Of a stretch of DNA of 64,000 nucleotides, positions 1-64,000 are shown one piece after another. Location of the stretch: the NCBI GenBank assembly GCA_021432605.1, contig MU271143.1, positions 2,179,277-2,243,276 of the forward strand. Direction: 5' to 3'. Below the pieces are notes generated by a model that saw only the letters and a list, made by a program, of their open reading frames with translations, did no database searches and was not told where the DNA came from. Each line of letters begins with the position of its first letter. Position 1 is the stretch's first letter. The position numbers and the translations under genes were made by a program. The DNA comes from Coniochaeta sp. PMI_546 (lineage: Eukaryota; Ascomycota; Sordariomycetes; Coniochaetales; Coniochaetaceae).

Positions 1-388
1 TAATCATAATTGGGGTAATGCTTCCATATCTAACCATGGTCGCGATATCTACAAGGTCTGGATTGACGAGGGTTGTGCAATGCCGCAAATGGGATCATCC
101 TACCTAGATTAAGATAGAGCCTCTTGGGGGTTAAGGAACCTCCGACATCACACGCGACCCATACTCGCTTTCGCAGTAACAGAAAATGTGCACCATAGTA
201 AGGTGATCGACCTACCTCAGATAGCAAAAATCAAGGTGGAAAGACAGGCTATGTAAGGTGCCCGTTACACCCTGCCTGATTCGTTCTCGCAAGCCGCCAA
301 CTTCTAAGCATGGGGAACTACCTTAATTACAGGTCCATTGTCGAATGATGGCACTTCCATGTGAGTTTATTAGAAAAAAAGGGAGGGC

Positions 389-393
389 AAAAA
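389..393 (-). terminator. Pol III T5 terminator of the tRNA-like locus
   Basis: Five consecutive T on the minus strand lie directly downstream of the acceptor stem; a second run of seven T follows at 374-380. Confidence 0.5.
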
Positions 394-396
394 GAT

Positions 397-495
397 CCCC
401 GAGTCCAGGAATCGAACCCGGTCCTTCGATCCCGAATAACGGGCTTGGTATTTAACCCAAGTGCCACCCGCTGTGCGCCATTACACCACCTCAAA
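397..495 (-). tRNA. tRNA-like gene, isotype unassigned, possibly decayed
   Basis: On the minus strand there is a clear B-box (GGGTTCGATTCC) in a foldable T arm (CCGGG/CCTGG) and an A-box-like TGGTGTAATGG. A run of five T on the minus strand (389-393) follows the acceptor end, as expected for a Pol III terminator. The acceptor stem is odd: the 3' strand ACTCGGG meets a 5' strand TTTGAGG, which leaves three G-U pairs and one mismatch. The anticodon arm is ambiguous. One reading is GCGGG/CCCGT with a 23-nt loop that would need an intron; another is CTTGG/CCAAG with an 8-nt loop. It is either an intron-bearing tRNA I cannot type or a tRNA pseudogene. Confidence 0.5.
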
Positions 496-1367
496 TTGTT
501 GAGATGCTCTTGACAAATGACATATGAGAGTACCTGATTTGTCACGGGATGTCAGTTGTGCGTGTGTTTAAGTTAAGGTGTGGCGCGAGCGCCTTGAAAA
601 TGCAAACTGTGTTGGGTTTCTGACGCCTGTACATGTAAACCATGATGATGTAGTTCCAGGCGTGAGAATTATCTTGGGTTTTGACAAATATGTTGCTTTC
701 CCTAACGGTTCTCTATGTGGGTGTGGTTCTCTAGCTCGTCCTCACTGTCCCCTACGCCTTGAAGGGGAAGGAAAGAGAAAGAGAGGGGGACGGGGGAGGA
801 AGAAAAGGCTCTATCGAGCACCTAGATGTTCCAGGATTTTTCATGTTCACAATCGGTTATTCTTGCTATGAGACCTTAGCCCCATTGCCATTCGGCTGCC
901 CGAGGATCGACGAGCTCTGGAGCTAAGATGTTATTCTATGTGGTGAGACGAGCTGCTAGGAAAGGGGCAGTAATGAGGCTGTGCGGCAAGACAGATTTGG
1001 CCGTTCGAAGCATCATATTGCTGGAAATCCTGAACTCTTCTCGTAGGCACTACGTGTACGTCGTATAGGGGAACAAGACAGGACCAGGCATGACCAGCCT
1101 TCAGGCCAAGATCAATATCTAAACCTGAATCAAAGACGAGAATGTGAGCTAGATCCCAAGTAAGTAAGCAAGTAAGGCACATCAGCACTTCATGGAGTTT
1201 GTCAATCAAATATTAAACATGTATTATTACTGCTTAGAGCACAAAAATCCAACAGAGTGCCCAACTCTATATAATGCGTAGTACCATACGATGATTACCA
1301 CTAGAGCGCCCATTCCAAGACCCACAATGAAGCCCCCTTTCGTAGCTTGAACGTATCCGGCAGACCG

Positions 1368-2712
1368 TTACTCGATCGTAATGAAGGTGGCTTCACTGAA
1401 GACCTCTCCCTCCTCGACGATCTCATCATGGTCCCCGATCTTCAGCTTGAGACTTAGCTTCTCCTTCTGGGGTGCGTACTGCGGAAAGGTTAGCAACTCA
1501 TCCCGCGTCTATGGACACAAAGAAACTTCAAGATACCTGGTAGATGTAGGGCTTCGTTTTTGCCACACCACCGACAATCGTCTTCACAAACTGCGGCACT
1601 TCGGACATGACATCAATCCTATCCACCCTCTCTTCGAGCTGGCCCTCGATGCTCGCCTTGACGTCCTTTCCGTGCTTGCACTTCCCGCTCCACGTGAACC
1701 TGACCTTCTCCGGCTCCGGCCAGCCATTCTCGCTATCTGGCTTGGTCGTTATGTGAGTCACGGAAAGATCGGTGCCGGCAATCACAATCTCGCCGTCCTT
1801 CGCGATTCCACCAACAGTCACGACCGTCGAGCCGTACGACGGCGGTGTGGTAAACTGCATCAGCACAGCCGAGTGCTTCGGCCCCTGGAAGTTGAGGAAG
1901 TTCCACTTGGCCGCGGCGTGATGCGGCTTCATGCCCTGAAGCGCCATGACGAAGCACGCCTTGCCCTTGAAGTCAATCGGTCCCTGCTGTGTCATGATGG
2001 TCCCCTCGGCGGCGCACCTCGGCCAGAAGGCGTGGCGCATCGAGCCCCAGGGGTTCTCGAGGTCGGTGCCATATAGCGACTTGCCGGTCTGGCCGACGTG
2101 GAAGCCGGGGGCGGCCTTCTTGACGGTGAGGTTGACGACGGCCCTCTGGTCGTTCATCGACTTGATCGAGTACGTTGTGCCATCAGCTGAGAGTTCCACC
2201 GCGCAGTCGTCGGCGAAGAAGCTGTTCTTGTCTTCGCTGAATTCGTAGTTCTTGAGCGGGGTGGAGCACCAGAGATGCGGCTTTGAGCCGTCAAGGTAGA
2301 AGATTTTGCAGTTGAACTGAGCGGTCGTCCGGATGCCGCTGGATAATGTTAGTATGACAACGGCGCTGGGTTCGAGGTTGCAGCAGTAAATCTTACGCCA
2401 CGTTACTATATATGACCTGGGCAAACCCGACATAACCGCTGTCCGAGTGGAAGTAGAAGACCTGTGTCTCGACGCAGGTCGAGTCCATGACCTGCCATTT
2501 CAAGTCGTCGCGGGTGAGTTCGGTGTAGGGAGTCGTCTTGGCCTCTTCATGTACTGATTTGATGGCCGAAGGCCCGTAGATGGGCTCCTGAGTGCCGGCC
2601 ACATTGGCCAATCTGGGAATCAGAATGAGGTTAGCAAAGTTAGATCTTGACAAGGCGGTTGACGTCCTGGGATCCGTAGGCTGACGTACTGTTGTTGGGC
2701 CCATTTAAACAT
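1368..2712 (-). CDS. SVF1: Svf1 family survival factor
   Basis: Four exons on the minus strand: 2690-2712, 2397-2612, 1537-2338 and 1368-1478. All introns are GT-AG and the exons sum to 1152 nt (383 aa), the usual Svf1 length. The N terminus [18 protein letters not shown] and the segment around [11 protein letters not shown] are typical of the family, and the protein ends in an acidic FITIE tail. In yeast, Svf1 is a lipocalin-like cytosolic and Golgi-associated protein needed for survival of oxidative stress and linked to ceramide handling. The first exon codes only about eight residues, so the start would be missed by simple ORF calling. It is divergent from the uL11m gene, with 472 bp between the two start codons. 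The family call is firm; the molecular role is taken from yeast. Confidence 0.93.
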
Positions 2713-3184
2713 AGCAGCGGATTGAGAAACGTAAAACAGTCTGAGAGAAGCAAGAAGTCGAGGGATGGAGCCGCGATTATCGAGAGTTCTTTCTGGGAGA
2801 TATTGAAGTGGGAATGGGGCATTAACTTTCACCGCCGTCGAGCGAGTATCAACGGATGGGACCGAACCATCTAAAGTTCGGCGGGGCTGGCGAGATGCAG
2901 GTTTAGCGGCTGGAGTGGACGTCACTAGCCGCGGAAGCAGGACCCTGACATCACAGGTTCTTGTGGATCGCTTAGCCATTTGCGGGCAGATGAAAATCAA
3001 TGTGGCTTGATGGCCGACAGGGGTCCAAAGTGTGGCTTGACTCCATTTCGAATTTTTGCGCGTGTCAACGTTGAAGCTCGACGCCGGCGACACGACGAGA
3101 CGAAATCCGAGCTCCTCTACACGTTAGCAAAGCGATAAACGCACCATTGCAGCACATCATTCCGTGTGATTAGTCGGCGTCAAG
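2713..3184. promoter_or_regulatory. Divergent promoter of SVF1 and the uL11m gene
   Basis: This 472-bp interval separates two start codons that point away from each other, so it must hold both promoters. I could not pick out a TATA box or a clear factor site. Confidence 0.6.
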
Positions 3185-3706
3185 ATGTCGAAAGCAAGAT
3201 CAGGAGTGGACCAGATTGTGAAGCTCATAGTCGGAGCTGGTCAAGCAAGTCCCAGTCCGCCCGTCGGTCCAGCTCTGGGAAGCAAAGGTGTCAAGTCCAT
3301 GGACTTTTGCAAGGTCAGTCATTTTCAGCATTCCATTTTCAACCGTAACCGCGTGCTGACGCCGGTTTAGGAGTTCAATGCGAGGACAGCGCACATAATC
3401 ACAGGCACTCCGATGCCAGTCCGCGTGACGGTCAAGCCCGACAGAACATTCACATTCGACGTACGGACACCACAAACCTCATGGCTCCTACTCAATGCAG
3501 CGGAGGTCCCCCCATCGAAAGGCGGAAAGAGGAGAGGTGCCAACAACCCGGGCAAGGAGACTGTGGGCACAGTGAGCCTGAAGCACGTCTACGAGATCGC
3601 GAAGATCAAGCAATCAGAACAACGGTTGTCCGGTCTTTCGTTAGAGGGTCTTTGCAGAGCGGTCATCTACCAGGCGAAATCGATGGGTGTCAATGTGGTG
3701 GCTTGA
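3185..3706 (+). CDS. MRPL19: Mitochondrial large-subunit ribosomal protein uL11m (L11 family)
   Basis: Two exons, 3185-3313 and 3371-3706, with a 57-nt intron; the product is 154 aa. The N-terminal part contains the L11 signature [12 protein letters not shown], the proline-rich turn that faces the GTPase-associated centre of 23S-type rRNA. The C-terminal rRNA-binding domain follows ([15 protein letters not shown] and GVNVV at the end). The bacterial-like length and sequence point to the mitochondrial ribosome rather than the cytosolic uL11 (RPL12). No strong arginine-rich presequence is visible, which is common for L11m. The symbol follows the yeast name. Confidence is high for the family and slightly lower for the exact symbol. 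Confidence 0.93.
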
Positions 3707-5206
3707 GCTCTTGTATGGATATTTGGCGCTCTGGGAACCTTTTGGTCGTCACATATAGATGGTTCAGAGGGAAAGGGACCATGCTACGCTACAGAAGAAG
3801 CTAGTCTGGTCCATAACTTTGTCGTTGGCGTTGTACTCTTACTTGTACTATATATATCTAGAAGATATACCCTCCACGGCCTTGCCGTTTGATTGCTCGT
3901 GATGTCGTCTTTTGCGGCCGTGACATATGGAATCGGCCGTGAACCTTGAGGAACAGCTATATAGCTCGGCAGTCAAACTGCTAGACAGGGAACAGATGCT
4001 ATCCGACTTTTGCCGTCCTCAGTTCGAGCATGTGAATCATGTTTGCAGTGGGCACATTTAGTTCATCTAGTTCTGTGGCTCAAGCTCCGAAGCTCAGCGG
4101 TACAACATTAGCAGAACATACTGCATACTACAGGTGTTCGCAATCTCTCATAGCAATGGGCCCTCAACTACATTGTAGCAAAGCCCAGAATATTGCTTCA
4201 TACTAAGTTGCAAAGCCAGGCATCTGAGGTTTACCCCAGGTTAGCTGGGATACGTTAAGAGTCTTCTCCATGCCTCAGTAGCCATTTGACATCAATTGGA
4301 TGTTCTAGACCTGTGGCACAGAATATATCCCGAGGTTCAACTAGATAAGATAGAAGGAATGGCAGATCTTTTTGTGGATCACCCGTGACGTGAGCCACAT
4401 TTAAGGTTTGTTCTGTTGCCCCTCCAAGATTTTCTAGCTTGACCGAAGATGGCCCGTGGCTGAAATGTACCCTCGTCTCAATCCGGAAACATCGTCACAT
4501 GCGTCATCCAAGCCGGAGAGATAAGGTGTTTTCAGTCTGAAGCATCGAAAGAAGCTGGTCACCGTATGTTACACATTGTTGTACTTGGAATTTTGCTGGA
4601 GCAAGGGACTGAAAAGGGCTATATCCGAGCCCAATCCAAGACCGATCCAGGCCTAAGAACGTGTATACATGTACATACCCATGTACACTGCATGTGCAAA
4701 TGCCTCCTCCGTCATCCATTCAAAACAGGTACCCCGCCTTGGCCTGGAAGTGCCAGAATGTGTTACCTTAGTAAGGCTAAGCGGACGCCACAGCTCTCCG
4801 TAGTCACCTTCGAGTCAGGTATCACCAGATATGGCATCTGAGCCGAACTTAAGCTTGGGGCGAGAAAATGTAAAACTTCAACCACGGATCTGTTGGCCAA
4901 TGTTTCGCCCTGTCTTGGGGACGTCAAGGACTCAAGTCTAGCAGCTGAAAGGGCGATACTGCCTCCAGTCATCCGGGTATAAGCGACTAAAAGCCATTCC
5001 GGAAGCTCCGAAGTTTTAAGCGGGAGCCCCACCATCGGATCCCTTCATTCTTGCGGTCATCATCCTGACCTCCACTGCTCCCGGACTAGGAAGAGGATTT
5101 TCCTTTCCTTCCGTCACTCTGCGGCCGTGTCATCCTCGTTCCCAAAACCTTGCAGGTGCACACTTTCGTCTCTGGGTGACGAGTCTTATCGTAGTCAATA
5201 AGCACC
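3707..5206. other. Long intergenic region upstream of the kinase
   Basis: These 1.5 kb have only short ORFs with no family resemblance. The part next to the kinase (about 5040-5206) is CT-rich, as in many fungal promoters. A long leader for the kinase mRNA is possible but not shown. Confidence 0.5.
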
Positions 5207-7859
5207 ATGGCAGCAAACACTGCAGAGGAGCCATCGACGCTTCCATTGCTGCAGCAACCTTCCGGTAAGAAGCAGCAGCCTTACCCCTCCATGCCGATAT
5301 CGTCCCAATTGACTGGATGCTGACATGAGCTCTTCGCCCGCTCCTTAGAGATCTCACCACATACCACACTGAATCCTCCTACTCAGGCAGACCCTACCGA
5401 AGTCCACCCTTCAGTCCGCTTCAACTCCGCAGTCCAGGAATTCGCGCCTCAGTCGAGCGCAACGGGCTCTGTCCCTAACTACTCGCGTCCGACCGATGTG
5501 TCGCTTGGAGACCCGGCGGAAGTCACCCCGGAGGAGATTCGAGCTCTTTCTAAGTCCCTGAAAGCCTGCCCTCTGCAGGAACGGAGGATGGGTATCTTCT
5601 CTTATGAACCCTACTCCTTGCCGGTCTCACGGGTAAGTGCTTTGGCTATGCATCCGGATCTTTGATAGTCTTTTTTACCCACTCGTATCTTCGCCTGTGT
5701 GCTACTGTCCGTAACGGTGGCATGCTGGGTGCTATTGCGTGCCTCCTCATGACATACGCCCCTGTCTTGTCCCGTTTGTCTCGAATCATGTCTATCTGGT
5801 CAAAAGCTAAACAATTCTGTCGCAGACCGCTTCAAACGAAGACTCCAGTGAACCCAGCCGGCAAGCCACACGGAGCTCAACCAGCCATCACTCCCCGCAC
5901 CTCAGTCCTCGATCCGGTGACATGACGACGCCGCCTCTAACCCCGGCCGGTACTGGCTTTTCCGAAGGCGATGTCAAGGCCAAAGAGGCGCCCACAGACG
6001 ATGCCAACAGAGGTCGGCAGCGCCCCGATATCATCACTCCTCAAGAGTCTACTCAAGATGTAAACCACGAGGTTGCCTTACCTAGTCGGCCGATCAGCCA
6101 TAGACATGCCTCGTCAAATGAGACCATTCCGCAACGACCCTCGGTTATGGATGCCAAGGAGCATGGACATGGCGGTTCATCAGATCACAGGAAGGGCCTC
6201 TTCGCCGTCGGACCATCCGGAGGTTCTCCCAGTAGTTCCGTCGGACCTTCTAGGGAAACAAGTCCAACTCGTGTGGCGGCATCCCAGTTATATAGCCGAC
6301 CCTTCACGCCTGCCGGCGACGAGAACGATCCGTATGCCCGAACTAAGCGAGCGCCACAGGAGAAGATTGAACAACGATTCATCTTCACGCGGAAGAAGAA
6401 GCACACCTCTCCCAGCTCCTCGACGATAAATCTGCCTAGGGGATCGCAGGATAAAGTACGATCAGGTCTTTTCCATGGACGGAAAGACGAGCTGGCACAG
6501 GAGGAAGGTGTTCCTCCTCGGACTGGGTCGATGGCCGACCTGAAGAGATTCCTAAAGCTGGGCAACCACCACAAGATGAAGAGGGCCAACTCTCCTGCTA
6601 CGTCGATCAGGTCTGGTACTCGGACGCCTCCTAATGTTAGGTCGACTATGCAAATTCCTTTCGGCGATGACCACGGCCTGACGTCCAAGTACGGCAAGCT
6701 CGGCAAGGTGCTGGGCTCTGGAGCAGGCGGGTCGGTGAGGCTCATGAAGCGGAGCGAAGACGGCGTCGTTTTTGCTGTGAAGGAGTTTAGGCCGCGCCAT
6801 TCTTACGAGACGGAACGCGAATACGTCAAGAAGCTGACCGCGGAGTACTGTATGGGCTCTTCACTGCATCACGGCAACGTGATCGAGACCCTTGACATCG
6901 TCCAAGAGAAAGGAAAGTGGTACGAAGTCATGGAGTATGCGCCGTACGACCTGTTCGCGATTGTCATGACGGGCAATATGTCTCGGCAAGAGATCACTTG
7001 TTGCTTCCTCCAGATGCTCAGCGGAGTGACGTATCTCCACAGCATGGGACTCGCGCACAGAGATTTGAAGTTGGATAACGTGGTGGTCAGCGAGCGCGGC
7101 ATTCTCAAGATTATCGATTTTGGGAGTGCACATGTTTTCAAGTACCCCTTCGAGAACGGTATTGTTCTGGCCTCAGGTAAGTCAACTAGCACGATATATC
7201 ACACCAGCACCGTACTGATGATTGATCATTCAGGCATTGTTGGTTCCGACCCCTATCTCGCCCCGGAGGTATACGACGAGAGGAAGTACGACCCTACGGC
7301 AGTGGACATTTGGTCTCTAGCGATAATATTTTGCTGCATGACACTGAGGAGATTCCCCTGGAAGGTTCCACGCATGACGGACAACTCATTCAAGATGTTT
7401 GCAGCCGAGCCCTCACCGGGTCACGACCCAAACAAGCTGATTATGCCGCCATCTCGGTCCACCAATGACCTCGCAAGCACCCCAAGGCGCGATGTTGACT
7501 TCCACGAACCCATATCTAAGAAGGAAGAGCAGGGCGAACCGATAGATCGCGAGAAAGACATAGAAAAGCAGCCTGCGGCGAACAGCTCCAGCACGCAGCA
7601 ACCTACAACAAGCGAGGAGAAGAAGACAATCCGTGGCCCATGGAGGATACTTAGGCTTCTTCCCCGGGAGAGTCGGCATGTCATCGGCCGGATGCTCCAG
7701 ATCGACCCCAAGAAGCGAGCAAAGATGGACGAGATACTGCAGGACGAATGGGTTGCCAACACGGTCATTTGTCGACAGATTGAGAACGGCGTCGTGATCA
7801 ATGCCGACGACCACACGCACATACTCAAGGGGCCTCAGGAAGTGCCTCCGCCTAAATAG
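5207..7859 (+). CDS. SAT4: Hal4/Sat4-type serine/threonine protein kinase
   Basis: Four exons: 5207-5264, 5349-5632, 5826-7176 and 7234-7859, giving about 772 aa. The first 390 or so residues are Ser/Pro-rich and disordered, with a conserved patch ending in EPYSLPVSR at the end of exon 2. The kinase domain begins near residue 402 with [12 protein letters not shown], then AVKEF (VAIK lysine), [10 protein letters not shown] near 524, DFGSA near 545 and [10 protein letters not shown] disordered insert with many charged residues sits between APE and the last kinase helices, as in the fungal NPR/HAL5 group. In yeast Hal4/Sat4 and Hal5 stabilise Trk potassium transporters and other permeases at the plasma membrane and give salt tolerance. 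The 57-nt last intron is in frame and has no stop (see findings). The subfamily is well supported; Hal4 versus Hal5 orthology is less sure. Confidence 0.88.
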
Positions 7860-8715
7860 GGAAAGGGGGAGAAGAATGAGAACTAAAGAGCGAATTGGAA
7901 AGTAATTTTGGCGAGGAACCGGAGCACAAACCGGTGGAGATATCGAAGAGGCGACAAGCTGAGGTACTAGGCTTGGGCGGTACGATCTTTTAATGGTGAT
8001 GGATGGCGGCGCCTCAAGGCACACAGCTTTGTGCGTTGTCGACTGTAAGATAGGAGCTTGATCTACTTGGACTTTGCTACACGGCGCATGGACGGTGGTA
8101 CCGATTGCGGTTGGGACACAGCAGCGAGAATCTTGGTGGTTGATTTGGATTTCTGTGCAGCCCAGCGTTATGCATTTTCAGAATCAAGGGCGTGCACGAG
8201 AGGTGCCGGAGAGGCAGTTTTGGCTTTTGATAATGCTCATAGAGGAAGTATAGGTAGATAGACATCAACATTGTGCAACCTTATACCATGCACGCATCAA
8301 GAGTCTCATAGTACGTGCGCACTGCGCCTCGAGAAGGCCATGCTCCGCCTCAAACGGCATGACATCTCCTGCATCTCTGACAGAGGCGGAATGGATGACG
8401 AGCAACCTGAAGCCAAAGATGTCTGTCAACTAAGCGCAACAAGAAGGGCCTATTGGTCGCTGCCAAGAAGGGTTAGGGTTTATGCAGGTTCCCGCGTCTG
8501 TTCCACAAGGGTCGAGGCCCAAGCGCCCGAATTTTTGGAGGGGTCGGCCAAGAGTCAACCTACCCCACCATTAAAGTGCTCTTGACTCACGACGAATACT
8601 ATATCTTTTGCTTTGAGTCCAGTCGATTTCACCGTAGACGCGCCAAACTCAAAGAAGCTACAGCTCTTGCACACCCTTTCGCGCCTTATAGAAGACAGCT
8701 TCATACTTCGCAAAT
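7860..8715. other. Intergenic region with ProRS promoter
   Basis: No convincing gene. The distal part is probably the kinase 3' UTR; the proximal part holds the ProRS promoter with a telobox-like motif at 8470-8481. Confidence 0.5.
8470..8481 (+). promoter_or_regulatory. Telobox-like motif upstream of the ProRS gene
   Basis: The sequence GGGTTAGGGTTT contains nearly two telomere units and lies about 235 bp upstream of the prolyl-tRNA synthetase start. TTAGGG boxes bound by Tbf1-type factors occur in promoters of ribosomal protein and translation genes in several fungi. Function here is inferred only. Confidence 0.4.
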
Positions 8716-11052
8716 ATGGCGGATTCAACCGAAGTTCCCCTCCGCCCCGCCGGCGAGCAAGCCGACGCGAAGCCAGCCAAGCAGCCCAAGCAAGCGAAGC
8801 AAGGCAAGCAAGGCGGCGCGAAACAGGGCGGCAAGCAGCAGCAGCAGGCTGGCGCACACCAGGCCGGCAAGAAAGCCGACGCGAATCTGAACGGAATTAC
8901 GGTCTCGAAGGACATCAATTTCAGCGAGTGGTACCAGGAGATCGTGACCAAAGGCGAGCTTGTGGAGTACTACACAGAGGTATGATGGCGAGAATAACAG
9001 ACCTCGAGAGACAATTGAATAGTCGGCTAAACTTGGTTCTTGTTACTTCAGATCTCTGGCTTCTACATTCTCCGTCGTAAGTCAAGTTGAGCTTCTTCGA
9101 CGACCGCGGCGTATACTGACGAGGGGCCAATTGGAAAGCGGCGTCCATGCACATCTGGAACGTGATCCGGGACTGGTTCTCGGATAAGACCAGGAAAATG
9201 GGAGTAAAAGAGACAAGTTTTCCTATGTTCTTGTCCAAAACGTCCCTGGAGAAGGAGAAGGAGCATGTGGAAGGCTTCGCGCCCGAACTGGCTTGGGTGA
9301 CAAAGGCTGGAGACAAGGATCTCGAGGTCCCCGTTGCTGTCCGCCCTACGTCCGAGGCCGTCATGTAGGGATACCGCCTGACGCTTGAATGTCGGACCTT
9401 TACTGACTGCAACCAGGTACCCATATTATGCCAAATGGATCCGGTCGCATCGCGACTTGCCCCTCCGTCTGCAGCAGTGGAACTCAGTGGTAAGTATTTT
9501 CGGATCATCTGCTCTGCTCTCCATACTAAATACAATCAGGTTCGTTGGGAGGCAAAGCAGACAACCCCGTTTCTACGGGCAAGAGAGTTCCTCTGGCAGG
9601 AGGGACACACCGCCCACGTCTCTGAAAAGCTTGCCGAGGAAGAGGTTCTAGAGATCCTTGAACACTACGCAGGTGTCTATGAGCAGTTGCTGGCAGTCCC
9701 TGTCGTTCGTGGCAAGTATGTGGTCCAACTTGCGGGCTACGAGGTGATGTGAGCCAATTGCTGATGCTCGACGAACAGGAAGACGGAGGCCGAAAAGTTC
9801 GCCGGCGGATATTGGACCTCGACGTGCGAGGGCTTCATTCCCGCCACAGGACGTGGTATTCAAGGCGCAACATCTCAGTAAGTTTGCCGGCCGCTTATAT
9901 ACAGTGTTTACTGACTGACAACTCTCCAGCGCACTCGGTCAGAATTTCAGCAAGATGTTCAACATCACCGTTGGTACGTATTTATGCCGCTAAACGCTGA
10001 AAGAGAGAGAGAAACGTACCGTGATATAGTTGCTAACTTGACGATAGAGGATCCGGCAAAGAAGGGCGAGCATCTTCATGTGTGGCAAAACTCATGGTAT
10101 GGCTTGCTCCGATATCCCAAGCTGAAGAGACAACATATACTAATAATGTCTTCAAGGGGTTTGTCAACACGTGTGATCGGCGTCATGGTGATGATTCACG
10201 GCGATGACAAGGGCCTTGTCCTTCCTCCAAGGGTTGCCCCTGTCCACGCAGTCGTTATTCCTGTCGGACTGACAGCAAAGACCACCCCTGAGGTGCGGGA
10301 AGCTCTGCTAAAACAAACCGAGGAGTTGACAGACAGCCTGAAAGCTGCCAATATCTTGACTGAGCTTGATGATCGGGATGGCTAGTAAGTGGACTCAGCT
10401 TCCTTGCACCCTACCTTCAAAACAATATATCGTCGCGCTGAAGTGCCACTAACCGACTGCTAGTACCCCCGGATTCAAGTTTGCAGAGTGGGAGATGAAG
10501 GGTGTTCCTTTGCGTCTCGAATTCGGCCCCAAGGACATGGAGAAGTCTGTGGTCAGCTACGCGCGCCGCGACACCGGCGCCAAGGGAACGATTCCTGTCG
10601 CCGAGCTCGCATCTCAGGTTCCGGTCCTTCTTGAGCAGATCCAGAAGGACATGTATGAAAAGGCAGAAGCGACCTTCGCGGCCCATCGCATCATAATCAA
10701 CGACTGGGAGAAGGTGGTGCCAGCGCTGAACTCGAAGAACCTGGTTATCATTCCTTTCTGCGAAGAGATTGCCTGCGAAGAGCGGATGAAGGAGATCACC
10801 AAGAGCGAAGGCGAACAGCGCGAGCTCGGTCCGGACGGGAAGCCCCAGCCTACTATGGGCATGAAGAGCTTGTGCATTCCCTTTGATCAGGTATGTGACA
10901 CCGACAGTCGTGGGAAGTGTAGGCTTGTTGATGATGAATGCTAACCTTTTTGCGTGTAGCCCGAGGGTCTCGTCAAGGGAGAGACCAAGTGTCTGAACCC
11001 TGAGTGTGGACGTGATGCAAAGGCATGGGTCATGTTTGGTCGCAGCTACTAG
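8716..11052 (+). CDS. Cytosolic prolyl-tRNA synthetase (class II)
   Basis: Eleven exons: 8716-8979, 9052-9076, 9139-9364, 9417-9489, 9540-9715, 9779-9877, 9930-9973, 10048-10096, 10157-10384, 10464-10890 and 10960-11052. They sum to exactly 568 codons (567 aa). The enzyme charges tRNA-Pro with proline. A Lys/Gln-rich tail (about residues 20-57) precedes the catalytic core. Class II motif 2 is seen as [18 protein letters not shown], preceded by [11 protein letters not shown] and [30 protein letters not shown] follows, then the anticodon-binding domain ([12 protein letters not shown]) and the C-terminal zinc-binding-like domain with CLNPECG, ending at GRSY. This is the eukaryote/archaeal type, so the enzyme is cytosolic. 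The lack of an upstream EPRS fusion is normal in fungi. Exon 2 is only 25 nt and still keeps frame. Confidence 0.95.
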
Positions 11053-11693
11053 GCTTCTGTCGCCAAGAGAGTCTGGTGGCTAGCCAACCGGGATGCAGCC
11101 ATTGATCTGATTGAAGTTAGACTACCCTGCATGGCCTTTGTGCGATCGATTTCCTGGTAGACGTTATCCATACTCAATACCGGTGATTTTGATGTTGCTG
11201 AATATACCAGTGGCTCTGTGACTGCGGATAGGTAGCGAGACGATGATGAAAAACTCAATATCTTTCTAAACCTGGGCAGCGTAAACAAGATTAAGTGTAT
11301 GCAAGGCTGATAACTATCCTGAACTCAAATCTTCGTTCTGATAAATCTGCCAATCTTGCAGCCTATACTTTATAGACCCCTGAGCTGAGCTGATCAGTGA
11401 GCAAAGTAAACAGACGAATCATAAACCATTGACCAATAAGAGGTCGTCTTGGTCGGCCACAATGCCGGCGGGAAATCCTCGGTTCCGGCCCCAGAAAAAA
11501 CTTTGGCTCGGTGGGTCCCATCGCAATGGATGATTCTCTGCGGCTCGATGCACTTCGAAGCTTAAGTAGTAGCACCACTGTCCCGTACTCGCCGAAGCTC
11601 AACTTCAACTCCTGTCCCAAGAACCTCTCCAAACGTCTTTACTACCGCCAATTCCCGTCGTCTTAGCTTCACTCTAGCTCAACAACCGTCGAA
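11053..11693. other. Intergenic region, HSP10 promoter
   Basis: No gene. The proximal 200 bp are the presumed HSP10 promoter and leader. I looked for heat-shock elements and found only imperfect GAA/TTC units, not a clean array. Confidence 0.45.
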
Positions 11694-12302
11694 ATGGTAT
11701 GTATATCATCTAGCTCTATGCACCAACAGCACAGCTTGTCTCTCGCGTTCGAGAACTTGCGACAAAGCTCGGCAGGAAGCTCGGGATATCCTTACAACAC
11801 CACCATCAGACCTGGAAGCTAACCTCTCACGCCTCGACAATAGGCTACCACAATCCGCTCCATCAAGTCCCTCGTCCCCCTGCTCGACCGCGTGCTCGTG
11901 CAGCGCGTCAAGGCCGAGGCCAAGACGGCCAGCGGTATCTTCCTCCCCGAGTCGAGCGTCAAGGAGCTCAACGAGGGCAAGGTCCTGGCCGTTGGCCCCG
12001 GCGCGCTGGACAAGGACGGCAAGAGGCTGCCCATGGGTGTCTCGAGCGGCGACCGTGTGCTGATTCCTCAAGTATGTGATGTGTTCCTAATTTGACGGTT
12101 TGGTGGTTGGGAGACTGGTTTGAGAGCTAGGAGGCTAACGGCAAGCAGTACGGTGGCTCGCCTGTCAAGGTTGGCGAGGAGGAGTTCCATCTGTTCCGGG
12201 ATAGCGAGTAAGTTCGACTGCCAGTCTCATTCGGAGATTGCGGCTATCACACATCAGAGTGCTGACGAGTGCCTTAGGATCCTGGCGAAGATCAACGAGT
12301 AG
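11694..12302 (+). CDS. HSP10: Mitochondrial 10-kDa chaperonin (GroES/Cpn10)
   Basis: Four exons: 11694-11696, 11844-12071, 12149-12207 and 12278-12302, in total 104 aa, the standard Hsp10 length. The protein caps the Hsp60 folding chamber in the mitochondrial matrix. Visible hallmarks are the core PLLDRVLVQR, the mobile loop region KTASGIFLPE with the IFL tripeptide that docks on Hsp60, GDRVLIPQYGG, and the C-terminal ILAKINE. The first coding exon is the ATG alone: it is followed directly by GTATGT, and the next exon resumes with GCT ACC ACA ATC CGC. The start is therefore invisible in a plain ORF search. Family and exon structure are both strongly supported by the unbroken 105-codon sum. 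Confidence 0.95.
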
Positions 12303-13590
12303 ACGAGATACCCCTATGATATCAACGAGCGTGTACCATACCATGTACCAATACTAAATTGCATATGAGAGCTTGGACGGCTTTTAGTTGCATAGAAAAG
12401 TGTATATTTCCGGCGTACTCTCTCCGTGTTCATGTAGTCTGAAACCCCAACCAGGCGGCTCCTTGGACTCTGTGAGCTGTAATAGATCTCCGCTCTTACT
12501 TTTCGTGCATGTTCCCGCTTGCCTGATCTCACTCCGCTCGACTCTCTTTTAGTCACTTCTCATGGTCATATGGTTCCTGCTGAGGGCAACAATCTCTAGG
12601 GATGGCATAGCATGATGCACGTACGGGATCATACTACGACTGCCGCCTCATCTGACCGTCGCTTGGCATTGAGCCACGGCGTGTTGCTCACTGCATGCTA
12701 AACGAACAAGAAAGTTGTTGTCGATTGGGTTGCGAAGAATCGAGAGCACAAACAGACGATAAGTGACGTTTCAGGTTGAGTGGTTCACCAGCAACGGGTT
12801 ACAGAGGCCTAGTGAGTTACATTTGATCTCGTCTTCTGTCGTACAGCGCCAAGCAGGTCCTTGGGAGTCTTTTCTTCGCCCGGTCCAGGTGCAGTTAAAG
12901 TCTCCGCCACCGAGGATCAACTCATGGTTGGCTACTATGTTTGTAACCAACCAAGTCCTGGAGATTTTCTGGCTCAGGACTTCTTCAGATCCTCGCTTAA
13001 GCGTCTCATTAGATGCTGGTAGGCGCCCAGCGGCGCGTTAAAGGGGCGTGTCTGTCTATATGGAACCCCTGTCCCTCGTCGACTAAAGTATGACTTCTCA
13101 TCGGGATCTTCTATATCTGACGCATGTTAGACGGCAACGATTGGTGGTAAACTGGAAAGGGGAGATGGAGTAACCCAGGAAAACAATTAACTAAGGGCAA
13201 ATTGGTCATTCCGAATGACTCCTTGGACAAAGGACTTGAGCTGTTGTGGCATAAGACTCCTTTGACGCGACAACAGAGGTCCGACCCTCGACAACGATCG
13301 TGTTACTCGCCAAAGGCTTCACTTTCCATTCACTGTTTTCCTCATTTCCTTCAGTCGTTCCTTTGATAGCAACTCGCACTCGTCTCTAGGAGACTCTATC
13401 TCATCCATATTTCATAACTGTCACTCTCTTCTTGTTGACTACTTCCGGAAAGTTTTACGTTCATTCTCAGCAAACAGCAGCAGATTCCAGTATTTCGAGC
13501 TTCAATTTGTTCGAGAAAAGTCATTCACCTAACTTTTTGCTCTTCTCATCAACATCAAGATAACCTAAGACACAACACCTATTCACCACA
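12303..13590. other. Intergenic region, LPMO promoter
   Basis: Only short unsupported ORFs. The 300 bp before 13591 are pyrimidine-rich (many TTC and CTC runs), typical of a fungal promoter with a long leader. Confidence 0.45.
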
Positions 13591-15003
13591 ATGCGCTCCT
13601 CCAGCATCCTCGGGCTCCTCGCGGCCCTTGCTGCCCTAGGCAACGCCCACACCGTCTTCACAACCCTCTTCATCAACGACATCAACCAAGGCGACGGCAC
13701 CTGCGTCCGCATGCCCAAAGACGGCAGCACCAGCACCGCCCCGATACGGCCCATCACGAGCACCGACATGGTCTGCGGCCGCGACGGTCTGCCCCCGGTA
13801 GCCTTCACCTGTCCCGCCCCGGCCGGCTCCAAGCTCACCTTCGAATTCCGGGAGTATGCCGACGCCAGCCAGCCCGGCGCCCTCGACATGTCCCACAAGG
13901 GGCCGTGCGCCGTGTACCTCAAACAAGTGAACAACATCACCTTCTCCGCGGCTGAGGGTGACGGCTGGTTCAAGATCTGGGACTCCGGGTACGACGAGCA
14001 AAGCAAGAAATGGTGCACCGAGAAGCTGATCGACGACAACGGCCTGCTGAGCGTGGCGCTGCCGTCCGCCCTGCCGACGGGCTACTTCCTCGTCCGACCG
14101 GAACTGCTCGCGCTCCAGCAAGCGGACAAGGGCGACCCGCAGTTCTACGCCGGGTGCGCGCAGCTGTTCGTCCAAGGTACCCGGGCCGGGACCCTGGATG
14201 TCCCCGCCGACAGGCACGTGTCTATCCCCGGCCACGTGAGGCCGGACGACAAGGGCCTGACGTTCAACATCTACGATCAGAAGCTGGACCTCCCATACCC
14301 CGTCCCCGGACCGGCGGTGTATTTTCCTGTCTTTGCGGAGGTGCAGACGGCCGGTGTCAAGGCTGCCGCTGCTGCTAACGGACAACAGCAGACGCAAGGG
14401 GTTGTGCCGGATGACTGCCTGCTCAAGAATGCGAACTGGTGCGGGTTCGAGGTCGAGTCTTACTCCGACGAGGCTGGCTGCTGGGCTGCGTCTGAAGCGT
14501 GTTATCAGCAGTCCAAAACGTGTTATGATTCTGCGCCGCCGACGGGATCCGCGAATTGTAGGGTCTGGGAGGGGAAGTGCAAGGGGATTCAGGACGCTTG
14601 TGCGGCGAAGGTGTTCGTCGGCCCGCCGAATAAAGGGGTCAAGCTTGTCGCTGTCGAGGCGAAGGTGCCGGGGCCGATTCCTGGGGTGGAGGGAGTTGCT
14701 GGGACGACTCTTGGGGTTGGTGCTGGAGGGACGGCGACTGCGTCGGTGGCGGAGGTGCCAGCTCCGAGTGCTGTTACGAGTGCTTCTTCTGTGGCTACGG
14801 CTACGGCTGAGGCTGCGCCTCAGCCTACGGATGATTCGTGCCCTGCCGAGGTTGTGTCGAAGGATGGGCTCTGTGGTGGTGATTTGGGACAGACTTGTGT
14901 GGGAAGTGATTTCGGTGTTTGTTGCTCCAAATATGGGCGGTGTGGCAGCACCAAGTTGCATTGCGGATGTGGATGTCAGAGTGCGTTTGGGCAGTGTAGA
15001 TGA
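13591..15003 (+). CDS. Secreted lytic polysaccharide monooxygenase, AA9 with C-terminal CBM18
   Basis: Single exon, 470 aa. A signal peptide (1-19) is expected to end right before His20, leaving the histidine N terminus that AA9 copper enzymes need. The second copper histidine is His102 (DMSHKGPC) and the axial tyrosine is Tyr186 (DPQFYAGC). These enzymes oxidatively cleave crystalline cellulose or related glucans outside the cell. After the catalytic domain comes a Cys-rich extension (about 266-345, from CLLKNANWCGFEV), then an Ala/Thr/Pro-rich linker, then a hevein-like chitin-binding CBM18 (about 418-469, with GVCCSKYGRCG and HCGCGCQSAFGQC). The usual AA9 second-sphere histidine (ALH) reads ALQ (Gln176). 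A cellulose-type catalytic domain with a chitin-binding module suggests action at a plant wall/fungal wall interface, which is inference. Confidence 0.9.
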   Translation: MRSSSILGLLAALAALGNAHTVFTTLFINDINQGDGTCVRMPKDGSTSTAPIRPITSTDMVCGRDGLPPVAFTCPAPAGSKLTFEFREYADASQPGALDMSHKGPCAVYLKQVNNITFSAAEGDGWFKIWDSGYDEQSKKWCTEKLIDDNGLLSVALPSALPTGYFLVRPELLALQQADKGDPQFYAGCAQLFVQGTRAGTLDVPADRHVSIPGHVRPDDKGLTFNIYDQKLDLPYPVPGPAVYFPVFAEVQTAGVKAAAAANGQQQTQGVVPDDCLLKNANWCGFEVESYSDEAGCWAASEACYQQSKTCYDSAPPTGSANCRVWEGKCKGIQDACAAKVFVGPPNKGVKLVAVEAKVPGPIPGVEGVAGTTLGVGAGGTATASVAEVPAPSAVTSASSVATATAEAAPQPTDDSCPAEVVSKDGLCGGDLGQTCVGSDFGVCCSKYGRCGSTKLHCGCGCQSAFGQCR

Positions 15004-15941
15004 AGTGAAAGGAGCTTAAAGAGGAGCTACCTAGGTAAATTCCATATCGCTAGAAGGGGACTTCCCCGATGATATCTACCGATGTTGTAACATGTGTACT
15101 AGCCTCCTACCTGCAACCTTGTGAGAACCTTCGTAGCCAGCTTAAGCTCTTCTTTCCGTAGATTGCTAGAAACTTGAGCTTTACCGTACTTATGGAAATC
15201 GTACTAGACGTCCAAGGAATCAGAATAGTCATACGGCCACAGCTCGTTGAAATCTTAGTCCATGCACTCCATCCACGGTGACAAATGGTTCGCCATTACA
15301 TATACCCCAACAACTGCTGAAGGAGTGGCTGCGAGGTCAAGTTCCACCTTCAGAAGCAGTTCATCACAGAATCATCGTCTGGGAGCAAGTCTTCATGATA
15401 CGAGCCATTGAACCACTAATACATGGTGATGTACTTCTCATAGTACTGGCAGCCAGCACCGGATCTGACCTCGTGCGATAAATTCCGTGATGTTTGTCAA
15501 ACAGCGCTGGTACTAGGCGCTTTCCCGTTCACACAGCTGGGCAACATCAACCACCCCAAAGCAGCACGAAACATCTTGAGGCAGATTTAGAACCAGGCAA
15601 CATATTCGATAGCTTTGTTGCGTGTCGATAGCAAACGGAAATTATGAGTTTGCTGTTGCCGACTTCATGCGCATTAGCCGCGGACACATTCGCAGAATAG
15701 GGGTAAGATGAGCCCACGTTGTCTCCATGTAAACATGCATAAGAGTCCTCTTCACAAGTTCTACTTGACACATACAAATGCACGAAAGAAAACAAATCTG
15801 AAGCAACGGAATGGTTTATGGTATATATGGTATTATATGAAAAGCACAAGCGCCCAACCACCAAGATCCAAGTTCTACCCAAAAATTCCAACCAAAACAA
15901 ATTAACCGCCCGCTTTTCGACCACAAGACTGTATTATCTCC
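15004..15941. other. Convergent intergenic region
   Basis: Lies between two genes that converge, so it holds two 3' UTRs. ORFs here are short and AT-rich near 15770-15850; none looks coding. Confidence 0.5.
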
Positions 15942-18900
15942 TCAGAGCCCAAAGCTCGCACCGAGCGCAGGATCGTTGAGACCCGCGACGTCCCCAAACT
16001 CAAAGTCCATATCCTGCAGTATGTCCGTCAACTGGCTGTCCGTGAGGTTCATGTCCATATCAAGGGGCATCTCCCCCAGCCCACCGGCAGATGACCCGGC
16101 CGTCAACCCCTGGCTCTGGGTCGTCGTCGAGGTCGACACGGTGGTCGGCGCGCCCAGTCCGAGACCCAGCTTCTCTTTCATCATGTCCTTGAACTTCTCC
16201 AACAGCACCGGATTGTCGGCAGCAGTATTCTGCGTGCCGAGGATCTCGCGCGCCTTTGCGCGGAGATCCTCGTCCGAGGGGAAATGGCCCAGGCCGAACG
16301 GCGCCGTCTCGGCGGTTATGTACTCCACCAGTCCGTTCTCCAGCTCTCGCGAGCAGAACACGATGGCGGGCGGCGGCAGGCGGCCCTGCGCGAGGGACTG
16401 GATGTACTTGTTGGCCGTCGCCGGATCGGTCTCGAAGGTCTTGGCCGTCGAGCCCGCGCGCACGGCCACCGCGATGCGGTCGGTCTGCGTCGGAGGTGCC
16501 AGGGTGGCGTTCTGGTTCGGGAGCGCGTAGGGTGGCGCGAAGCCGGAGCCGCCTTGGAAGATGTTCCATGCCATGCCGTCTGGAAGGCCGGCGACGGACT
16601 CGTCTGTGATTATGCCCACGTCTTTCTTGAAGCGTTGGAGCCATTCTGCGTTGTCTGCTGCTGTTTGGTTCCAGGTATCGTCACTGGACGGATTTGTTAG
16701 CTATGGGCGGGTGGGGATGTTATGAACGCAGTTTGACTTACGAATCGTAGAGGATCCACCGTGCTTGGTGCTGTAGTTCCTCGTCTGTAGGAACGTGGCA
16801 GTTGGGGTTATTTGGAGACATGGTCGATGCCACCCACCGACTCAGCTCGCGGGCAAGCCTGCGGAAGCAGTTGGCGTCGTTAAGGAAGAAGGCTGGTAGT
16901 TTCACGGGAGGTATTGCCGATCCAGTACTGCTAGTTGCCGGAGTAGGCGCAGCTGCCGTATTAGACAAGACTGTGGAAGGGCTGGCCGCGCTGGAAGGGC
17001 GGTGCAATGTGTATGAACATGACGGCTCGAGAGTCAATGGTGAGTTATTCTTGGGAGTTCCGCCATTCGACGGATGGAGATGCCGCTGCTTGAAGCCATT
17101 CAGCCAGTCTGCATTATCCGCAGCCGTTTGGTTCCAACCGTCATCAAACTCGTAAATGATGAGACGAGCTTGGCGTTGTAGGTCCGCGTCGCTCGGAATA
17201 ACACCTGTCGATAGCTTGGCCTTCACGAAGGATGATAACTCAGCTTCAAGCCTGCTATAGTTGTGGATTGTCGAATCAATCGTAGTCGGATCTTTGGATC
17301 GAAGGTTCACGTCCATTATGTCTTCCGAGCGAGGGAGCGAGGCTCGTTGGCGAAATCCAGCGAGCCAGTCGGTCGAGCGAAACACGAGGCGGAGGAGGAA
17401 GTTTGCTATCTCGTCAGAAGCATTGCTGGAGGACTCCTCAGCGCGGCCCAAAATGTTGCAGGCTTCGACCTGAAGCTCGCTGTCTAGAGCTGTTAGACCC
17501 AATAGGTTCCTGGCCTTGACGTATTCGTGGAGCTGTCGTTCCATCGGGTCATCTTCGAAGATATTGTCTTTGCCGTTGATTTTCAAAACATATACCCGGC
17601 TCTCATGCTGTCGTCTGATCGGCGCCAACTTTGCTTGCCGAGCCAGGTGTTCTGAGGATAACAGGACATCACGGAGCCAGGAGGGCGCATGACCTTTGGT
17701 CGACAAGACATCAGCACCGTATATGATCCGACAGGCTTCAAGTTGAAGCTGTTCATCCGTAGGCATTTTGTCGCTGGTCTCTTGGAAGTTCCACAGATAA
17801 AACAGGAGTTCGCCCTTGAGTAGCTCATAAGCAGTTGCAGGCGACTCGGGTGGGCCCCTGGTGGCCTCGTAAGGCAGGGGAGAATTCCTCTCGTCGTGAA
17901 TGAGATCTGCGCAGCTATTAGATATAATCTCTGGCAGGGGTAAAGGTACGACTTACACGGCGGGATCGAGTTCTCGACCATGTCGAGCACAGGAGCTTCG
18001 AAACCCCAATCACCCTTCCAGTCAGCCATGGTATTACCGGTCTTGAAATGTTCAGCGAGGTGATCCACCCTGATGGTCCACGTGTCCATCACAATACCAC
18101 AGAAACCACATCGTGAGCGAATTTCTGGCGTTGCTACCTTCCACGGCTCCATTGACCAAGTCATGAACTTGGATCCATGGACAAGCTTCAGATGTTGGCG
18201 AAGGTGATCTTTCCGGTAAAAAGTCCTCTCTTCCAAGGATCGCTCTTGGCACGCAGAGTGATTATGGCTCTCGACGTGCGCGTCGTCTGGGTTGGCTTGC
18301 CCACAGAATACACAGGAGATGCGATTGGTCTCCGGGTCCAGAGCGCGAGGCCCATCCGGAGCACATACCCATCTTTCCAACGACAGATGAAGGGACTTCT
18401 CGTGTCTTTGCCAATCATGCTTGGTGCGGAAGGTCTCCGTGCAGAAAGTACACTGGAAGGTCTTTAGCGGCGCCTGGAGGGGTGTCTTCTCATCTGGGCG
18501 TTTTGGTGTCGCCTTTCTCCTTCTCCTCCGGCGGCCGCGGTTGATTGACATGGAACCAAACGAGCCAAAGGAGCCGCGCGAGGCGTGCGAGAATGCAGAG
18601 GCGAATGAACCGCCGCTTGAATGAGACGTATGGGCACTGCTAGCGCCCGTCGATCCTGCCCACAGTGATCTGTTAGAGCCATCGTCTGTGAAATGACCAC
18701 TGTAAGGACTATCCAAGCCCGAGGACGACAGTGTCGTGGTCGAGGAGGCGATGGCGCGAGCAATATCTGTCACTGAAGCAGGTTCGTGTTCTGGTGGAGA
18801 GTTTTTCCACCTGTCAAGGGGCTTCATATGTTCCAGGCTAGGTGTTCCACGTCTCTGAGGGATGTCGATAGGATTGGAGAAAGTTCGAACACCTGGCGAC

Positions 18901-19685
18901 GTGGAGCGCGGTGCCACAATCTTTCCTCTGCGGCGTGCGTTGGCCAGCCAGTTGGTGATCTGGGTCTTGTTCAGACCAGTCTGCTTTTGCAGCATCTCCT
19001 TTTCTTCTTCAGTTGGGTACGGATGGCGTGCGTGTGTAGACAGCCAGCCCTTTAAGATCCGGACCGACTCTCTAGAGAACCGGGCACCGATTTTTGGGGC
19101 AGTGGTCTTGGTGTTGCTGTCCTCTGGACCAGCGCTTGCCGTCAACGCCATCAGCTCAGGGGCAGACGTAGTGTGAAGAAGTTCTGGCTGGATATCCTCC
19201 TGGGGAATCACCCTAGGGTGGTCGCCAAAAGTTGGCCAAGGATTGGCAGGAAACGTAGCGGAAGTTTCAACAGGCCCCGGGGAGGCGAGGCCGAAACTGC
19301 ATTCGCATCTCAAGGCAACGCAGCTGGTACAATAGCCCCTAAATTTACCCTCGTTGATCCTCTTGCAGGAGAAGTTGCCACGTAGACAGTTGCCACAAGG
19401 GTCGTCCGGGTACTCGAAGGACTGCTCAAAGGGTCGAAGCTGGTCAGCTTCTTCGCCGTTCAGCTGGGTACTGGGGCCAACGGCCGGGTTGCTGGCCTCG
19501 AAGTGCTCAAGAGCCCAAAAGGAGAAGTCATCACCCTCGACATTCTCCAGGACTAGATCGAGATCGTTCAATGTAGAGGCGGTTGTGTCCTGGCCAGGCA
19601 AGAAGGTCGCACCACTGCCAGAGTCGATAGCAGGTGCGGCATTGTCCCAGTTGACGAACTCGTCCATCTCCGGAATTGCGGGCAT
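15942..19685 (-). CDS. Homeodomain (KN/TALE-like) and C2H2 zinc-finger transcription factor with CENP-B-like modules
   Basis: Three exons on the minus strand: 17957-19685, 16742-17906 and 15942-16683, giving 1211 aa. The exon sum is a whole number of codons. Order of parts: acidic N terminus; a Cys cluster at about 97-129; a homeodomain at about 201-256 with [12 protein letters not shown] as the recognition helix; a Ser-rich linker; a basic run (GRRRRRRK near 384-391) that may be a nuclear signal; C2H2-type fingers at about 412-433, 458-504 and 526-547. After the first intron come four to five copies of a helical module whose core is LQ..AR.I.Y followed by A...WL..F. The last 130 residues are Asp/Met-rich and may activate transcription. 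The architecture is a known fungal one (homeobox plus C2H2); targets are unknown. The start [10 protein letters not shown] could also be the second Met, seven residues in. Confidence 0.85.
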
Positions 19686-21602
19686 GCCAAGATAAGGCGG
19701 GAGTGACCAAAGGGCGTGGGATTAACCCGTCAAGCTGTAAGTCCGTTGCCGAGTCGCAGAGGGCGCAGGCGACATGAACACTCGCAGGTGAGATGGAGAT
19801 GTGATGACAGATGATATCCAAGGGCGTACAAGGGCGGAGCGGAGACAGCAGATGCAACTGGCGATAAAGCACCCAGATGCCCGCGCGAAAGATCCCTCTG
19901 GCTATGAGAGGATCCGATAAGAAGCTTTTCTTCAGCAGAGAGCAGCAGCCATCGTCAGCTTGCAATACTCAAGCCTTGACGTTGCGAGCTTGTCAATTCC
20001 TTCTGACAAAGCAAGAATTCGCAGGTTTGCACCACAACTAAAACGGCACGAGGGCAGCAACCAAGTGGAGTTTTGTCGCTGACGAGGACACTCCTGTATA
20101 TTTATCGATCAAGTATAGAAACTTGAGATGAATGAAGATTACAATGGAAGATGAGAGTTCGTCTATTGTTCGATGAAATGATATGAATAGCTGTGCCTTC
20201 CCTCAAACTAGCACTTCTTCCAACTTCAGTTCACTTCCAGACAAGAGTCATATGGGATGGAGGTGTGCTTGCAGGGATGCACCTCCAGATGACATTGCGC
20301 CCTTCAATTGACAAGCTGCCAGTCCATACTGGGGTAGTCCAATTGTAGCGTTGCATTCCTTCGCCCACTCGCTCCACGTCACCCACTTTCGCTGGCCTAG
20401 GCGGCCACACTACCACAAGTATGGACATGTACCGCCGCTATAGACGCACCACACCAGCCATTCAGCTGGCGCCTCAGTAAAAAGGAGGACGTTTAAAAGA
20501 AGCTTCGAACGTCCAAGACGAACAGCTTCCATGCAGGCGCCATCTTCAAGATATCTGCCTTACGTCGGAATTAATCACAAGGCTGCAGCGCCACGACATA
20601 CTAGGCTGCCATGCCTAACACATAAAGGGACCCGAGCCGTGCTGAAGTGCCGTTATGGGAATCTCAATGATGGGATTTGTTCGCGAACAGTGCAACTCCG
20701 GCGTCTCCGCCATACTCGAGCCATAATCTGACAATGGTGGCGCCTCCATTGGCTGAATTGAAACACGTCCCGGCCGGGATGCATCCTGCATTGGGTATTC
20801 GAAAGTCATGCGACAACGTAGTTTTCGGCCCGGATCGATATCGGCCTTGACTTTTGGAGAAATGGTCTGTCGGGTACGGAAGGCTAGGCACGGTCTGCCG
20901 CCGGCCGTGGCCGATATCGGGCACGGCATTGTATGAGACATCCCCGTATTCCGCTCTCTGCTTCTCTCCGAATCGCGGTCTTCTTCTGTGAAGCTCGCAC
21001 CGTGGTTGTGAATGATCTTGACTATTGGTACCTTAGGTATCCAGCATCACAGTCTCTATGTCAGATTCGAGTGACTCTGCACTGTGGTTGACGCAGTGTG
21101 TTTTGCTCAGTCAGCGAATATCTTGGCATTCGTGCCGTGGTCGACACTTGCCAGGGCGGCCAGTGCCCTCACCTCCTCGCGCTTGCCGACCACGGCTCCT
21201 CGGGCATCCCGCCTACCAAAGATGGAAGCATCGGGTGAATGGCATCCATTCGATAAGCGCTATCAAGCGCGCGCAGCCAGTTGATGTCTACCTAAGTATG
21301 ACGTCGGCTTCGATGAGCATATAATATGCTTTAATGAGACACGTTGTGGGATGATTCACACCTGCCATGGACAGCGTCGCGACCTCGTCCCAGATATCAT
21401 GGTCGTGAATACACTATCCCTCCCAGGAGCTCGATCTTGTCGAGGGTTTCTGTCATCCATTCCATGGGACAAAAAGAACCCAGACCCAGGCGCCTAGCCT
21501 TCAAACTCCGTTTTGATGAAACACAATATCCAAAAAATCCTTCGTGGTAGAATGTCATAAGGTCGTTACAAGAACAAAACGATGTAGCGGTCACAGACGC
21601 AA
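19686..21602. other. Intergenic region of 1.9 kb
   Basis: No gene recognised on either strand. The left 400 bp are the promoter side of the homeodomain factor. The rest shows short ORFs without family patterns and no terminal repeats of a mobile element. Confidence 0.45.
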
Positions 21603-22501
21603 CTAGCCGGTAAGAATGGCAGCATGACACTCGGTACCGATATTCGGTATTGTGAGTCCTGAGAAGTTCTGTGGTGTCGGCTTCAGATAGCAGTTGCCCG
21701 GGGCTTTGCCAAGCGTCGCGTTGACCTTTTTCGTCCACAGCGGGATGAAGCTGACGCCGCCGCATGTCGTGTTCTTGTTGTTGCCGAAGAGTCTCGGTGT
21801 GTACACCGAGTAGGAGGAACAAGCGTCGATGCACGAGTCCATGTCGGAGGTGAACAGCGACATGAAGGGGTTTCCTGGGGCGTCGCGGTTGCAGTAGACT
21901 GTAAACTTGATGTTGCCGAGTACTGCTAAGAATCAGTGAAACAGTCCTATCTAGGGCTGCACGACGGGTATGCATAGGTTTGTTGACGGAGATAATAGAG
22001 GATGGACCTACAAGGGAACGAGGTGTAGTTCGTACCACTGACGCCGTCCGGATCGTTGGAGCATCCTCTGTCGATATCATTGAACGAGGGTGAAAATATT
22101 GAGGCGTTAAGGGTTGTCAGTTTGGTCGTCGCATCGTTTGCCCGGTTCGCCTCGACTCCTATTCCCGCCGCAAGACCGATGACAGCCGCCGACAGCAGGG
22201 CGATGATGCAGGAGAGAATGAGGACCAGCAGGCTGCATCCACAAACCACGCCCTTCGACCTCTTCGTCGACTGGTCGTGATCGGTCATTGCATGTTGAGA
22301 GAAGGGTGAGGCCGCGGCCGCATATGGAGATGTCGTCGGCGCCGTGACGGCATATGTCGAACCTTCCGAGTACCCTTCTGGCTTCGGCGCCGAATATGGT
22401 TGTTGATATCCGTAGTGTGGCGAGCCGGAATACGGTTGGTGGGCAACCTCCGGGAAGTTTTGAGGAGCCAGCTCTGGCCCTTCATCGTACTGAGCGCCCA
22501 T
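21603..22501 (-). CDS. Single-pass membrane protein with Cys-rich ectodomain
   Basis: Two exons on the minus strand, 22012-22501 and 21603-21922, product 269 aa. The N-terminal 85 residues are Tyr/Pro/Ser-rich (repeated YGYQQPYSAP-like text) and should be cytosolic. A long hydrophobic span at about 86-116 (VVCGCSLLVLILSCIIALL) forms one transmembrane helix. The C-terminal half carries N-glycosylation sequons (NYT, NTT, NAT, NFS) and about seven cysteines, including SCIDACSSY, a pattern that resembles the PAN/apple-like domains of fungal surface proteins. No enzymatic motif is seen. The intron ends in AGCAG, a tandem acceptor, so a one-residue variant is possible. A cell-surface binding or sensing role is a guess. 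Alternatively it is a lineage-specific membrane protein. Confidence 0.75.
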
Positions 22502-24076
22502 CGTGAGTTAGCAAAGCCTTTTAGGTATAGTGAGGTGCTGAATCGGGGGAAAACATCAAGTCCGCACCCTTGAGGCCATTTCGTAGGTATATGGATAAGG
22601 ATCGGGCATTCAGAGGACAGCAACCCAGGTAGGCGGGCGAGGAGGGCGAGTTAACAGCATGTGAACCAGGATCGCCGAGCAAGAAGGGATCCAGATGCAA
22701 TGGCAAGCTGTGGGTGGTGGCACGAACACTTTAACCCGCAGGTCAGCAAATTGACCCAGAGAGGCAATGATGGCTGCTGGTCACCGGTACACAGTCCTCA
22801 CATTTCTCAGGACCCAGGACCCCTGAAAGGGTTGCATTTTCCCCCCGAGGTGCAATTTAATCGCACATCGTCTGCAGGCCGAGATCGTGTTCCCCTGGTC
22901 TGGTTTCAACCGCAAGCTCCGTCTTGCGCTCGGCTCGGACCCTTGGCTCTTGTTCCTTGTCAGCAATGTTGAAAATGCCAACGAGTCAGCCCTACGACAC
23001 ATATTGCAAGCCCATCATAGAGCGCCTATCAAAAGCAAGCATGGGTTCGTGGGATGGAACTGGCGGACGGCAAGAGCAACAATCATCGCCGTGACCGGAT
23101 TGGCCGAGTTGCAATCCGAAACGATCAATGATCATCAGCAAACCATTACCGCGGTAAGCGAGCGAGTTGAGCAAGGTGTTACCCTACAAAAAAAGCCAGA
23201 TGGGCCATGGTGCAGATGATAATCTGCCCTTTACAGAAAAGAACCCAATTCAGAGCATTGTAACGCCACAAACTACCGCAAGCAAGCGCTGTCATTTCTG
23301 AAGCATTTCCAAGTCTACCCTACCCTACCGTACTAGTGTGTAAGTCTAAATGTTCAAATTACCCCGAATCCCGGGAAGGCGGCCCCGAGATTCCTTCCCG
23401 CATTGAAATGGCTGGACGCCACACCGGCGCAACCTGCACGGAACTTTTGCAAAAGGAAGGCACCACCGACAAGTTACAACACCTCCCCGAACCTGAAACG
23501 AGCCTACTTTTGTAATGAGGGGAAAGCTGGACTCGACTGAACCAAAGGCCTCATTGGCACCACCACGTCTCGCGGACATCCAGGTTCTTATAGTGCTGGA
23601 CAGTCGCTAGACTTCAGCCGGCACAGCCTCTAAATCTGGCTGCCTTACAAAGCGCATTCGTAATATTCCCACTGCCCATCCGAGACAATACAAGCGCCGC
23701 CATCATACTAGAGCACGGACTGCCTCTAAATCGTCGACGTTGCGACTGGCGAGGGGGATGCTCGGTCAGCTTCGTCATGCGTTCGCATCCTGAGGACTTG
23801 CTCAGGAGTTGCACAACGCACTGATCATCAGCCATTGCCCTTGGTAGATCTTAAAAGCAGGAAGCAAGCCGACTGGTTCAAGTCAACCCTGAGGAATTCG
23901 ACATGTATTTCGACCTTATTACAATATGTGCAACCAGTGAGAGGCGATCAACATTGATTGGGGAGTTGCCGGGATTCATTGTATCAGGTATCCCATTGTC
24001 TTCGTCCACACCTTACCTGGACACGCCACCACTGCATTCACCGTCTCAGCGGTGTCGAGCCTCGTGCTTGCTTTCA
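22502..24076. other. Intergenic region of 1.6 kb
   Basis: No supported gene. Short ORFs near 22660-22970 and 22890-23220 have no recognisable family content. Confidence 0.45.
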
Positions 24077-25168
24077 TTAAAGCTTATCCACAAAGTCGAC
24101 AAGGTCACGAATGACTTGATCAGCATGGGTGAGGTATAGCCCTGTACAGTTAAGTCAGCGGCTGCGTTATGCCAAAAACGATGACTGGCACGTACCATGT
24201 CCAGCCTTCTCATAGACCTTGAGCTCAGTCCAAGGGAGCATCTCCTCGACAATCTTGGAGCTTGCCTCGAGGGGCATTCCCTGGTCCGCATCCCCATGGA
24301 GGATCATGACAGCAGGTCGTTTAGCTTCGGGTATCGCCGCCAGCTCACGGAGCTCCTTATCCATGGTCTTCTGGTTGATGAGGGTGCACGTCTTTTCAAG
24401 AGCAATACCGTCGGCCTCTGCGATGATATGTTCGAATCTCTCCAGCGTTTTGGTGCTCAGCTCGTTGCCTGCCTGCAGAGCAAATATGCCGGGCAGAGAC
24501 TCGTGCACGAACTGCGGTCTGTCTGCTCGGAGACCGTCGAGTATCGAGGCCCAGAGCTCATCTGAAGGGCCCAAGGGGTGTTCAGGTGACTGTGGTACGT
24601 CAGCAAACATATCAATGAGACTTGACAGATTCCATGGTATCAAACCACGCGACTTACCGAGAGCGGATATGGCATGGTCGGTCCAATCCAGACGAACCCC
24701 TAGCAAGCACAAGGTTAGTGCTCGTTCAGAAACCTATTGGGGCGCAACGATCACCTTGCAACGTTCTTGTACAAAGGAGCTTGCCAGGTAGGTCAAGACA
24801 CTCTCTGTCCCACCCATGCTGGCGCCGACAAACACAAAGTTCTTAATGTCGAGGTAGGTCAAGAGGCCGACGAGATCAGCCACAAAGGTGTCATAAGTGA
24901 CCGGCTTGGCGGTCTGTTTCGAGTTCCAGTCGCTCTTGCCGAAGCCGCGGCGGTCAGGTGCAAGAATCCGAAATCGATATGTCTCGCAGAGAGGGACGAG
25001 CAAGTGCTCGTACATCCTCGATGACATGGGCCATCCATGGAGGAAAACGAGTGTGATATCGGATATCTTCTTCTTCAGAGGTCTGAACGAGAGGTCTTGA
25101 TCTTCGTCCGGTGTGTAATACCGGTAGAAGATGTTAGCAGAGTCTACAGGGCTGAGGAAGATAGGCAT
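24077..25168 (-). CDS. Alpha/beta hydrolase
   Basis: Four exons on the minus strand: 24755-25168, 24658-24699, 24196-24589 and 24077-24141; 304 aa. The start is the ATG of MPIFLSPVD; the upstream in-frame start-like codon is TTG. The alpha/beta-hydrolase fold is clear: oxyanion HGWPMSS, PDRRGFGKSD, nucleophile elbow GASMGG, acid LHGDADQGMP, and catalytic His in EKAGHGLYLTHAD, where intron 3 splits the glycine codon. Exon 2 is only 42 nt (GFVWIGPTMPYPLS). The closest broad groups are epoxide-hydrolase, haloperoxidase or ester hydrolases; the substrate cannot be read. It lies 392 bp downstream of the fusion enzyme gene on the same strand, so a shared pathway is possible but unproven. Intron 1 has a weak donor (GTGATC). 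Confidence 0.85.
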
Positions 25169-25560
25169 CTTGAACAAGTTACAAGCGCCTGGAAGTGAGA
25201 ACTATGTGGATTTGATCTACTACGGCTCCGGGGGACTTGGCGAAGTGCATTTATATCGGCACTGGCTTCGTGGCTACCTATGACTCTTCGTCAACCTTTA
25301 CATACCGGAATATCACGGCGGTGGTTGTATGATTCGCGATTTGGCAACGTCACCAATCGAATCCGAAGTGCGCCGCGGATTCGTCCGTCTTACGCCGCAA
25401 GCAACCTTTTAGCATGGGCGGGGGTTATGCATGCCGCCTCTTCAGGTAACGTCAGAACACATGCGCAAGAAGAGTTTTACCTAATTCCTCGATGTTTCAT
25501 TATCGTCTTACTATCACTTCTCAATTCTGACATAGGAACGTGTGACAGCTGTTCCTGTAA
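25169..25560. other. Promoter of the hydrolase gene
   Basis: This 392-bp interval lies between the hydrolase start and the stop of the fusion enzyme gene on the same strand. No further gene is seen. Confidence 0.5.
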
Positions 25561-28500
25561 CTAAGCACCACCGAATACCAGTAGACTGCGGACATCGACT
25601 CCGCCGTAGCCATGCTGGCGCAAGAGTTCCCGGCCCCGGTGCACAGGGAACTCGGCCACCACGATCACACTGATACAGTCCGCATCTACACCGGCTTCGC
25701 CCAGCAGCTGCAGCACCGCGCACAACGTCTTCCCAGTGGCAAGCACATCATCCACGACTACTACCTTGGCGTCTCTGGGCACCGCATCCCGACCCATCTC
25801 GATTCTCTCTGCCGTAGGTTCGTGTGATGACGTCGACGCAGATATATGAGACTGGCACTTGACAACAGAAACCGTGGGTGGCGGGAGCTTGCCAGCCTCG
25901 CGGATCAGTGCCAGGGGTACGACCACCCGTGAGGCCAGCGCCGACGCGAAGACAAACCCGCCAGCCTCACAGCACACCACCACGCCGACTTGGCTCCAAT
26001 CGCCGATGAAGTGAGCTTGCAGCAAAGACGTGCAGAGTGCCAGTCCCTCAGGTTGCTCGGCGACACCGAGTATGTGGCGGAACTCGATGCCCGGCCGCGG
26101 AAAGTCGGGTACGGCGCGAACCAAGTCGGCCAGCCGTTGCAAGTCATCGTGCAAGAACGGGAGGAGGTGGTGTATGGCGAACCTTTCTGCCGCTTCGTTT
26201 CCGGTCGTGTCATTGTGGAAGACGAGGCTGGGGCGGTAGCCCATGCCCATTCTGCCGTTGTTGGTGTCGCCATGGTCATCATTGACGTAGCAACCTCTGC
26301 GAGCCCGCCGCGTCTCCTCGCTAGCCTGGATGCGGACCTCGATCATTTTACTGTCCGGCACCAGGTGCGACAAGCTTGCAACCGGCGTCTCGTCTGTCAT
26401 CCCAGTGATCAACAGCACGTCCACATCTGCGGCGCCGTACACCACGTCCAGAAAGTGTTCCTCTGGTAGACCAGGTCTTTCCCGCAACTTGTCCTCGAAG
26501 AACGCTCTCAGTGCTGTTCGGTGTTGCTCTTTATAGTCCCGATCACAAAGCAGACGATTTAGGTCCGCGTATCCCTCCGCCGCATATTTCCGCTTGAGAG
26601 CGTCACTGATACTCACCGCGCGCACCGTGAGGCGTCTATCTGTGCATCTGCTTAGTACAGACACACAGACATTAGCGAAGTAATCCTTGCCAGCGCCATG
26701 TTCACCCGTGACGATAATGATGAGTTTTGACTCCATCGGCGCCTTCGGGAGCGGGGAGGCGAAAGCCAACACATTGCGCGGGTCCATAGTGTGTTTCAGA
26801 TGGGTCAGACGAGCCCGGTTCGGTCCAAAAGCCGTTGCCGCAAGTGCGGCGTCTCTGGGGTCCGGCCCGAGGTCGGCACCGTAAGTTCCGCTGCTCAGGG
26901 GTAGCAGGTCCCTGACAACGGCATATACCCACCTCACTGCGGCGCCGGCTGCTTCTGTGTCATCCTGGTCGCGCGGCCAGACCCCGGTTATCACACAGGC
27001 AAAGTCCCAGTCCCGACAGCCGAACGCAGTGGCATGGGCCGCCACGTCGGCCACCGCTCCTGTTCCGCCGCCGTGCAGCAGGTGGAGATAGCAGAGCGGC
27101 GACGGACGAGCTTCGACTGCCCTGAACAAGACATGGGCAATCTTTGCCTCTGAAATGCATTTCAAGAACACACATCGCTTGAACGAGGAAGTCTTGCCTC
27201 CGCCGTGTCCGCCATGCATGCCGGACATGTATAGTTCGGCGTCAAACAGACCGACCTCGTCGACGAATCTGAAGTTGTCTTCCTGCCGCGCGAAAACTGT
27301 TCGTACGAGCGCGGACGCTGCGGTCTGCGTTGCTACGACACTTCCAGTCGTCGATGATTCGAACAGTGTCACGCCCAGATGCATCTGACCGGCAGTCGAG
27401 TACAGATAGGCGTCCGCAGAACAGTTCCGAGGCAGCTCTCTGGCGACCAGCTCGTCGAAGTCGGTGAGCAGGAGCCGCGCTTTATGCTTGTCCGTGAGCG
27501 GCATGAGCCAGTTGCGGACCGAGAACGTCTGAGCAGGGTAAGCCTTGAAGGCCACGCTTGCGACGATGCCGAAATTGGTCCCGGCTCCTTTGATAGCCCA
27601 AAGCAGATCGGCCTCGTTATCTGGACGCACAGCGCCGGGTGGGCGGTGTTGGCTCGGTACATGGCCGACGCAGAGGACTTCTCCAGAGGCAACGCTGACT
27701 ACAACGGCACCGACAACGGCGTCGCATGCCAACCCGTGCTGTCTGGCCAGGTGCCCGATGCCACCTTGCAGCCACAACCCTGCGCCTACGCTTGGGCGTG
27801 CTCCCAGAGGAACCGTGAGGCCCGCTGCCTTGGCCTTGCGAACAATATCTCCCGTCGTGCAGCCGGCCTCAGCCACAACCAAGGCTCCATCCGCGACAGT
27901 TCTGAGAATGTGTACTTCCTTCAAGGCGCCCATGTTTACTGCAACTATGTTGGACATAAGACAGTGGCCGCTGTGACCCCCGCCAACGACAGTCAGACCA
28001 GTGCCGTGCTTCAGAGCCCATCGAACGCACTCCTGAATATGACCCACCTCCACGGGCCTCACAACCGCTGCCGGACACTTCAGGCGCGCCTCCCTGTTCT
28101 TCACCGTCTTATAGCCCTCCATCACCGGCACGGCCGCTAGCAACTCCGGCAATGCGGTCGCATGTCGCGTAAACGCCACCATGACCTCGGGCGCGCTGAA
28201 GAGCAGCTGGGCCGGGTGACCTTCCTCGCGACGGCCCAAGGCGCGGCACAACGTTCGCCATTCAGTCCGAAGGTCCATATCCTGCGAGACAAACCCCACG
28301 ATGAAAGCAGCGAAGCAGTCCAGTGTCTGGTCGTCGTCAGGCACGCGCACGAGTCCTGTAGGAAAAGAGGCCGTGCGATGGCACACTAGCTCGTTGAGAT
28401 ACAAGGTGTCGCGATGGAAGACGGCCACCATTCCCCCCTCTGATAGTAGTTCCAGGGCGCGCTCGAGAAACTTGCGTTTGGGCTTCAGGCCGTACATGCT

Positions 28501-28986
28501 GTGGCAGAAGAGGATGAGGTCGAACTTGTCGTCAATCGTGCCATGGCCATTTTCAAACTTGCTGTCTAGTGTCATTGGGGCTCGGCGGATGTCGGCTGGC
28601 CTTCGAAGACCAGGCAGCGGGTCGTCCATCTTGCTCTCTGTGGCGGGAGAAAGCCAGGCCTCCAGCTTTGTCGCAAACAGAACATTTGGCTCAAAGGCCG
28701 TGTATGTCCTGATTCTTCGTCTCTGATCATTGGGCAGGTGTGCGAGCACGCTCTTTGGTCCGGGACCGATTTCGAGCACTGAGACATGACCGCATGAGTG
28801 GGTGAGAGAAGTGAGTAGCTGTGATAGTTGGGGGATGATGAAGTCTTGGTATGTTGTCCATCCCGAGCGCACCAATAGATCGAAGCCGGCGCTGTACTGT
28901 GTGTCTGACAAGAGCTGCTTCGGGGTGGAGGCCGTTGGTGGGACGCCCTGCCTGAGGGCGTGTTTTAAGGATGTGAGAGTGGCCAT
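25561..28986 (-). CDS. Four-domain fusion enzyme: methyltransferase, FAD oxidase, PMK-like kinase, adenine phosphoribosyltransferase
   Basis: One intronless frame of 1141 aa, starting at the ATG of MATLTSLKHAL; the open frame continues 22 codons upstream but only to a GTG. Domains in order: (1) about 20-300, Rossmann methyltransferase with motif I VLEIGPGP at 70-77; (2) about 305-750, FAD_binding_4/BBE oxidase with GGGHS (His338, expected flavin-linked), GGIGHLARQHGLACD and the C-terminal BBE block ending MDPRNVLAF; (3) about 753-930, a P-loop kinase with GEHGAGKD at 761-768 and ALKRKYAAEG, close to animal-type phosphomevalonate kinase; (4) about 948-1141, APRT with REAGKLPPPTV and the PRPP loop VVVVDDVLATGKT at 1075-1087. 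All four active-site signatures look intact. The product is likely cytosolic, with no signal peptide. The neighbouring hydrolase follows on the same strand. Each domain call is strong; the joint pathway is unknown. Confidence 0.88.
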   Translation of the reverse strand: MATLTSLKHALRQGVPPTASTPKQLLSDTQYSAGFDLLVRSGWTTYQDFIIPQLSQLLTSLTHSCGHVSVLEIGPGPKSVLAHLPNDQRRRIRTYTAFEPNVLFATKLEAWLSPATESKMDDPLPGLRRPADIRRAPMTLDSKFENGHGTIDDKFDLILFCHSMYGLKPKRKFLERALELLSEGGMVAVFHRDTLYLNELVCHRTASFPTGLVRVPDDDQTLDCFAAFIVGFVSQDMDLRTEWRTLCRALGRREEGHPAQLLFSAPEVMVAFTRHATALPELLAAVPVMEGYKTVKNREARLKCPAAVVRPVEVGHIQECVRWALKHGTGLTVVGGGHSGHCLMSNIVAVNMGALKEVHILRTVADGALVVAEAGCTTGDIVRKAKAAGLTVPLGARPSVGAGLWLQGGIGHLARQHGLACDAVVGAVVVSVASGEVLCVGHVPSQHRPPGAVRPDNEADLLWAIKGAGTNFGIVASVAFKAYPAQTFSVRNWLMPLTDKHKARLLLTDFDELVARELPRNCSADAYLYSTAGQMHLGVTLFESSTTGSVVATQTAASALVRTVFARQEDNFRFVDEVGLFDAELYMSGMHGGHGGGKTSSFKRCVFLKCISEAKIAHVLFRAVEARPSPLCYLHLLHGGGTGAVADVAAHATAFGCRDWDFACVITGVWPRDQDDTEAAGAAVRWVYAVVRDLLPLSSGTYGADLGPDPRDAALAATAFGPNRARLTHLKHTMDPRNVLAFASPLPKAPMESKLIIIVTGEHGAGKDYFANVCVSVLSRCTDRRLTVRAVSISDALKRKYAAEGYADLNRLLCDRDYKEQHRTALRAFFEDKLRERPGLPEEHFLDVVYGAADVDVLLITGMTDETPVASLSHLVPDSKMIEVRIQASEETRRARRGCYVNDDHGDTNNGRMGMGYRPSLVFHNDTTGNEAAERFAIHHLLPFLHDDLQRLADLVRAVPDFPRPGIEFRHILGVAEQPEGLALCTSLLQAHFIGDWSQVGVVVCCEAGGFVFASALASRVVVPLALIREAGKLPPPTVSVVKCQSHISASTSSHEPTAERIEMGRDAVPRDAKVVVVDDVLATGKTLCAVLQLLGEAGVDADCISVIVVAEFPVHRGRELLRQHGYGGVDVRSLLVFGGA

Positions 28987-29014
28987 GACGGCCAGGCAAG
29001 GACGGCCAGGCAAG
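28987..29014. repeat. Perfect 14-bp tandem repeat abutting the fusion start codon
   Basis: The unit gacggccaggcaag occurs twice without a gap, followed by the first four bases of a third copy. It begins one base upstream of the fusion enzyme's ATG (minus strand), so it lies in the 5' leader. Confidence 0.85.
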
Positions 29015-29375
29015 GACGTTCGTCTTGGAAATGTCGGTTGGTGTGCGTACACTGTATTGGAAAGAAATTATGTGTGCGCGTGTGTTATCGTTTCTGAGGA
29101 GAGTCTCGGTTTGAGGTCTTAGCTTTGGAAGGATAGAAGTGATCTGTCTCCGTTGGTCTAGAAGCAGGGGGAGACAGAGAATGATGGCACAGCTGTGATG
29201 ATAAGGTGACTGGCTGGTAAGAGTTATTTATGGCTGGACTAAGCACGAGTCTGCCAGTCACTGGCCAGGTCCTTTTCACGCAAGAAAAGAACCGGCCAAG
29301 TGCTTGGTGTGCAGTGTCTACAATTGGAGACTGGGTAAACACACCTGACCGGTTGCATCAGTCCCAAAGAAGACA

Positions 29376-29403
29376 CAGTAGAGGTGCTCCAGTAGAGGTG
29401 CTT
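29376..29403. repeat. Near-perfect 14-bp tandem repeat in the fusion promoter
   Basis: The unit cagtagaggtgctc is followed directly by cagtagaggtgctt (13 of 14 bases equal), about 390 bp upstream of the fusion start. It may be a factor site or chance. Confidence 0.7.
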
Positions 29404-30080
29404 GTCGCAAACCATGCAAGAAGCCTTGCGAACAGGGCGAAATCATACAAACTGACTCTATACAAGGTGTTGCTTGCGTACTGCGGGCCGCCTCAATGCC
29501 AGTAAGCCGATATACAAGCAAACAGCACAACTTCCTGGAGGTTTGTTTCACCGTGTTTTTCATTGATTCGCTTGGAACCGGGCCGATGCATAATGTATGT
29601 GAGCATCGTATTGCTTGTCCATTACCATTCAGGCCTGATGATAGAGGTGGGCAGGTCGTGAGGAAGAGAATGGGTGGAAATGATGGACTTCCGCTCCGAT
29701 CTTTGGCACACTTTTGAGCAACTCTGCGAGGTGACTTCTATCTCTGACTTACCCAGTCCTTGAACTTCTTTGAATTCACTTACCTAGATGTGAATTACCG
29801 CTGTTGTCACCAGCTTGGTATCAGTATCTCTTACCTTCTGGACAGGTCGTTTGCATGGCATGAGGGCCACGTAGCTCACTCTCCAGGTACTCAACATCAC
29901 GTCCCTTTTGAAAATCACGGTTCTTGAAACAATCTATGACAGAGTTGGTACCCATATATGCAAACTCCAAAGGCCACGCCACGCCAGTGCTATGTTGCTA
30001 CAATCATGCATGGGTATTCAGAGCACGAAGCACGTCTCAAGCCATCTCCGAGTCCGGGCCAACAACAAAGTAGCGAACCC

Positions 30081-33000
30081 CTATTCCGCCTCATGAGCAG
30101 CATCAGATCTTGGCTCAGGAGCACCGCCACCCGCGCCGGGAGCTGCGACAGGAGCAGAACTAGGCCCGGCACCGCTGCCAGGCGACTTGGCCCGCCCAAG
30201 CGCCCCCTTACCAACAATCTTCTCCGTCCAGTTCCACGGCTCGCCATGTTTCTCCGCCGCTTTTGCTGCCTTATCCTTCTTGCCGCTATCTCCCTCTTCG
30301 TCACTATCGTTCTCATCCCCGCTGTCTGTCCAGTCGCGCTCGCTCCAGGCCACGGAATCCATGCGATCGTAGCGCGGGCGCGAGGCCGGCTGTTGCTGCG
30401 GTGACGCGTTACCCTCGCCACCGTCAGTGACATCGATTCGCGGTGACGCCATCGGCAGCTCCGAGACCTTATCCGTGTCCTCCCTATCCTCGCTCGCCGT
30501 GCGCTGACTCGGCAGTGCAGGGTGTCTCCGCTCCTTAGACCCGGCCGCATGAACCGGAGTCCCAGTGTGATTTTGAGACGCGCCCCGTCCCCTGGTCTGT
30601 CCCTCTCCCTCGCTACTGCCAACCCCGCCATCCACCACAATCCCCAAGCCCGGAGCAACACCCCTACCCCTCCCACCCTTCGTCTCCTGACCCGTCGCAT
30701 CCGGGCCCTCAGCCAGATCCCTCGCCCTCTCGCCCCCGCTCTCCTCCTCATCCCTCGTCCGCGCCGTCGCCGAGTCGCTGAAGTGCGCCTCCACCAGATG
30801 CCGCACGACAGGCCACCCAAACGCATTGGCAAACATCCTCCTGACGATGAGGTTGTTGTGCGCGTCCGGCTCCAGCTTGACCAGGACCTTGCGCCACGAG
30901 AGGTCCCTGTGGTAGGCCCTGGCGATCTTCTCCTCGACCCGCATCTGCGACGAGTCGACCACCTCGTCCGGGTCCTTGTCCGGGTTCGTGTTGGCCGTGT
31001 CGTCGTAGTCCTGCCTCGACAGCGAGGAGTCCTGGTGGGCCGGGAGGCCGGGCGAGGGGAACGGGGACGAGGAGCTGGTCTGCCCGCTCGAGGCTGAGGA
31101 GGCGGTGCGGGACTGGGACTTGCGGCGGAGGCCCATGCCGCTGGCGGAGCGGCGCTTGAGGGGCGGCGGGGGGATGTCGGATGGGTGGTAGATGCGGTCG
31201 TGGAAGATTGTTCGCGGGCGTTTGGAGGGGTCGATGATGTACTCCACCGTCGGGAGCTGGGGGTTCAGGAGGTCGCTGGCTGATTCGAAGAAGGAGGTGC
31301 GTGGTGGCGCGGAGGGGCTGTCGGAGTCGCTTGTGGCGCCGCCATTGCCGGTTGTTACCCTTGACTGTGATGATGCGGCTGAAGGGGTTGCTGAGGGGTC
31401 GTCGAAGTTTATTGTTTGGCTTCGGCGGTAGATCTTATTCTGTTTCGGGCTGGGCGGCGAGGGCTCTTTGTTATCGATTCTGAAGAAGTTGAACAAGCCG
31501 GATAAAGCGCCGTTGTTGTTGGTTTTCGATGTGTACTCTGTGCCCTGCGATTTGTTCTGGCGGAAGGGAAGGCTGACGGAGCGGAGACTCTGGCTATCAT
31601 CTTGGCGCGTGGCATCGGTTGGTGGCTGCGGTACTTCGTGTGAGTCTTCATCGGGCGAAGCGGCACTATCGGAAAGCTTGTCATCCTCTCCATTCGGTGC
31701 CCACGGTCGGAGTCGAGACGACGTGACATTGGCGCCCGTAATCTCTGCCCAGCCGGTGCGGACTACAGTCTCGACCAGACCAGCCTCGCGTCGAGCCTTT
31801 TCAACACGTTCTAGGCCTTGCCAGTCCAGAAAGAGGAGACAGCTCGTCCGCAGCGGTACGATCCCGTCATTGACGACGTTCGAATAGAGCGTCCTGTTCC
31901 GGAACTTCTTCAGCGCGATATGAGCAGGTCCTGTTGGTAAGATGCGAAGCAGAGGTTTTGATTCGGGCTGTGTGTCGCCATATACACGTTTATGCGCGTT
32001 CTCGCCCAGGTTGCTGACAAGGGCTCCCCAACCGCTCCTAGCGATCGTGGGTGCTCTCCATGTCAGACCCAGGTCCTGGCCCGTCCGTCCGACAAGGCCG
32101 AAGTCCAGCGCAAATTTCACGTATAATGGGTTCTCGTGGTTTAGCCCGAGAAAGGGCGAGGCCAGGGCGATGAAGTTGACGGGCTCTATGAGGTCGAAGA
32201 ATTGTGGGGAGTGTTTCTGAATGTATGCTACGGCGTATGTCTGCACCAGCCCGCCTAGCGAGTGGGCAATGAAGCTGATTTTCGTGATTTTGTACAAGCG
32301 CTTGGACTGACTGCTGTCTGGGGGAACTTTGTGCGTAGTGCTGTGCTTATGGGCAGGTTTTGTCTCATTGGTGTGGTTGGGGTCGTTGGCTGCTCCAAAG
32401 AGCGCCTGGGACACAGTCTCGGAAGCTGCCTTCCCAGTCGGTAGGAAAGGCTGGTCTGGGTAAGTCATGGAGAGGACGAAGCGAGCAAGACGCTTGCCGA
32501 GATACTTGATTCCACGTTCCGTGCGAGTCGCGTTTCCAGAGTAGCCGCGCACTATCACCTCTTCGTCCTCATCAGCGCCGCCGTCATCGTCATCCTGGCC
32601 AGGGTCATCGTCTTTGCCCGAAGCTTTTCTCCTGGCTTCACGTTCCCTGGCTCTCCTTACTTTAGCATCCTTCTTCGCCTGCTGGACTCCAGAATCAATG
32701 CTCTCCTTCAGAAAAAGCATGTCCGCACCGAGGTTGCTATGCAAACCGTGCGTGAGCACCACAAGATGCACTTTCCTCGGCTTTGCCGTCTTACTCGCCA
32801 TCTCTTCCATCTTGCCCTGGCTAGCAATGGGCTGTGACCCGCCCTCCGTGCCATCCGCTTGATGATGCTGATGCTTGTGATGTTTCCCATGCTCGTCTTC
32901 CGCGACCGGTAACCTCGGCGTATCCCAGAGGCTCGCTGTATCCTCAACCTTCAACTTGATAGCGCGCGAGAAGACACCCTTGGTCGGCAGAACCTGGTCC

Positions 33001-33572
33001 TTTGCAGCAAGGCTCTGCTGGTAGTCGCTTACCCTGCCGGGATGCGGGACCTGTGCCTGGCCCCCAATGACAGGCACCGCCGTGTTGAGATTAAGGCTCT
33101 TCTCGTCCCTCGCGAGCAGCACTTCAAAGTGCACCGCAGCCGAGGTCGAGAATATGACCTGGCTGGTACACTCTATAACCCAACTGCAGCTCTCGCCCTC
33201 GTGTTCCGGTCCATTTCCAAAATAACCGGCCTTAGCGCCTGCTCCCGCGCTTTGGCGTATGTTATCCGGCACGACGAGGTGGCACGTCCACGTGCCGCCG
33301 GCTTTTAGCATGGGCTCGAACTCGGGAACGCCATAGCGTCGGGGGTTCTCGAATTTCTCGTTCGGGTTGAAGTGGGAGGGATACGCGGCCACGGACAGAG
33401 TGTAAGGGCCATGGACGAAGGCGGCGCGCAGGGCGATAGCGCAGGTGTTGCGGATGCGCAGGTAGAGGAACTCTGGGGAGGGGAGGATGCGGTCGGCCGA
33501 GGGCGTGTAGGTGACGGTGTAGCGGACCACTTCGCCGATTTTGACGCTGCCGATCTGGTGCAGGAGCAGCAT
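30081..33572 (-). CDS. ROG1-type (DUF676) lipase/serine esterase
   Basis: Intronless, 1163 aa. The start MLLLHQIGSVKIGEVVRYT matches the usual start of the large fungal ROG1-like lipases, with an N-terminal beta-rich domain of about 200 residues. The lipase core begins with VVLTHGLHSN, has the nucleophile in AHSLGG, and a probable catalytic Asp in NDGIVPLR. A conserved C-terminal stretch with PDAHNN and RRMFANAFGWPVV probably supplies the catalytic His. Between these lie long disordered insertions rich in Ser, Asp and Lys, including an acidic run (DDDPGQDDDDGGADEDEE) inside the lipase core. Yeast ROG1 and relatives act on monoacylglycerols or phospholipids at lipid droplets and membranes; the exact substrate here is unknown. 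It has a housekeeping look and separates the fusion enzyme from the transporter. Confidence 0.88.
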   Translation of the reverse strand: MLLLHQIGSVKIGEVVRYTVTYTPSADRILPSPEFLYLRIRNTCAIALRAAFVHGPYTLSVAAYPSHFNPNEKFENPRRYGVPEFEPMLKAGGTWTCHLVVPDNIRQSAGAGAKAGYFGNGPEHEGESCSWVIECTSQVIFSTSAAVHFEVLLARDEKSLNLNTAVPVIGGQAQVPHPGRVSDYQQSLAAKDQVLPTKGVFSRAIKLKVEDTASLWDTPRLPVAEDEHGKHHKHQHHQADGTEGGSQPIASQGKMEEMASKTAKPRKVHLVVLTHGLHSNLGADMLFLKESIDSGVQQAKKDAKVRRAREREARRKASGKDDDPGQDDDDGGADEDEEVIVRGYSGNATRTERGIKYLGKRLARFVLSMTYPDQPFLPTGKAASETVSQALFGAANDPNHTNETKPAHKHSTTHKVPPDSSQSKRLYKITKISFIAHSLGGLVQTYAVAYIQKHSPQFFDLIEPVNFIALASPFLGLNHENPLYVKFALDFGLVGRTGQDLGLTWRAPTIARSGWGALVSNLGENAHKRVYGDTQPESKPLLRILPTGPAHIALKKFRNRTLYSNVVNDGIVPLRTSCLLFLDWQGLERVEKARREAGLVETVVRTGWAEITGANVTSSRLRPWAPNGEDDKLSDSAASPDEDSHEVPQPPTDATRQDDSQSLRSVSLPFRQNKSQGTEYTSKTNNNGALSGLFNFFRIDNKEPSPPSPKQNKIYRRSQTINFDDPSATPSAASSQSRVTTGNGGATSDSDSPSAPPRTSFFESASDLLNPQLPTVEYIIDPSKRPRTIFHDRIYHPSDIPPPPLKRRSASGMGLRRKSQSRTASSASSGQTSSSSPFPSPGLPAHQDSSLSRQDYDDTANTNPDKDPDEVVDSSQMRVEEKIARAYHRDLSWRKVLVKLEPDAHNNLIVRRMFANAFGWPVVRHLVEAHFSDSATARTRDEEESGGERARDLAEGPDATGQETKGGRGRGVAPGLGIVVDGGVGSSEGEGQTRGRGASQNHTGTPVHAAGSKERRHPALPSQRTASEDREDTDKVSELPMASPRIDVTDGGEGNASPQQQPASRPRYDRMDSVAWSERDWTDSGDENDSDEEGDSGKKDKAAKAAEKHGEPWNWTEKIVGKGALGRAKSPGSGAGPSSAPVAAPGAGGGAPEPRSDAAHEAE

Positions 33573-34532
33573 GTTGGCGGTCCCCCTTTCGTCACGCTCG
33601 CCGGGAGTATGTAGGCGTCTGTAGGCCTCCGTGGAGCCCGAGAAGATTTATGGTGTCCGGGCGAAGACGAGGGTGACCATATGTGATGTCACATCACGGA
33701 CCGGCCGGAAAGTGTGGGACTAGTCGATATACAATGGGTATGATGGCCTGTTATCTGAGCCAGGGTTGATACAGTCTGACCAGAAGACAAAGATCATGCA
33801 TTAGGAATACAATAAAACAGGAGACGCGTGGTTATAGCTGCCCTCATAGCTGCTTGTTAGGTTGTTTATGCTCAGGTAGAGAGACGACGAGATGGTCGCT
33901 CCGAGGAACAGCACGGAGCTGAGAAGTACAACTGGTACAGTACCTCTGGAGGCTGAATGACGCTAAAGACGACCCACCCCCACCCATTGCCTGTACCTAT
34001 CACAGTACAGAGTATTTCATTATTTTCATGTCGGTGTAACTGCAGCACATGTCACTTGCCTTATTCGACATCACAAGATACCACTGCAGCTGTTTTACCA
34101 TTTTGCTTTTTATTCCACAAGCCAACATCTTCCAAGAAGACTTCCCCCGTGGTGCCGGACGGCTGAGGTTCAGCCAGCGCAGGTGACTACGATTTGGACC
34201 AACTCGAATGCCGATCAACAATTCATGCTGTTGTGTCACGACAGTCCTCTAGCGGTAGTATGTGATAAGGGGTCACGCTTGTGATTGATAGGTATGCCTA
34301 AGATAGGTACTTGGGTGAATAATTATGAACCTACCTAGGCTTCCTTTGTTCCTACTTTTCTTGCCCTCCCAGAGCAGCTTGAATCGCAACAGAGCGGATT
34401 AATACGCACATAAACCTGCTAAAGTCAAACTCCACAAACTCCCATCCCTTCTCTATAAGTACTTTTCTATCCGCGCATATCCTGTAGTAGGCTGTCCCTT
34501 CTTTCCTTCCTTCCCGTTGTTCATTGCATTTC
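33573..34532. other. Intergenic region of 1 kb
   Basis: Promoter side of the ROG1-type lipase on the left and 3' side of the MFS gene on the right. No coding signal. Confidence 0.5.
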
Positions 34533-35864
34533 TTAAATCCTTCCCAGAACGCCTTCTTTTGTCCGCGTTTTCGCAACCACGGCAAGTGCCGCGCCCACCA
34601 GCGTGAAGACGCCGCCAAAGATGGAGACCTGGGTGAATCCGCCAAACCTCTCCAGCATGGCTCCCGTCACAGGAGGTCCGAGAAGCGCGGCGAGCGAGGC
34701 TATCGCCATCCCCTGACCCATCCACGTCCCCATGTCTTTGAGGTCGTCCGGGCACATGGACAGCGCCACCGTCCCGCCAGAGACGATGGCACCCGACGTG
34801 AAACCGAAGAAGATGGAGAAGATAATTATTCCCGCTGTGCCCGAAACTTTGGGCCAGACGAAGACCAGAATGCCTGTGCCCGCGCCCGTTGCGGCCAGCA
34901 CGTTGAGACGTCCGAACTTGTCGGCTGCGATGCCTGGTAGGATACGACCGAATATCGACGCGCCGTTGAGCATGGCGACGAGATATGAGGCCAACGTCGG
35001 GCTCACTCCCTGCTGAATGGCGTATGACGGGATGAAGATGATCGGAACGAACATGCCAATCAACAGGCAGAATACCGACGCCAGCAGGATGTCATAAAGC
35101 ACATTCTTGAAGGCCGAAGGGAGGAAGAAGTTTGTCTTGCGTGGCGGGAGGCGTTCCTTGACCGTGAGACAGCTGAAGACCAGGATGGGGATCATGATGA
35201 AGCCACAGACCCTAATCGACCAGCCGAAACTGATGTCAGACTCCGTGAGCATCTTGCCGAGCGCGATCGGAAACACGACGCCTCCGAGGGAGGACCCGGC
35301 GATCGCGAGCCCCATGGCGGCTCCGCGCTTCTTGTTGAAGTACTGCGGCATGGCAGACATGGCCGGAAACATGAGAAGGCCGTCGGCAATGCCCGTCAGG
35401 ACTCCCTGGGCCAGCATGAAGTGCCAGTATGCCGTGCAGAGGCTGGTCAACATCACGGCCAGGGCGTAGAGGACGGAGGCTGGGTATATGACCTTGGCCC
35501 CGAAGCGGTCAAACAGCGGTCCTCCGATGGCCCCGCTGGCGAAGATCAGGAAGTTCTGGAGCGACCCTATCCACGCTATCCTGTCTGGTGTCTCATTCTG
35601 CAGCTGGTGGGACATGTAATACGCCTGGAAGACACCAAAGGAGTTGGCATAGCCCATGGTGCAGAACAGGATACCGGCTGTCCCAGCGGCTACCATCCAT
35701 GCCCTTAGGCCACCGTCTGGGACGCCGCCGACGCGATCTTCGCCACTTGTCTCCAACGTGTGCTGCGAGGCAGCTTCTGATGATGTGTCGGCCTTTTCTG
35801 TGTCCGTTTGTGGCAAGTGTGGCTCTCCCGCCCCGAGCTTGGGTGTGTGGTCTGAGTTCGACAT
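34533..35864 (-). CDS. MFS transporter, monocarboxylate (MCT/Mch) family
   Basis: Intronless, 443 aa. A hydrophilic N terminus of about 50 residues is followed by PDGGLRAWMVAAGTAGI, the usual first-helix start of fungal MCT-type carriers. Twelve membrane spans can be traced, with GGPLFDRFGAK after TM2 and GIAADKFGR after TM8 as the MFS loop motifs. The family includes yeast Mch1-5 (Mch5 carries riboflavin) and many fungal cluster-linked exporters and importers; substrate cannot be told from sequence. It is divergent from the Zn2Cys6 activator gene, about 1 kb start to start, an arrangement often seen when the factor controls the transporter. No truncation is visible. Confidence 0.9.
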   Translation of the reverse strand: MSNSDHTPKLGAGEPHLPQTDTEKADTSSEAASQHTLETSGEDRVGGVPDGGLRAWMVAAGTAGILFCTMGYANSFGVFQAYYMSHQLQNETPDRIAWIGSLQNFLIFASGAIGGPLFDRFGAKVIYPASVLYALAVMLTSLCTAYWHFMLAQGVLTGIADGLLMFPAMSAMPQYFNKKRGAAMGLAIAGSSLGGVVFPIALGKMLTESDISFGWSIRVCGFIMIPILVFSCLTVKERLPPRKTNFFLPSAFKNVLYDILLASVFCLLIGMFVPIIFIPSYAIQQGVSPTLASYLVAMLNGASIFGRILPGIAADKFGRLNVLAATGAGTGILVFVWPKVSGTAGIIIFSIFFGFTSGAIVSGGTVALSMCPDDLKDMGTWMGQGMAIASLAALLGPPVTGAMLERFGGFTQVSIFGGVFTLVGAALAVVAKTRTKEGVLGRI

Positions 35865-36873
35865 GTTCGAGCTGGTTTAGACCCCGGTTCAGTGTTGCAA
35901 TCAGGGTGTGGTCAATGCTCTTTTGTAGAGGTATGTGGGTTATTTGGGTGGATGTCTCTAGGGATATTTCTGTCAAGATGCAAACTAATAAGGTCGATTC
36001 ACTTAAGGTGCCGCTGTGTGATAATTATGAAGGCCGATGGCATGGGACGAGGGCGGACACTGAAAGCAGAGAGAGAACTGGGAGACCATCGATATTTATC
36101 ATTTTCAACATCTCTTCTGCACGAATAACTAGAATATACTCTGAGAATGTCATCTTCGACCATATCCCCGGTGTCAATTGTGTATATCTTGATCCTTGAC
36201 TTGTTAGTGGACGACATCTCGGTGTCAAGAGAGATGAAGAAACGCTAGCGCCGCGCTAAGCCGGTTATCACCGTATCGCCCCGCTAGCCGAGCCGGTGTC
36301 GCGGACATAAAGATACACCCGTGACCTGACTAGACAGGTACCCCTGCCCCCTCATTCCGCCGAGGTTCCCACGACTCCAACTCAGTCGTGATCTGCGGGA
36401 ACACCTTTCGATGGCTCGGCTGGCGAAACCGACATGATGCCGTTTCGAAGCTCTCTTGACGCTCAATTGTCCGTGGCTGTACCTTGGCCGTGTCTATAGG
36501 ACGTCGCATTGAGGCAGGTACTACCTTACCTACAACCTATTCGCTACATATCATTTATTCCCATTGCTCCATCAGCTCCAGGCAATCCCAAACCAGCTAG
36601 CGTACCTGCCGTTTCTGCCTCGACCTGGCAGTGGTCAAGATCAACAGAAAGCACGGAAAGTGCGATGAGCACAAAGCACATATGGGGATACGAATCTGAG
36701 TTATTTACTGCCCCGGATGACGCGCCAGAAGTGAGTGTAGCTAGTACATACAGCCTTGACTGGGTTGGAAACACCTGGGGTTGTTGTACGTCGAGGTACC
36801 TTTAGCTACCTACCGTACGTCCTGAACTCTCAGCCGCGAGACTTTGCATCGTCCGCCAGCATCTTTACGCGGC
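35865..36873. promoter_or_regulatory. Divergent promoter of MFS transporter and Zn2Cys6 factor
   Basis: About 1 kb between two divergent start codons. A cluster at 36243-36300 holds two AGCCGGT units about 30 bp apart and two CGCTAG cores, one within the palindrome CGCTAGCG. CGG-containing pairs are the usual targets of Zn2Cys6 factors. Binding is not shown. Confidence 0.45.
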
Positions 36874-39841
36874 ATGGATCGAACAGAGAGAGATCGTGGG
36901 CAGCCGCCAGATAGCTCTTCCTTCGCCCCCGTGAATACCATGGGCGGCAGCTTTGCGCTTCAGGACCGTGGCCACCAAGCTCACCAGGGCCACCAAGGCT
37001 ACCAAGGCCAGGGACGGCAGCACCAGCGAGGGCCGGCTAGTATGGGCACTTCTATGGATGACACCGGCAGTAGTAACCCGAACACGCCCGTAGCTACGCC
37101 GCCTTCAGCCGGACACGGACCCGGACTTGGACCCGGACCCGAAGATAGACTCTTGTCTGCTGCAGCCTCTTCCACTACGGCCGAGGGCCTTCTTCCCCCG
37201 CGACGGAAACGCAACCGGCCGGCTAAGTCTTGTCTCCAGTGCCGGCAGCGCAAGATAAAATGCGATCAAAAGCACCCTTGTGGTAGCTGCCTCAGGTCCA
37301 AGTTCGACAATTGTGCTTACGCTCAACGCCAGACAAGGACCTGGCCGCCTGGGGCATTATCGCCGGCTTCCTCCCCCGCCCCACAGTCATCCCAAGGGCC
37401 GCAACACGATCAGCAGCACCACCAGCAGCAACAACCACTCATCCCCAGTGGTCATCACAGTACCCAGTATCACCATTTTCACCCTCACCCTCATCCACCC
37501 CAGCAGGCCCAACAACACCTTCCACTTCCACGGACAACATTCGGTAATGGCTCCCGCGGTGATATCGACGTTGATAGCCATCATGCATATGCTCCAACTC
37601 CCGGCCCCAGTGTTCCTGCCTCGTTACCAACTCCGGTCACATATCCTTCTCCCAACAGCATTGTCACCAATCACAACACGCAGGCCACCGGTCCCGATGT
37701 GGTATCACGGCTCGAGGGCATCATCCAGCAGCTCCAACAGCAATTGGCCCAGCAGACCAAGGGCCGGGACTCTTCAGCTGGCGACCGCAAAGTCGACGGC
37801 AGTGGCTCGGGACAGCTGGGTGAACCCGTGACTGCGAACGTCCGGGGCGTCTTGTCCAAGTCACGTTACTTTGGCCAGAGCCACTGTTTGAACAGCATCA
37901 GATTCGTGAGTTTGTCATTTCTTAGCATAGAGTCAAGCTAGACCTAGATCCTCGCTGACATCTGTCGTAGTTTCCACTTATTACCAACGTGGTTGAAAAA
38001 CTCGAGAAGGATAACATCCAAGGGTATAAGCCATTCATGGTCAAGTGCAAGAACCTTGCGAAATCTATCAAGCAGAGCCGAGTAGGCGCTGTTTTCTCCT
38101 TTGACGTCGGGAAATCCATACCTAGCGAGGAGACGGTTCGTCGGCTGCTCGAGGCATATTTCCGGACATTCGAGACCGTCTATCGGATCTTGCACGTACC
38201 AACCTTCTGGGAAGAATACCGAAAGTACTGGGAAGCCCCTTCAGCTGCCAGCCAGACCTTCATTATTCAGATGCAGCTCTGCATGGCTATCGGGGCATGC
38301 TTTCAAGACGATGTGACAGCCCTTCGGCCCTTGGCCACTCAATGGATCTACGAGGCGCAGCACTGGCTCGCACCGCCAGAGAAATCTCGCATGAACTTTG
38401 CTACTCTGCAGATCATGTGTCTCCTACATCTGGCGAGGGAGACGTGTGGCATCGGCGGTGACCTCACATGGATCTCATCTGGCTCGTTGATGCGCTGCGC
38501 CATGTACATGGGCCTCCACCACGACCCTGACCATCTAGGCATCACGTCCATCCTCCGGGCTGAGCTTAGAAGACGCCTGTGGGCTACTATCTTGGAAATT
38601 GCACTACAGTCGAGCCTGAACTCGGGCGGTCCGCCTTTAATTTCGCCCTCTGACTACGACACCAAGCAACCTGCGAACTTCGATGACGACCAACTACTTG
38701 TCGGCGAGCAGTCGACCGTTGTTCCAAGGCCCAGCGGCTGTTTCACGCAGACAAGCGTACAGCTAACCTTGCTCCGGTCCTTCCCAACTCGCCTTTCGGT
38801 TGCGCAATATGTCAATGGCTTCCACACGACAGCATCGTACGAACAGACGTCCCGTCTGAATGCCCAGCTGCAGCAGGTATCCGCTACCCTGCAGCAGTCG
38901 TATGATCCCGCGGGCGTGCTGCCGAGGAGAATGACGCTGTTCCAGCTTCGCCTCGCCGAGCATATGGTCCACCGTTTCTTCCTCGTGCTGAATCAACCCT
39001 GCCTCGGCCAAGCTCGGAGCAATCCGGACTATTGGTTCGCTCGCAAGGCATGTGTCGAGAGTGCACGGAAACTCTGCGACGGGTTTTCCAAAGCGACGCC
39101 CGCGGGCGAGTCGAAACCTACGGACCCTGTCGATGACTTTGTCCGTCTGTCGATCGCCGGCGCGGGAGCCTTTCGGTCCGTCCCGGTTCAGTGCATGCTG
39201 ATCATCGGCGTGGAACTGATATGGCAGGCTCTCGACGACCGCTCCATGAGACAGGGCGTGGATCCCAACCCTGCTGTCGGGGTCGATGTCGGCTCTGCCA
39301 CTGGGACGGGTATCGGAGTCGCACCGCGCGGCGAGCTTCAGGAGGTGCTGCAGTGTTGCATCGGTTATCAAGAAAGGCGTATCACCTGTGGCGAGACGAA
39401 CGTGAAGGGGTACATATTCGCCATGGCACTCCTGACACAAGTCCAGGCGCTCCTGCGCGGGGCCTCGGACTCTGAGGTCGAACAGCTGATCCTTGAGAGC
39501 GTGCGGACGAGCCTGGAACACTGCTGGAATCTGCTCAAAGAGGTTGCTGGTGCCACGGCCACACCGCCTGCTCAAATCGAGCAGACGGCGGAGAACTGGA
39601 CGGACATCCGGGAAAGCCCGGATGGCAGCCAGAACATGGGCGATGTGTTTGGCTTTGGTGGCGGATGGGACTGGGACGGAGACTTGGTATTTGATCCCTT
39701 TGATTCACGGATTCCGTGTTATCCCCAAACAGAGACGTTATGAGAAATTTACTGACCACGGATGGTTCGAAGCAGGGGCTCAACTTTGACTTCAACTTCT
39801 TTAATTACAACGATATAGATCCTCTTTTCGCTTTCAAGTGA
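36874..39841 (+). CDS. Zn2Cys6 fungal-specific transcription factor
   Basis: Exon 1 is 36874-37905, exon 2 is 37971-39686, and a short exon 3 (39776-39841) is proposed. The start is the ATG of MDRTERD; the frame runs upstream only through a TTG. The zinc cluster Cys120-Cys147 has spacing C-x2-C-x6-C-x5-C-x2-C-x7-C (SCLQCRQRKIKCDQ). Gln/His/Pro-rich text follows (about 170-240), then a possible coiled-coil linker (LEGIIQQLQQQLAQQ). The fungal-specific factor domain lies in exon 2 (HVPTFWEEYRKYW, MGLHHDPD). If the last intron is spliced the protein ends in an aromatic/acidic tail ending DIDPLFAFK; if not, the frame stops at 39743. The former fits an activation domain better. It probably controls the divergent transporter. 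DNA targets are unknown. Confidence 0.87.
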
Positions 39842-41662
39842 GCAATCACATATTTGGCATCTCTCGCTTTTGCTGTCTTACTATCGCATTGACTTGTTGT
39901 CTTGTTCGTATATCAACCTGAGCCGCTTTCTATTTGTACATGATGTCGTCTGTGGCTGCGTCGACGACATATTCATTGGTGTCATCGATCAGGCGGCCAT
40001 AATCTAGCATTCCTATGAAGAAAAGCAAGAAAAATACTCACAGAGGCACAATCTGTTTTAGATATCAGGGATAACTTACATGTATTCCTATCCTGAGGAG
40101 CACTCCTGCTTGCCGGGAGACTGTGGGGTGTCGAGGAGATGTAGCGAGTTCCCGAAATGTGATAGATAGATCGAATCGCGATAGGCACCGTAAAGTTCTT
40201 ACCTGATTGCTTATAGTGCAGCAAGTCTCTGTGGCCAACCTTGGACTCTATCAATCCCTATTGCGTAGTATTATTCATAAACCGGATGTCGTATGTGGAG
40301 TGGACAAAGCATCGCCGGCTAATGGCCCCCAACCCAGCGAGGCTGGTCTCTATTTTTAGTTGCCCCATATACGGGACTGGTCGATCGACAGGGGCCAGCC
40401 TTGGCAACGGGAGCGAGGGTCCGACTCCATTGCAACCACCACTGACCCCTTGACTCCTCGTTCATATAGTCCGTCGCATCCTCGCTCAGCGATTAGACTA
40501 CATGTCAGGCAGCTCACCATGTCAATAAAGTCAGAATGAAGTGGGTTACTGTAACACGTTCGCTGATTTTTAGCGACAGCAAGCATGATGAGGAGATATC
40601 TCGTTGACCATCGTGGACGCCGAGAGACCAGCAAGGAAACGACGATACTCTCCAATGGTCGCAATATCAGGGTCAACTAAGGCAAATTAATATGGTTTTT
40701 TAATTAATTCCCAGGCGAGGCATGGACGAAAAGGACCTGAAGCCATCTTCAGCCCGAGCTCATCGTTGAAACTCACTTTATCCGGCCAATAGTAAGCCCG
40801 CAACCTTCCTTCCATGACAACTTCTCCATGTTCTGCCCATATTGCTGTCCTTCTCACGTGTCCACTCACCGTAACACGTAGCAACTAGTAATGCCGTCGA
40901 TATTGCCAGCCCTTTGAAACTTTCGTCCTGGCGGCATGACGGCGCTCAAGCCTGGGTCCCAGCCAGCCAGCCGGGCCGACTCGCACCGTCGCCGTCACCA
41001 CTGCTCAGGAGTGGCTTCTGCCCTCCCTACGCCTGCGATCTACGGAACAGATACGATAGATATGCGCTCGGTCCCGAAGACTTCGCCCCCAATCCTGTTC
41101 TCTTTCTCCTGACTCGGACAAAGCGGCTCACGGTTGTCAGTAGTTTAGCTGGCTAGTCGGGTTCGACTCCATTATCGGGTATACCGCCCACCAGGTCTTG
41201 CGACCTGCCTTCTTTGACCCAGCGCTGCTCGGTGATGCAGGACTACTGCAGTCTCGTCCTATAAGTTGAGGGAGGGATCGCTGGGACCACGCAGACGCCA
41301 TAACGCATCCTTCTACCATCCACCAGCAGCCCCAGATTTGTCCATAGTTCCGGGACTACATACTTGGACTACGTCACAACACCAGTCTGACTGTTCACAC
41401 CCACAACGCCTGAAATGACCTACATACGCGATTGCAACACACCCAGGAATACTATGTGTTTGGTACGGACGCTACTACCCTGACGCACTCCCTGACGCCT
41501 CCATAACCGACTCGTCTGCCCACACGGTGACGCTTTGTCCGAAGACTCAGCGAGGGTGGTAGGCCGCTGGTTTATAAAGGGCTTCAGATTATCATCCTCC
41601 TCGCCGACGGGTACTTACACTGTTTGGCAGCGACTTAAGAGTGTCAAGACAAGGTCTAAAAC
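39842..41662. other. Intergenic region of 1.8 kb
   Basis: No recognisable gene. AT-rich patch near 40690-40705. The right end holds the promoter of the following secreted-protein gene with a TATA box at 41573. Confidence 0.45.
41573..41578 (+). promoter_or_regulatory. TATA box of the 41.7-kb secreted-protein gene
   Basis: TATAAA 85 bp upstream of the ATG, in a fitting position for a strongly regulated fungal gene. Confidence 0.6.
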
Positions 41663-42607
41663 ATGCGGCCAACCACCACCGTCTTTCTGAGGGTTCTCAG
41701 CGTGGCGTCCTTATGGTCTCATGGCCGTTGTTCACCCGTTGCTCTGCCTGAACCGCAGGAAGATGAACCACTCTCATACAATCCAGGAGGTCCGATGATC
41801 GCGGCAACTTCGACACCAATGAGCGTTAATCCTGGTGGACCTATATTGTCGACTGACAGTCCTCTACCTTTCAACCCAGGCGGTCCCATGGTGCCGGAGA
41901 CGCCAGTATCAGAGTCTGCGCCTACCCCCATGTCTGTTCAACCAGGTGGTCCAATGAAGCCGCCGCATGGACGAGGTGAGGATACTCGGGTAACGCCGAA
42001 GCCGACTCCGACTTCAGTCCAGCCTCCCGGCAAAAGCTGTACCTGGACGACTTCCGAGACAGTACCTTACCCGTGCTCCTTCAACGGTATCGATACTGTC
42101 TATCCAGCAGTAGCTACGAGCACCAGATACGTTGACTGTCACGGCTGCCTAAATGTCCAAGTCGACAAGCAGATATGGTACTGTCCAAATCAGCTCATCA
42201 ACGCAACACAAGTGGTTCACACACCTAAAACCACCTGGACCACCGCCTGTGCCACAGTTGCCGCCCAGGGCCAAGTGACTGCATGGGATGCAGGGCCAGC
42301 CGTCATATCTCAAGTCCTGGCTCCGACCCCACAGCCGACCTCGGAACCTGAGCGGCGGAGCCCGCAAGGCAACCTAATGGATCAGCAACCCGCCGCCTGT
42401 CCTACGACATACGTGGTCCAGCCGGGACAATCGGCTGGAAGCACGTCGACCCGGTACCAGCAGACCATCACCTCGACAGTGAGACTGCCCTGTGGAGGCT
42501 GTCCGCTTGTTCTTAGCACGGCACTGGCCGGGTATGGGCCGGCGGGCCGCTTCACGACTACGGTGACTGCGCCTGTCGGGACCACCACTACCTATGTTTG
42601 CCAATGA
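41663..42607 (+). CDS. Secreted Thr-rich protein with PGGP repeats and C-x-G-C modules
   Basis: Single exon, 314 aa. A signal peptide (about 1-23, hydrophobic VFLRVLSVASLW) leads into four spaced copies of a short repeat, NPGGP or QPGGP followed by M or I, between residues about 39 and 98. Two Cys-containing modules follow: about 126-197, with VDCHGCLNVQV, and about 247-314, with LPCGGCPLVLST and ending TTTYVCQ. The second matches modules in the neighbouring gene at 44303. Thr/Ser content is high, so O-glycosylation and a cell-wall or extracellular place are likely. I see no GPI signal and no enzymatic motif, and I do not recognise a named family. It has no dibasic sites between the repeats, so Kex2 release of peptides is unlikely. 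Confidence 0.75.
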   Translation: MRPTTTVFLRVLSVASLWSHGRCSPVALPEPQEDEPLSYNPGGPMIAATSTPMSVNPGGPILSTDSPLPFNPGGPMVPETPVSESAPTPMSVQPGGPMKPPHGRGEDTRVTPKPTPTSVQPPGKSCTWTTSETVPYPCSFNGIDTVYPAVATSTRYVDCHGCLNVQVDKQIWYCPNQLINATQVVHTPKTTWTTACATVAAQGQVTAWDAGPAVISQVLAPTPQPTSEPERRSPQGNLMDQQPAACPTTYVVQPGQSAGSTSTRYQQTITSTVRLPCGGCPLVLSTALAGYGPAGRFTTTVTAPVGTTTTYVCQ

Positions 42608-44302
42608 AATTCGAGAGATGGGTGAGGAAGGTCGTGTAAGAATGAAGTATGGCAGATACCCTGTGGAGAAGAGGTTTATGCGAGCTGGAAGAGGACTGAA
42701 AATGCATGTATACACCTGCCTGGATAGTGACCGGATAGGACATGGTCTCCCCAAAAATCCTAAATATATTACTTGCCAACTTTCTTCGCCTGGACTGAAT
42801 GCTTACATAAAACCTATTCGATATCCAGCTGTCTGGCAGAAGACAAAACGATGTCCGCACTCAGCTGGCATAACGTATGTGCTCATCGTCAGACAAGGAA
42901 GGTCATCCAATATCACGGCTCCACGCTCGTGTCCACAGCAACGCAGAATGACATTCCACTGCAAGCATTCCATTCCCCCTCATCCGAACACATCTCACAC
43001 CACGTTCTGAGTGGCAAGATGACATGTCTAAGTCTGGAACCCTCTATCAAGAGTCTCTTCGTCCCGCAGGTCCAGCCAGAACCAGGAATTCGGTACCGTT
43101 ACGCGATTACACGACAGGTGAGCTGACTCCGTGCGCATGTTAGACGGCTGGTACCGATATAAACCGAGCCTGGTCAAATGCCTGCCAAGATAGACGGCTG
43201 TACGTCGGGATCGCATGAGTATTGTCCTAAGGGTCAGGACCAAAATAGGGGCGGTAGTCCCGCCACCGCCTGTACCACGGATGTGAGATTCGTACTTTCC
43301 GGACTTTGGCCGCCAGAACCACCAGTAGATTGAAGGATACCGAGTCAAGCTGTTCCGCGGTCGTCTGACAGCTCATCGGGAGCCCTTGTCACCTCATTAC
43401 CCTCTCGGCAGCGGGCCGCACTGGCAAAGGCAATTGTATTTCCTTGTTATCCCAACGCAAGGTCTGCTCCGTGAAAGTTCTTCCTTTGCCTGAAGAATCT
43501 CATGGTACGTTGTATTTCGTCACATTTGCCTTGCATGTGTACCCTCTACCGGGGGCTGCGGGCCCTACAATATAAACGTTATATAGCCGGCTGGTCCACC
43601 ACCTCCGTCTATTGCTTCGTGGACCTGACATTCATTTAATCCGGAAGAATGATGAACTTTCTTCTTGTTTCCATGTGTTTATCTAGCTCAATTGGCATCT
43701 TGTCGGATCATTCCACCTGCTTCCGTCTCCTCATTGACGAACTTGATAGGTAACATTCAAGATATCCTATCTATTTGGCAAGTAATTCTCCAGTGATGGC
43801 CGACGTGCCATTCTAGATTTGCCATACCTCTTTGGGAGCAGCGGTTCAACACGATCTACCGGGAAGGGATGTTTTTGGTCTTGTGACCATCTCACGTTCT
43901 CAGCCTTCTGACTTCTTAGGCTGTTCAAAATTCCAGTCTGCTTTCTTGGACTCTTCAAGAGTGACGGACGTTAGGGCGAAAACCGTAGTTATGTGGAGTG
44001 TATCAGGGATGCGTCTCATCTATCCTTTTATTATTTCCAGATATGGTTCGGCATTTGACGCAATATTCCCCATGTGCTTCACATCCCCAACAAGGAGTTG
44101 ATACAAGCTTTCCGCCAATCGTGCAGCGGTCTTCAATGAGATTAGATGAAGCATCTATTCCGAGAGCTGTCTTGTCGATCAACCCGCTCGTCTGCCCCTG
44201 AAGCGAACAATTTCATACTATATATGCCTTATATGTCTTCACTCCGACCCGGTAACCGCTACCTGTGCACGATCCTGTCACTTTGATGCAAAGCCAAGAG
44301 AT
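42608..44302. other. Intergenic region between the two secreted-protein genes
   Basis: No supported gene in 1.7 kb. TATA-like text at 43568-43590 is not followed by a coding frame. Confidence 0.45.
44219..44225 (+). promoter_or_regulatory. TATA box of the 44.3-kb secreted-protein gene
   Basis: TATATAT lies 78-84 bp before the ATG, the same distance as in the related upstream gene. Confidence 0.55.
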
Positions 44303-45463
44303 ATGGCGCTGACTCTGGCGCAAACGTTAAGCCTACTCGCCTTGGCGGCTGGTGCTTATACAAACCCAGTGCCCACGCCGCCGCCTGTCGAGTCAGCCAC
44401 GGCAACGACTGATGTAGCCGGAGCATCTGGCACGCCAACATGCACAACAGTCTTGACGTCTATCGTCACTGGCTTCCAGGGCGACTTTACCGCTAAGGTC
44501 GCTAAGACGATATACACAAAGACAGTAACAGAACATGAGTGGGTCGAATGCGGCGGGTGTGCCCTGTCTATCACGACGGAGCTGGCCAAGTTCTGGGGCG
44601 GTTTCGGACCGCAGCAGATCATCACCGCGACCACAACAGCAAAACACGCGTCTACCACCACGCTGACCGCCTGCTCCAGACATCCGTCCCCTCCCACGCA
44701 CGGCCAGATACCCAGAGATGTCGACACCTCAGAAGCCAGCTCGAGCGGGGAGTGCACCTTCACAAAAGTGATAGTCCCCACTCCACACTTGTTAGGCGAA
44801 GGGAATAAGACAGTCTACACGACAACAGCGACGCTGACCAGCCACATCGACTGCGCAGGGTGCAACTACATCGCCGTCAGCACAACCGACTTTCTCCACC
44901 CGGGCCCAGTGGTGCAGTACACCGCAACCACCACGGCATCAACCCCCGCAGCCGAGACGGCATACGTCTGCCTCAAGTCGCCCAGCGTCGTGCTGCCCCC
45001 CTCGAGCAGCCACGGGACTCGGCCAGCCACGTCCTCGTCCCCGCCACCCGCCAGCCCAACCCCAACTGCCGCTGAAGTAACTATCCACAAGACCATCACC
45101 AGAACCGTCTACGCGGGTACAGTCACGACCGTCAGGACCGCGACCTGCGGACCCATGCATGGGCCGACGTCGCAGGGCGCCATCCCCAGACGGGACGAGA
45201 CCACATCCGAGAAGAAGGTGCACTCGCCGCGTCCGAAGACCGAGACGGTGTACTCCACCTTGGTGGTGAGTACCTCGGCGACGTGGACGAGGACGTCCTT
45301 CCACTGCGTCGGCATGGGGCCGACGACGACCGCGACGCCGATCAAGGGGACGCCGCGTGGTGTCGGGGAGAGGGCGGCCAAGACGACGCCGCCTACGCAT
45401 AAGTCGCTGCCGGTTAGTCCTACTGCGACGACCACTACGTATAATTTTCCGCCGAGGGGGTAG
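44303..45463 (+). CDS. Secreted Thr-rich protein with repeated C-x-G-C modules
   Basis: Single exon, 386 aa. A signal peptide (1-19, LSLLALAAGA) is followed by a Pro/Thr stretch and two clear modules: first with VECGGCALSITTELA, second with IDCAGCNYIAVSTT. Each starts at a Cys, has Thr-rich beta-like text, the C-x-G-C core and a closing Cys (TTLTAC, ETAYVC). A degenerate third copy with Cys but no C-x-G-C lies near residue 255-340. The rest is Pro/Ser/Thr-rich linker. It is clearly related in module design to the gene at 41663, so the two are probably old tandem duplicates. Extracellular or wall-bound location is inferred. No known enzymatic family is recognised, and there is no obvious GPI anchor. 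Confidence 0.75.
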   Translation: MALTLAQTLSLLALAAGAYTNPVPTPPPVESATATTDVAGASGTPTCTTVLTSIVTGFQGDFTAKVAKTIYTKTVTEHEWVECGGCALSITTELAKFWGGFGPQQIITATTTAKHASTTTLTACSRHPSPPTHGQIPRDVDTSEASSSGECTFTKVIVPTPHLLGEGNKTVYTTTATLTSHIDCAGCNYIAVSTTDFLHPGPVVQYTATTTASTPAAETAYVCLKSPSVVLPPSSSHGTRPATSSSPPPASPTPTAAEVTIHKTITRTVYAGTVTTVRTATCGPMHGPTSQGAIPRRDETTSEKKVHSPRPKTETVYSTLVVSTSATWTRTSFHCVGMGPTTTATPIKGTPRGVGERAAKTTPPTHKSLPVSPTATTTTYNFPPRG

Positions 45464-46412
45464 GGGGCTGTGGTCGACGGACTGTGTGGGGAGTGAGCTG
45501 TGCTCGAGACGGGATTTTGGAAGTATGATGTGTAAGGCAGCCTTGAAGTGATGATCACTTGAGCTGAGGTAGTCTAGTGGTGTGTGTCCTTTCCCATGGT
45601 GCACTACACCTTTTGATGAAGACACGCTGTGAAGGAAAGCTGGTCATGTGTCTGTGAGGCTAAATAACCACTGGACATTGGAATTTAAGATAACCAGGCT
45701 AAGTCTAGGTCAGGTAGGTATTTGCCAAAAGCAACAAACGGGAATACTATCGGAACATATCTACATGTCTAAGAGCCTTCAATTAAAAGAACAAGGAGTC
45801 TCTTTAGGGCCATAATGAGGCCATAAGCGTTTGGGCAAACTCCGTTATGTTCGTGACTCTCACGGATGTTCTCCTTGTTCTGAAACAAGCGCACCGCAGG
45901 CAGACGTAACTACTACCTTATTTATCCACCCGCAGATGCGCCTACCTGTTGACAATGGACTGCAATCTGAAAGTGACCCTGTCCGCACCTGTATCCTTGG
46001 CGCAATGACGACGGTGTGTGGGTGTGAGTGTGCTGGTTGGAGAGTTGGTAGTTGAGGTTGAACTTCCAGCTTCCAGTTTCACGACAATATACACATACTG
46101 CACAACTTGAAATCATAAGGCCATTGAATTGGTTAAATGAAAACAATTGTGCAACCTCGACACTTCAGTTGCGAAAGACCGTAGTAGGTGAGATCCCATG
46201 GAAGCGGGAAAACTTCCATGCTTAGAGTTACAGGTACATGAACGTCATACAGACACAATCGACAGAGATATGTCAGACAAAAATCATGGCCACAGAACCT
46301 ATCCACATGTCATTGACACTATCATAGTCCATAAAAATCTTCTAAGATTCACAATAACGAAGAAGATATTATTACAACCTCTGCCACAATAGTCATACAA
46401 CGGAAAGCAGAA
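45464..46412. other. Convergent intergenic region
   Basis: 3' ends of two converging genes. A GT-rich stretch lies near 46013-46040. No coding signal. Confidence 0.5.
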
Positions 46413-47687
46413 CTAAGCCATCTGATCCCCAGCAACCGCGCCGTTATAGTGCCCCTGCCGCGGCCTCGCAATGTCAGGTTGTTTAATACCACCAGTCGTA
46501 CCATGACCTAAACTCCCGTCCCGCCTCGCGTAAGTGGCACTGCTTCTCGAACTCCCGGGTCCTGCTTGTGCTCCACGCCGACCCCAGCCGAATCCTCGTC
46601 GACCCCCCTTCCGCCTCCTGCCCCATCCAAGCTTCTTTACAAAGACGTCTCGCTCCATGTACCCGGGGCCAATTTCGGGAATATAGTCGAACACCTTGGT
46701 TCTCTTCAGGGGCATGTGGTTGTACCTCCAGTCGAAGATGGAAGCGTACATGACCCGGTACGACGCAAAGGCCATGACGGTGCCGATGACAGCGCCGGCG
46801 AGGATGTCGTACCAGTTGTGCGCTTGGTTGACGCTCAGCGCACACGCCTGGAGAACGGCGCCGAGGAGAGGCGCGAAGAGGAGGGCCAGCCACCAGAACG
46901 AGGAGCGGTAGTTGCCCCAGACCTTGAGCTTGGCGTTCATCCAGAGGAAGAGGAAGACGAATCCGGCAAAGGCAGCTGTCGAATGACCAGATGGAAACGA
47001 GGTCATGGCGTTCTTCAACGCTTGCTGGTCCGGATTCGTGCACACGTCGACCGTGTACATTATCTGGTGGAAGCCAACGCCGTTGAGGCTGGTGGTGTTG
47101 TGTGTGGCCGCGCGAGAGATGTCTGGCTGGCACACCTCGAGGAAGTATGGCCGGAAGCCACCGATGAGTTGCTTGATGACGACCTGGAACAGGGTGCCGA
47201 GAATGAGCGCGTACAGCACGCCCATGATGCCGTTGTTCATGTCCCAGAAGCTGCGGATGCGGATTTGGGCTAGGGCGATGACGCCGATTGGGACAAGAGC
47301 TGCGATGAGGCCCGACGTGGAGGGGGAGATGATCCATCCGCGATCAGGGTAGGCGAACTCGGGGTAGACGATGTCGCCGGATTGAGTGAAGGTGATGGGG
47401 AAGTTTCTCGTTGCCGCCAGGGGAGTCGTATATATCTAGCAAATATCTGTTAGCACATCCCAAATCGTTGAGGGATAACAAAGTGCACCTACGCGGTTCA
47501 TCGCTATAGCGAGCAATATCATGCCTAGGACATCGGTCCATGATACCCTAATCCAGTACAAGATGAAGCGTCCTAGTCTCTTTGCCTTGCCATCAGTGGC
47601 GGGTGCGCCATTATGCTCGCTCGCTCGCTTCTCTAGACGTGCGTCGGCTTCTGCGGCATCGCGCCGATGGATGGGCAGTAGAGGCAT
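46413..47687 (-). CDS. PAP2-type lipid phosphatase (diacylglycerol pyrophosphate phosphatase-like)
   Basis: Two exons on the minus strand, 47493-47687 and 46413-47435, 405 aa. About six membrane helices can be traced. The phosphatase signature is present as KQLIGGFRP (motif 1), FPSGHSTAAF (motif 2) and QAHNWYDILAG (motif 3, with the nucleophile-side HxxxD). The Arg of the usual SRx5HxxxD motif 3 is not there; the text reads ALSVNQAH. Relatives (yeast Dpp1/Lpp1) dephosphorylate phosphatidate and diacylglycerol pyrophosphate in vacuole or Golgi membranes. The C-terminal tail of about 75 residues is Gly/Arg-rich (GRRRKGGRRGFGWGRRG) and cytosolic. Family is firm; orthology to DPP1 or LPP1 is not decided. 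Confidence 0.88.
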
Positions 47688-50600
47688 CGTTGGTTCTTAA
47701 AGTAAGACTTCGTTTGATATGTTGTTGTGTCACCGCCACAGGCCAAACCGCTACAACCAAGAGTTCTAGAGCTCAGGACGCTAGGTATTCAAAAGTTGAT
47801 CCTAGGTCCAGACCGAAAGCTTAAAATTTTGGATGGATTCAAATTGAGATGTTTGTACATTGCCTTAAGCATCTACCTGCCCTTTCCTTCCTTTTGTTTT
47901 TATTTTGGCTCCTCTGTTGCTTTCCTTGCTTTGCGAACAAGGGTGTTGTTAAGGCATGAATGATGTCATTATGCTCCCGTGATGCCAGGGCCAGGCCTCA
48001 CAACAAGCTTTTCCCCAACGTGTCGCATCTGGTAGGCTTGGCGCATTCTGGCGCATTCCAAGCTGGACAGGATACTTAATTGATTCAGGAAACCTCCAGA
48101 ACTTGACACGTGGACACGTGCCGCAGACGAGAACCCGCAATCAGCATCTTTATATACACTGATCAGGATATATTCCGTCTTCGCACTGCCATATGACATT
48201 AAATTTATACTCGGATCTACACTATAGCGAAGTCAGGACCACATTTGCGTAGAGAAAAAGCTGGAGAGAGTGAACATGGACACCTAGCAATCTCAACCTG
48301 CGGAAAGTCTAGATTTACCTGCATGTTGATACGTGAATATTATATTTCACAAGGACTTACGTATTTTATAATGTCAGTAGACCTCGGATAGCCTCTCAAG
48401 CTCCAACAGTAAAGGGCGCCGTCAAGTGCATCTGAATCGACAAAAGTGCACGTTTTCGAGTATGGTTCTTCAAAACATATGGGACAAGCAGCACCGGTGA
48501 GATGGTATACACATGCTCAACAGGAAAAGAAGGGTGGAACCAGAACCAGAAACTTACCGTGATTGCTGAATGATCAACTGTATAAGTGCGAGAGATTGAT
48601 CGACGGGCTTGCCCGGCCCCCTCTGCACTCGACGGGTCTTTGTTACTCGAGCACCCATGGCCACGTATAATTGTCCATTCAAGCTGTTTGAACACTGCTG
48701 GCCCTGATACTCTCAAAGATGTAAGTGACATTCTGAGTTCGGAAGAACCATACTATGCAAATACCGTTCTCCTACTCTAAGCTAATCACGCAATTAAAAG
48801 GTGACAGAAGGTTACAGTAGCGAATGCCTTGAACTCTAGCTCCTCCGACTTTGTTAACATATGCCTGTCTTCGAAAGGTCAGCTCTCTCAAGTAGCCAGA
48901 AAGGGATCATGTTCCTTGATAGGATCCCACACACGGAAATCTTAGTTTCGTCACTTTTTACCTCGATACAACTACGGATCCGACTAGACACAATGCGATC
49001 ACACCAGTTAAATACTAGTTGCGTTTTAAATCTCGCACATTGAGACCCAATCACGCCTGTCTTGTTTCTGAATTAGACGAATAGGCCTAGAAGTCGATGA
49101 TCTATCATACACTGGATACTAGCATGATCCTCCTAAAAGCTGACGGAAGCGGCTTCGTCAGAGCTGAGGCCAATAATACGCTGTCTTCAACCTACCTGCC
49201 TATCAGTGGCAATGGTCGTTATATGTACAGCTCTCTCCCGAGACTCGGATTTTACTCTTCTATGAGTTTAAGCTGCCCATGACTGATCGCTCTTTTGTGT
49301 CTATTGCGGTTATGGCGCTCTCGACCGAACCTTTTTCGTACACCTTTACTACTCTCCTATCAATCATCATAGGGGCTACTACCGCCACACATATGACAAG
49401 ACCTAGAGGAACGCGGATTGAATCCGGAACAGCAGCAGCAACAGAAGCGAAAGTCATTCAGTAGCTTCGAGATTGTCCCCCGGAAGCCTGCGGGTTCCAA
49501 CCATGTTGGGTTCTATGATGACCCAGCCTGTGAACAACAGTCTTGCAGCGTCTACTACTCCATCGGCAATGTGGGCTGTTTGAGAACGGAAGTGCATACG
49601 CTTTCTTCGAAGGGAACTCAATTGACTGGCATCTTGAACAGTGGGCTGGTATAGATGCAGCTCAATGCACCAGCACTTTGAAAACATGTAAGACGATGGG
49701 CGATATCGGCCTCTGGATGAGAAGGCAACCCCTTATGTGTACACCTTGACGACGTCGGCTTCCACACGAATTGAATCATACAAGATTGTTAAAGCTAGCT
49801 GTGCTTGGAATAGTTGGGTGCCTGATCAGTTGGGTAAACGAAAGATGCAAAGGAGCTGAGTGGCAATGGTGAGGACCGCCATGATCCTTCGCTAATTCAT
49901 CTGATCACAGGGCAAATAAGACGTGGTTTCCCCCTTTTGTCCAAACGATTTCCTTAGTGTACTGTCAGTGATCTGGAAGCAGGTCTCTACAGACAAAACA
50001 TGCTGTCATTCTCTGATACCAGACTCGGTACAGACCTTTAGCTGCCAGCCTCCACGATCATCACGATGATATGTTATTTGCTGCCGGCCGAATTAGTCTC
50101 AGCATGCTGTTCAGAAACAGAAGAGCACCCACCAGCAAAGCAAAGCGTGTGTGAGCTCGGTCCAGGCATTCGACTTCCAGCTCGACATGCCTGTCTTCTA
50201 TTTCAATGTGTAAGCAATATGGGCTGCTCTCTGTATATTTTCCATGATGTGCCAAATAAAGGTAGCATTGCAGAACTAATTGAACATGGCTGTTCGGACA
50301 CCCTTCTCAGCTGCCCAGACAAAGTGAGCATGACTTCTTTGGAGCACGTGAGGGAGATCAGACTCTGCGTACTTGTCTGAACGTCAGTATCGGCAAGGTT
50401 AAAAATAATCAAACTAGAGGAAGCAAAGAAGGGAAGCAAGTCCAAAAAGGCACACGGACCAACCATCTTCGTAAATGTGTTTGCAATCGTAGCCTCCTCG
50501 GGTACCTGCCGTATGTATATACCTGCCCAACAAGCAACTGTTTGCCCTCTACCCACTGCTTTCTACAATCCCCGATAACCATCACTTCAACGCGGCCGAT

Positions 50601-50771
50601 TCAATCTTTCTCTCTACTACCCCTTCCCATCCGCTACTACCCATTGACAGTCGATCGCGCACCGCCTGACTCTTGAATACCAGGTACCTCATCCTACCTT
50701 CCCTTATCTTACGGGTAGTTAAGTTGTTAGCAGGTAATCTTTCAAGCTGTTTCAAAGTCCTGCATGCCAAA
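47688..50771. other. Gene-poor 3-kb gap with Cys-rich ORF fragments
   Basis: No intact gene is recognised. Around 49480-49690 two overlapping plus-strand frames carry text that looks like a small secreted Cys-rich protein (NHVGFYDDPACEQQSCS in one frame, AYAFFEGNSIDWHL in the next). This may be a decayed gene or an unrecognised multi-exon one. The last 250 bp are the CT-rich promoter of the SET gene. Confidence 0.4.
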
Positions 50772-52584
50772 ATGGCTCCGGTCAGGCAGGCCATCCATGA
50801 TGACAAGGATATCTGCACTTATCTCGTCGAAAACCCCTTTGAGTCCACGTCGCTAGTCATTGCCAAGTCGAAGATCGCAAGCCTAGGATCAGGCCTCGTA
50901 GCGGACAAGGGCGTTGATCAGGGTCGCCAGATCTTCAAATCCAGGCCCTTGATTGCATGTGTCGATGCTCGCGTCGACAACATATGCCACTACTGCCTCA
51001 AAGGCTCAGAGAAGGTCCCTCTTGCCGAAGGGCCCACCACCAAGGCTCTCCCCAAGGCGTGCAGCGCATGCAGACGAGCTCGTTTCTGCTCCAGGGTAGG
51101 CAACAACTCTGCGTTTCTTAGATGTTGATCATTCTTCTGAGATAATATAACAGGACTGCCAGGTCAAAGCCTGGAGACTCTTCCACAAAAATGAGTGCAG
51201 AATTCTTCGCGACTCTCCGACAATCACGTTGTCGCACCTCGTCCTGTACCGACTGCTGTTCTGGAAGAAGGACAACAGAATCACTGACAAGGTCGCCAAG
51301 GTCCTCAGTCTTCTGGAGGATCACTTTGACGAATACTCCGACACAGAAGCTGGGGATTTGCTCTTCGAGTTCGCCTCATCCATTCGCAACACAGCCAATT
51401 CTAGCGTGGCCCTGAGCGTAGTGCTTCGACTTCTCCCAGCTGTGAGTTAGAGAATATCCGCGTCTTTTCCTGCATTCAGCTCTTACTAAAACATACTTTC
51501 AGATCCAGGTCAATGCTATCAAGATGTGTCAAGCCGAGAAGAGTGGATCCTTTGGTATTGCACTCGACCTCCTCAGCTGCGCAATCAATCACTCGTGCGA
51601 CCCAAACGCATTTCTATATGTGGAAGACGGTCATATCATCGCTCGGTCACTTCGCCATATCCCGGCTGGCGAGGAGATTACCATCTCATATGTTGATACT
51701 ATGCTTCCCCTGGAGTCACGCCGGGACCTTCTCAGCTTGGAATACTTCTTCCACTGCTTCTGTAAGTACACAAACTAGAGGATGGTATCGTTGATAACAT
51801 TGAGTTACTGACACGTACTTAAGGCAAACGATGCGAGTCCGATAAGCGAGAGCAGAAGGCTATGCTTGGACACACTATCCACACCCTCAAAGGCCTGCAC
51901 GAAGTCCAGGACACCATGGTCCAGCTCATCAACAGCACCGTTGTCGCTACAAACAAGCCTGGAAAGCACAAAGAATTCGAAAGCATCGCGAAGATGGAGG
52001 TCGACATCCTCAGCACGGCCCGTCGAGCTCTGAAGGATGGCAACTGGCCGGAGCATCTTGATCCAATGCCCCTGGTGCGCACCACCCTCGCGCGGCTCTA
52101 CCTAAACAAGCACGAGTATTTGGCGGCTACACGTAATGTCCTTCACGGCACTCTGATGTGCCGCTATCGCAACGGTCCAGAATGGGTCAACAACCTCTGC
52201 ACGCTCACCCAATGCCTGGCTGCCCTTGCGGCCGGCAGCCCAGACGCCCCGCTCTTCACCAGCGGGGACTTTCTAACCTTGAAGGAGACCCAGTGCGCGG
52301 TGCGCGGCTACGGGATAAGGCTTTGCAAGGACGCCGGCGCCACCTTTGGAGGACAGAGCAGGTACACGGAGTTCCTGTGCGACTGGTTCTCCTGGATCGC
52401 CAAGGCTGCCGAGGATCCGAAGCCCGGCACCAAGGAGTTCGATGCGCTGTTCTGGGAGGCGCAGAAGAAGCTGCTGACATGGGCCGGTGTCGATATTGCC
52501 TACTGCGTCCACCCTGGTGAGTCGTCTGTTTCTTGGATGGAAGGCATCTGCACCAGAGGAGTAGGCAAGCTGAGAATTAGTTAG
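50772..52584 (+). CDS. SET domain protein with MYND-type zinc finger (SMYD-like)
   Basis: Four exons: 50772-51095, 51154-51441, 51503-51761 and 51824-52584; 543 aa. The SET domain is split around a MYND finger as in SMYD proteins: CHYCLKGSEK, ACSACRRARFCSRDC and HKNEC form the finger across intron 1. The catalytic SET-C part shows AINHSCDPNAF and GEEITISYVD with a post-SET Cys (FCKRCESDK). These proteins methylate lysine on histones or other proteins using SAM. A helical C-terminal half follows. The very end is uncertain: a good donor (GTGAGT near 52517) and an acceptor at 52580 could replace the last residues and shift the stop to 52603. Substrate is unknown. Confidence 0.85.
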
Positions 52585-52603
52585 TGGATGTGTCGAGAAT
52601 TGA

Positions 52604-53816
52604 AGTGGGCTGAAAGCAAGGAGGATGCTGAAGACAAAGGAGCTTCTGAAGTTTGAGGCCGGTCCGGTGAAGTGCGATTAGCGCATCCAGCATCCGTTGA
52701 TGCAGGGCTTTCTGCGCTTATAAGCCACGGTAACTTGTCTGAGAGGAGGAATCTGGGTTTCAACGGCTTGCCTGATGACTAGAGGCTTATTTCTGCTTTT
52801 AGATAGCAAGTCAATGCGTCGCGATGATTTCAGAAGTGGCTTACTGTGATTGCACGTACAACCATAGATGCTGAAAGACTCGGGCTACCGTCCTCTCATT
52901 TCTCTTTCATAGAAGTCGATCATCCTAACATCTCGTCTATGGTAGTATTTAATTGTGACTCACTGGTTAGCCATAGGGTTAAGCCCGTATGGTGCGGATA
53001 CTAGTAGAGACCTGGACCGCATGCAACTATGCCCTCATCAGAGCTGTCCGATATTGAAACCGCGTGGTCGTGAGACGAGACTTAGACGACCGCCAAGGAC
53101 GCGTATTCAGCACGACATGCCGGACATTCGTCCAAGGAAAGGATTATATCCATGCCAAGCGTTGAGTGACAAGGTAAGAAGGTATACTGAAAGGTCAATA
53201 ATGAGGGTGCCATCGGTATCCAGCTTGTATGGGCATTGCTCTCGAACATGCCGGTACATGCGCATCGCGTGGCTGCGCGAAGAGTTAGCCCAGCTTGGGA
53301 CATACCCCAATATGATTTTGAGAGCGCATACGTCTAAAAAACAGTCTCCTAGGCTCTGTTCGTTGCCAACAGCAATCCTACACAATATCAAGGGTATTTC
53401 CATCGTGCCTGATGTGAGAGGTGACTGACGAACTCCAACAACACAACCCGTTGAAGATCATCAGGAGACCATACTGTCCCGTTAGTCCCAGCCCAGAGTG
53501 TAATGAACAAGATGGTAAGAAAAGTGAAGGGGAAAAAAAGAACATGGTAAAAGAATAGAGCGCGAGACACAGTGTCGCAGTTGCGCCCCGGCGGAGTCCT
53601 ATGCCGGCACAAAACGTCTTGTAGGCGACCTTATGAACCTTGAACGAATACATAAGAAATTATAGAGTTATCATGGCTCCAACCAGCCTGTCCAGAAAGC
53701 CCGGATGAAAGAGTTGTGTCCCCAGACCATGGGACAACTTCCTGACGCAAAAATTACAAAGTGCAAGACGACCAGAGAAAGCCCAATCAGGAGTGTTACC
53801 ATCCAAGATCGCAGTG
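52604..53816. other. Convergent intergenic region of 1.2 kb
   Basis: No supported coding frame; presumed 3' UTRs of the flanking genes and spacer. Confidence 0.5.
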
Positions 53817-56786
53817 TCAGAAGAATGCTGCGGAGCCCTCGGGCACGCGCAGCAGTCGAGTATCCCATATGGTTGTGACCGGACGGTATTCCGGCATCCT
53901 CTTCAGCCTCATATCAGGGAGAAACCTGAGAGTCTTGGTGCCGCTCGCGTCCTCAACCAGCTCCAGTTTCGGAGCCACCCACAGCCGTCCGGCTTTTGTC
54001 TCCAGAAGCTCCTCAAGATAGTTGGCGATGGAGAAACCTTGCTTATTAGGCCTGGTGATCTGTACGCCCGGGGCGAAGAGCTCTTTGAGGAGGTCGCTAT
54101 ACTGGAAGAACTGGAAGTCTTGCGCCGGGGCTACGGCAGCAAGAGAGTAAAGACCTCGTACTAAGACCGCCAGGGGATAATCGCCATGCTGGTCGAGTTC
54201 TGTAAGATCGGCCCCGGAATGGATAAGAGCGTAAATGATACGGGGATGAGGCGCCCGCTTATACGGGGTCGCAGAGTGTGCAAGATGGAGAGCACGATGG
54301 AGGTAGTACCCTCCCACTGCTCGCGGATCGTTGCGCAGAGGCTGGTCCCGAAGCATGACCTCCACTAACGAGACGCAACGTTCGTCGATGGCCCTTGTCA
54401 ATGGTCGAGAACGTGATGCACCGCACGGGCTGTAGTGGATATTGGCGCCCTTGTCGATGAGGATTTGAAGCAGCCTTTCTATGCGGTAATAGTCGACGTT
54501 GTGCAGCTGTTCGCTTACCAGATTGAGTGGTGCTTGGGTTCCGTCTTTACCAGCAGTATTAACATCTGCTCCGCGCTCAATGAGCTGATAGGCTATGTCC
54601 CATTCGCATGCGTTTAGAACTCGGGAAAGGAGCCGCGTACAGGTTTCAGGGTCTACAGGCGGTAATCCGCGGCAAGCCATGACAGAAACCACAGACCAGG
54701 CACCGTTGGTCAGGGCTTCTCTAAAAAGCTCGGCATTGGATAAGAGTTCGCGAGCAAAGTCCAGGTCCAGTAGCAGGTCCAGGTTGCGCGGATATACATT
54801 TCCCTTTTGCATGGTAAACTTGAACATCCGCTGGCGGTCATCTGAGGTGAGAACTCGCTGGACCGATCCACGTCGGAGCAAGAGTTCGCATGCTTCGACG
54901 GCATCAGCATAGAATGCCACCTCAAAGGCCAACCGACCCTCTTTGTTCTTGGCGGAGACCAGCGCATCTGCGCCAGGGTAGCTGAGGACAAGGCGCATAA
55001 TATCCACGACGAAGGTGGGATCAAAGGCTTTGCTGCTCTCCAGGAATAGATGGAGTACGTTGTTCCCACTGGGGTCCACATCCTCAATACGGGCTCCTGC
55101 TCCTAGCAACTCGCTTAGAATGCTAGAGAGGACACGAAGAGTATCTGATGTGCGGGTGACGGGGTCGTCCAGAGAGCCAGGGAGTGGGTTTGGCGGACCT
55201 AGCACTGCTTGCATGACCACGGTACGTCCAAGAGAGTTTCTCGCATTGACGTCAGCGCCAGCCGCGATCAAGGCCCGCAGGGAAGGCAAGACCCGGTTTT
55301 GGGCCGCAGAGATCAAGGGTGTATCACCGTAGCAATCCGTACTGTGGATATCAGAACCTTTCGCGATGAAAGTCTCCATGATCTTCATCCTTTGCGAACC
55401 TTTTCTTGTGTCTTCGAAGAGCTTGGGTGCGCCGCTCCGGCAAGCAGAGGGCATACAGCCCAGATGCAGCGGAGAAAGGCCTTTCCGATGACCAGCGCCT
55501 GTTGCAACAAAGCCGTGAGATGGATCGGCGCCCAGGTCGATCAGCTTCTGAGCGTCGTCGAAATTGCCGAGACGGACAGCCTCCCCAAGCGGGGTGATCG
55601 TACAGTAAGGCTGGTAAAATTTGATCTCGACATTGATATCAGCGCCCATCTGCAAAAGTAGTGGAATTGTCGACCCCCAGCAAGCATTTGCATAAGCATA
55701 GTAGAATGGGGTCAATGTGCGCCGATCCTGCACGTCAATGTCGGTTTGGTGGCCATTGTCAACAATGTACTTGACCAGCTCCGCTTGGCCGAGCGCTGCC
55801 GCATGATGCAGTGCCGTGCTACCAACCTGCTCCGGGACACCGGTTTCATACGAGCATTCCATCATACACTGCGCTCCGCGCGACAGGAGCAGCATCGCAG
55901 TGTCTGGGCGGTTGTGACAGATCGCAACATGGAGAGGCGTCCACAGTGGCAGGCAAATTTCGGTCTCAGGGCTTTCCATGTTGTTGAGCATGCCCACCGC
56001 GCTCTTACAGCCGCAGAGGAGCTGGGAGCCGATATCAATCGACGCACCGTAGTCGAGAAGGACCTTGATCACTTCATTGTTTCCCATTCCAGCTGCAATA
56101 TGGAGAGGGCCGAAGAACCTGGGTATATGGGAATCATGGTCCCTGGCAGCCCCATCTCGCTGGCGATCACTGTAGCCCAGGGTCGAGGAATCGGCGCTGC
56201 TGTCGTCGTTCATGGAAGATTGCTCGGACATATCATCGTCCACACCATCTAGTTCCGCGCTGGTCAGACTTTCGTCATGGGCCAAGGGTTGGTCGGTCCA
56301 GGTAGCCCACACATCTAGACTTCCGCCGATCGGGTATTCGTCCCCTTCGAGATCGTCGTCATAGCTATCGGAACTTGTGGATGACCACGGGTCGTGTCCA
56401 TGGAACAACTCGGCTTGTCGATAATCCATATGAGGCTGTGATGGTTGTGCGCGGCCAAAGGGTGTGTTCTGGGGTTGTGGAATACGGTCGAGGTCCGGCA
56501 TGATCAGAGCCCTAGCTTCCGGCGGCATGTTCGTCGAGTCGAAAAGCCAGTCAGGAGAAGCACCGGCGGCAAGTATCTTCCTCATTGTGCTGGCTCTGCC
56601 AGAGAAGGCCGCAAAGGCCAGTGGCCACATGTCACGGCGGTCGACTGCATTTTTGTACAGGACAGGAGTGACAGCCTCGTAGAGCTTGCGGTTGACTTTA
56701 CACAGCGACGCGATATCGCGCTGGGATCTGAGGTTCTCTAGGACGAATGCAATGAGCTCGTTGGGGAGAGTCGCGATTGACGGCAT
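53817..56786 (-). CDS. F-box and ankyrin-repeat protein
   Basis: Intronless, 989 aa. An F-box-like motif opens the protein (LPNELIAFVLENLRSQRDIASL, split here as LPNELIAFVL and the following helix, about 7-45). An acidic Ser/Asp-rich linker at about 125-215 separates it from a long ankyrin array with repeats such as FFGPLHIAAGMGNNEVIKVL, LHHAAALGQAELVKYI, LISAAQNRVLPSLRALI and LIERGADVNTAGKDG. At least ten repeats can be counted through residue about 900. F-box proteins usually recruit targets to SCF ubiquitin ligases, and the ankyrin array would bind the substrate; this is inference. Such proteins are numerous and fast-evolving in filamentous fungi, so the target cannot be guessed. Confidence 0.88.
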   Translation of the reverse strand: MPSIATLPNELIAFVLENLRSQRDIASLCKVNRKLYEAVTPVLYKNAVDRRDMWPLAFAAFSGRASTMRKILAAGASPDWLFDSTNMPPEARALIMPDLDRIPQPQNTPFGRAQPSQPHMDYRQAELFHGHDPWSSTSSDSYDDDLEGDEYPIGGSLDVWATWTDQPLAHDESLTSAELDGVDDDMSEQSSMNDDSSADSSTLGYSDRQRDGAARDHDSHIPRFFGPLHIAAGMGNNEVIKVLLDYGASIDIGSQLLCGCKSAVGMLNNMESPETEICLPLWTPLHVAICHNRPDTAMLLLSRGAQCMMECSYETGVPEQVGSTALHHAAALGQAELVKYIVDNGHQTDIDVQDRRTLTPFYYAYANACWGSTIPLLLQMGADINVEIKFYQPYCTITPLGEAVRLGNFDDAQKLIDLGADPSHGFVATGAGHRKGLSPLHLGCMPSACRSGAPKLFEDTRKGSQRMKIMETFIAKGSDIHSTDCYGDTPLISAAQNRVLPSLRALIAAGADVNARNSLGRTVVMQAVLGPPNPLPGSLDDPVTRTSDTLRVLSSILSELLGAGARIEDVDPSGNNVLHLFLESSKAFDPTFVVDIMRLVLSYPGADALVSAKNKEGRLAFEVAFYADAVEACELLLRRGSVQRVLTSDDRQRMFKFTMQKGNVYPRNLDLLLDLDFARELLSNAELFREALTNGAWSVVSVMACRGLPPVDPETCTRLLSRVLNACEWDIAYQLIERGADVNTAGKDGTQAPLNLVSEQLHNVDYYRIERLLQILIDKGANIHYSPCGASRSRPLTRAIDERCVSLVEVMLRDQPLRNDPRAVGGYYLHRALHLAHSATPYKRAPHPRIIYALIHSGADLTELDQHGDYPLAVLVRGLYSLAAVAPAQDFQFFQYSDLLKELFAPGVQITRPNKQGFSIANYLEELLETKAGRLWVAPKLELVEDASGTKTLRFLPDMRLKRMPEYRPVTTIWDTRLLRVPEGSAAFF

Positions 56787-57577
56787 GGCAGGCGTTGGGT
56801 GGCGGGCAGCCCGCAGCTATACGCGGCAATGACGACGCGGGGATGACTGGCGCGTTGCGATGCTGCAAGAAGGTTTCGCACTACGTAAGGTACCGGTATG
56901 TTCAGGTGGGCCAGAGCATAACCGGGTGCGAATGTCCTTGCGCTAGTTTGTTTAATATCGGGCCGCAGATGTGCCAGGCGCAGGAGAAAAGAATCAAGGA
57001 CAAAAAAAGGCAACCGAGTCGATGGATAAGTTACAGAGCTCTCCGTTCCATATTACCTCGACAATTGGAAGGGCTGAGGAAGAAAATGGGGAAATGCGGA
57101 GAGAGAGAGAGATTGCAAGCTTCCCCCTTCTCTCTCCCCTTGGTTCCCCCTTCTTGTTTTCCCTTGAACCTGCGTGATTCCCCTTCTGTCAGCGTGCATT
57201 GCGCTCAGATCCATGTCGATCCTTCCTCTTAGCAGGGGCTTTTGCTCCTCCTCCTCGCGCTTGGACCTGAGCAAGCCACGTGGCAGCTAACCAATGACAT
57301 GCTGCTCATAAATCCATCTTCATCTTCCTTCATCCACCGAGAAAGCTCTCGGCGATAATCATTGGTTCGACCTGGCTTGCGCCAAGCCCTACCTAAAATG
57401 TAAGATGACGGGGCAGAATTGCACTGTGCATGGCAGGGCTGTTTGTTCAAGTTGACACTACCAACGTCTTTGCGATAATGTTACGGCGCAGTTGTATTTG
57501 AAAAGCTGGTCTCAAAATTCTACCACTCTCCGAGCTTGAATACTCATGCCGAATGAACGATAGCCTGGCCATCAAAG
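56787..57577. other. Intergenic region with purine/pyrimidine tracts
   Basis: Promoter side of the F-box/ankyrin gene. A GA-rich tract at about 57083-57113 is followed by a CT-rich tract at about 57119-57172. No gene is seen. Confidence 0.5.
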
Positions 57578-58924
57578 TCATTTTGGGCTGCGTACCCTTT
57601 TCCTCTCCGCCTCTCGTATCTCCTGAGTTTGCCTCTCGCTGCGCGCCAGCTTCGCCCGCTCCTTCACCTTTGCTTTCCTCTGCTGTTTCTGCTCCTGTAT
57701 CTCGGCTTCTTCTCGTCTCGTCTCCCGTGCGTCCATGCGAGCTTGATGCTCCTTCGACGCGTCCTCCACCCGCTGCACCCTCTTCGCCTCCTGTCGTTCC
57801 TGCATGACCGACTTGTACTTCTCCTCCCATACCGTGGGTTTGCCAGCCGACTTTCGCCGCGCGTCCTCCTTCCAACGCTCCTTAACATGTCTGATGCGAG
57901 TCTGTTGGCTGATTGGAAGGCCCAGCAGCCGCACTGTTGCCACTGTCCCATCTCGAAGCTTGAGGGCGTGCAACGTGCTACTATCGTTCAGATCATTGGC
58001 AAGTGCGTACCCAGAGACATAGGGCTCAGTTGGGTCTGTCGAGAAGTCGTTCTCGTTCACACCAAGCAGCGTTGTCTCCATTGCAAACTTGATGTGTACT
58101 GCGAAGTTGGTCTTGAAGGCACGAACCGCTTCCTTGGCATCATCAGCAGTGATGATTTCCTCAAGTTCGAGTGGCTTCTGAGCTTTCGCATAAAGCAAGT
58201 GCCGCTCCTTCATTGGAGGCGCGTCCCACCAGCCCATCCGAGGATCGACGCGGCTTGTTTTCGGGTTGACATCGTAAACCAGGATCGTGGTAAGAGCAAG
58301 CTCTCTAAGGTGAGGTAGCTCTGCCCGGAGCTTCGGAATGAAGCTGGTGCAGTCATGGTTCCCGTCGTCGAGTCCTGGCGCACGATAGACATTATCGACT
58401 CCTATTTCTATGTACTTCAGGCCCGTACACCGGAATAGAACAGGCCACATTGCGGAGCCTCCAGAATCTCTCCGCGGGCGCTCCTGGCGTGTGAACCAGT
58501 CATATTGATAATCTTGCCAGGCGACACGCACAATGCTGACATGCTGAAGCAACTCAACGTATTCCCGGCGCAGGGTTGAACCGACACTTTCAGCAAAGTC
58601 GGCCGCGGTATCGAAGTGAAAAACATTCTGTGACCAGAATATCGGGGCCGTCTCCCGGTGGATCTGCCGGTTCGCAAGGAGGAGTCCCATATTGCGGCGC
58701 AACCTGCATTTGCAGCTTGATCCGTCGTCGAACACAGGGCGCTCGAATGTTCCGGTGTCCCTGGGACAGAGATCACAAAGCGAAGAGTGGCGTCTCTCCC
58801 ATCTGCACGACTCGATGAGGACCATGTTGTAGATGGTATCCCGAAGCTCTCGGGGCAGGCCCAGGAATCCCTTACGGGGCTCCCAAGCCCACTCTGGATC
58901 GATTGTAATTTCCATGCAGCCCAT
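57578..58924 (-). CDS. 2EXR/F-box-like fungal protein with coiled-coil tail
   Basis: Intronless, 448 aa. Residues 18-40 carry the motif FLGLPRELRDTIYNMVL typical of the 2EXR and related F-box-like fungal families. Next comes LLLANRQIHRETAPIFW, the second conserved block. The middle resembles the usual beta-rich domain of these proteins. The C-terminal 110 residues are highly charged (Arg/Glu/Lys/Gln) and likely form a long helix or coiled coil. No enzymatic motif. Function is unknown; a role in ubiquitination has been guessed for the family but not shown. A Cys group (CDLCPRD and CKCRL, about 48-75) is a possible metal site. Confidence 0.8.
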   Translation of the reverse strand: MGCMEITIDPEWAWEPRKGFLGLPRELRDTIYNMVLIESCRWERRHSSLCDLCPRDTGTFERPVFDDGSSCKCRLRRNMGLLLANRQIHRETAPIFWSQNVFHFDTAADFAESVGSTLRREYVELLQHVSIVRVAWQDYQYDWFTRQERPRRDSGGSAMWPVLFRCTGLKYIEIGVDNVYRAPGLDDGNHDCTSFIPKLRAELPHLRELALTTILVYDVNPKTSRVDPRMGWWDAPPMKERHLLYAKAQKPLELEEIITADDAKEAVRAFKTNFAVHIKFAMETTLLGVNENDFSTDPTEPYVSGYALANDLNDSSTLHALKLRDGTVATVRLLGLPISQQTRIRHVKERWKEDARRKSAGKPTVWEEKYKSVMQERQEAKRVQRVEDASKEHQARMDARETRREEAEIQEQKQQRKAKVKERAKLARSERQTQEIREAERKRVRSPK

Positions 58925-60237
58925 GGAGACTCAGTCAAGTTTGAGCTGGGCCCTGTCGAAAAGATAGCCTATCTTCACAGGACCAACCTAGGAAGACCGT
59001 CGACGTTCTATAATCTCAAGTGAATTTGCTTAGAGGCGGCTTGACTCAGACCAAGGCTGCCAGAGTCAAAGTTAGACTTATCGAAGTGAGATCAAGAGGT
59101 GGAAGTGCTGATTTCTTGTTGATATACAATCGTCCAGGAGGTTCCCACCGTTGCCCTCAGAGCCGGGCGTAGCACGTGAGGCTGTGTCGGGCAACAGTCA
59201 TAGTGGACGGCATAGCACTGTGGCTCCAAGCACTACTGGCACTAAGGCCGCGCGCGCTAGTCCTAATTGATAATCCACAGTCGTTTGATTGGTTCATGTT
59301 TGTGACCCCACCCGGCAGTGCAATTGATTCCCGCTGGAGACATCGCCATATCAGCCAGCGAACGACACTTCAGCAGTGCAGTCCGGGAGGCCTAGTGTAT
59401 ATGAAGTGTCAAAGCATTCCAACTGTTTGTCCAAGTACATTACTGTTCGTGGTGTACGTCACATTCGTAGGTAATTAAATCGCTTGGGCATTGAGGGAAC
59501 TGCAGAGCCGCTAGGTATGAAGAACCCAGTCTAGACTGCCGTCTCTTTAGACTCGCCGCTCGGGATGCATCTCCTCACAGTAGTTATACCTCCTTCCCAT
59601 ATCCGCTCCTCTTGGCCCAGAGAGCGCTCAGCTCTTGGAAGCTCTCCGACCTATGGCTTGGACAAGAATCTCACTTGCCCTGACTAGATGGCTTGGCTCT
59701 TCAACGTTGCGATCCTCGTGCTCCAGCGACGGGTAGCCTTCGCTTAACTATTCCAAGAAGTTGGTACCTGACCTCGTGGCTTTGCAGAACGCTCACACTG
59801 AACATCCCAATACGCCAAATGTCATAATGTTACAGGCAACGCAGCTTCCTCTAATTGCCATGTCCGGTTCGCCATGTGGCCAGTAGCCAGTCTCACTCAA
59901 CCTCCTCACCATGCCAAAAGATTCGTGAATTGTGCCGGCCAGAGTGCGGGTGCGGCACTGAGAACCGGTATCAGATATGTCCAGATCACATCACTTCTTG
60001 TTCTGTAGCCAAATTATACCCCTCGACAACAAGGAAACACACTTGATGAATATCTAAGGTACGCACTAGATGGGTTCGCGGAGTGGCTGTTCGGCGATTG
60101 GCCGCTGATCACCTCCAAATTAGCTGGCCTACCCAACATCATACCAAAGACTCGACCCACCCCACCGCATCAAAGGCCTTTTGTCGTCATCACAACAACC
60201 TCAAAGCCCATTATCCCTCGAAACCACTCTCCCTCAA
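58925..60237. other. Intergenic region of 1.3 kb
   Basis: No recognisable gene. It separates the minus-strand 2EXR gene from the plus-strand DUF1810 gene and so contains both promoters. Confidence 0.5.
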
Positions 60238-60843
60238 ATGCATTCGTTATCGCGCCACTCGGCCAGATCCTTCTTTAATATACGGCGCTACTCCCAGCGC
60301 CTCGTCCCCTCAACCACCGTCCCGCCAAATCCCTCAGTCCCAATGTCCACCACCACAAGATCCAGCACCACCGACACCCAATTCAACCTCGACCGCTTCG
60401 TGCGGATCCAGGACCACCGGCGCAACTACCACGCCGCCCTGGCCGAGATCCAGAGGGGACGCAAGGACTCGCACTGGATCTGGTTCGTCTTCCCCCAGAT
60501 CGCCGGACTGGGCAGGCACCCCTCCGAGATGACGCGGCACTTCGCCATCGGGTCGGCGGCGGAGGCGGAGGCGTACCTCGCGCACCCGGTCCTCGGACCG
60601 CGGCTGGCGGAGATCAGCCGCGCGGTCCTGGACAGTCCGGTCCGGGAGGTCGGGGAGCTGATGGGGAGGATGAGTGTTGATCAGCAGAAGCTGAAGTCGA
60701 GTATGACGTTGTTCAAGCGGGTGGTTGACGGGTTGGCGGCCGAGGAGAGGCGGGAGGGCGACGAGGTGTTTGAGAAGGTCCTGGAGAAGTACTTTGATGG
60801 CGAGGAGGATGAGGAGACGGTGAAGCTGCTCAATGCCGGATGA
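60238..60843 (+). CDS. DUF1810 family protein with presequence-like N terminus
   Basis: Single exon, 201 aa from the ATG of MHSLSRHSARSF; the frame upstream has only a TTG. The conserved core starts at FNLDRFVRIQ, with GRKDSHWIWFVFPQIAGLG and YLAHPVLGPRL, which define DUF1810 (a small helical domain of the NADAR-like fold group; function unproven). A second in-frame ATG at 60343 (MSTTTRSS) would give a 166-aa product of the usual length. The extra N terminus has Arg and no acidic residues and could be a mitochondrial presequence; alternatively the shorter start is used. Bacterial relatives are cytosolic and of unknown role. Confidence 0.85.
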   Translation: MHSLSRHSARSFFNIRRYSQRLVPSTTVPPNPSVPMSTTTRSSTTDTQFNLDRFVRIQDHRRNYHAALAEIQRGRKDSHWIWFVFPQIAGLGRHPSEMTRHFAIGSAAEAEAYLAHPVLGPRLAEISRAVLDSPVREVGELMGRMSVDQQKLKSSMTLFKRVVDGLAAEERREGDEVFEKVLEKYFDGEEDEETVKLLNAG

Positions 60844-62190
60844 GGATTTGGTGGTCACGGACACAGCATGTTTTTGATGGCGATCCGTGAGGTCACTCGG
60901 GATTGAGGAGCAAGCGGACGGTAATGCACTTCTTGCTTGGGAATTGGGGGCTACAAAGGTGACGGATGGTATCACGGACGCGACTTGTGAGAGTGAAGCT
61001 ACCCAGGCTCTCCACAACTGATGTTACGCAAGATCGATGGTTTCTCATTTCAGCTCCCATCTCTCAAGGGTCGACAGCTCACAATGCCTATAACACATAT
61101 CGAACGTCACTCCAGTGCACGGAACTCAACGTGGTTGCACTATCCTGGTTACCATAGCGTTATGGAAAGCATCCTCCTGTTGGAAGAGTGACGTGGAGTG
61201 TGGAGCAATACATATAGTTCTAGATTACCAACGGACCATCACCGGCTGCGACGGCTACAGAGCGACGATCATTCCTGCAGATGGAGAGCCGCCCCTCTAG
61301 CCCCCTGCCTGTTCATCGTGTGAACCAAGTTTCGCACTCTACCTTGCTGTAGACCTGATTAAGAAGGTCCAGTATGGGAACGCCCATGTTAGACGGTGCT
61401 GAGCCACCTAATCACCTTCCTAAACAGCACCTCCGTCGCTGCGGTCCCAGGGCATTGCCCGCATTCGGTGTCAACATCATTGATCCCCCATTGTGACGCT
61501 GGAAAGAAGCTTGACGAAAAGCCAACAGTGGGTCGCGTTCAGGAATGCCCAGATCGACGGTTATGGCAGGGATTGGCATGCCCGTATTACCCGACTGCCT
61601 CCGTGTGTCCCAGGAGCGGGTAATGTGAGACATGGGGGAGAATAAGGTTATTTGAACGTCGTTGCGACAAAGTCCTTTGTGTAGCAGTCACATATACTTG
61701 AACTTGGGCAGAAGTCCACGACAATAGGAAAGAATGCTGAGCTTGCATGGAATGGTGTTCTCATGTAAGATGAACATGTCGAGATGGAAACTCTGTCACA
61801 ACTAACCTCCGTCAGCGAAGTCTTGGAGCTGTTTTTGATCTATGGTCTGAGCTTCGCAGGAGTCTGCTCCACGCGCATGAAGGACAATAAAGCTGACCTG
61901 AGTCGATCTGAACTCTGTCATCATCGTGAGTAGGTTGGTCTTGTGACTATACCCGTAATATCCATAGCATAGTCTAGCATCGACCGAATATCTATAACAT
62001 ACATCCATTTCCAATCGTAAAGCTCAATGTAACCACTGACATGACACATAATCGTCGCGGAAGTAAATCGGCAGGAAAACGATCCACGTCTTCCACAGGG
62101 TATCGTTGAAGTCAGTTCTAATCGTACCGCATCCAAATGCAGACATCCCTCGCCCTGTTTGTCTAGTGATGGCCTTTTGCTCCGCTAGTC
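60844..62190. other. Convergent intergenic region of 1.3 kb
   Basis: No gene is supported in this stretch between two converging genes. Confidence 0.5.
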
Positions 62191-63681
62191 TCATGTAACC
62201 CTCTTACTCCGGCCTCTAGTCAGCTCTGGTTCCTCGTAGCGCGTCGTGGGTCTCGCTGGCTTAATGTAGGCCCCAAGCTTCTGTTTGATACTCGTCTGTC
62301 TCCTCAGCGTCCTCGGCTGCTGAGCGGCATAGCTCCTCTCTCCGTGTGAAGACGCGATGTTGCGCGACGTGGTATATGAGCCATGATGCGCCGCCTCCGG
62401 GCGGTAACCCTCGTCCAGCTCCGGGACAGAGTCGGACCCCGGCTCGAGCCTGCGTTCCGCGTCCCTACCGCCAGCTCCGAAACTCGGCGTCCAACTCGCG
62501 CGCTTCCGGTGTCCGCGCTCCCCGGCGTTCGAGACACGGGCCGCGGGTTCCTCGGGCTGAAGCTTGGGCGCTTCCCCCTGCTGGCTGCTGCTCTTGCTGC
62601 CAATTCCAGAGTCGAGGCCGCTCATCCTCCCTTCCCACCCCTTCCGCAGGGGACCCGACGCTTCGGCGACGACAGCACTGTCTGCTGTGTAAGTTGCCGA
62701 ATTGCGAGGATGGTACTGGTTTGCCTCCGGCTCCGGCCGGGGATACTGCCGTAATGAAAGTGTCCGTAGCAGGTGTTCCCGGTGAGCGCGCTCCCGTTCC
62801 TCTGCGCGCGCCACGAATAGTTCGTAATCACTAAATTGTTGAGCATCTTTCTCGGACCGCGCTCCCTCAATCCGGTCTTGCTCCGGCCTTTCGCGCACAT
62901 GAGGAGGCAGAGAAGTCGTGTGATTTGATGAAGGAGACCCAGTATCGCTAATTGCAGCGTGGTTTTCGGGTTGCTGACGTGAGTCTCTAAAAGATGACAC
63001 GGGTTGCGGTGCGTCTATTTCTGGCACACGCTGCTCCACAAGTTCGTGGGCCGAGGTTGCCTGTACTGGCTCATTTTCATCGAGAGTTTCCAAAGCACGC
63101 TGCGAGATGTGCCGTGGGCCCGCAGGGTTGGGGAACTCATCCTCTGCGCCTTGGGCTGCGGTAGGTTCGGGTGGTTCCATTGCATATTGGGGAACCGCGC
63201 GGGGTTCGTCGTAGGACTGACGCTGCTGCTGTCTTGACATCGGTCTTGGTGTCACAGCTAAACGCGAGAAGTCGGCCGCCGCATGGGTTGGCACATAGGC
63301 AGTACGCGGTTTCTCCGGCCCGGGTGTTGGAGCCGGAGCGTCCTTAGCAAGTGTCCTGAACTTGTCGCGAATGCTTGTCCTTTTCTTCAGCATTGGTCCC
63401 GGCTGCTGGTGATAGGTCATAGGGGCGCCCATATCTGTTGCTGTCGGTGCGCGTGTCGCTTGGTGGCCCGTTCGTGGTGGTATCTGCGCTACAGGTGCCG
63501 AAGCTTGGGAGGTCGGCTCCAGAACCTCGGAAATTTTGCTTGGGATAAGGTCTTCCTCGTAAATTTTGTGTTTTTGCTCCTTCTTGCTTCTGGTCCGTTG
63601 CAGGAGGCGACCAAATAGTCCAGTTCCAATGTTTGTGGGCGGTGGGCGACTTTTAATACGAGGATCGCGGCTGGCAGCCAT
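62191..63681 (-). CDS. Disordered Ser/Pro/Arg-rich protein of unknown function
   Basis: Intronless, 496 aa. Almost the whole protein is low in hydrophobic residues and should be disordered. Short motifs stand out: a basic N terminus (GLFGRLLQRTRSKKEQKHK), MLKKRTSIRDKFRTLAKD near 100, a charged helix around EERERAHREHLLRTLSLRQY near 310-330, and a C-terminal RRQTSIKQKLGAYIKP that resembles the RTSIRDKFR patch (R-x-T-S-I-x-x-K). Both TS patches fit basophilic kinase sites (R-x-T-S). No known domain is recognised. A scaffold or membrane-associated adaptor would fit, but this is a guess. The coding call rests on the long frame, good codon use and an ATG near the promoter side. Confidence 0.7.
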   Translation of the reverse strand: MAASRDPRIKSRPPPTNIGTGLFGRLLQRTRSKKEQKHKIYEEDLIPSKISEVLEPTSQASAPVAQIPPRTGHQATRAPTATDMGAPMTYHQQPGPMLKKRTSIRDKFRTLAKDAPAPTPGPEKPRTAYVPTHAAADFSRLAVTPRPMSRQQQRQSYDEPRAVPQYAMEPPEPTAAQGAEDEFPNPAGPRHISQRALETLDENEPVQATSAHELVEQRVPEIDAPQPVSSFRDSRQQPENHAAISDTGSPSSNHTTSLPPHVRERPEQDRIEGARSEKDAQQFSDYELFVARAEERERAHREHLLRTLSLRQYPRPEPEANQYHPRNSATYTADSAVVAEASGPLRKGWEGRMSGLDSGIGSKSSSQQGEAPKLQPEEPAARVSNAGERGHRKRASWTPSFGAGGRDAERRLEPGSDSVPELDEGYRPEAAHHGSYTTSRNIASSHGERSYAAQQPRTLRRQTSIKQKLGAYIKPARPTTRYEEPELTRGRSKRVT

Positions 63682-64000
63682 GTCGTTTTGTCAAGTCCCC
63701 TGCGGGTCGTGTTTCGTGACAGAGGCTGACAAGCAATGTGACGTATATTGTTTGTGGAGGATCCTGGGGTTTGTGGAGGTTGCTTTCAGGGCAGATGAAT
63801 GGCTTAGACATGGATTTTCCCGCACGATACAACCTTGCTGCAAAACGCCTATGATTCCGGTGAACCAATAAAGTGCCGCTTGTCGTCGTCTCAGCAGAGA
63901 AATTGAATATATGGGAGGAAGACCTGAAGCTATTGCCCAGCTGTGAAGGGGTTTGTGGTCACGTTTGAGTGCGGGCGGTATTATGGCTATGGATGCTGTA
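63682..64000. other. Right-end promoter region
   Basis: Upstream side of the disordered-protein gene; nothing else is recognised before the window ends. Confidence 0.45.

Follow-up and report, generated by a model that had tools for sequence, protein, structure and literature searches.

A continuous open frame lies on the minus strand of the 64,000-nucleotide stretch of DNA analysed here (the window) and runs from position 29052, where its first codon is GTG, to the stop at 25561, a length of 1163 codons. Its first Met, residue 23, stands at window position 28986, so the likely protein has 1141 amino acids. Encoded in this one frame are, from the N to the C terminus, a methyltransferase-like domain, a flavin oxidase, a P-loop kinase and a phosphoribosyltransferase. 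The features are as follows:

25561..28986, minus strand: whole coding frame, likely ATG to stop, 1141 amino acids, four domains (continuous open frame)
28138..28986, minus strand: class I SAM methyltransferase-like domain, residues 23–305 (sub-threshold Methyltransf_23 match and SAM motif)
26737..28137, minus strand: BBE/6-hydroxynicotine-oxidase-type flavin oxidase domain, residues 306–772 (FAD_binding_4)
26152..26736, minus strand: kinase domain with a P-loop, animal phosphomevalonate kinase (PMK) family, residues 773–967 (P-mevalo_kinase)
25564..26151, minus strand: phosphoribosyltransferase domain of the APRT group, residues 968–1163 (Pribosyltran, VVVVDDVLATGKT)
24167..25201, minus strand: next gene downstream, an alpha/beta hydrolase (bromoperoxidase/arylesterase group) in two open pieces

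The four active-site signatures reported by an earlier, sequence-only reading, which named no strand and whose end coordinate, 28986, coincides with the first Met, were all located in the same minus-strand frame (29052–25561), namely VLEIGPGP at residue 92 (window position 28779), GGGHS at residue 357 (27984), the P-loop GEHGAGKD at residue 783 (26706) and the PRPP loop VVVVDDVLATGKT at residue 1097 (25764). Each of the remaining five reading frames here contains 21 to 45 stops, and a chance open frame was ruled out, with an estimate from base composition of ~1e-17 for such a length. GC3 is near-equal in the four domains (0.675, 0.672, 0.656 and 0.679, N- to C-terminal) and thus does not point to a junction of dissimilar frames; the joins between adjacent domains are short. 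A narrow consensus scan revealed three intron-like stretches, all within the first third of the frame, of which two have 60 bases and keep the frame and one has 77 bases and would break it. Judging from the open frame, the sequence suggests a fusion gene without introns. The Pfam search that the sequence-only reading had proposed was run with the whole protein and domain by domain (limits of the methyltransferase, oxidase and kinase parts set by eye) and matched the families; the four fused enzyme domains described there are borne out for three, which score above their Pfam cut-offs, but the methyltransferase falls just under its own. Scores were higher with single domains than with the whole protein, with Methyltransf_23 and BBE still below cut-off. 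The locus is a real, intact-looking four-domain fusion of unusual combination that includes two divergent members of textbook families.

The N-terminal domain matches Methyltransf_23 with 22.7 bits in the whole protein (E 9.2e-5) and 25.6 bits alone (E 1.2e-5), against a gathering score of 27. It is named methyltransferase-like because of this sub-threshold match and the SAM motif, with no profile above threshold. Its matches were at chance level among solved structures (best E 0.24, a regulator), in NCBIfam (BioC, E 0.24) and among plasmids (one record). A histamine-N-methyltransferase-like identity received no backing from the sequence search of solved structures. Single-sequence structure predictions of this domain (pLDDT 34.6) and of the kinase plus transferase (pLDDT 39.1) were too poor for use.

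The oxidase reached the FAD_binding_4 cut-off both within the whole protein (61.4 bits, E 9.9e-17) and alone (62.7 bits, cut-off 26.4). Among solved structures it is matched best by 6-hydroxy-D-nicotine oxidase (3.3e-19, across the FAD-binding part), followed by EncM (3e-15), which has a weak second match across the C-terminal part. In the alignment, His360 of GGGHS falls at the position for covalent FAD, where both 6-hydroxynicotine oxidase and EncM have their His. The domain thus has in common with these two enzymes and with BBE-like oxidases the FAD domain and the position of the GGHN/GGHS histidine, but it differs from BBE-like oxidases in that the BBE C-terminal profile stays just under its cut-off of 20.6 bits (16.8 bits and E 0.0071 in the whole protein, 18.2 bits alone) and in that the stretch LGARPSVGAG is without cysteine. 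For EcBBE, the residues His104 and Cys166 are given in a passage of PMC11375781. As LGARPSVGAG appears to be the place where bicovalent BBEs have their cysteine, the FAD of this oxidase would more likely be held by one covalent bond than by two.

The kinase is a member of the family of animal-type PMKs, with 65.3 bits to P-mevalo_kinase in the whole protein (E 5.7e-18, above the Pfam cut-off) and 70.1 bits to the same profile (PF04275) as a single domain, against a gathering cut-off of 33.8. Its best solved matches are PMKs (7xnd, 1.2e-4; 3ch4, 0.0073); two further matches at E 0.08 and 0.23 are VsdC and likely due to chance. The P-loop GxxxxGKD and the acceptor-side stretch K-x(3)-A-x-E-x(4)-LN-x-LL-x(4)-YKEQ-x-R are common to the domain and 7xnd. 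In contrast to animal-type PMKs, however, other enzymes are fused to it, the animal PMK equivalog of NCBIfam, TIGR01223, is missed (35 bits for the domain and 29.8 for the whole protein, cut-off 188.15), and the SDIRR of 7xnd lies opposite TGMTD (residues 883–887) in an alignment of middling confidence there and with one solved PMK only. Thr-Asp thus probably replaces the Arg-Arg pair of PMKs (SD-x-R-R), two arginines that are important for the phosphomevalonate substrate; among the matches listed, a literature search on this pair gave nothing useful. The earlier label of a PMK-like kinase is therefore apt for the family but needs qualification for the activity: because the arginine pair is probably missing and the TIGR01223 cut-off is far off, the domain is probably not a phosphomevalonate kinase in function. 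Plausibly, it is a kinase of the PMK fold whose acceptor has changed and might be a nucleotide. A profile of phage deoxynucleoside monophosphate kinases (PHROG) matches residues 771–856 (E 9.1e-5). Fungi have a GHMP-type PMK, Erg8, which serves sterols. In passages of PMC13412983, PMK is named as erg8 and PMK in general is placed in the GHMP superfamily, and one of the references cited there concerns, by its title, the nonorthologous gene displacement of PMK.

Solved APRTs (4x45, 1ore and others; we take these two to be human) match residues 3–177 of the 196 residues of the phosphoribosyltransferase domain at 2.4e-20 to 3.5e-20, and Pribosyltran is reached with 74.2 bits in the whole protein (E 9.4e-21, above the Pfam cut-off) and 78.9 bits alone (cut-off 26.3). 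Most of the domain hence aligns with 4x45 and 1ore (E ~2.5e-20): the PRPP loop VVVVDDVLATGKT is present and aligned with VVVVDDLLATGGT of 4x45, and the PDFPRPGIEFR-type N-terminal motif and the GKLP segment of 4x45 are retained. APRT outscores PurR (23.3 bits) and PyrR (22.3 bits) by a wide margin. The domain differs from APRT in its flexible catalytic loop, which is altered and carries an insertion. In APRT the catalytic Glu sits in this loop; here the loop Glu is one residue off that position in a low-confidence alignment beside a gap, and its placement is accordingly not a confident one. Both NCBIfam APRT equivalogs were missed by the whole protein (NF002636, 105.1 of 125 bits; TIGR01090, 94.6 of 185.85 bits). 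The earlier designation as APRT is thus backed by the best solved matches but stops short of the equivalogs, and because these cut-offs were missed adenine is a guess, if a possible one, for the substrate.

Relatives were searched for in collections of prokaryotes, viruses, phages and plasmids, none of which yielded the fusion. None of the 48 pattern matches of the kinase plus transferase part to prokaryote genome contigs was confirmed, nor was the single match of the full protein to viral contigs. The full protein matched 31 plasmid records, in none of which a single site covered 80% of the query, and the best 20 of these 31 matches were to the transferase part only (n = 15) or the FAD part only (n = 5). 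Among the matches listed, the 15 APRT-region rows have identities of 30–35%, with 29.7% as the lowest. The kinase domain alone had no match in phages and one record in plasmids (E 0.1), which was dropped because its protein, on inspection by eye, resembles a P-loop DNA translocase. PF04275 was over its cut-off in none of two Streptomyces genomes (one at E 0.88) and in none of 396 Actinomycetota genomes, of which one had a match at E <= 0.001 to a protein that looks, on inspection by eye, like an AAA-type ATPase. In 14 control genomes, four had matches at E <= 1, none over cut-off and none at E <= 0.001, and hence there was no positive control. Because the control genomes are empty as well, the result for Actinomycetota lends weak support to a eukaryotic origin of the kinase. 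Similar fusions may be predicted in other fungal genomes as well.

The window is fungal, as indicated by its genes, which include Zn(2)-Cys(6) and Fungal_trans pieces, Svf1 and AA9. A DUF676 esterase, an MFS transporter and a Zn-cluster regulator are located upstream of the fusion gene. The Pfam scan (E <= 0.01) covered 40 stop-to-stop pieces, against a count of 368 pieces of at least 70 amino acids over all frames of the window; among the 40 scanned, no PKS, NRPS, terpene synthase or prenyltransferase and no second nucleoside gene was recognised.

The simplest chemistry that would use all four parts is methylation and oxidation of a heterocycle, ribosylation with PRPP and phosphorylation, with step order and substrate put forward as a proposal. 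The phosphoribosyltransferase would take ribose-5-phosphate from PRPP and attach it to a base-like heterocycle, and the kinase, whose known family members phosphorylate a phosphate group, could turn the monophosphate into a diphosphate or else phosphorylate the sugar. The methyltransferase and the flavin oxidase would build the heterocycle or modify it, either ahead of ribosylation or following it, and the fusion would hand a scarce or reactive intermediate from site to site. Any function of the fusion protein is at this stage a testable guess. We tentatively favour one fungal multi-enzyme protein in which the C-terminal pair may make a nucleotide and the N-terminal pair may tailor a heterocycle, at somewhat less than even chances. 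In favour of it are the single frame with near-equal GC3 and short joins, the three domains above their Pfam cut-offs, the motifs retained in kinase, transferase and oxidase, and the phage kinase profile. A bolder version, which we regard as possible yet doubtful, is that one polypeptide assembles a modified nucleotide not yet described, and thereby defines a class of nucleotide-derived fungal metabolites that need no PKS, NRPS or terpene backbone gene; in this version, alongside methyl transfer and flavin oxidation, an APRT would have been repurposed for N-ribosylation and an animal-type PMK-fold kinase for phosphorylation.

The sequence-only reading knew of no described pathway joining these four activities. 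In line with this, nothing on the four-domain architecture appeared among the matches listed in our literature search (coverage was partial, with most subscription journals outside it), but a partial precedent exists in Cns3. Passages on the cordycepin/pentostatin cluster of Cordyceps militaris describe Cns3 as a fused kinase and HisG (PMC8719641, PMC11946509), and its role in heterologous cordycepin production is given as unconfirmed in one review (PMC8719641). Compared by these descriptions, the common point is a kinase fused to a phosphoribosyltransferase in a fungal nucleoside pathway, which provides a precedent for the C-terminal pair as a nucleotide unit. The two differ in the transferase, as HisG is a phosphoribosyltransferase family different from the APRT type, and in the kinase being followed here by an APRT-type transferase, so that the Cns3-type order is not found. 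Unlike the fusion protein, Cns3 is presented in these passages as kinase and HisG only, with no methyltransferase or flavin oxidase. Counted against the favoured multi-enzyme reading were the lack of a backbone or second nucleoside gene in the 40 pieces and the methyltransferase score below cut-off. Also counted against it were the loop insertion and catalytic Glu placement in the transferase, the low quality of both structure predictions, that the prokaryotic, viral, phage and plasmid collections offered no homologous fusion for comparison, and that HisG of Cns3 is of another family and the role of Cns3 unconfirmed.

The C-terminal domains admit other readings. One or more of them might be catalytically dead and serve as ligand sensors or scaffolds, like the PRTase-fold regulator PurR, as the changed catalytic loop of the transferase and the probable loss of the arginine pair in the kinase would allow; this is unlikely, given that the P-loop Lys and the PRPP loop are both present and that PurR and PyrR score far under APRT. 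A role in salvage or regeneration, with the APRT-like domain and the kinase recycling adenine or another released base to the diphosphate and the methyltransferase and oxidase performing ordinary tailoring, would agree with APRTs as the best solved matches and with a nucleotide-kinase-like partner that would complete the route from base to NDP. We consider it rather improbable, since neither defining equivalog cut-off was reached and we know of no reason for fusing salvage to a flavin oxidase.

Slightly further down in our estimate, and quite improbable, is a prenyl route, in which the kinase would supply a diphosphate of phosphomevalonate or prenyl type and the protein would use its APRT-like domain to assemble a purine that is prenylated or resembles a cytokinin. 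The P-mevalo_kinase score above cut-off and the adjoining APRT-like domain speak for it, but TGMTD stands opposite SDIRR of 7xnd (with the middling confidence noted above), the animal PMK equivalog is far from reached, no prenyltransferase was recognised in the 40 pieces scanned and fungi possess Erg8 for sterols. The prenylated metabolite guessed at in the sequence-only reading is weakened by the same kinase residues and equivalog score. An artefact of assembly or gene model, with separate neighbouring genes read as one, would be consistent with the short joins and with a Met (773) where the kinase domain begins; 1163 codons without a stop and near-equal GC3 in four domains make it very improbable.

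If the four domains of the favoured multi-enzyme protein act in sequence on one substrate, the gene would point to a pathway that escapes cluster mining based on backbone enzymes, and, if true, this would add new specificities to APRT and phosphomevalonate kinase, both of them textbook families. The order of the domains supplies a reaction sequence that is open to direct testing. The alpha/beta hydrolase downstream is probably split by an intron: its first piece matches Abhydrolase_1 (1.3e-16) and the bromoperoxidase 3fob (2.5e-15), and its second piece has a sub-threshold match to Peptidase_S9 only. A tie between this hydrolase and the fusion gene is suggested by proximity only.

The window also holds, by profile match, the following features besides the fusion frame, the open frame with four enzyme-like domains.

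13564-15000, plus strand: long ORF encoding a lytic polysaccharide monooxygenase domain of family AA9
16741-19721, minus strand: pair of mutually overlapping ORFs
30081-33572, minus strand: DUF676 serine esterase ORF
34536-39740: MFS transporter (minus strand) and adjoining regulator pieces of the Zn(2)-Cys(6) and Fungal_trans types (plus strand)
53820-56816, minus strand: ankyrin-repeat frame of 999 codons
60124-60840, plus strand: DUF1810 protein (E 2.2e-47)

The transporter and regulator pieces stand side by side, an arrangement common at metabolite clusters, and the fusion frame starts ~5.5-10.7 kb away from them. The overlapping pair encodes a homeobox KN/homeodomain in one ORF, which also has a sub-threshold C2H2 finger, and a Tc5-type transposase DNA-binding domain in the other; the two are perhaps a single regulator, spliced or frame-split. 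Sub-threshold matches were likewise obtained at the C-terminal end of the AA9 ORF (chitin-recognition) and the N-terminus of the ankyrin-repeat frame (F-box-like). The DUF676 ORF, by coincidence equal in length to the fusion frame (1163 codons), contains long stretches that by eye look low in complexity.
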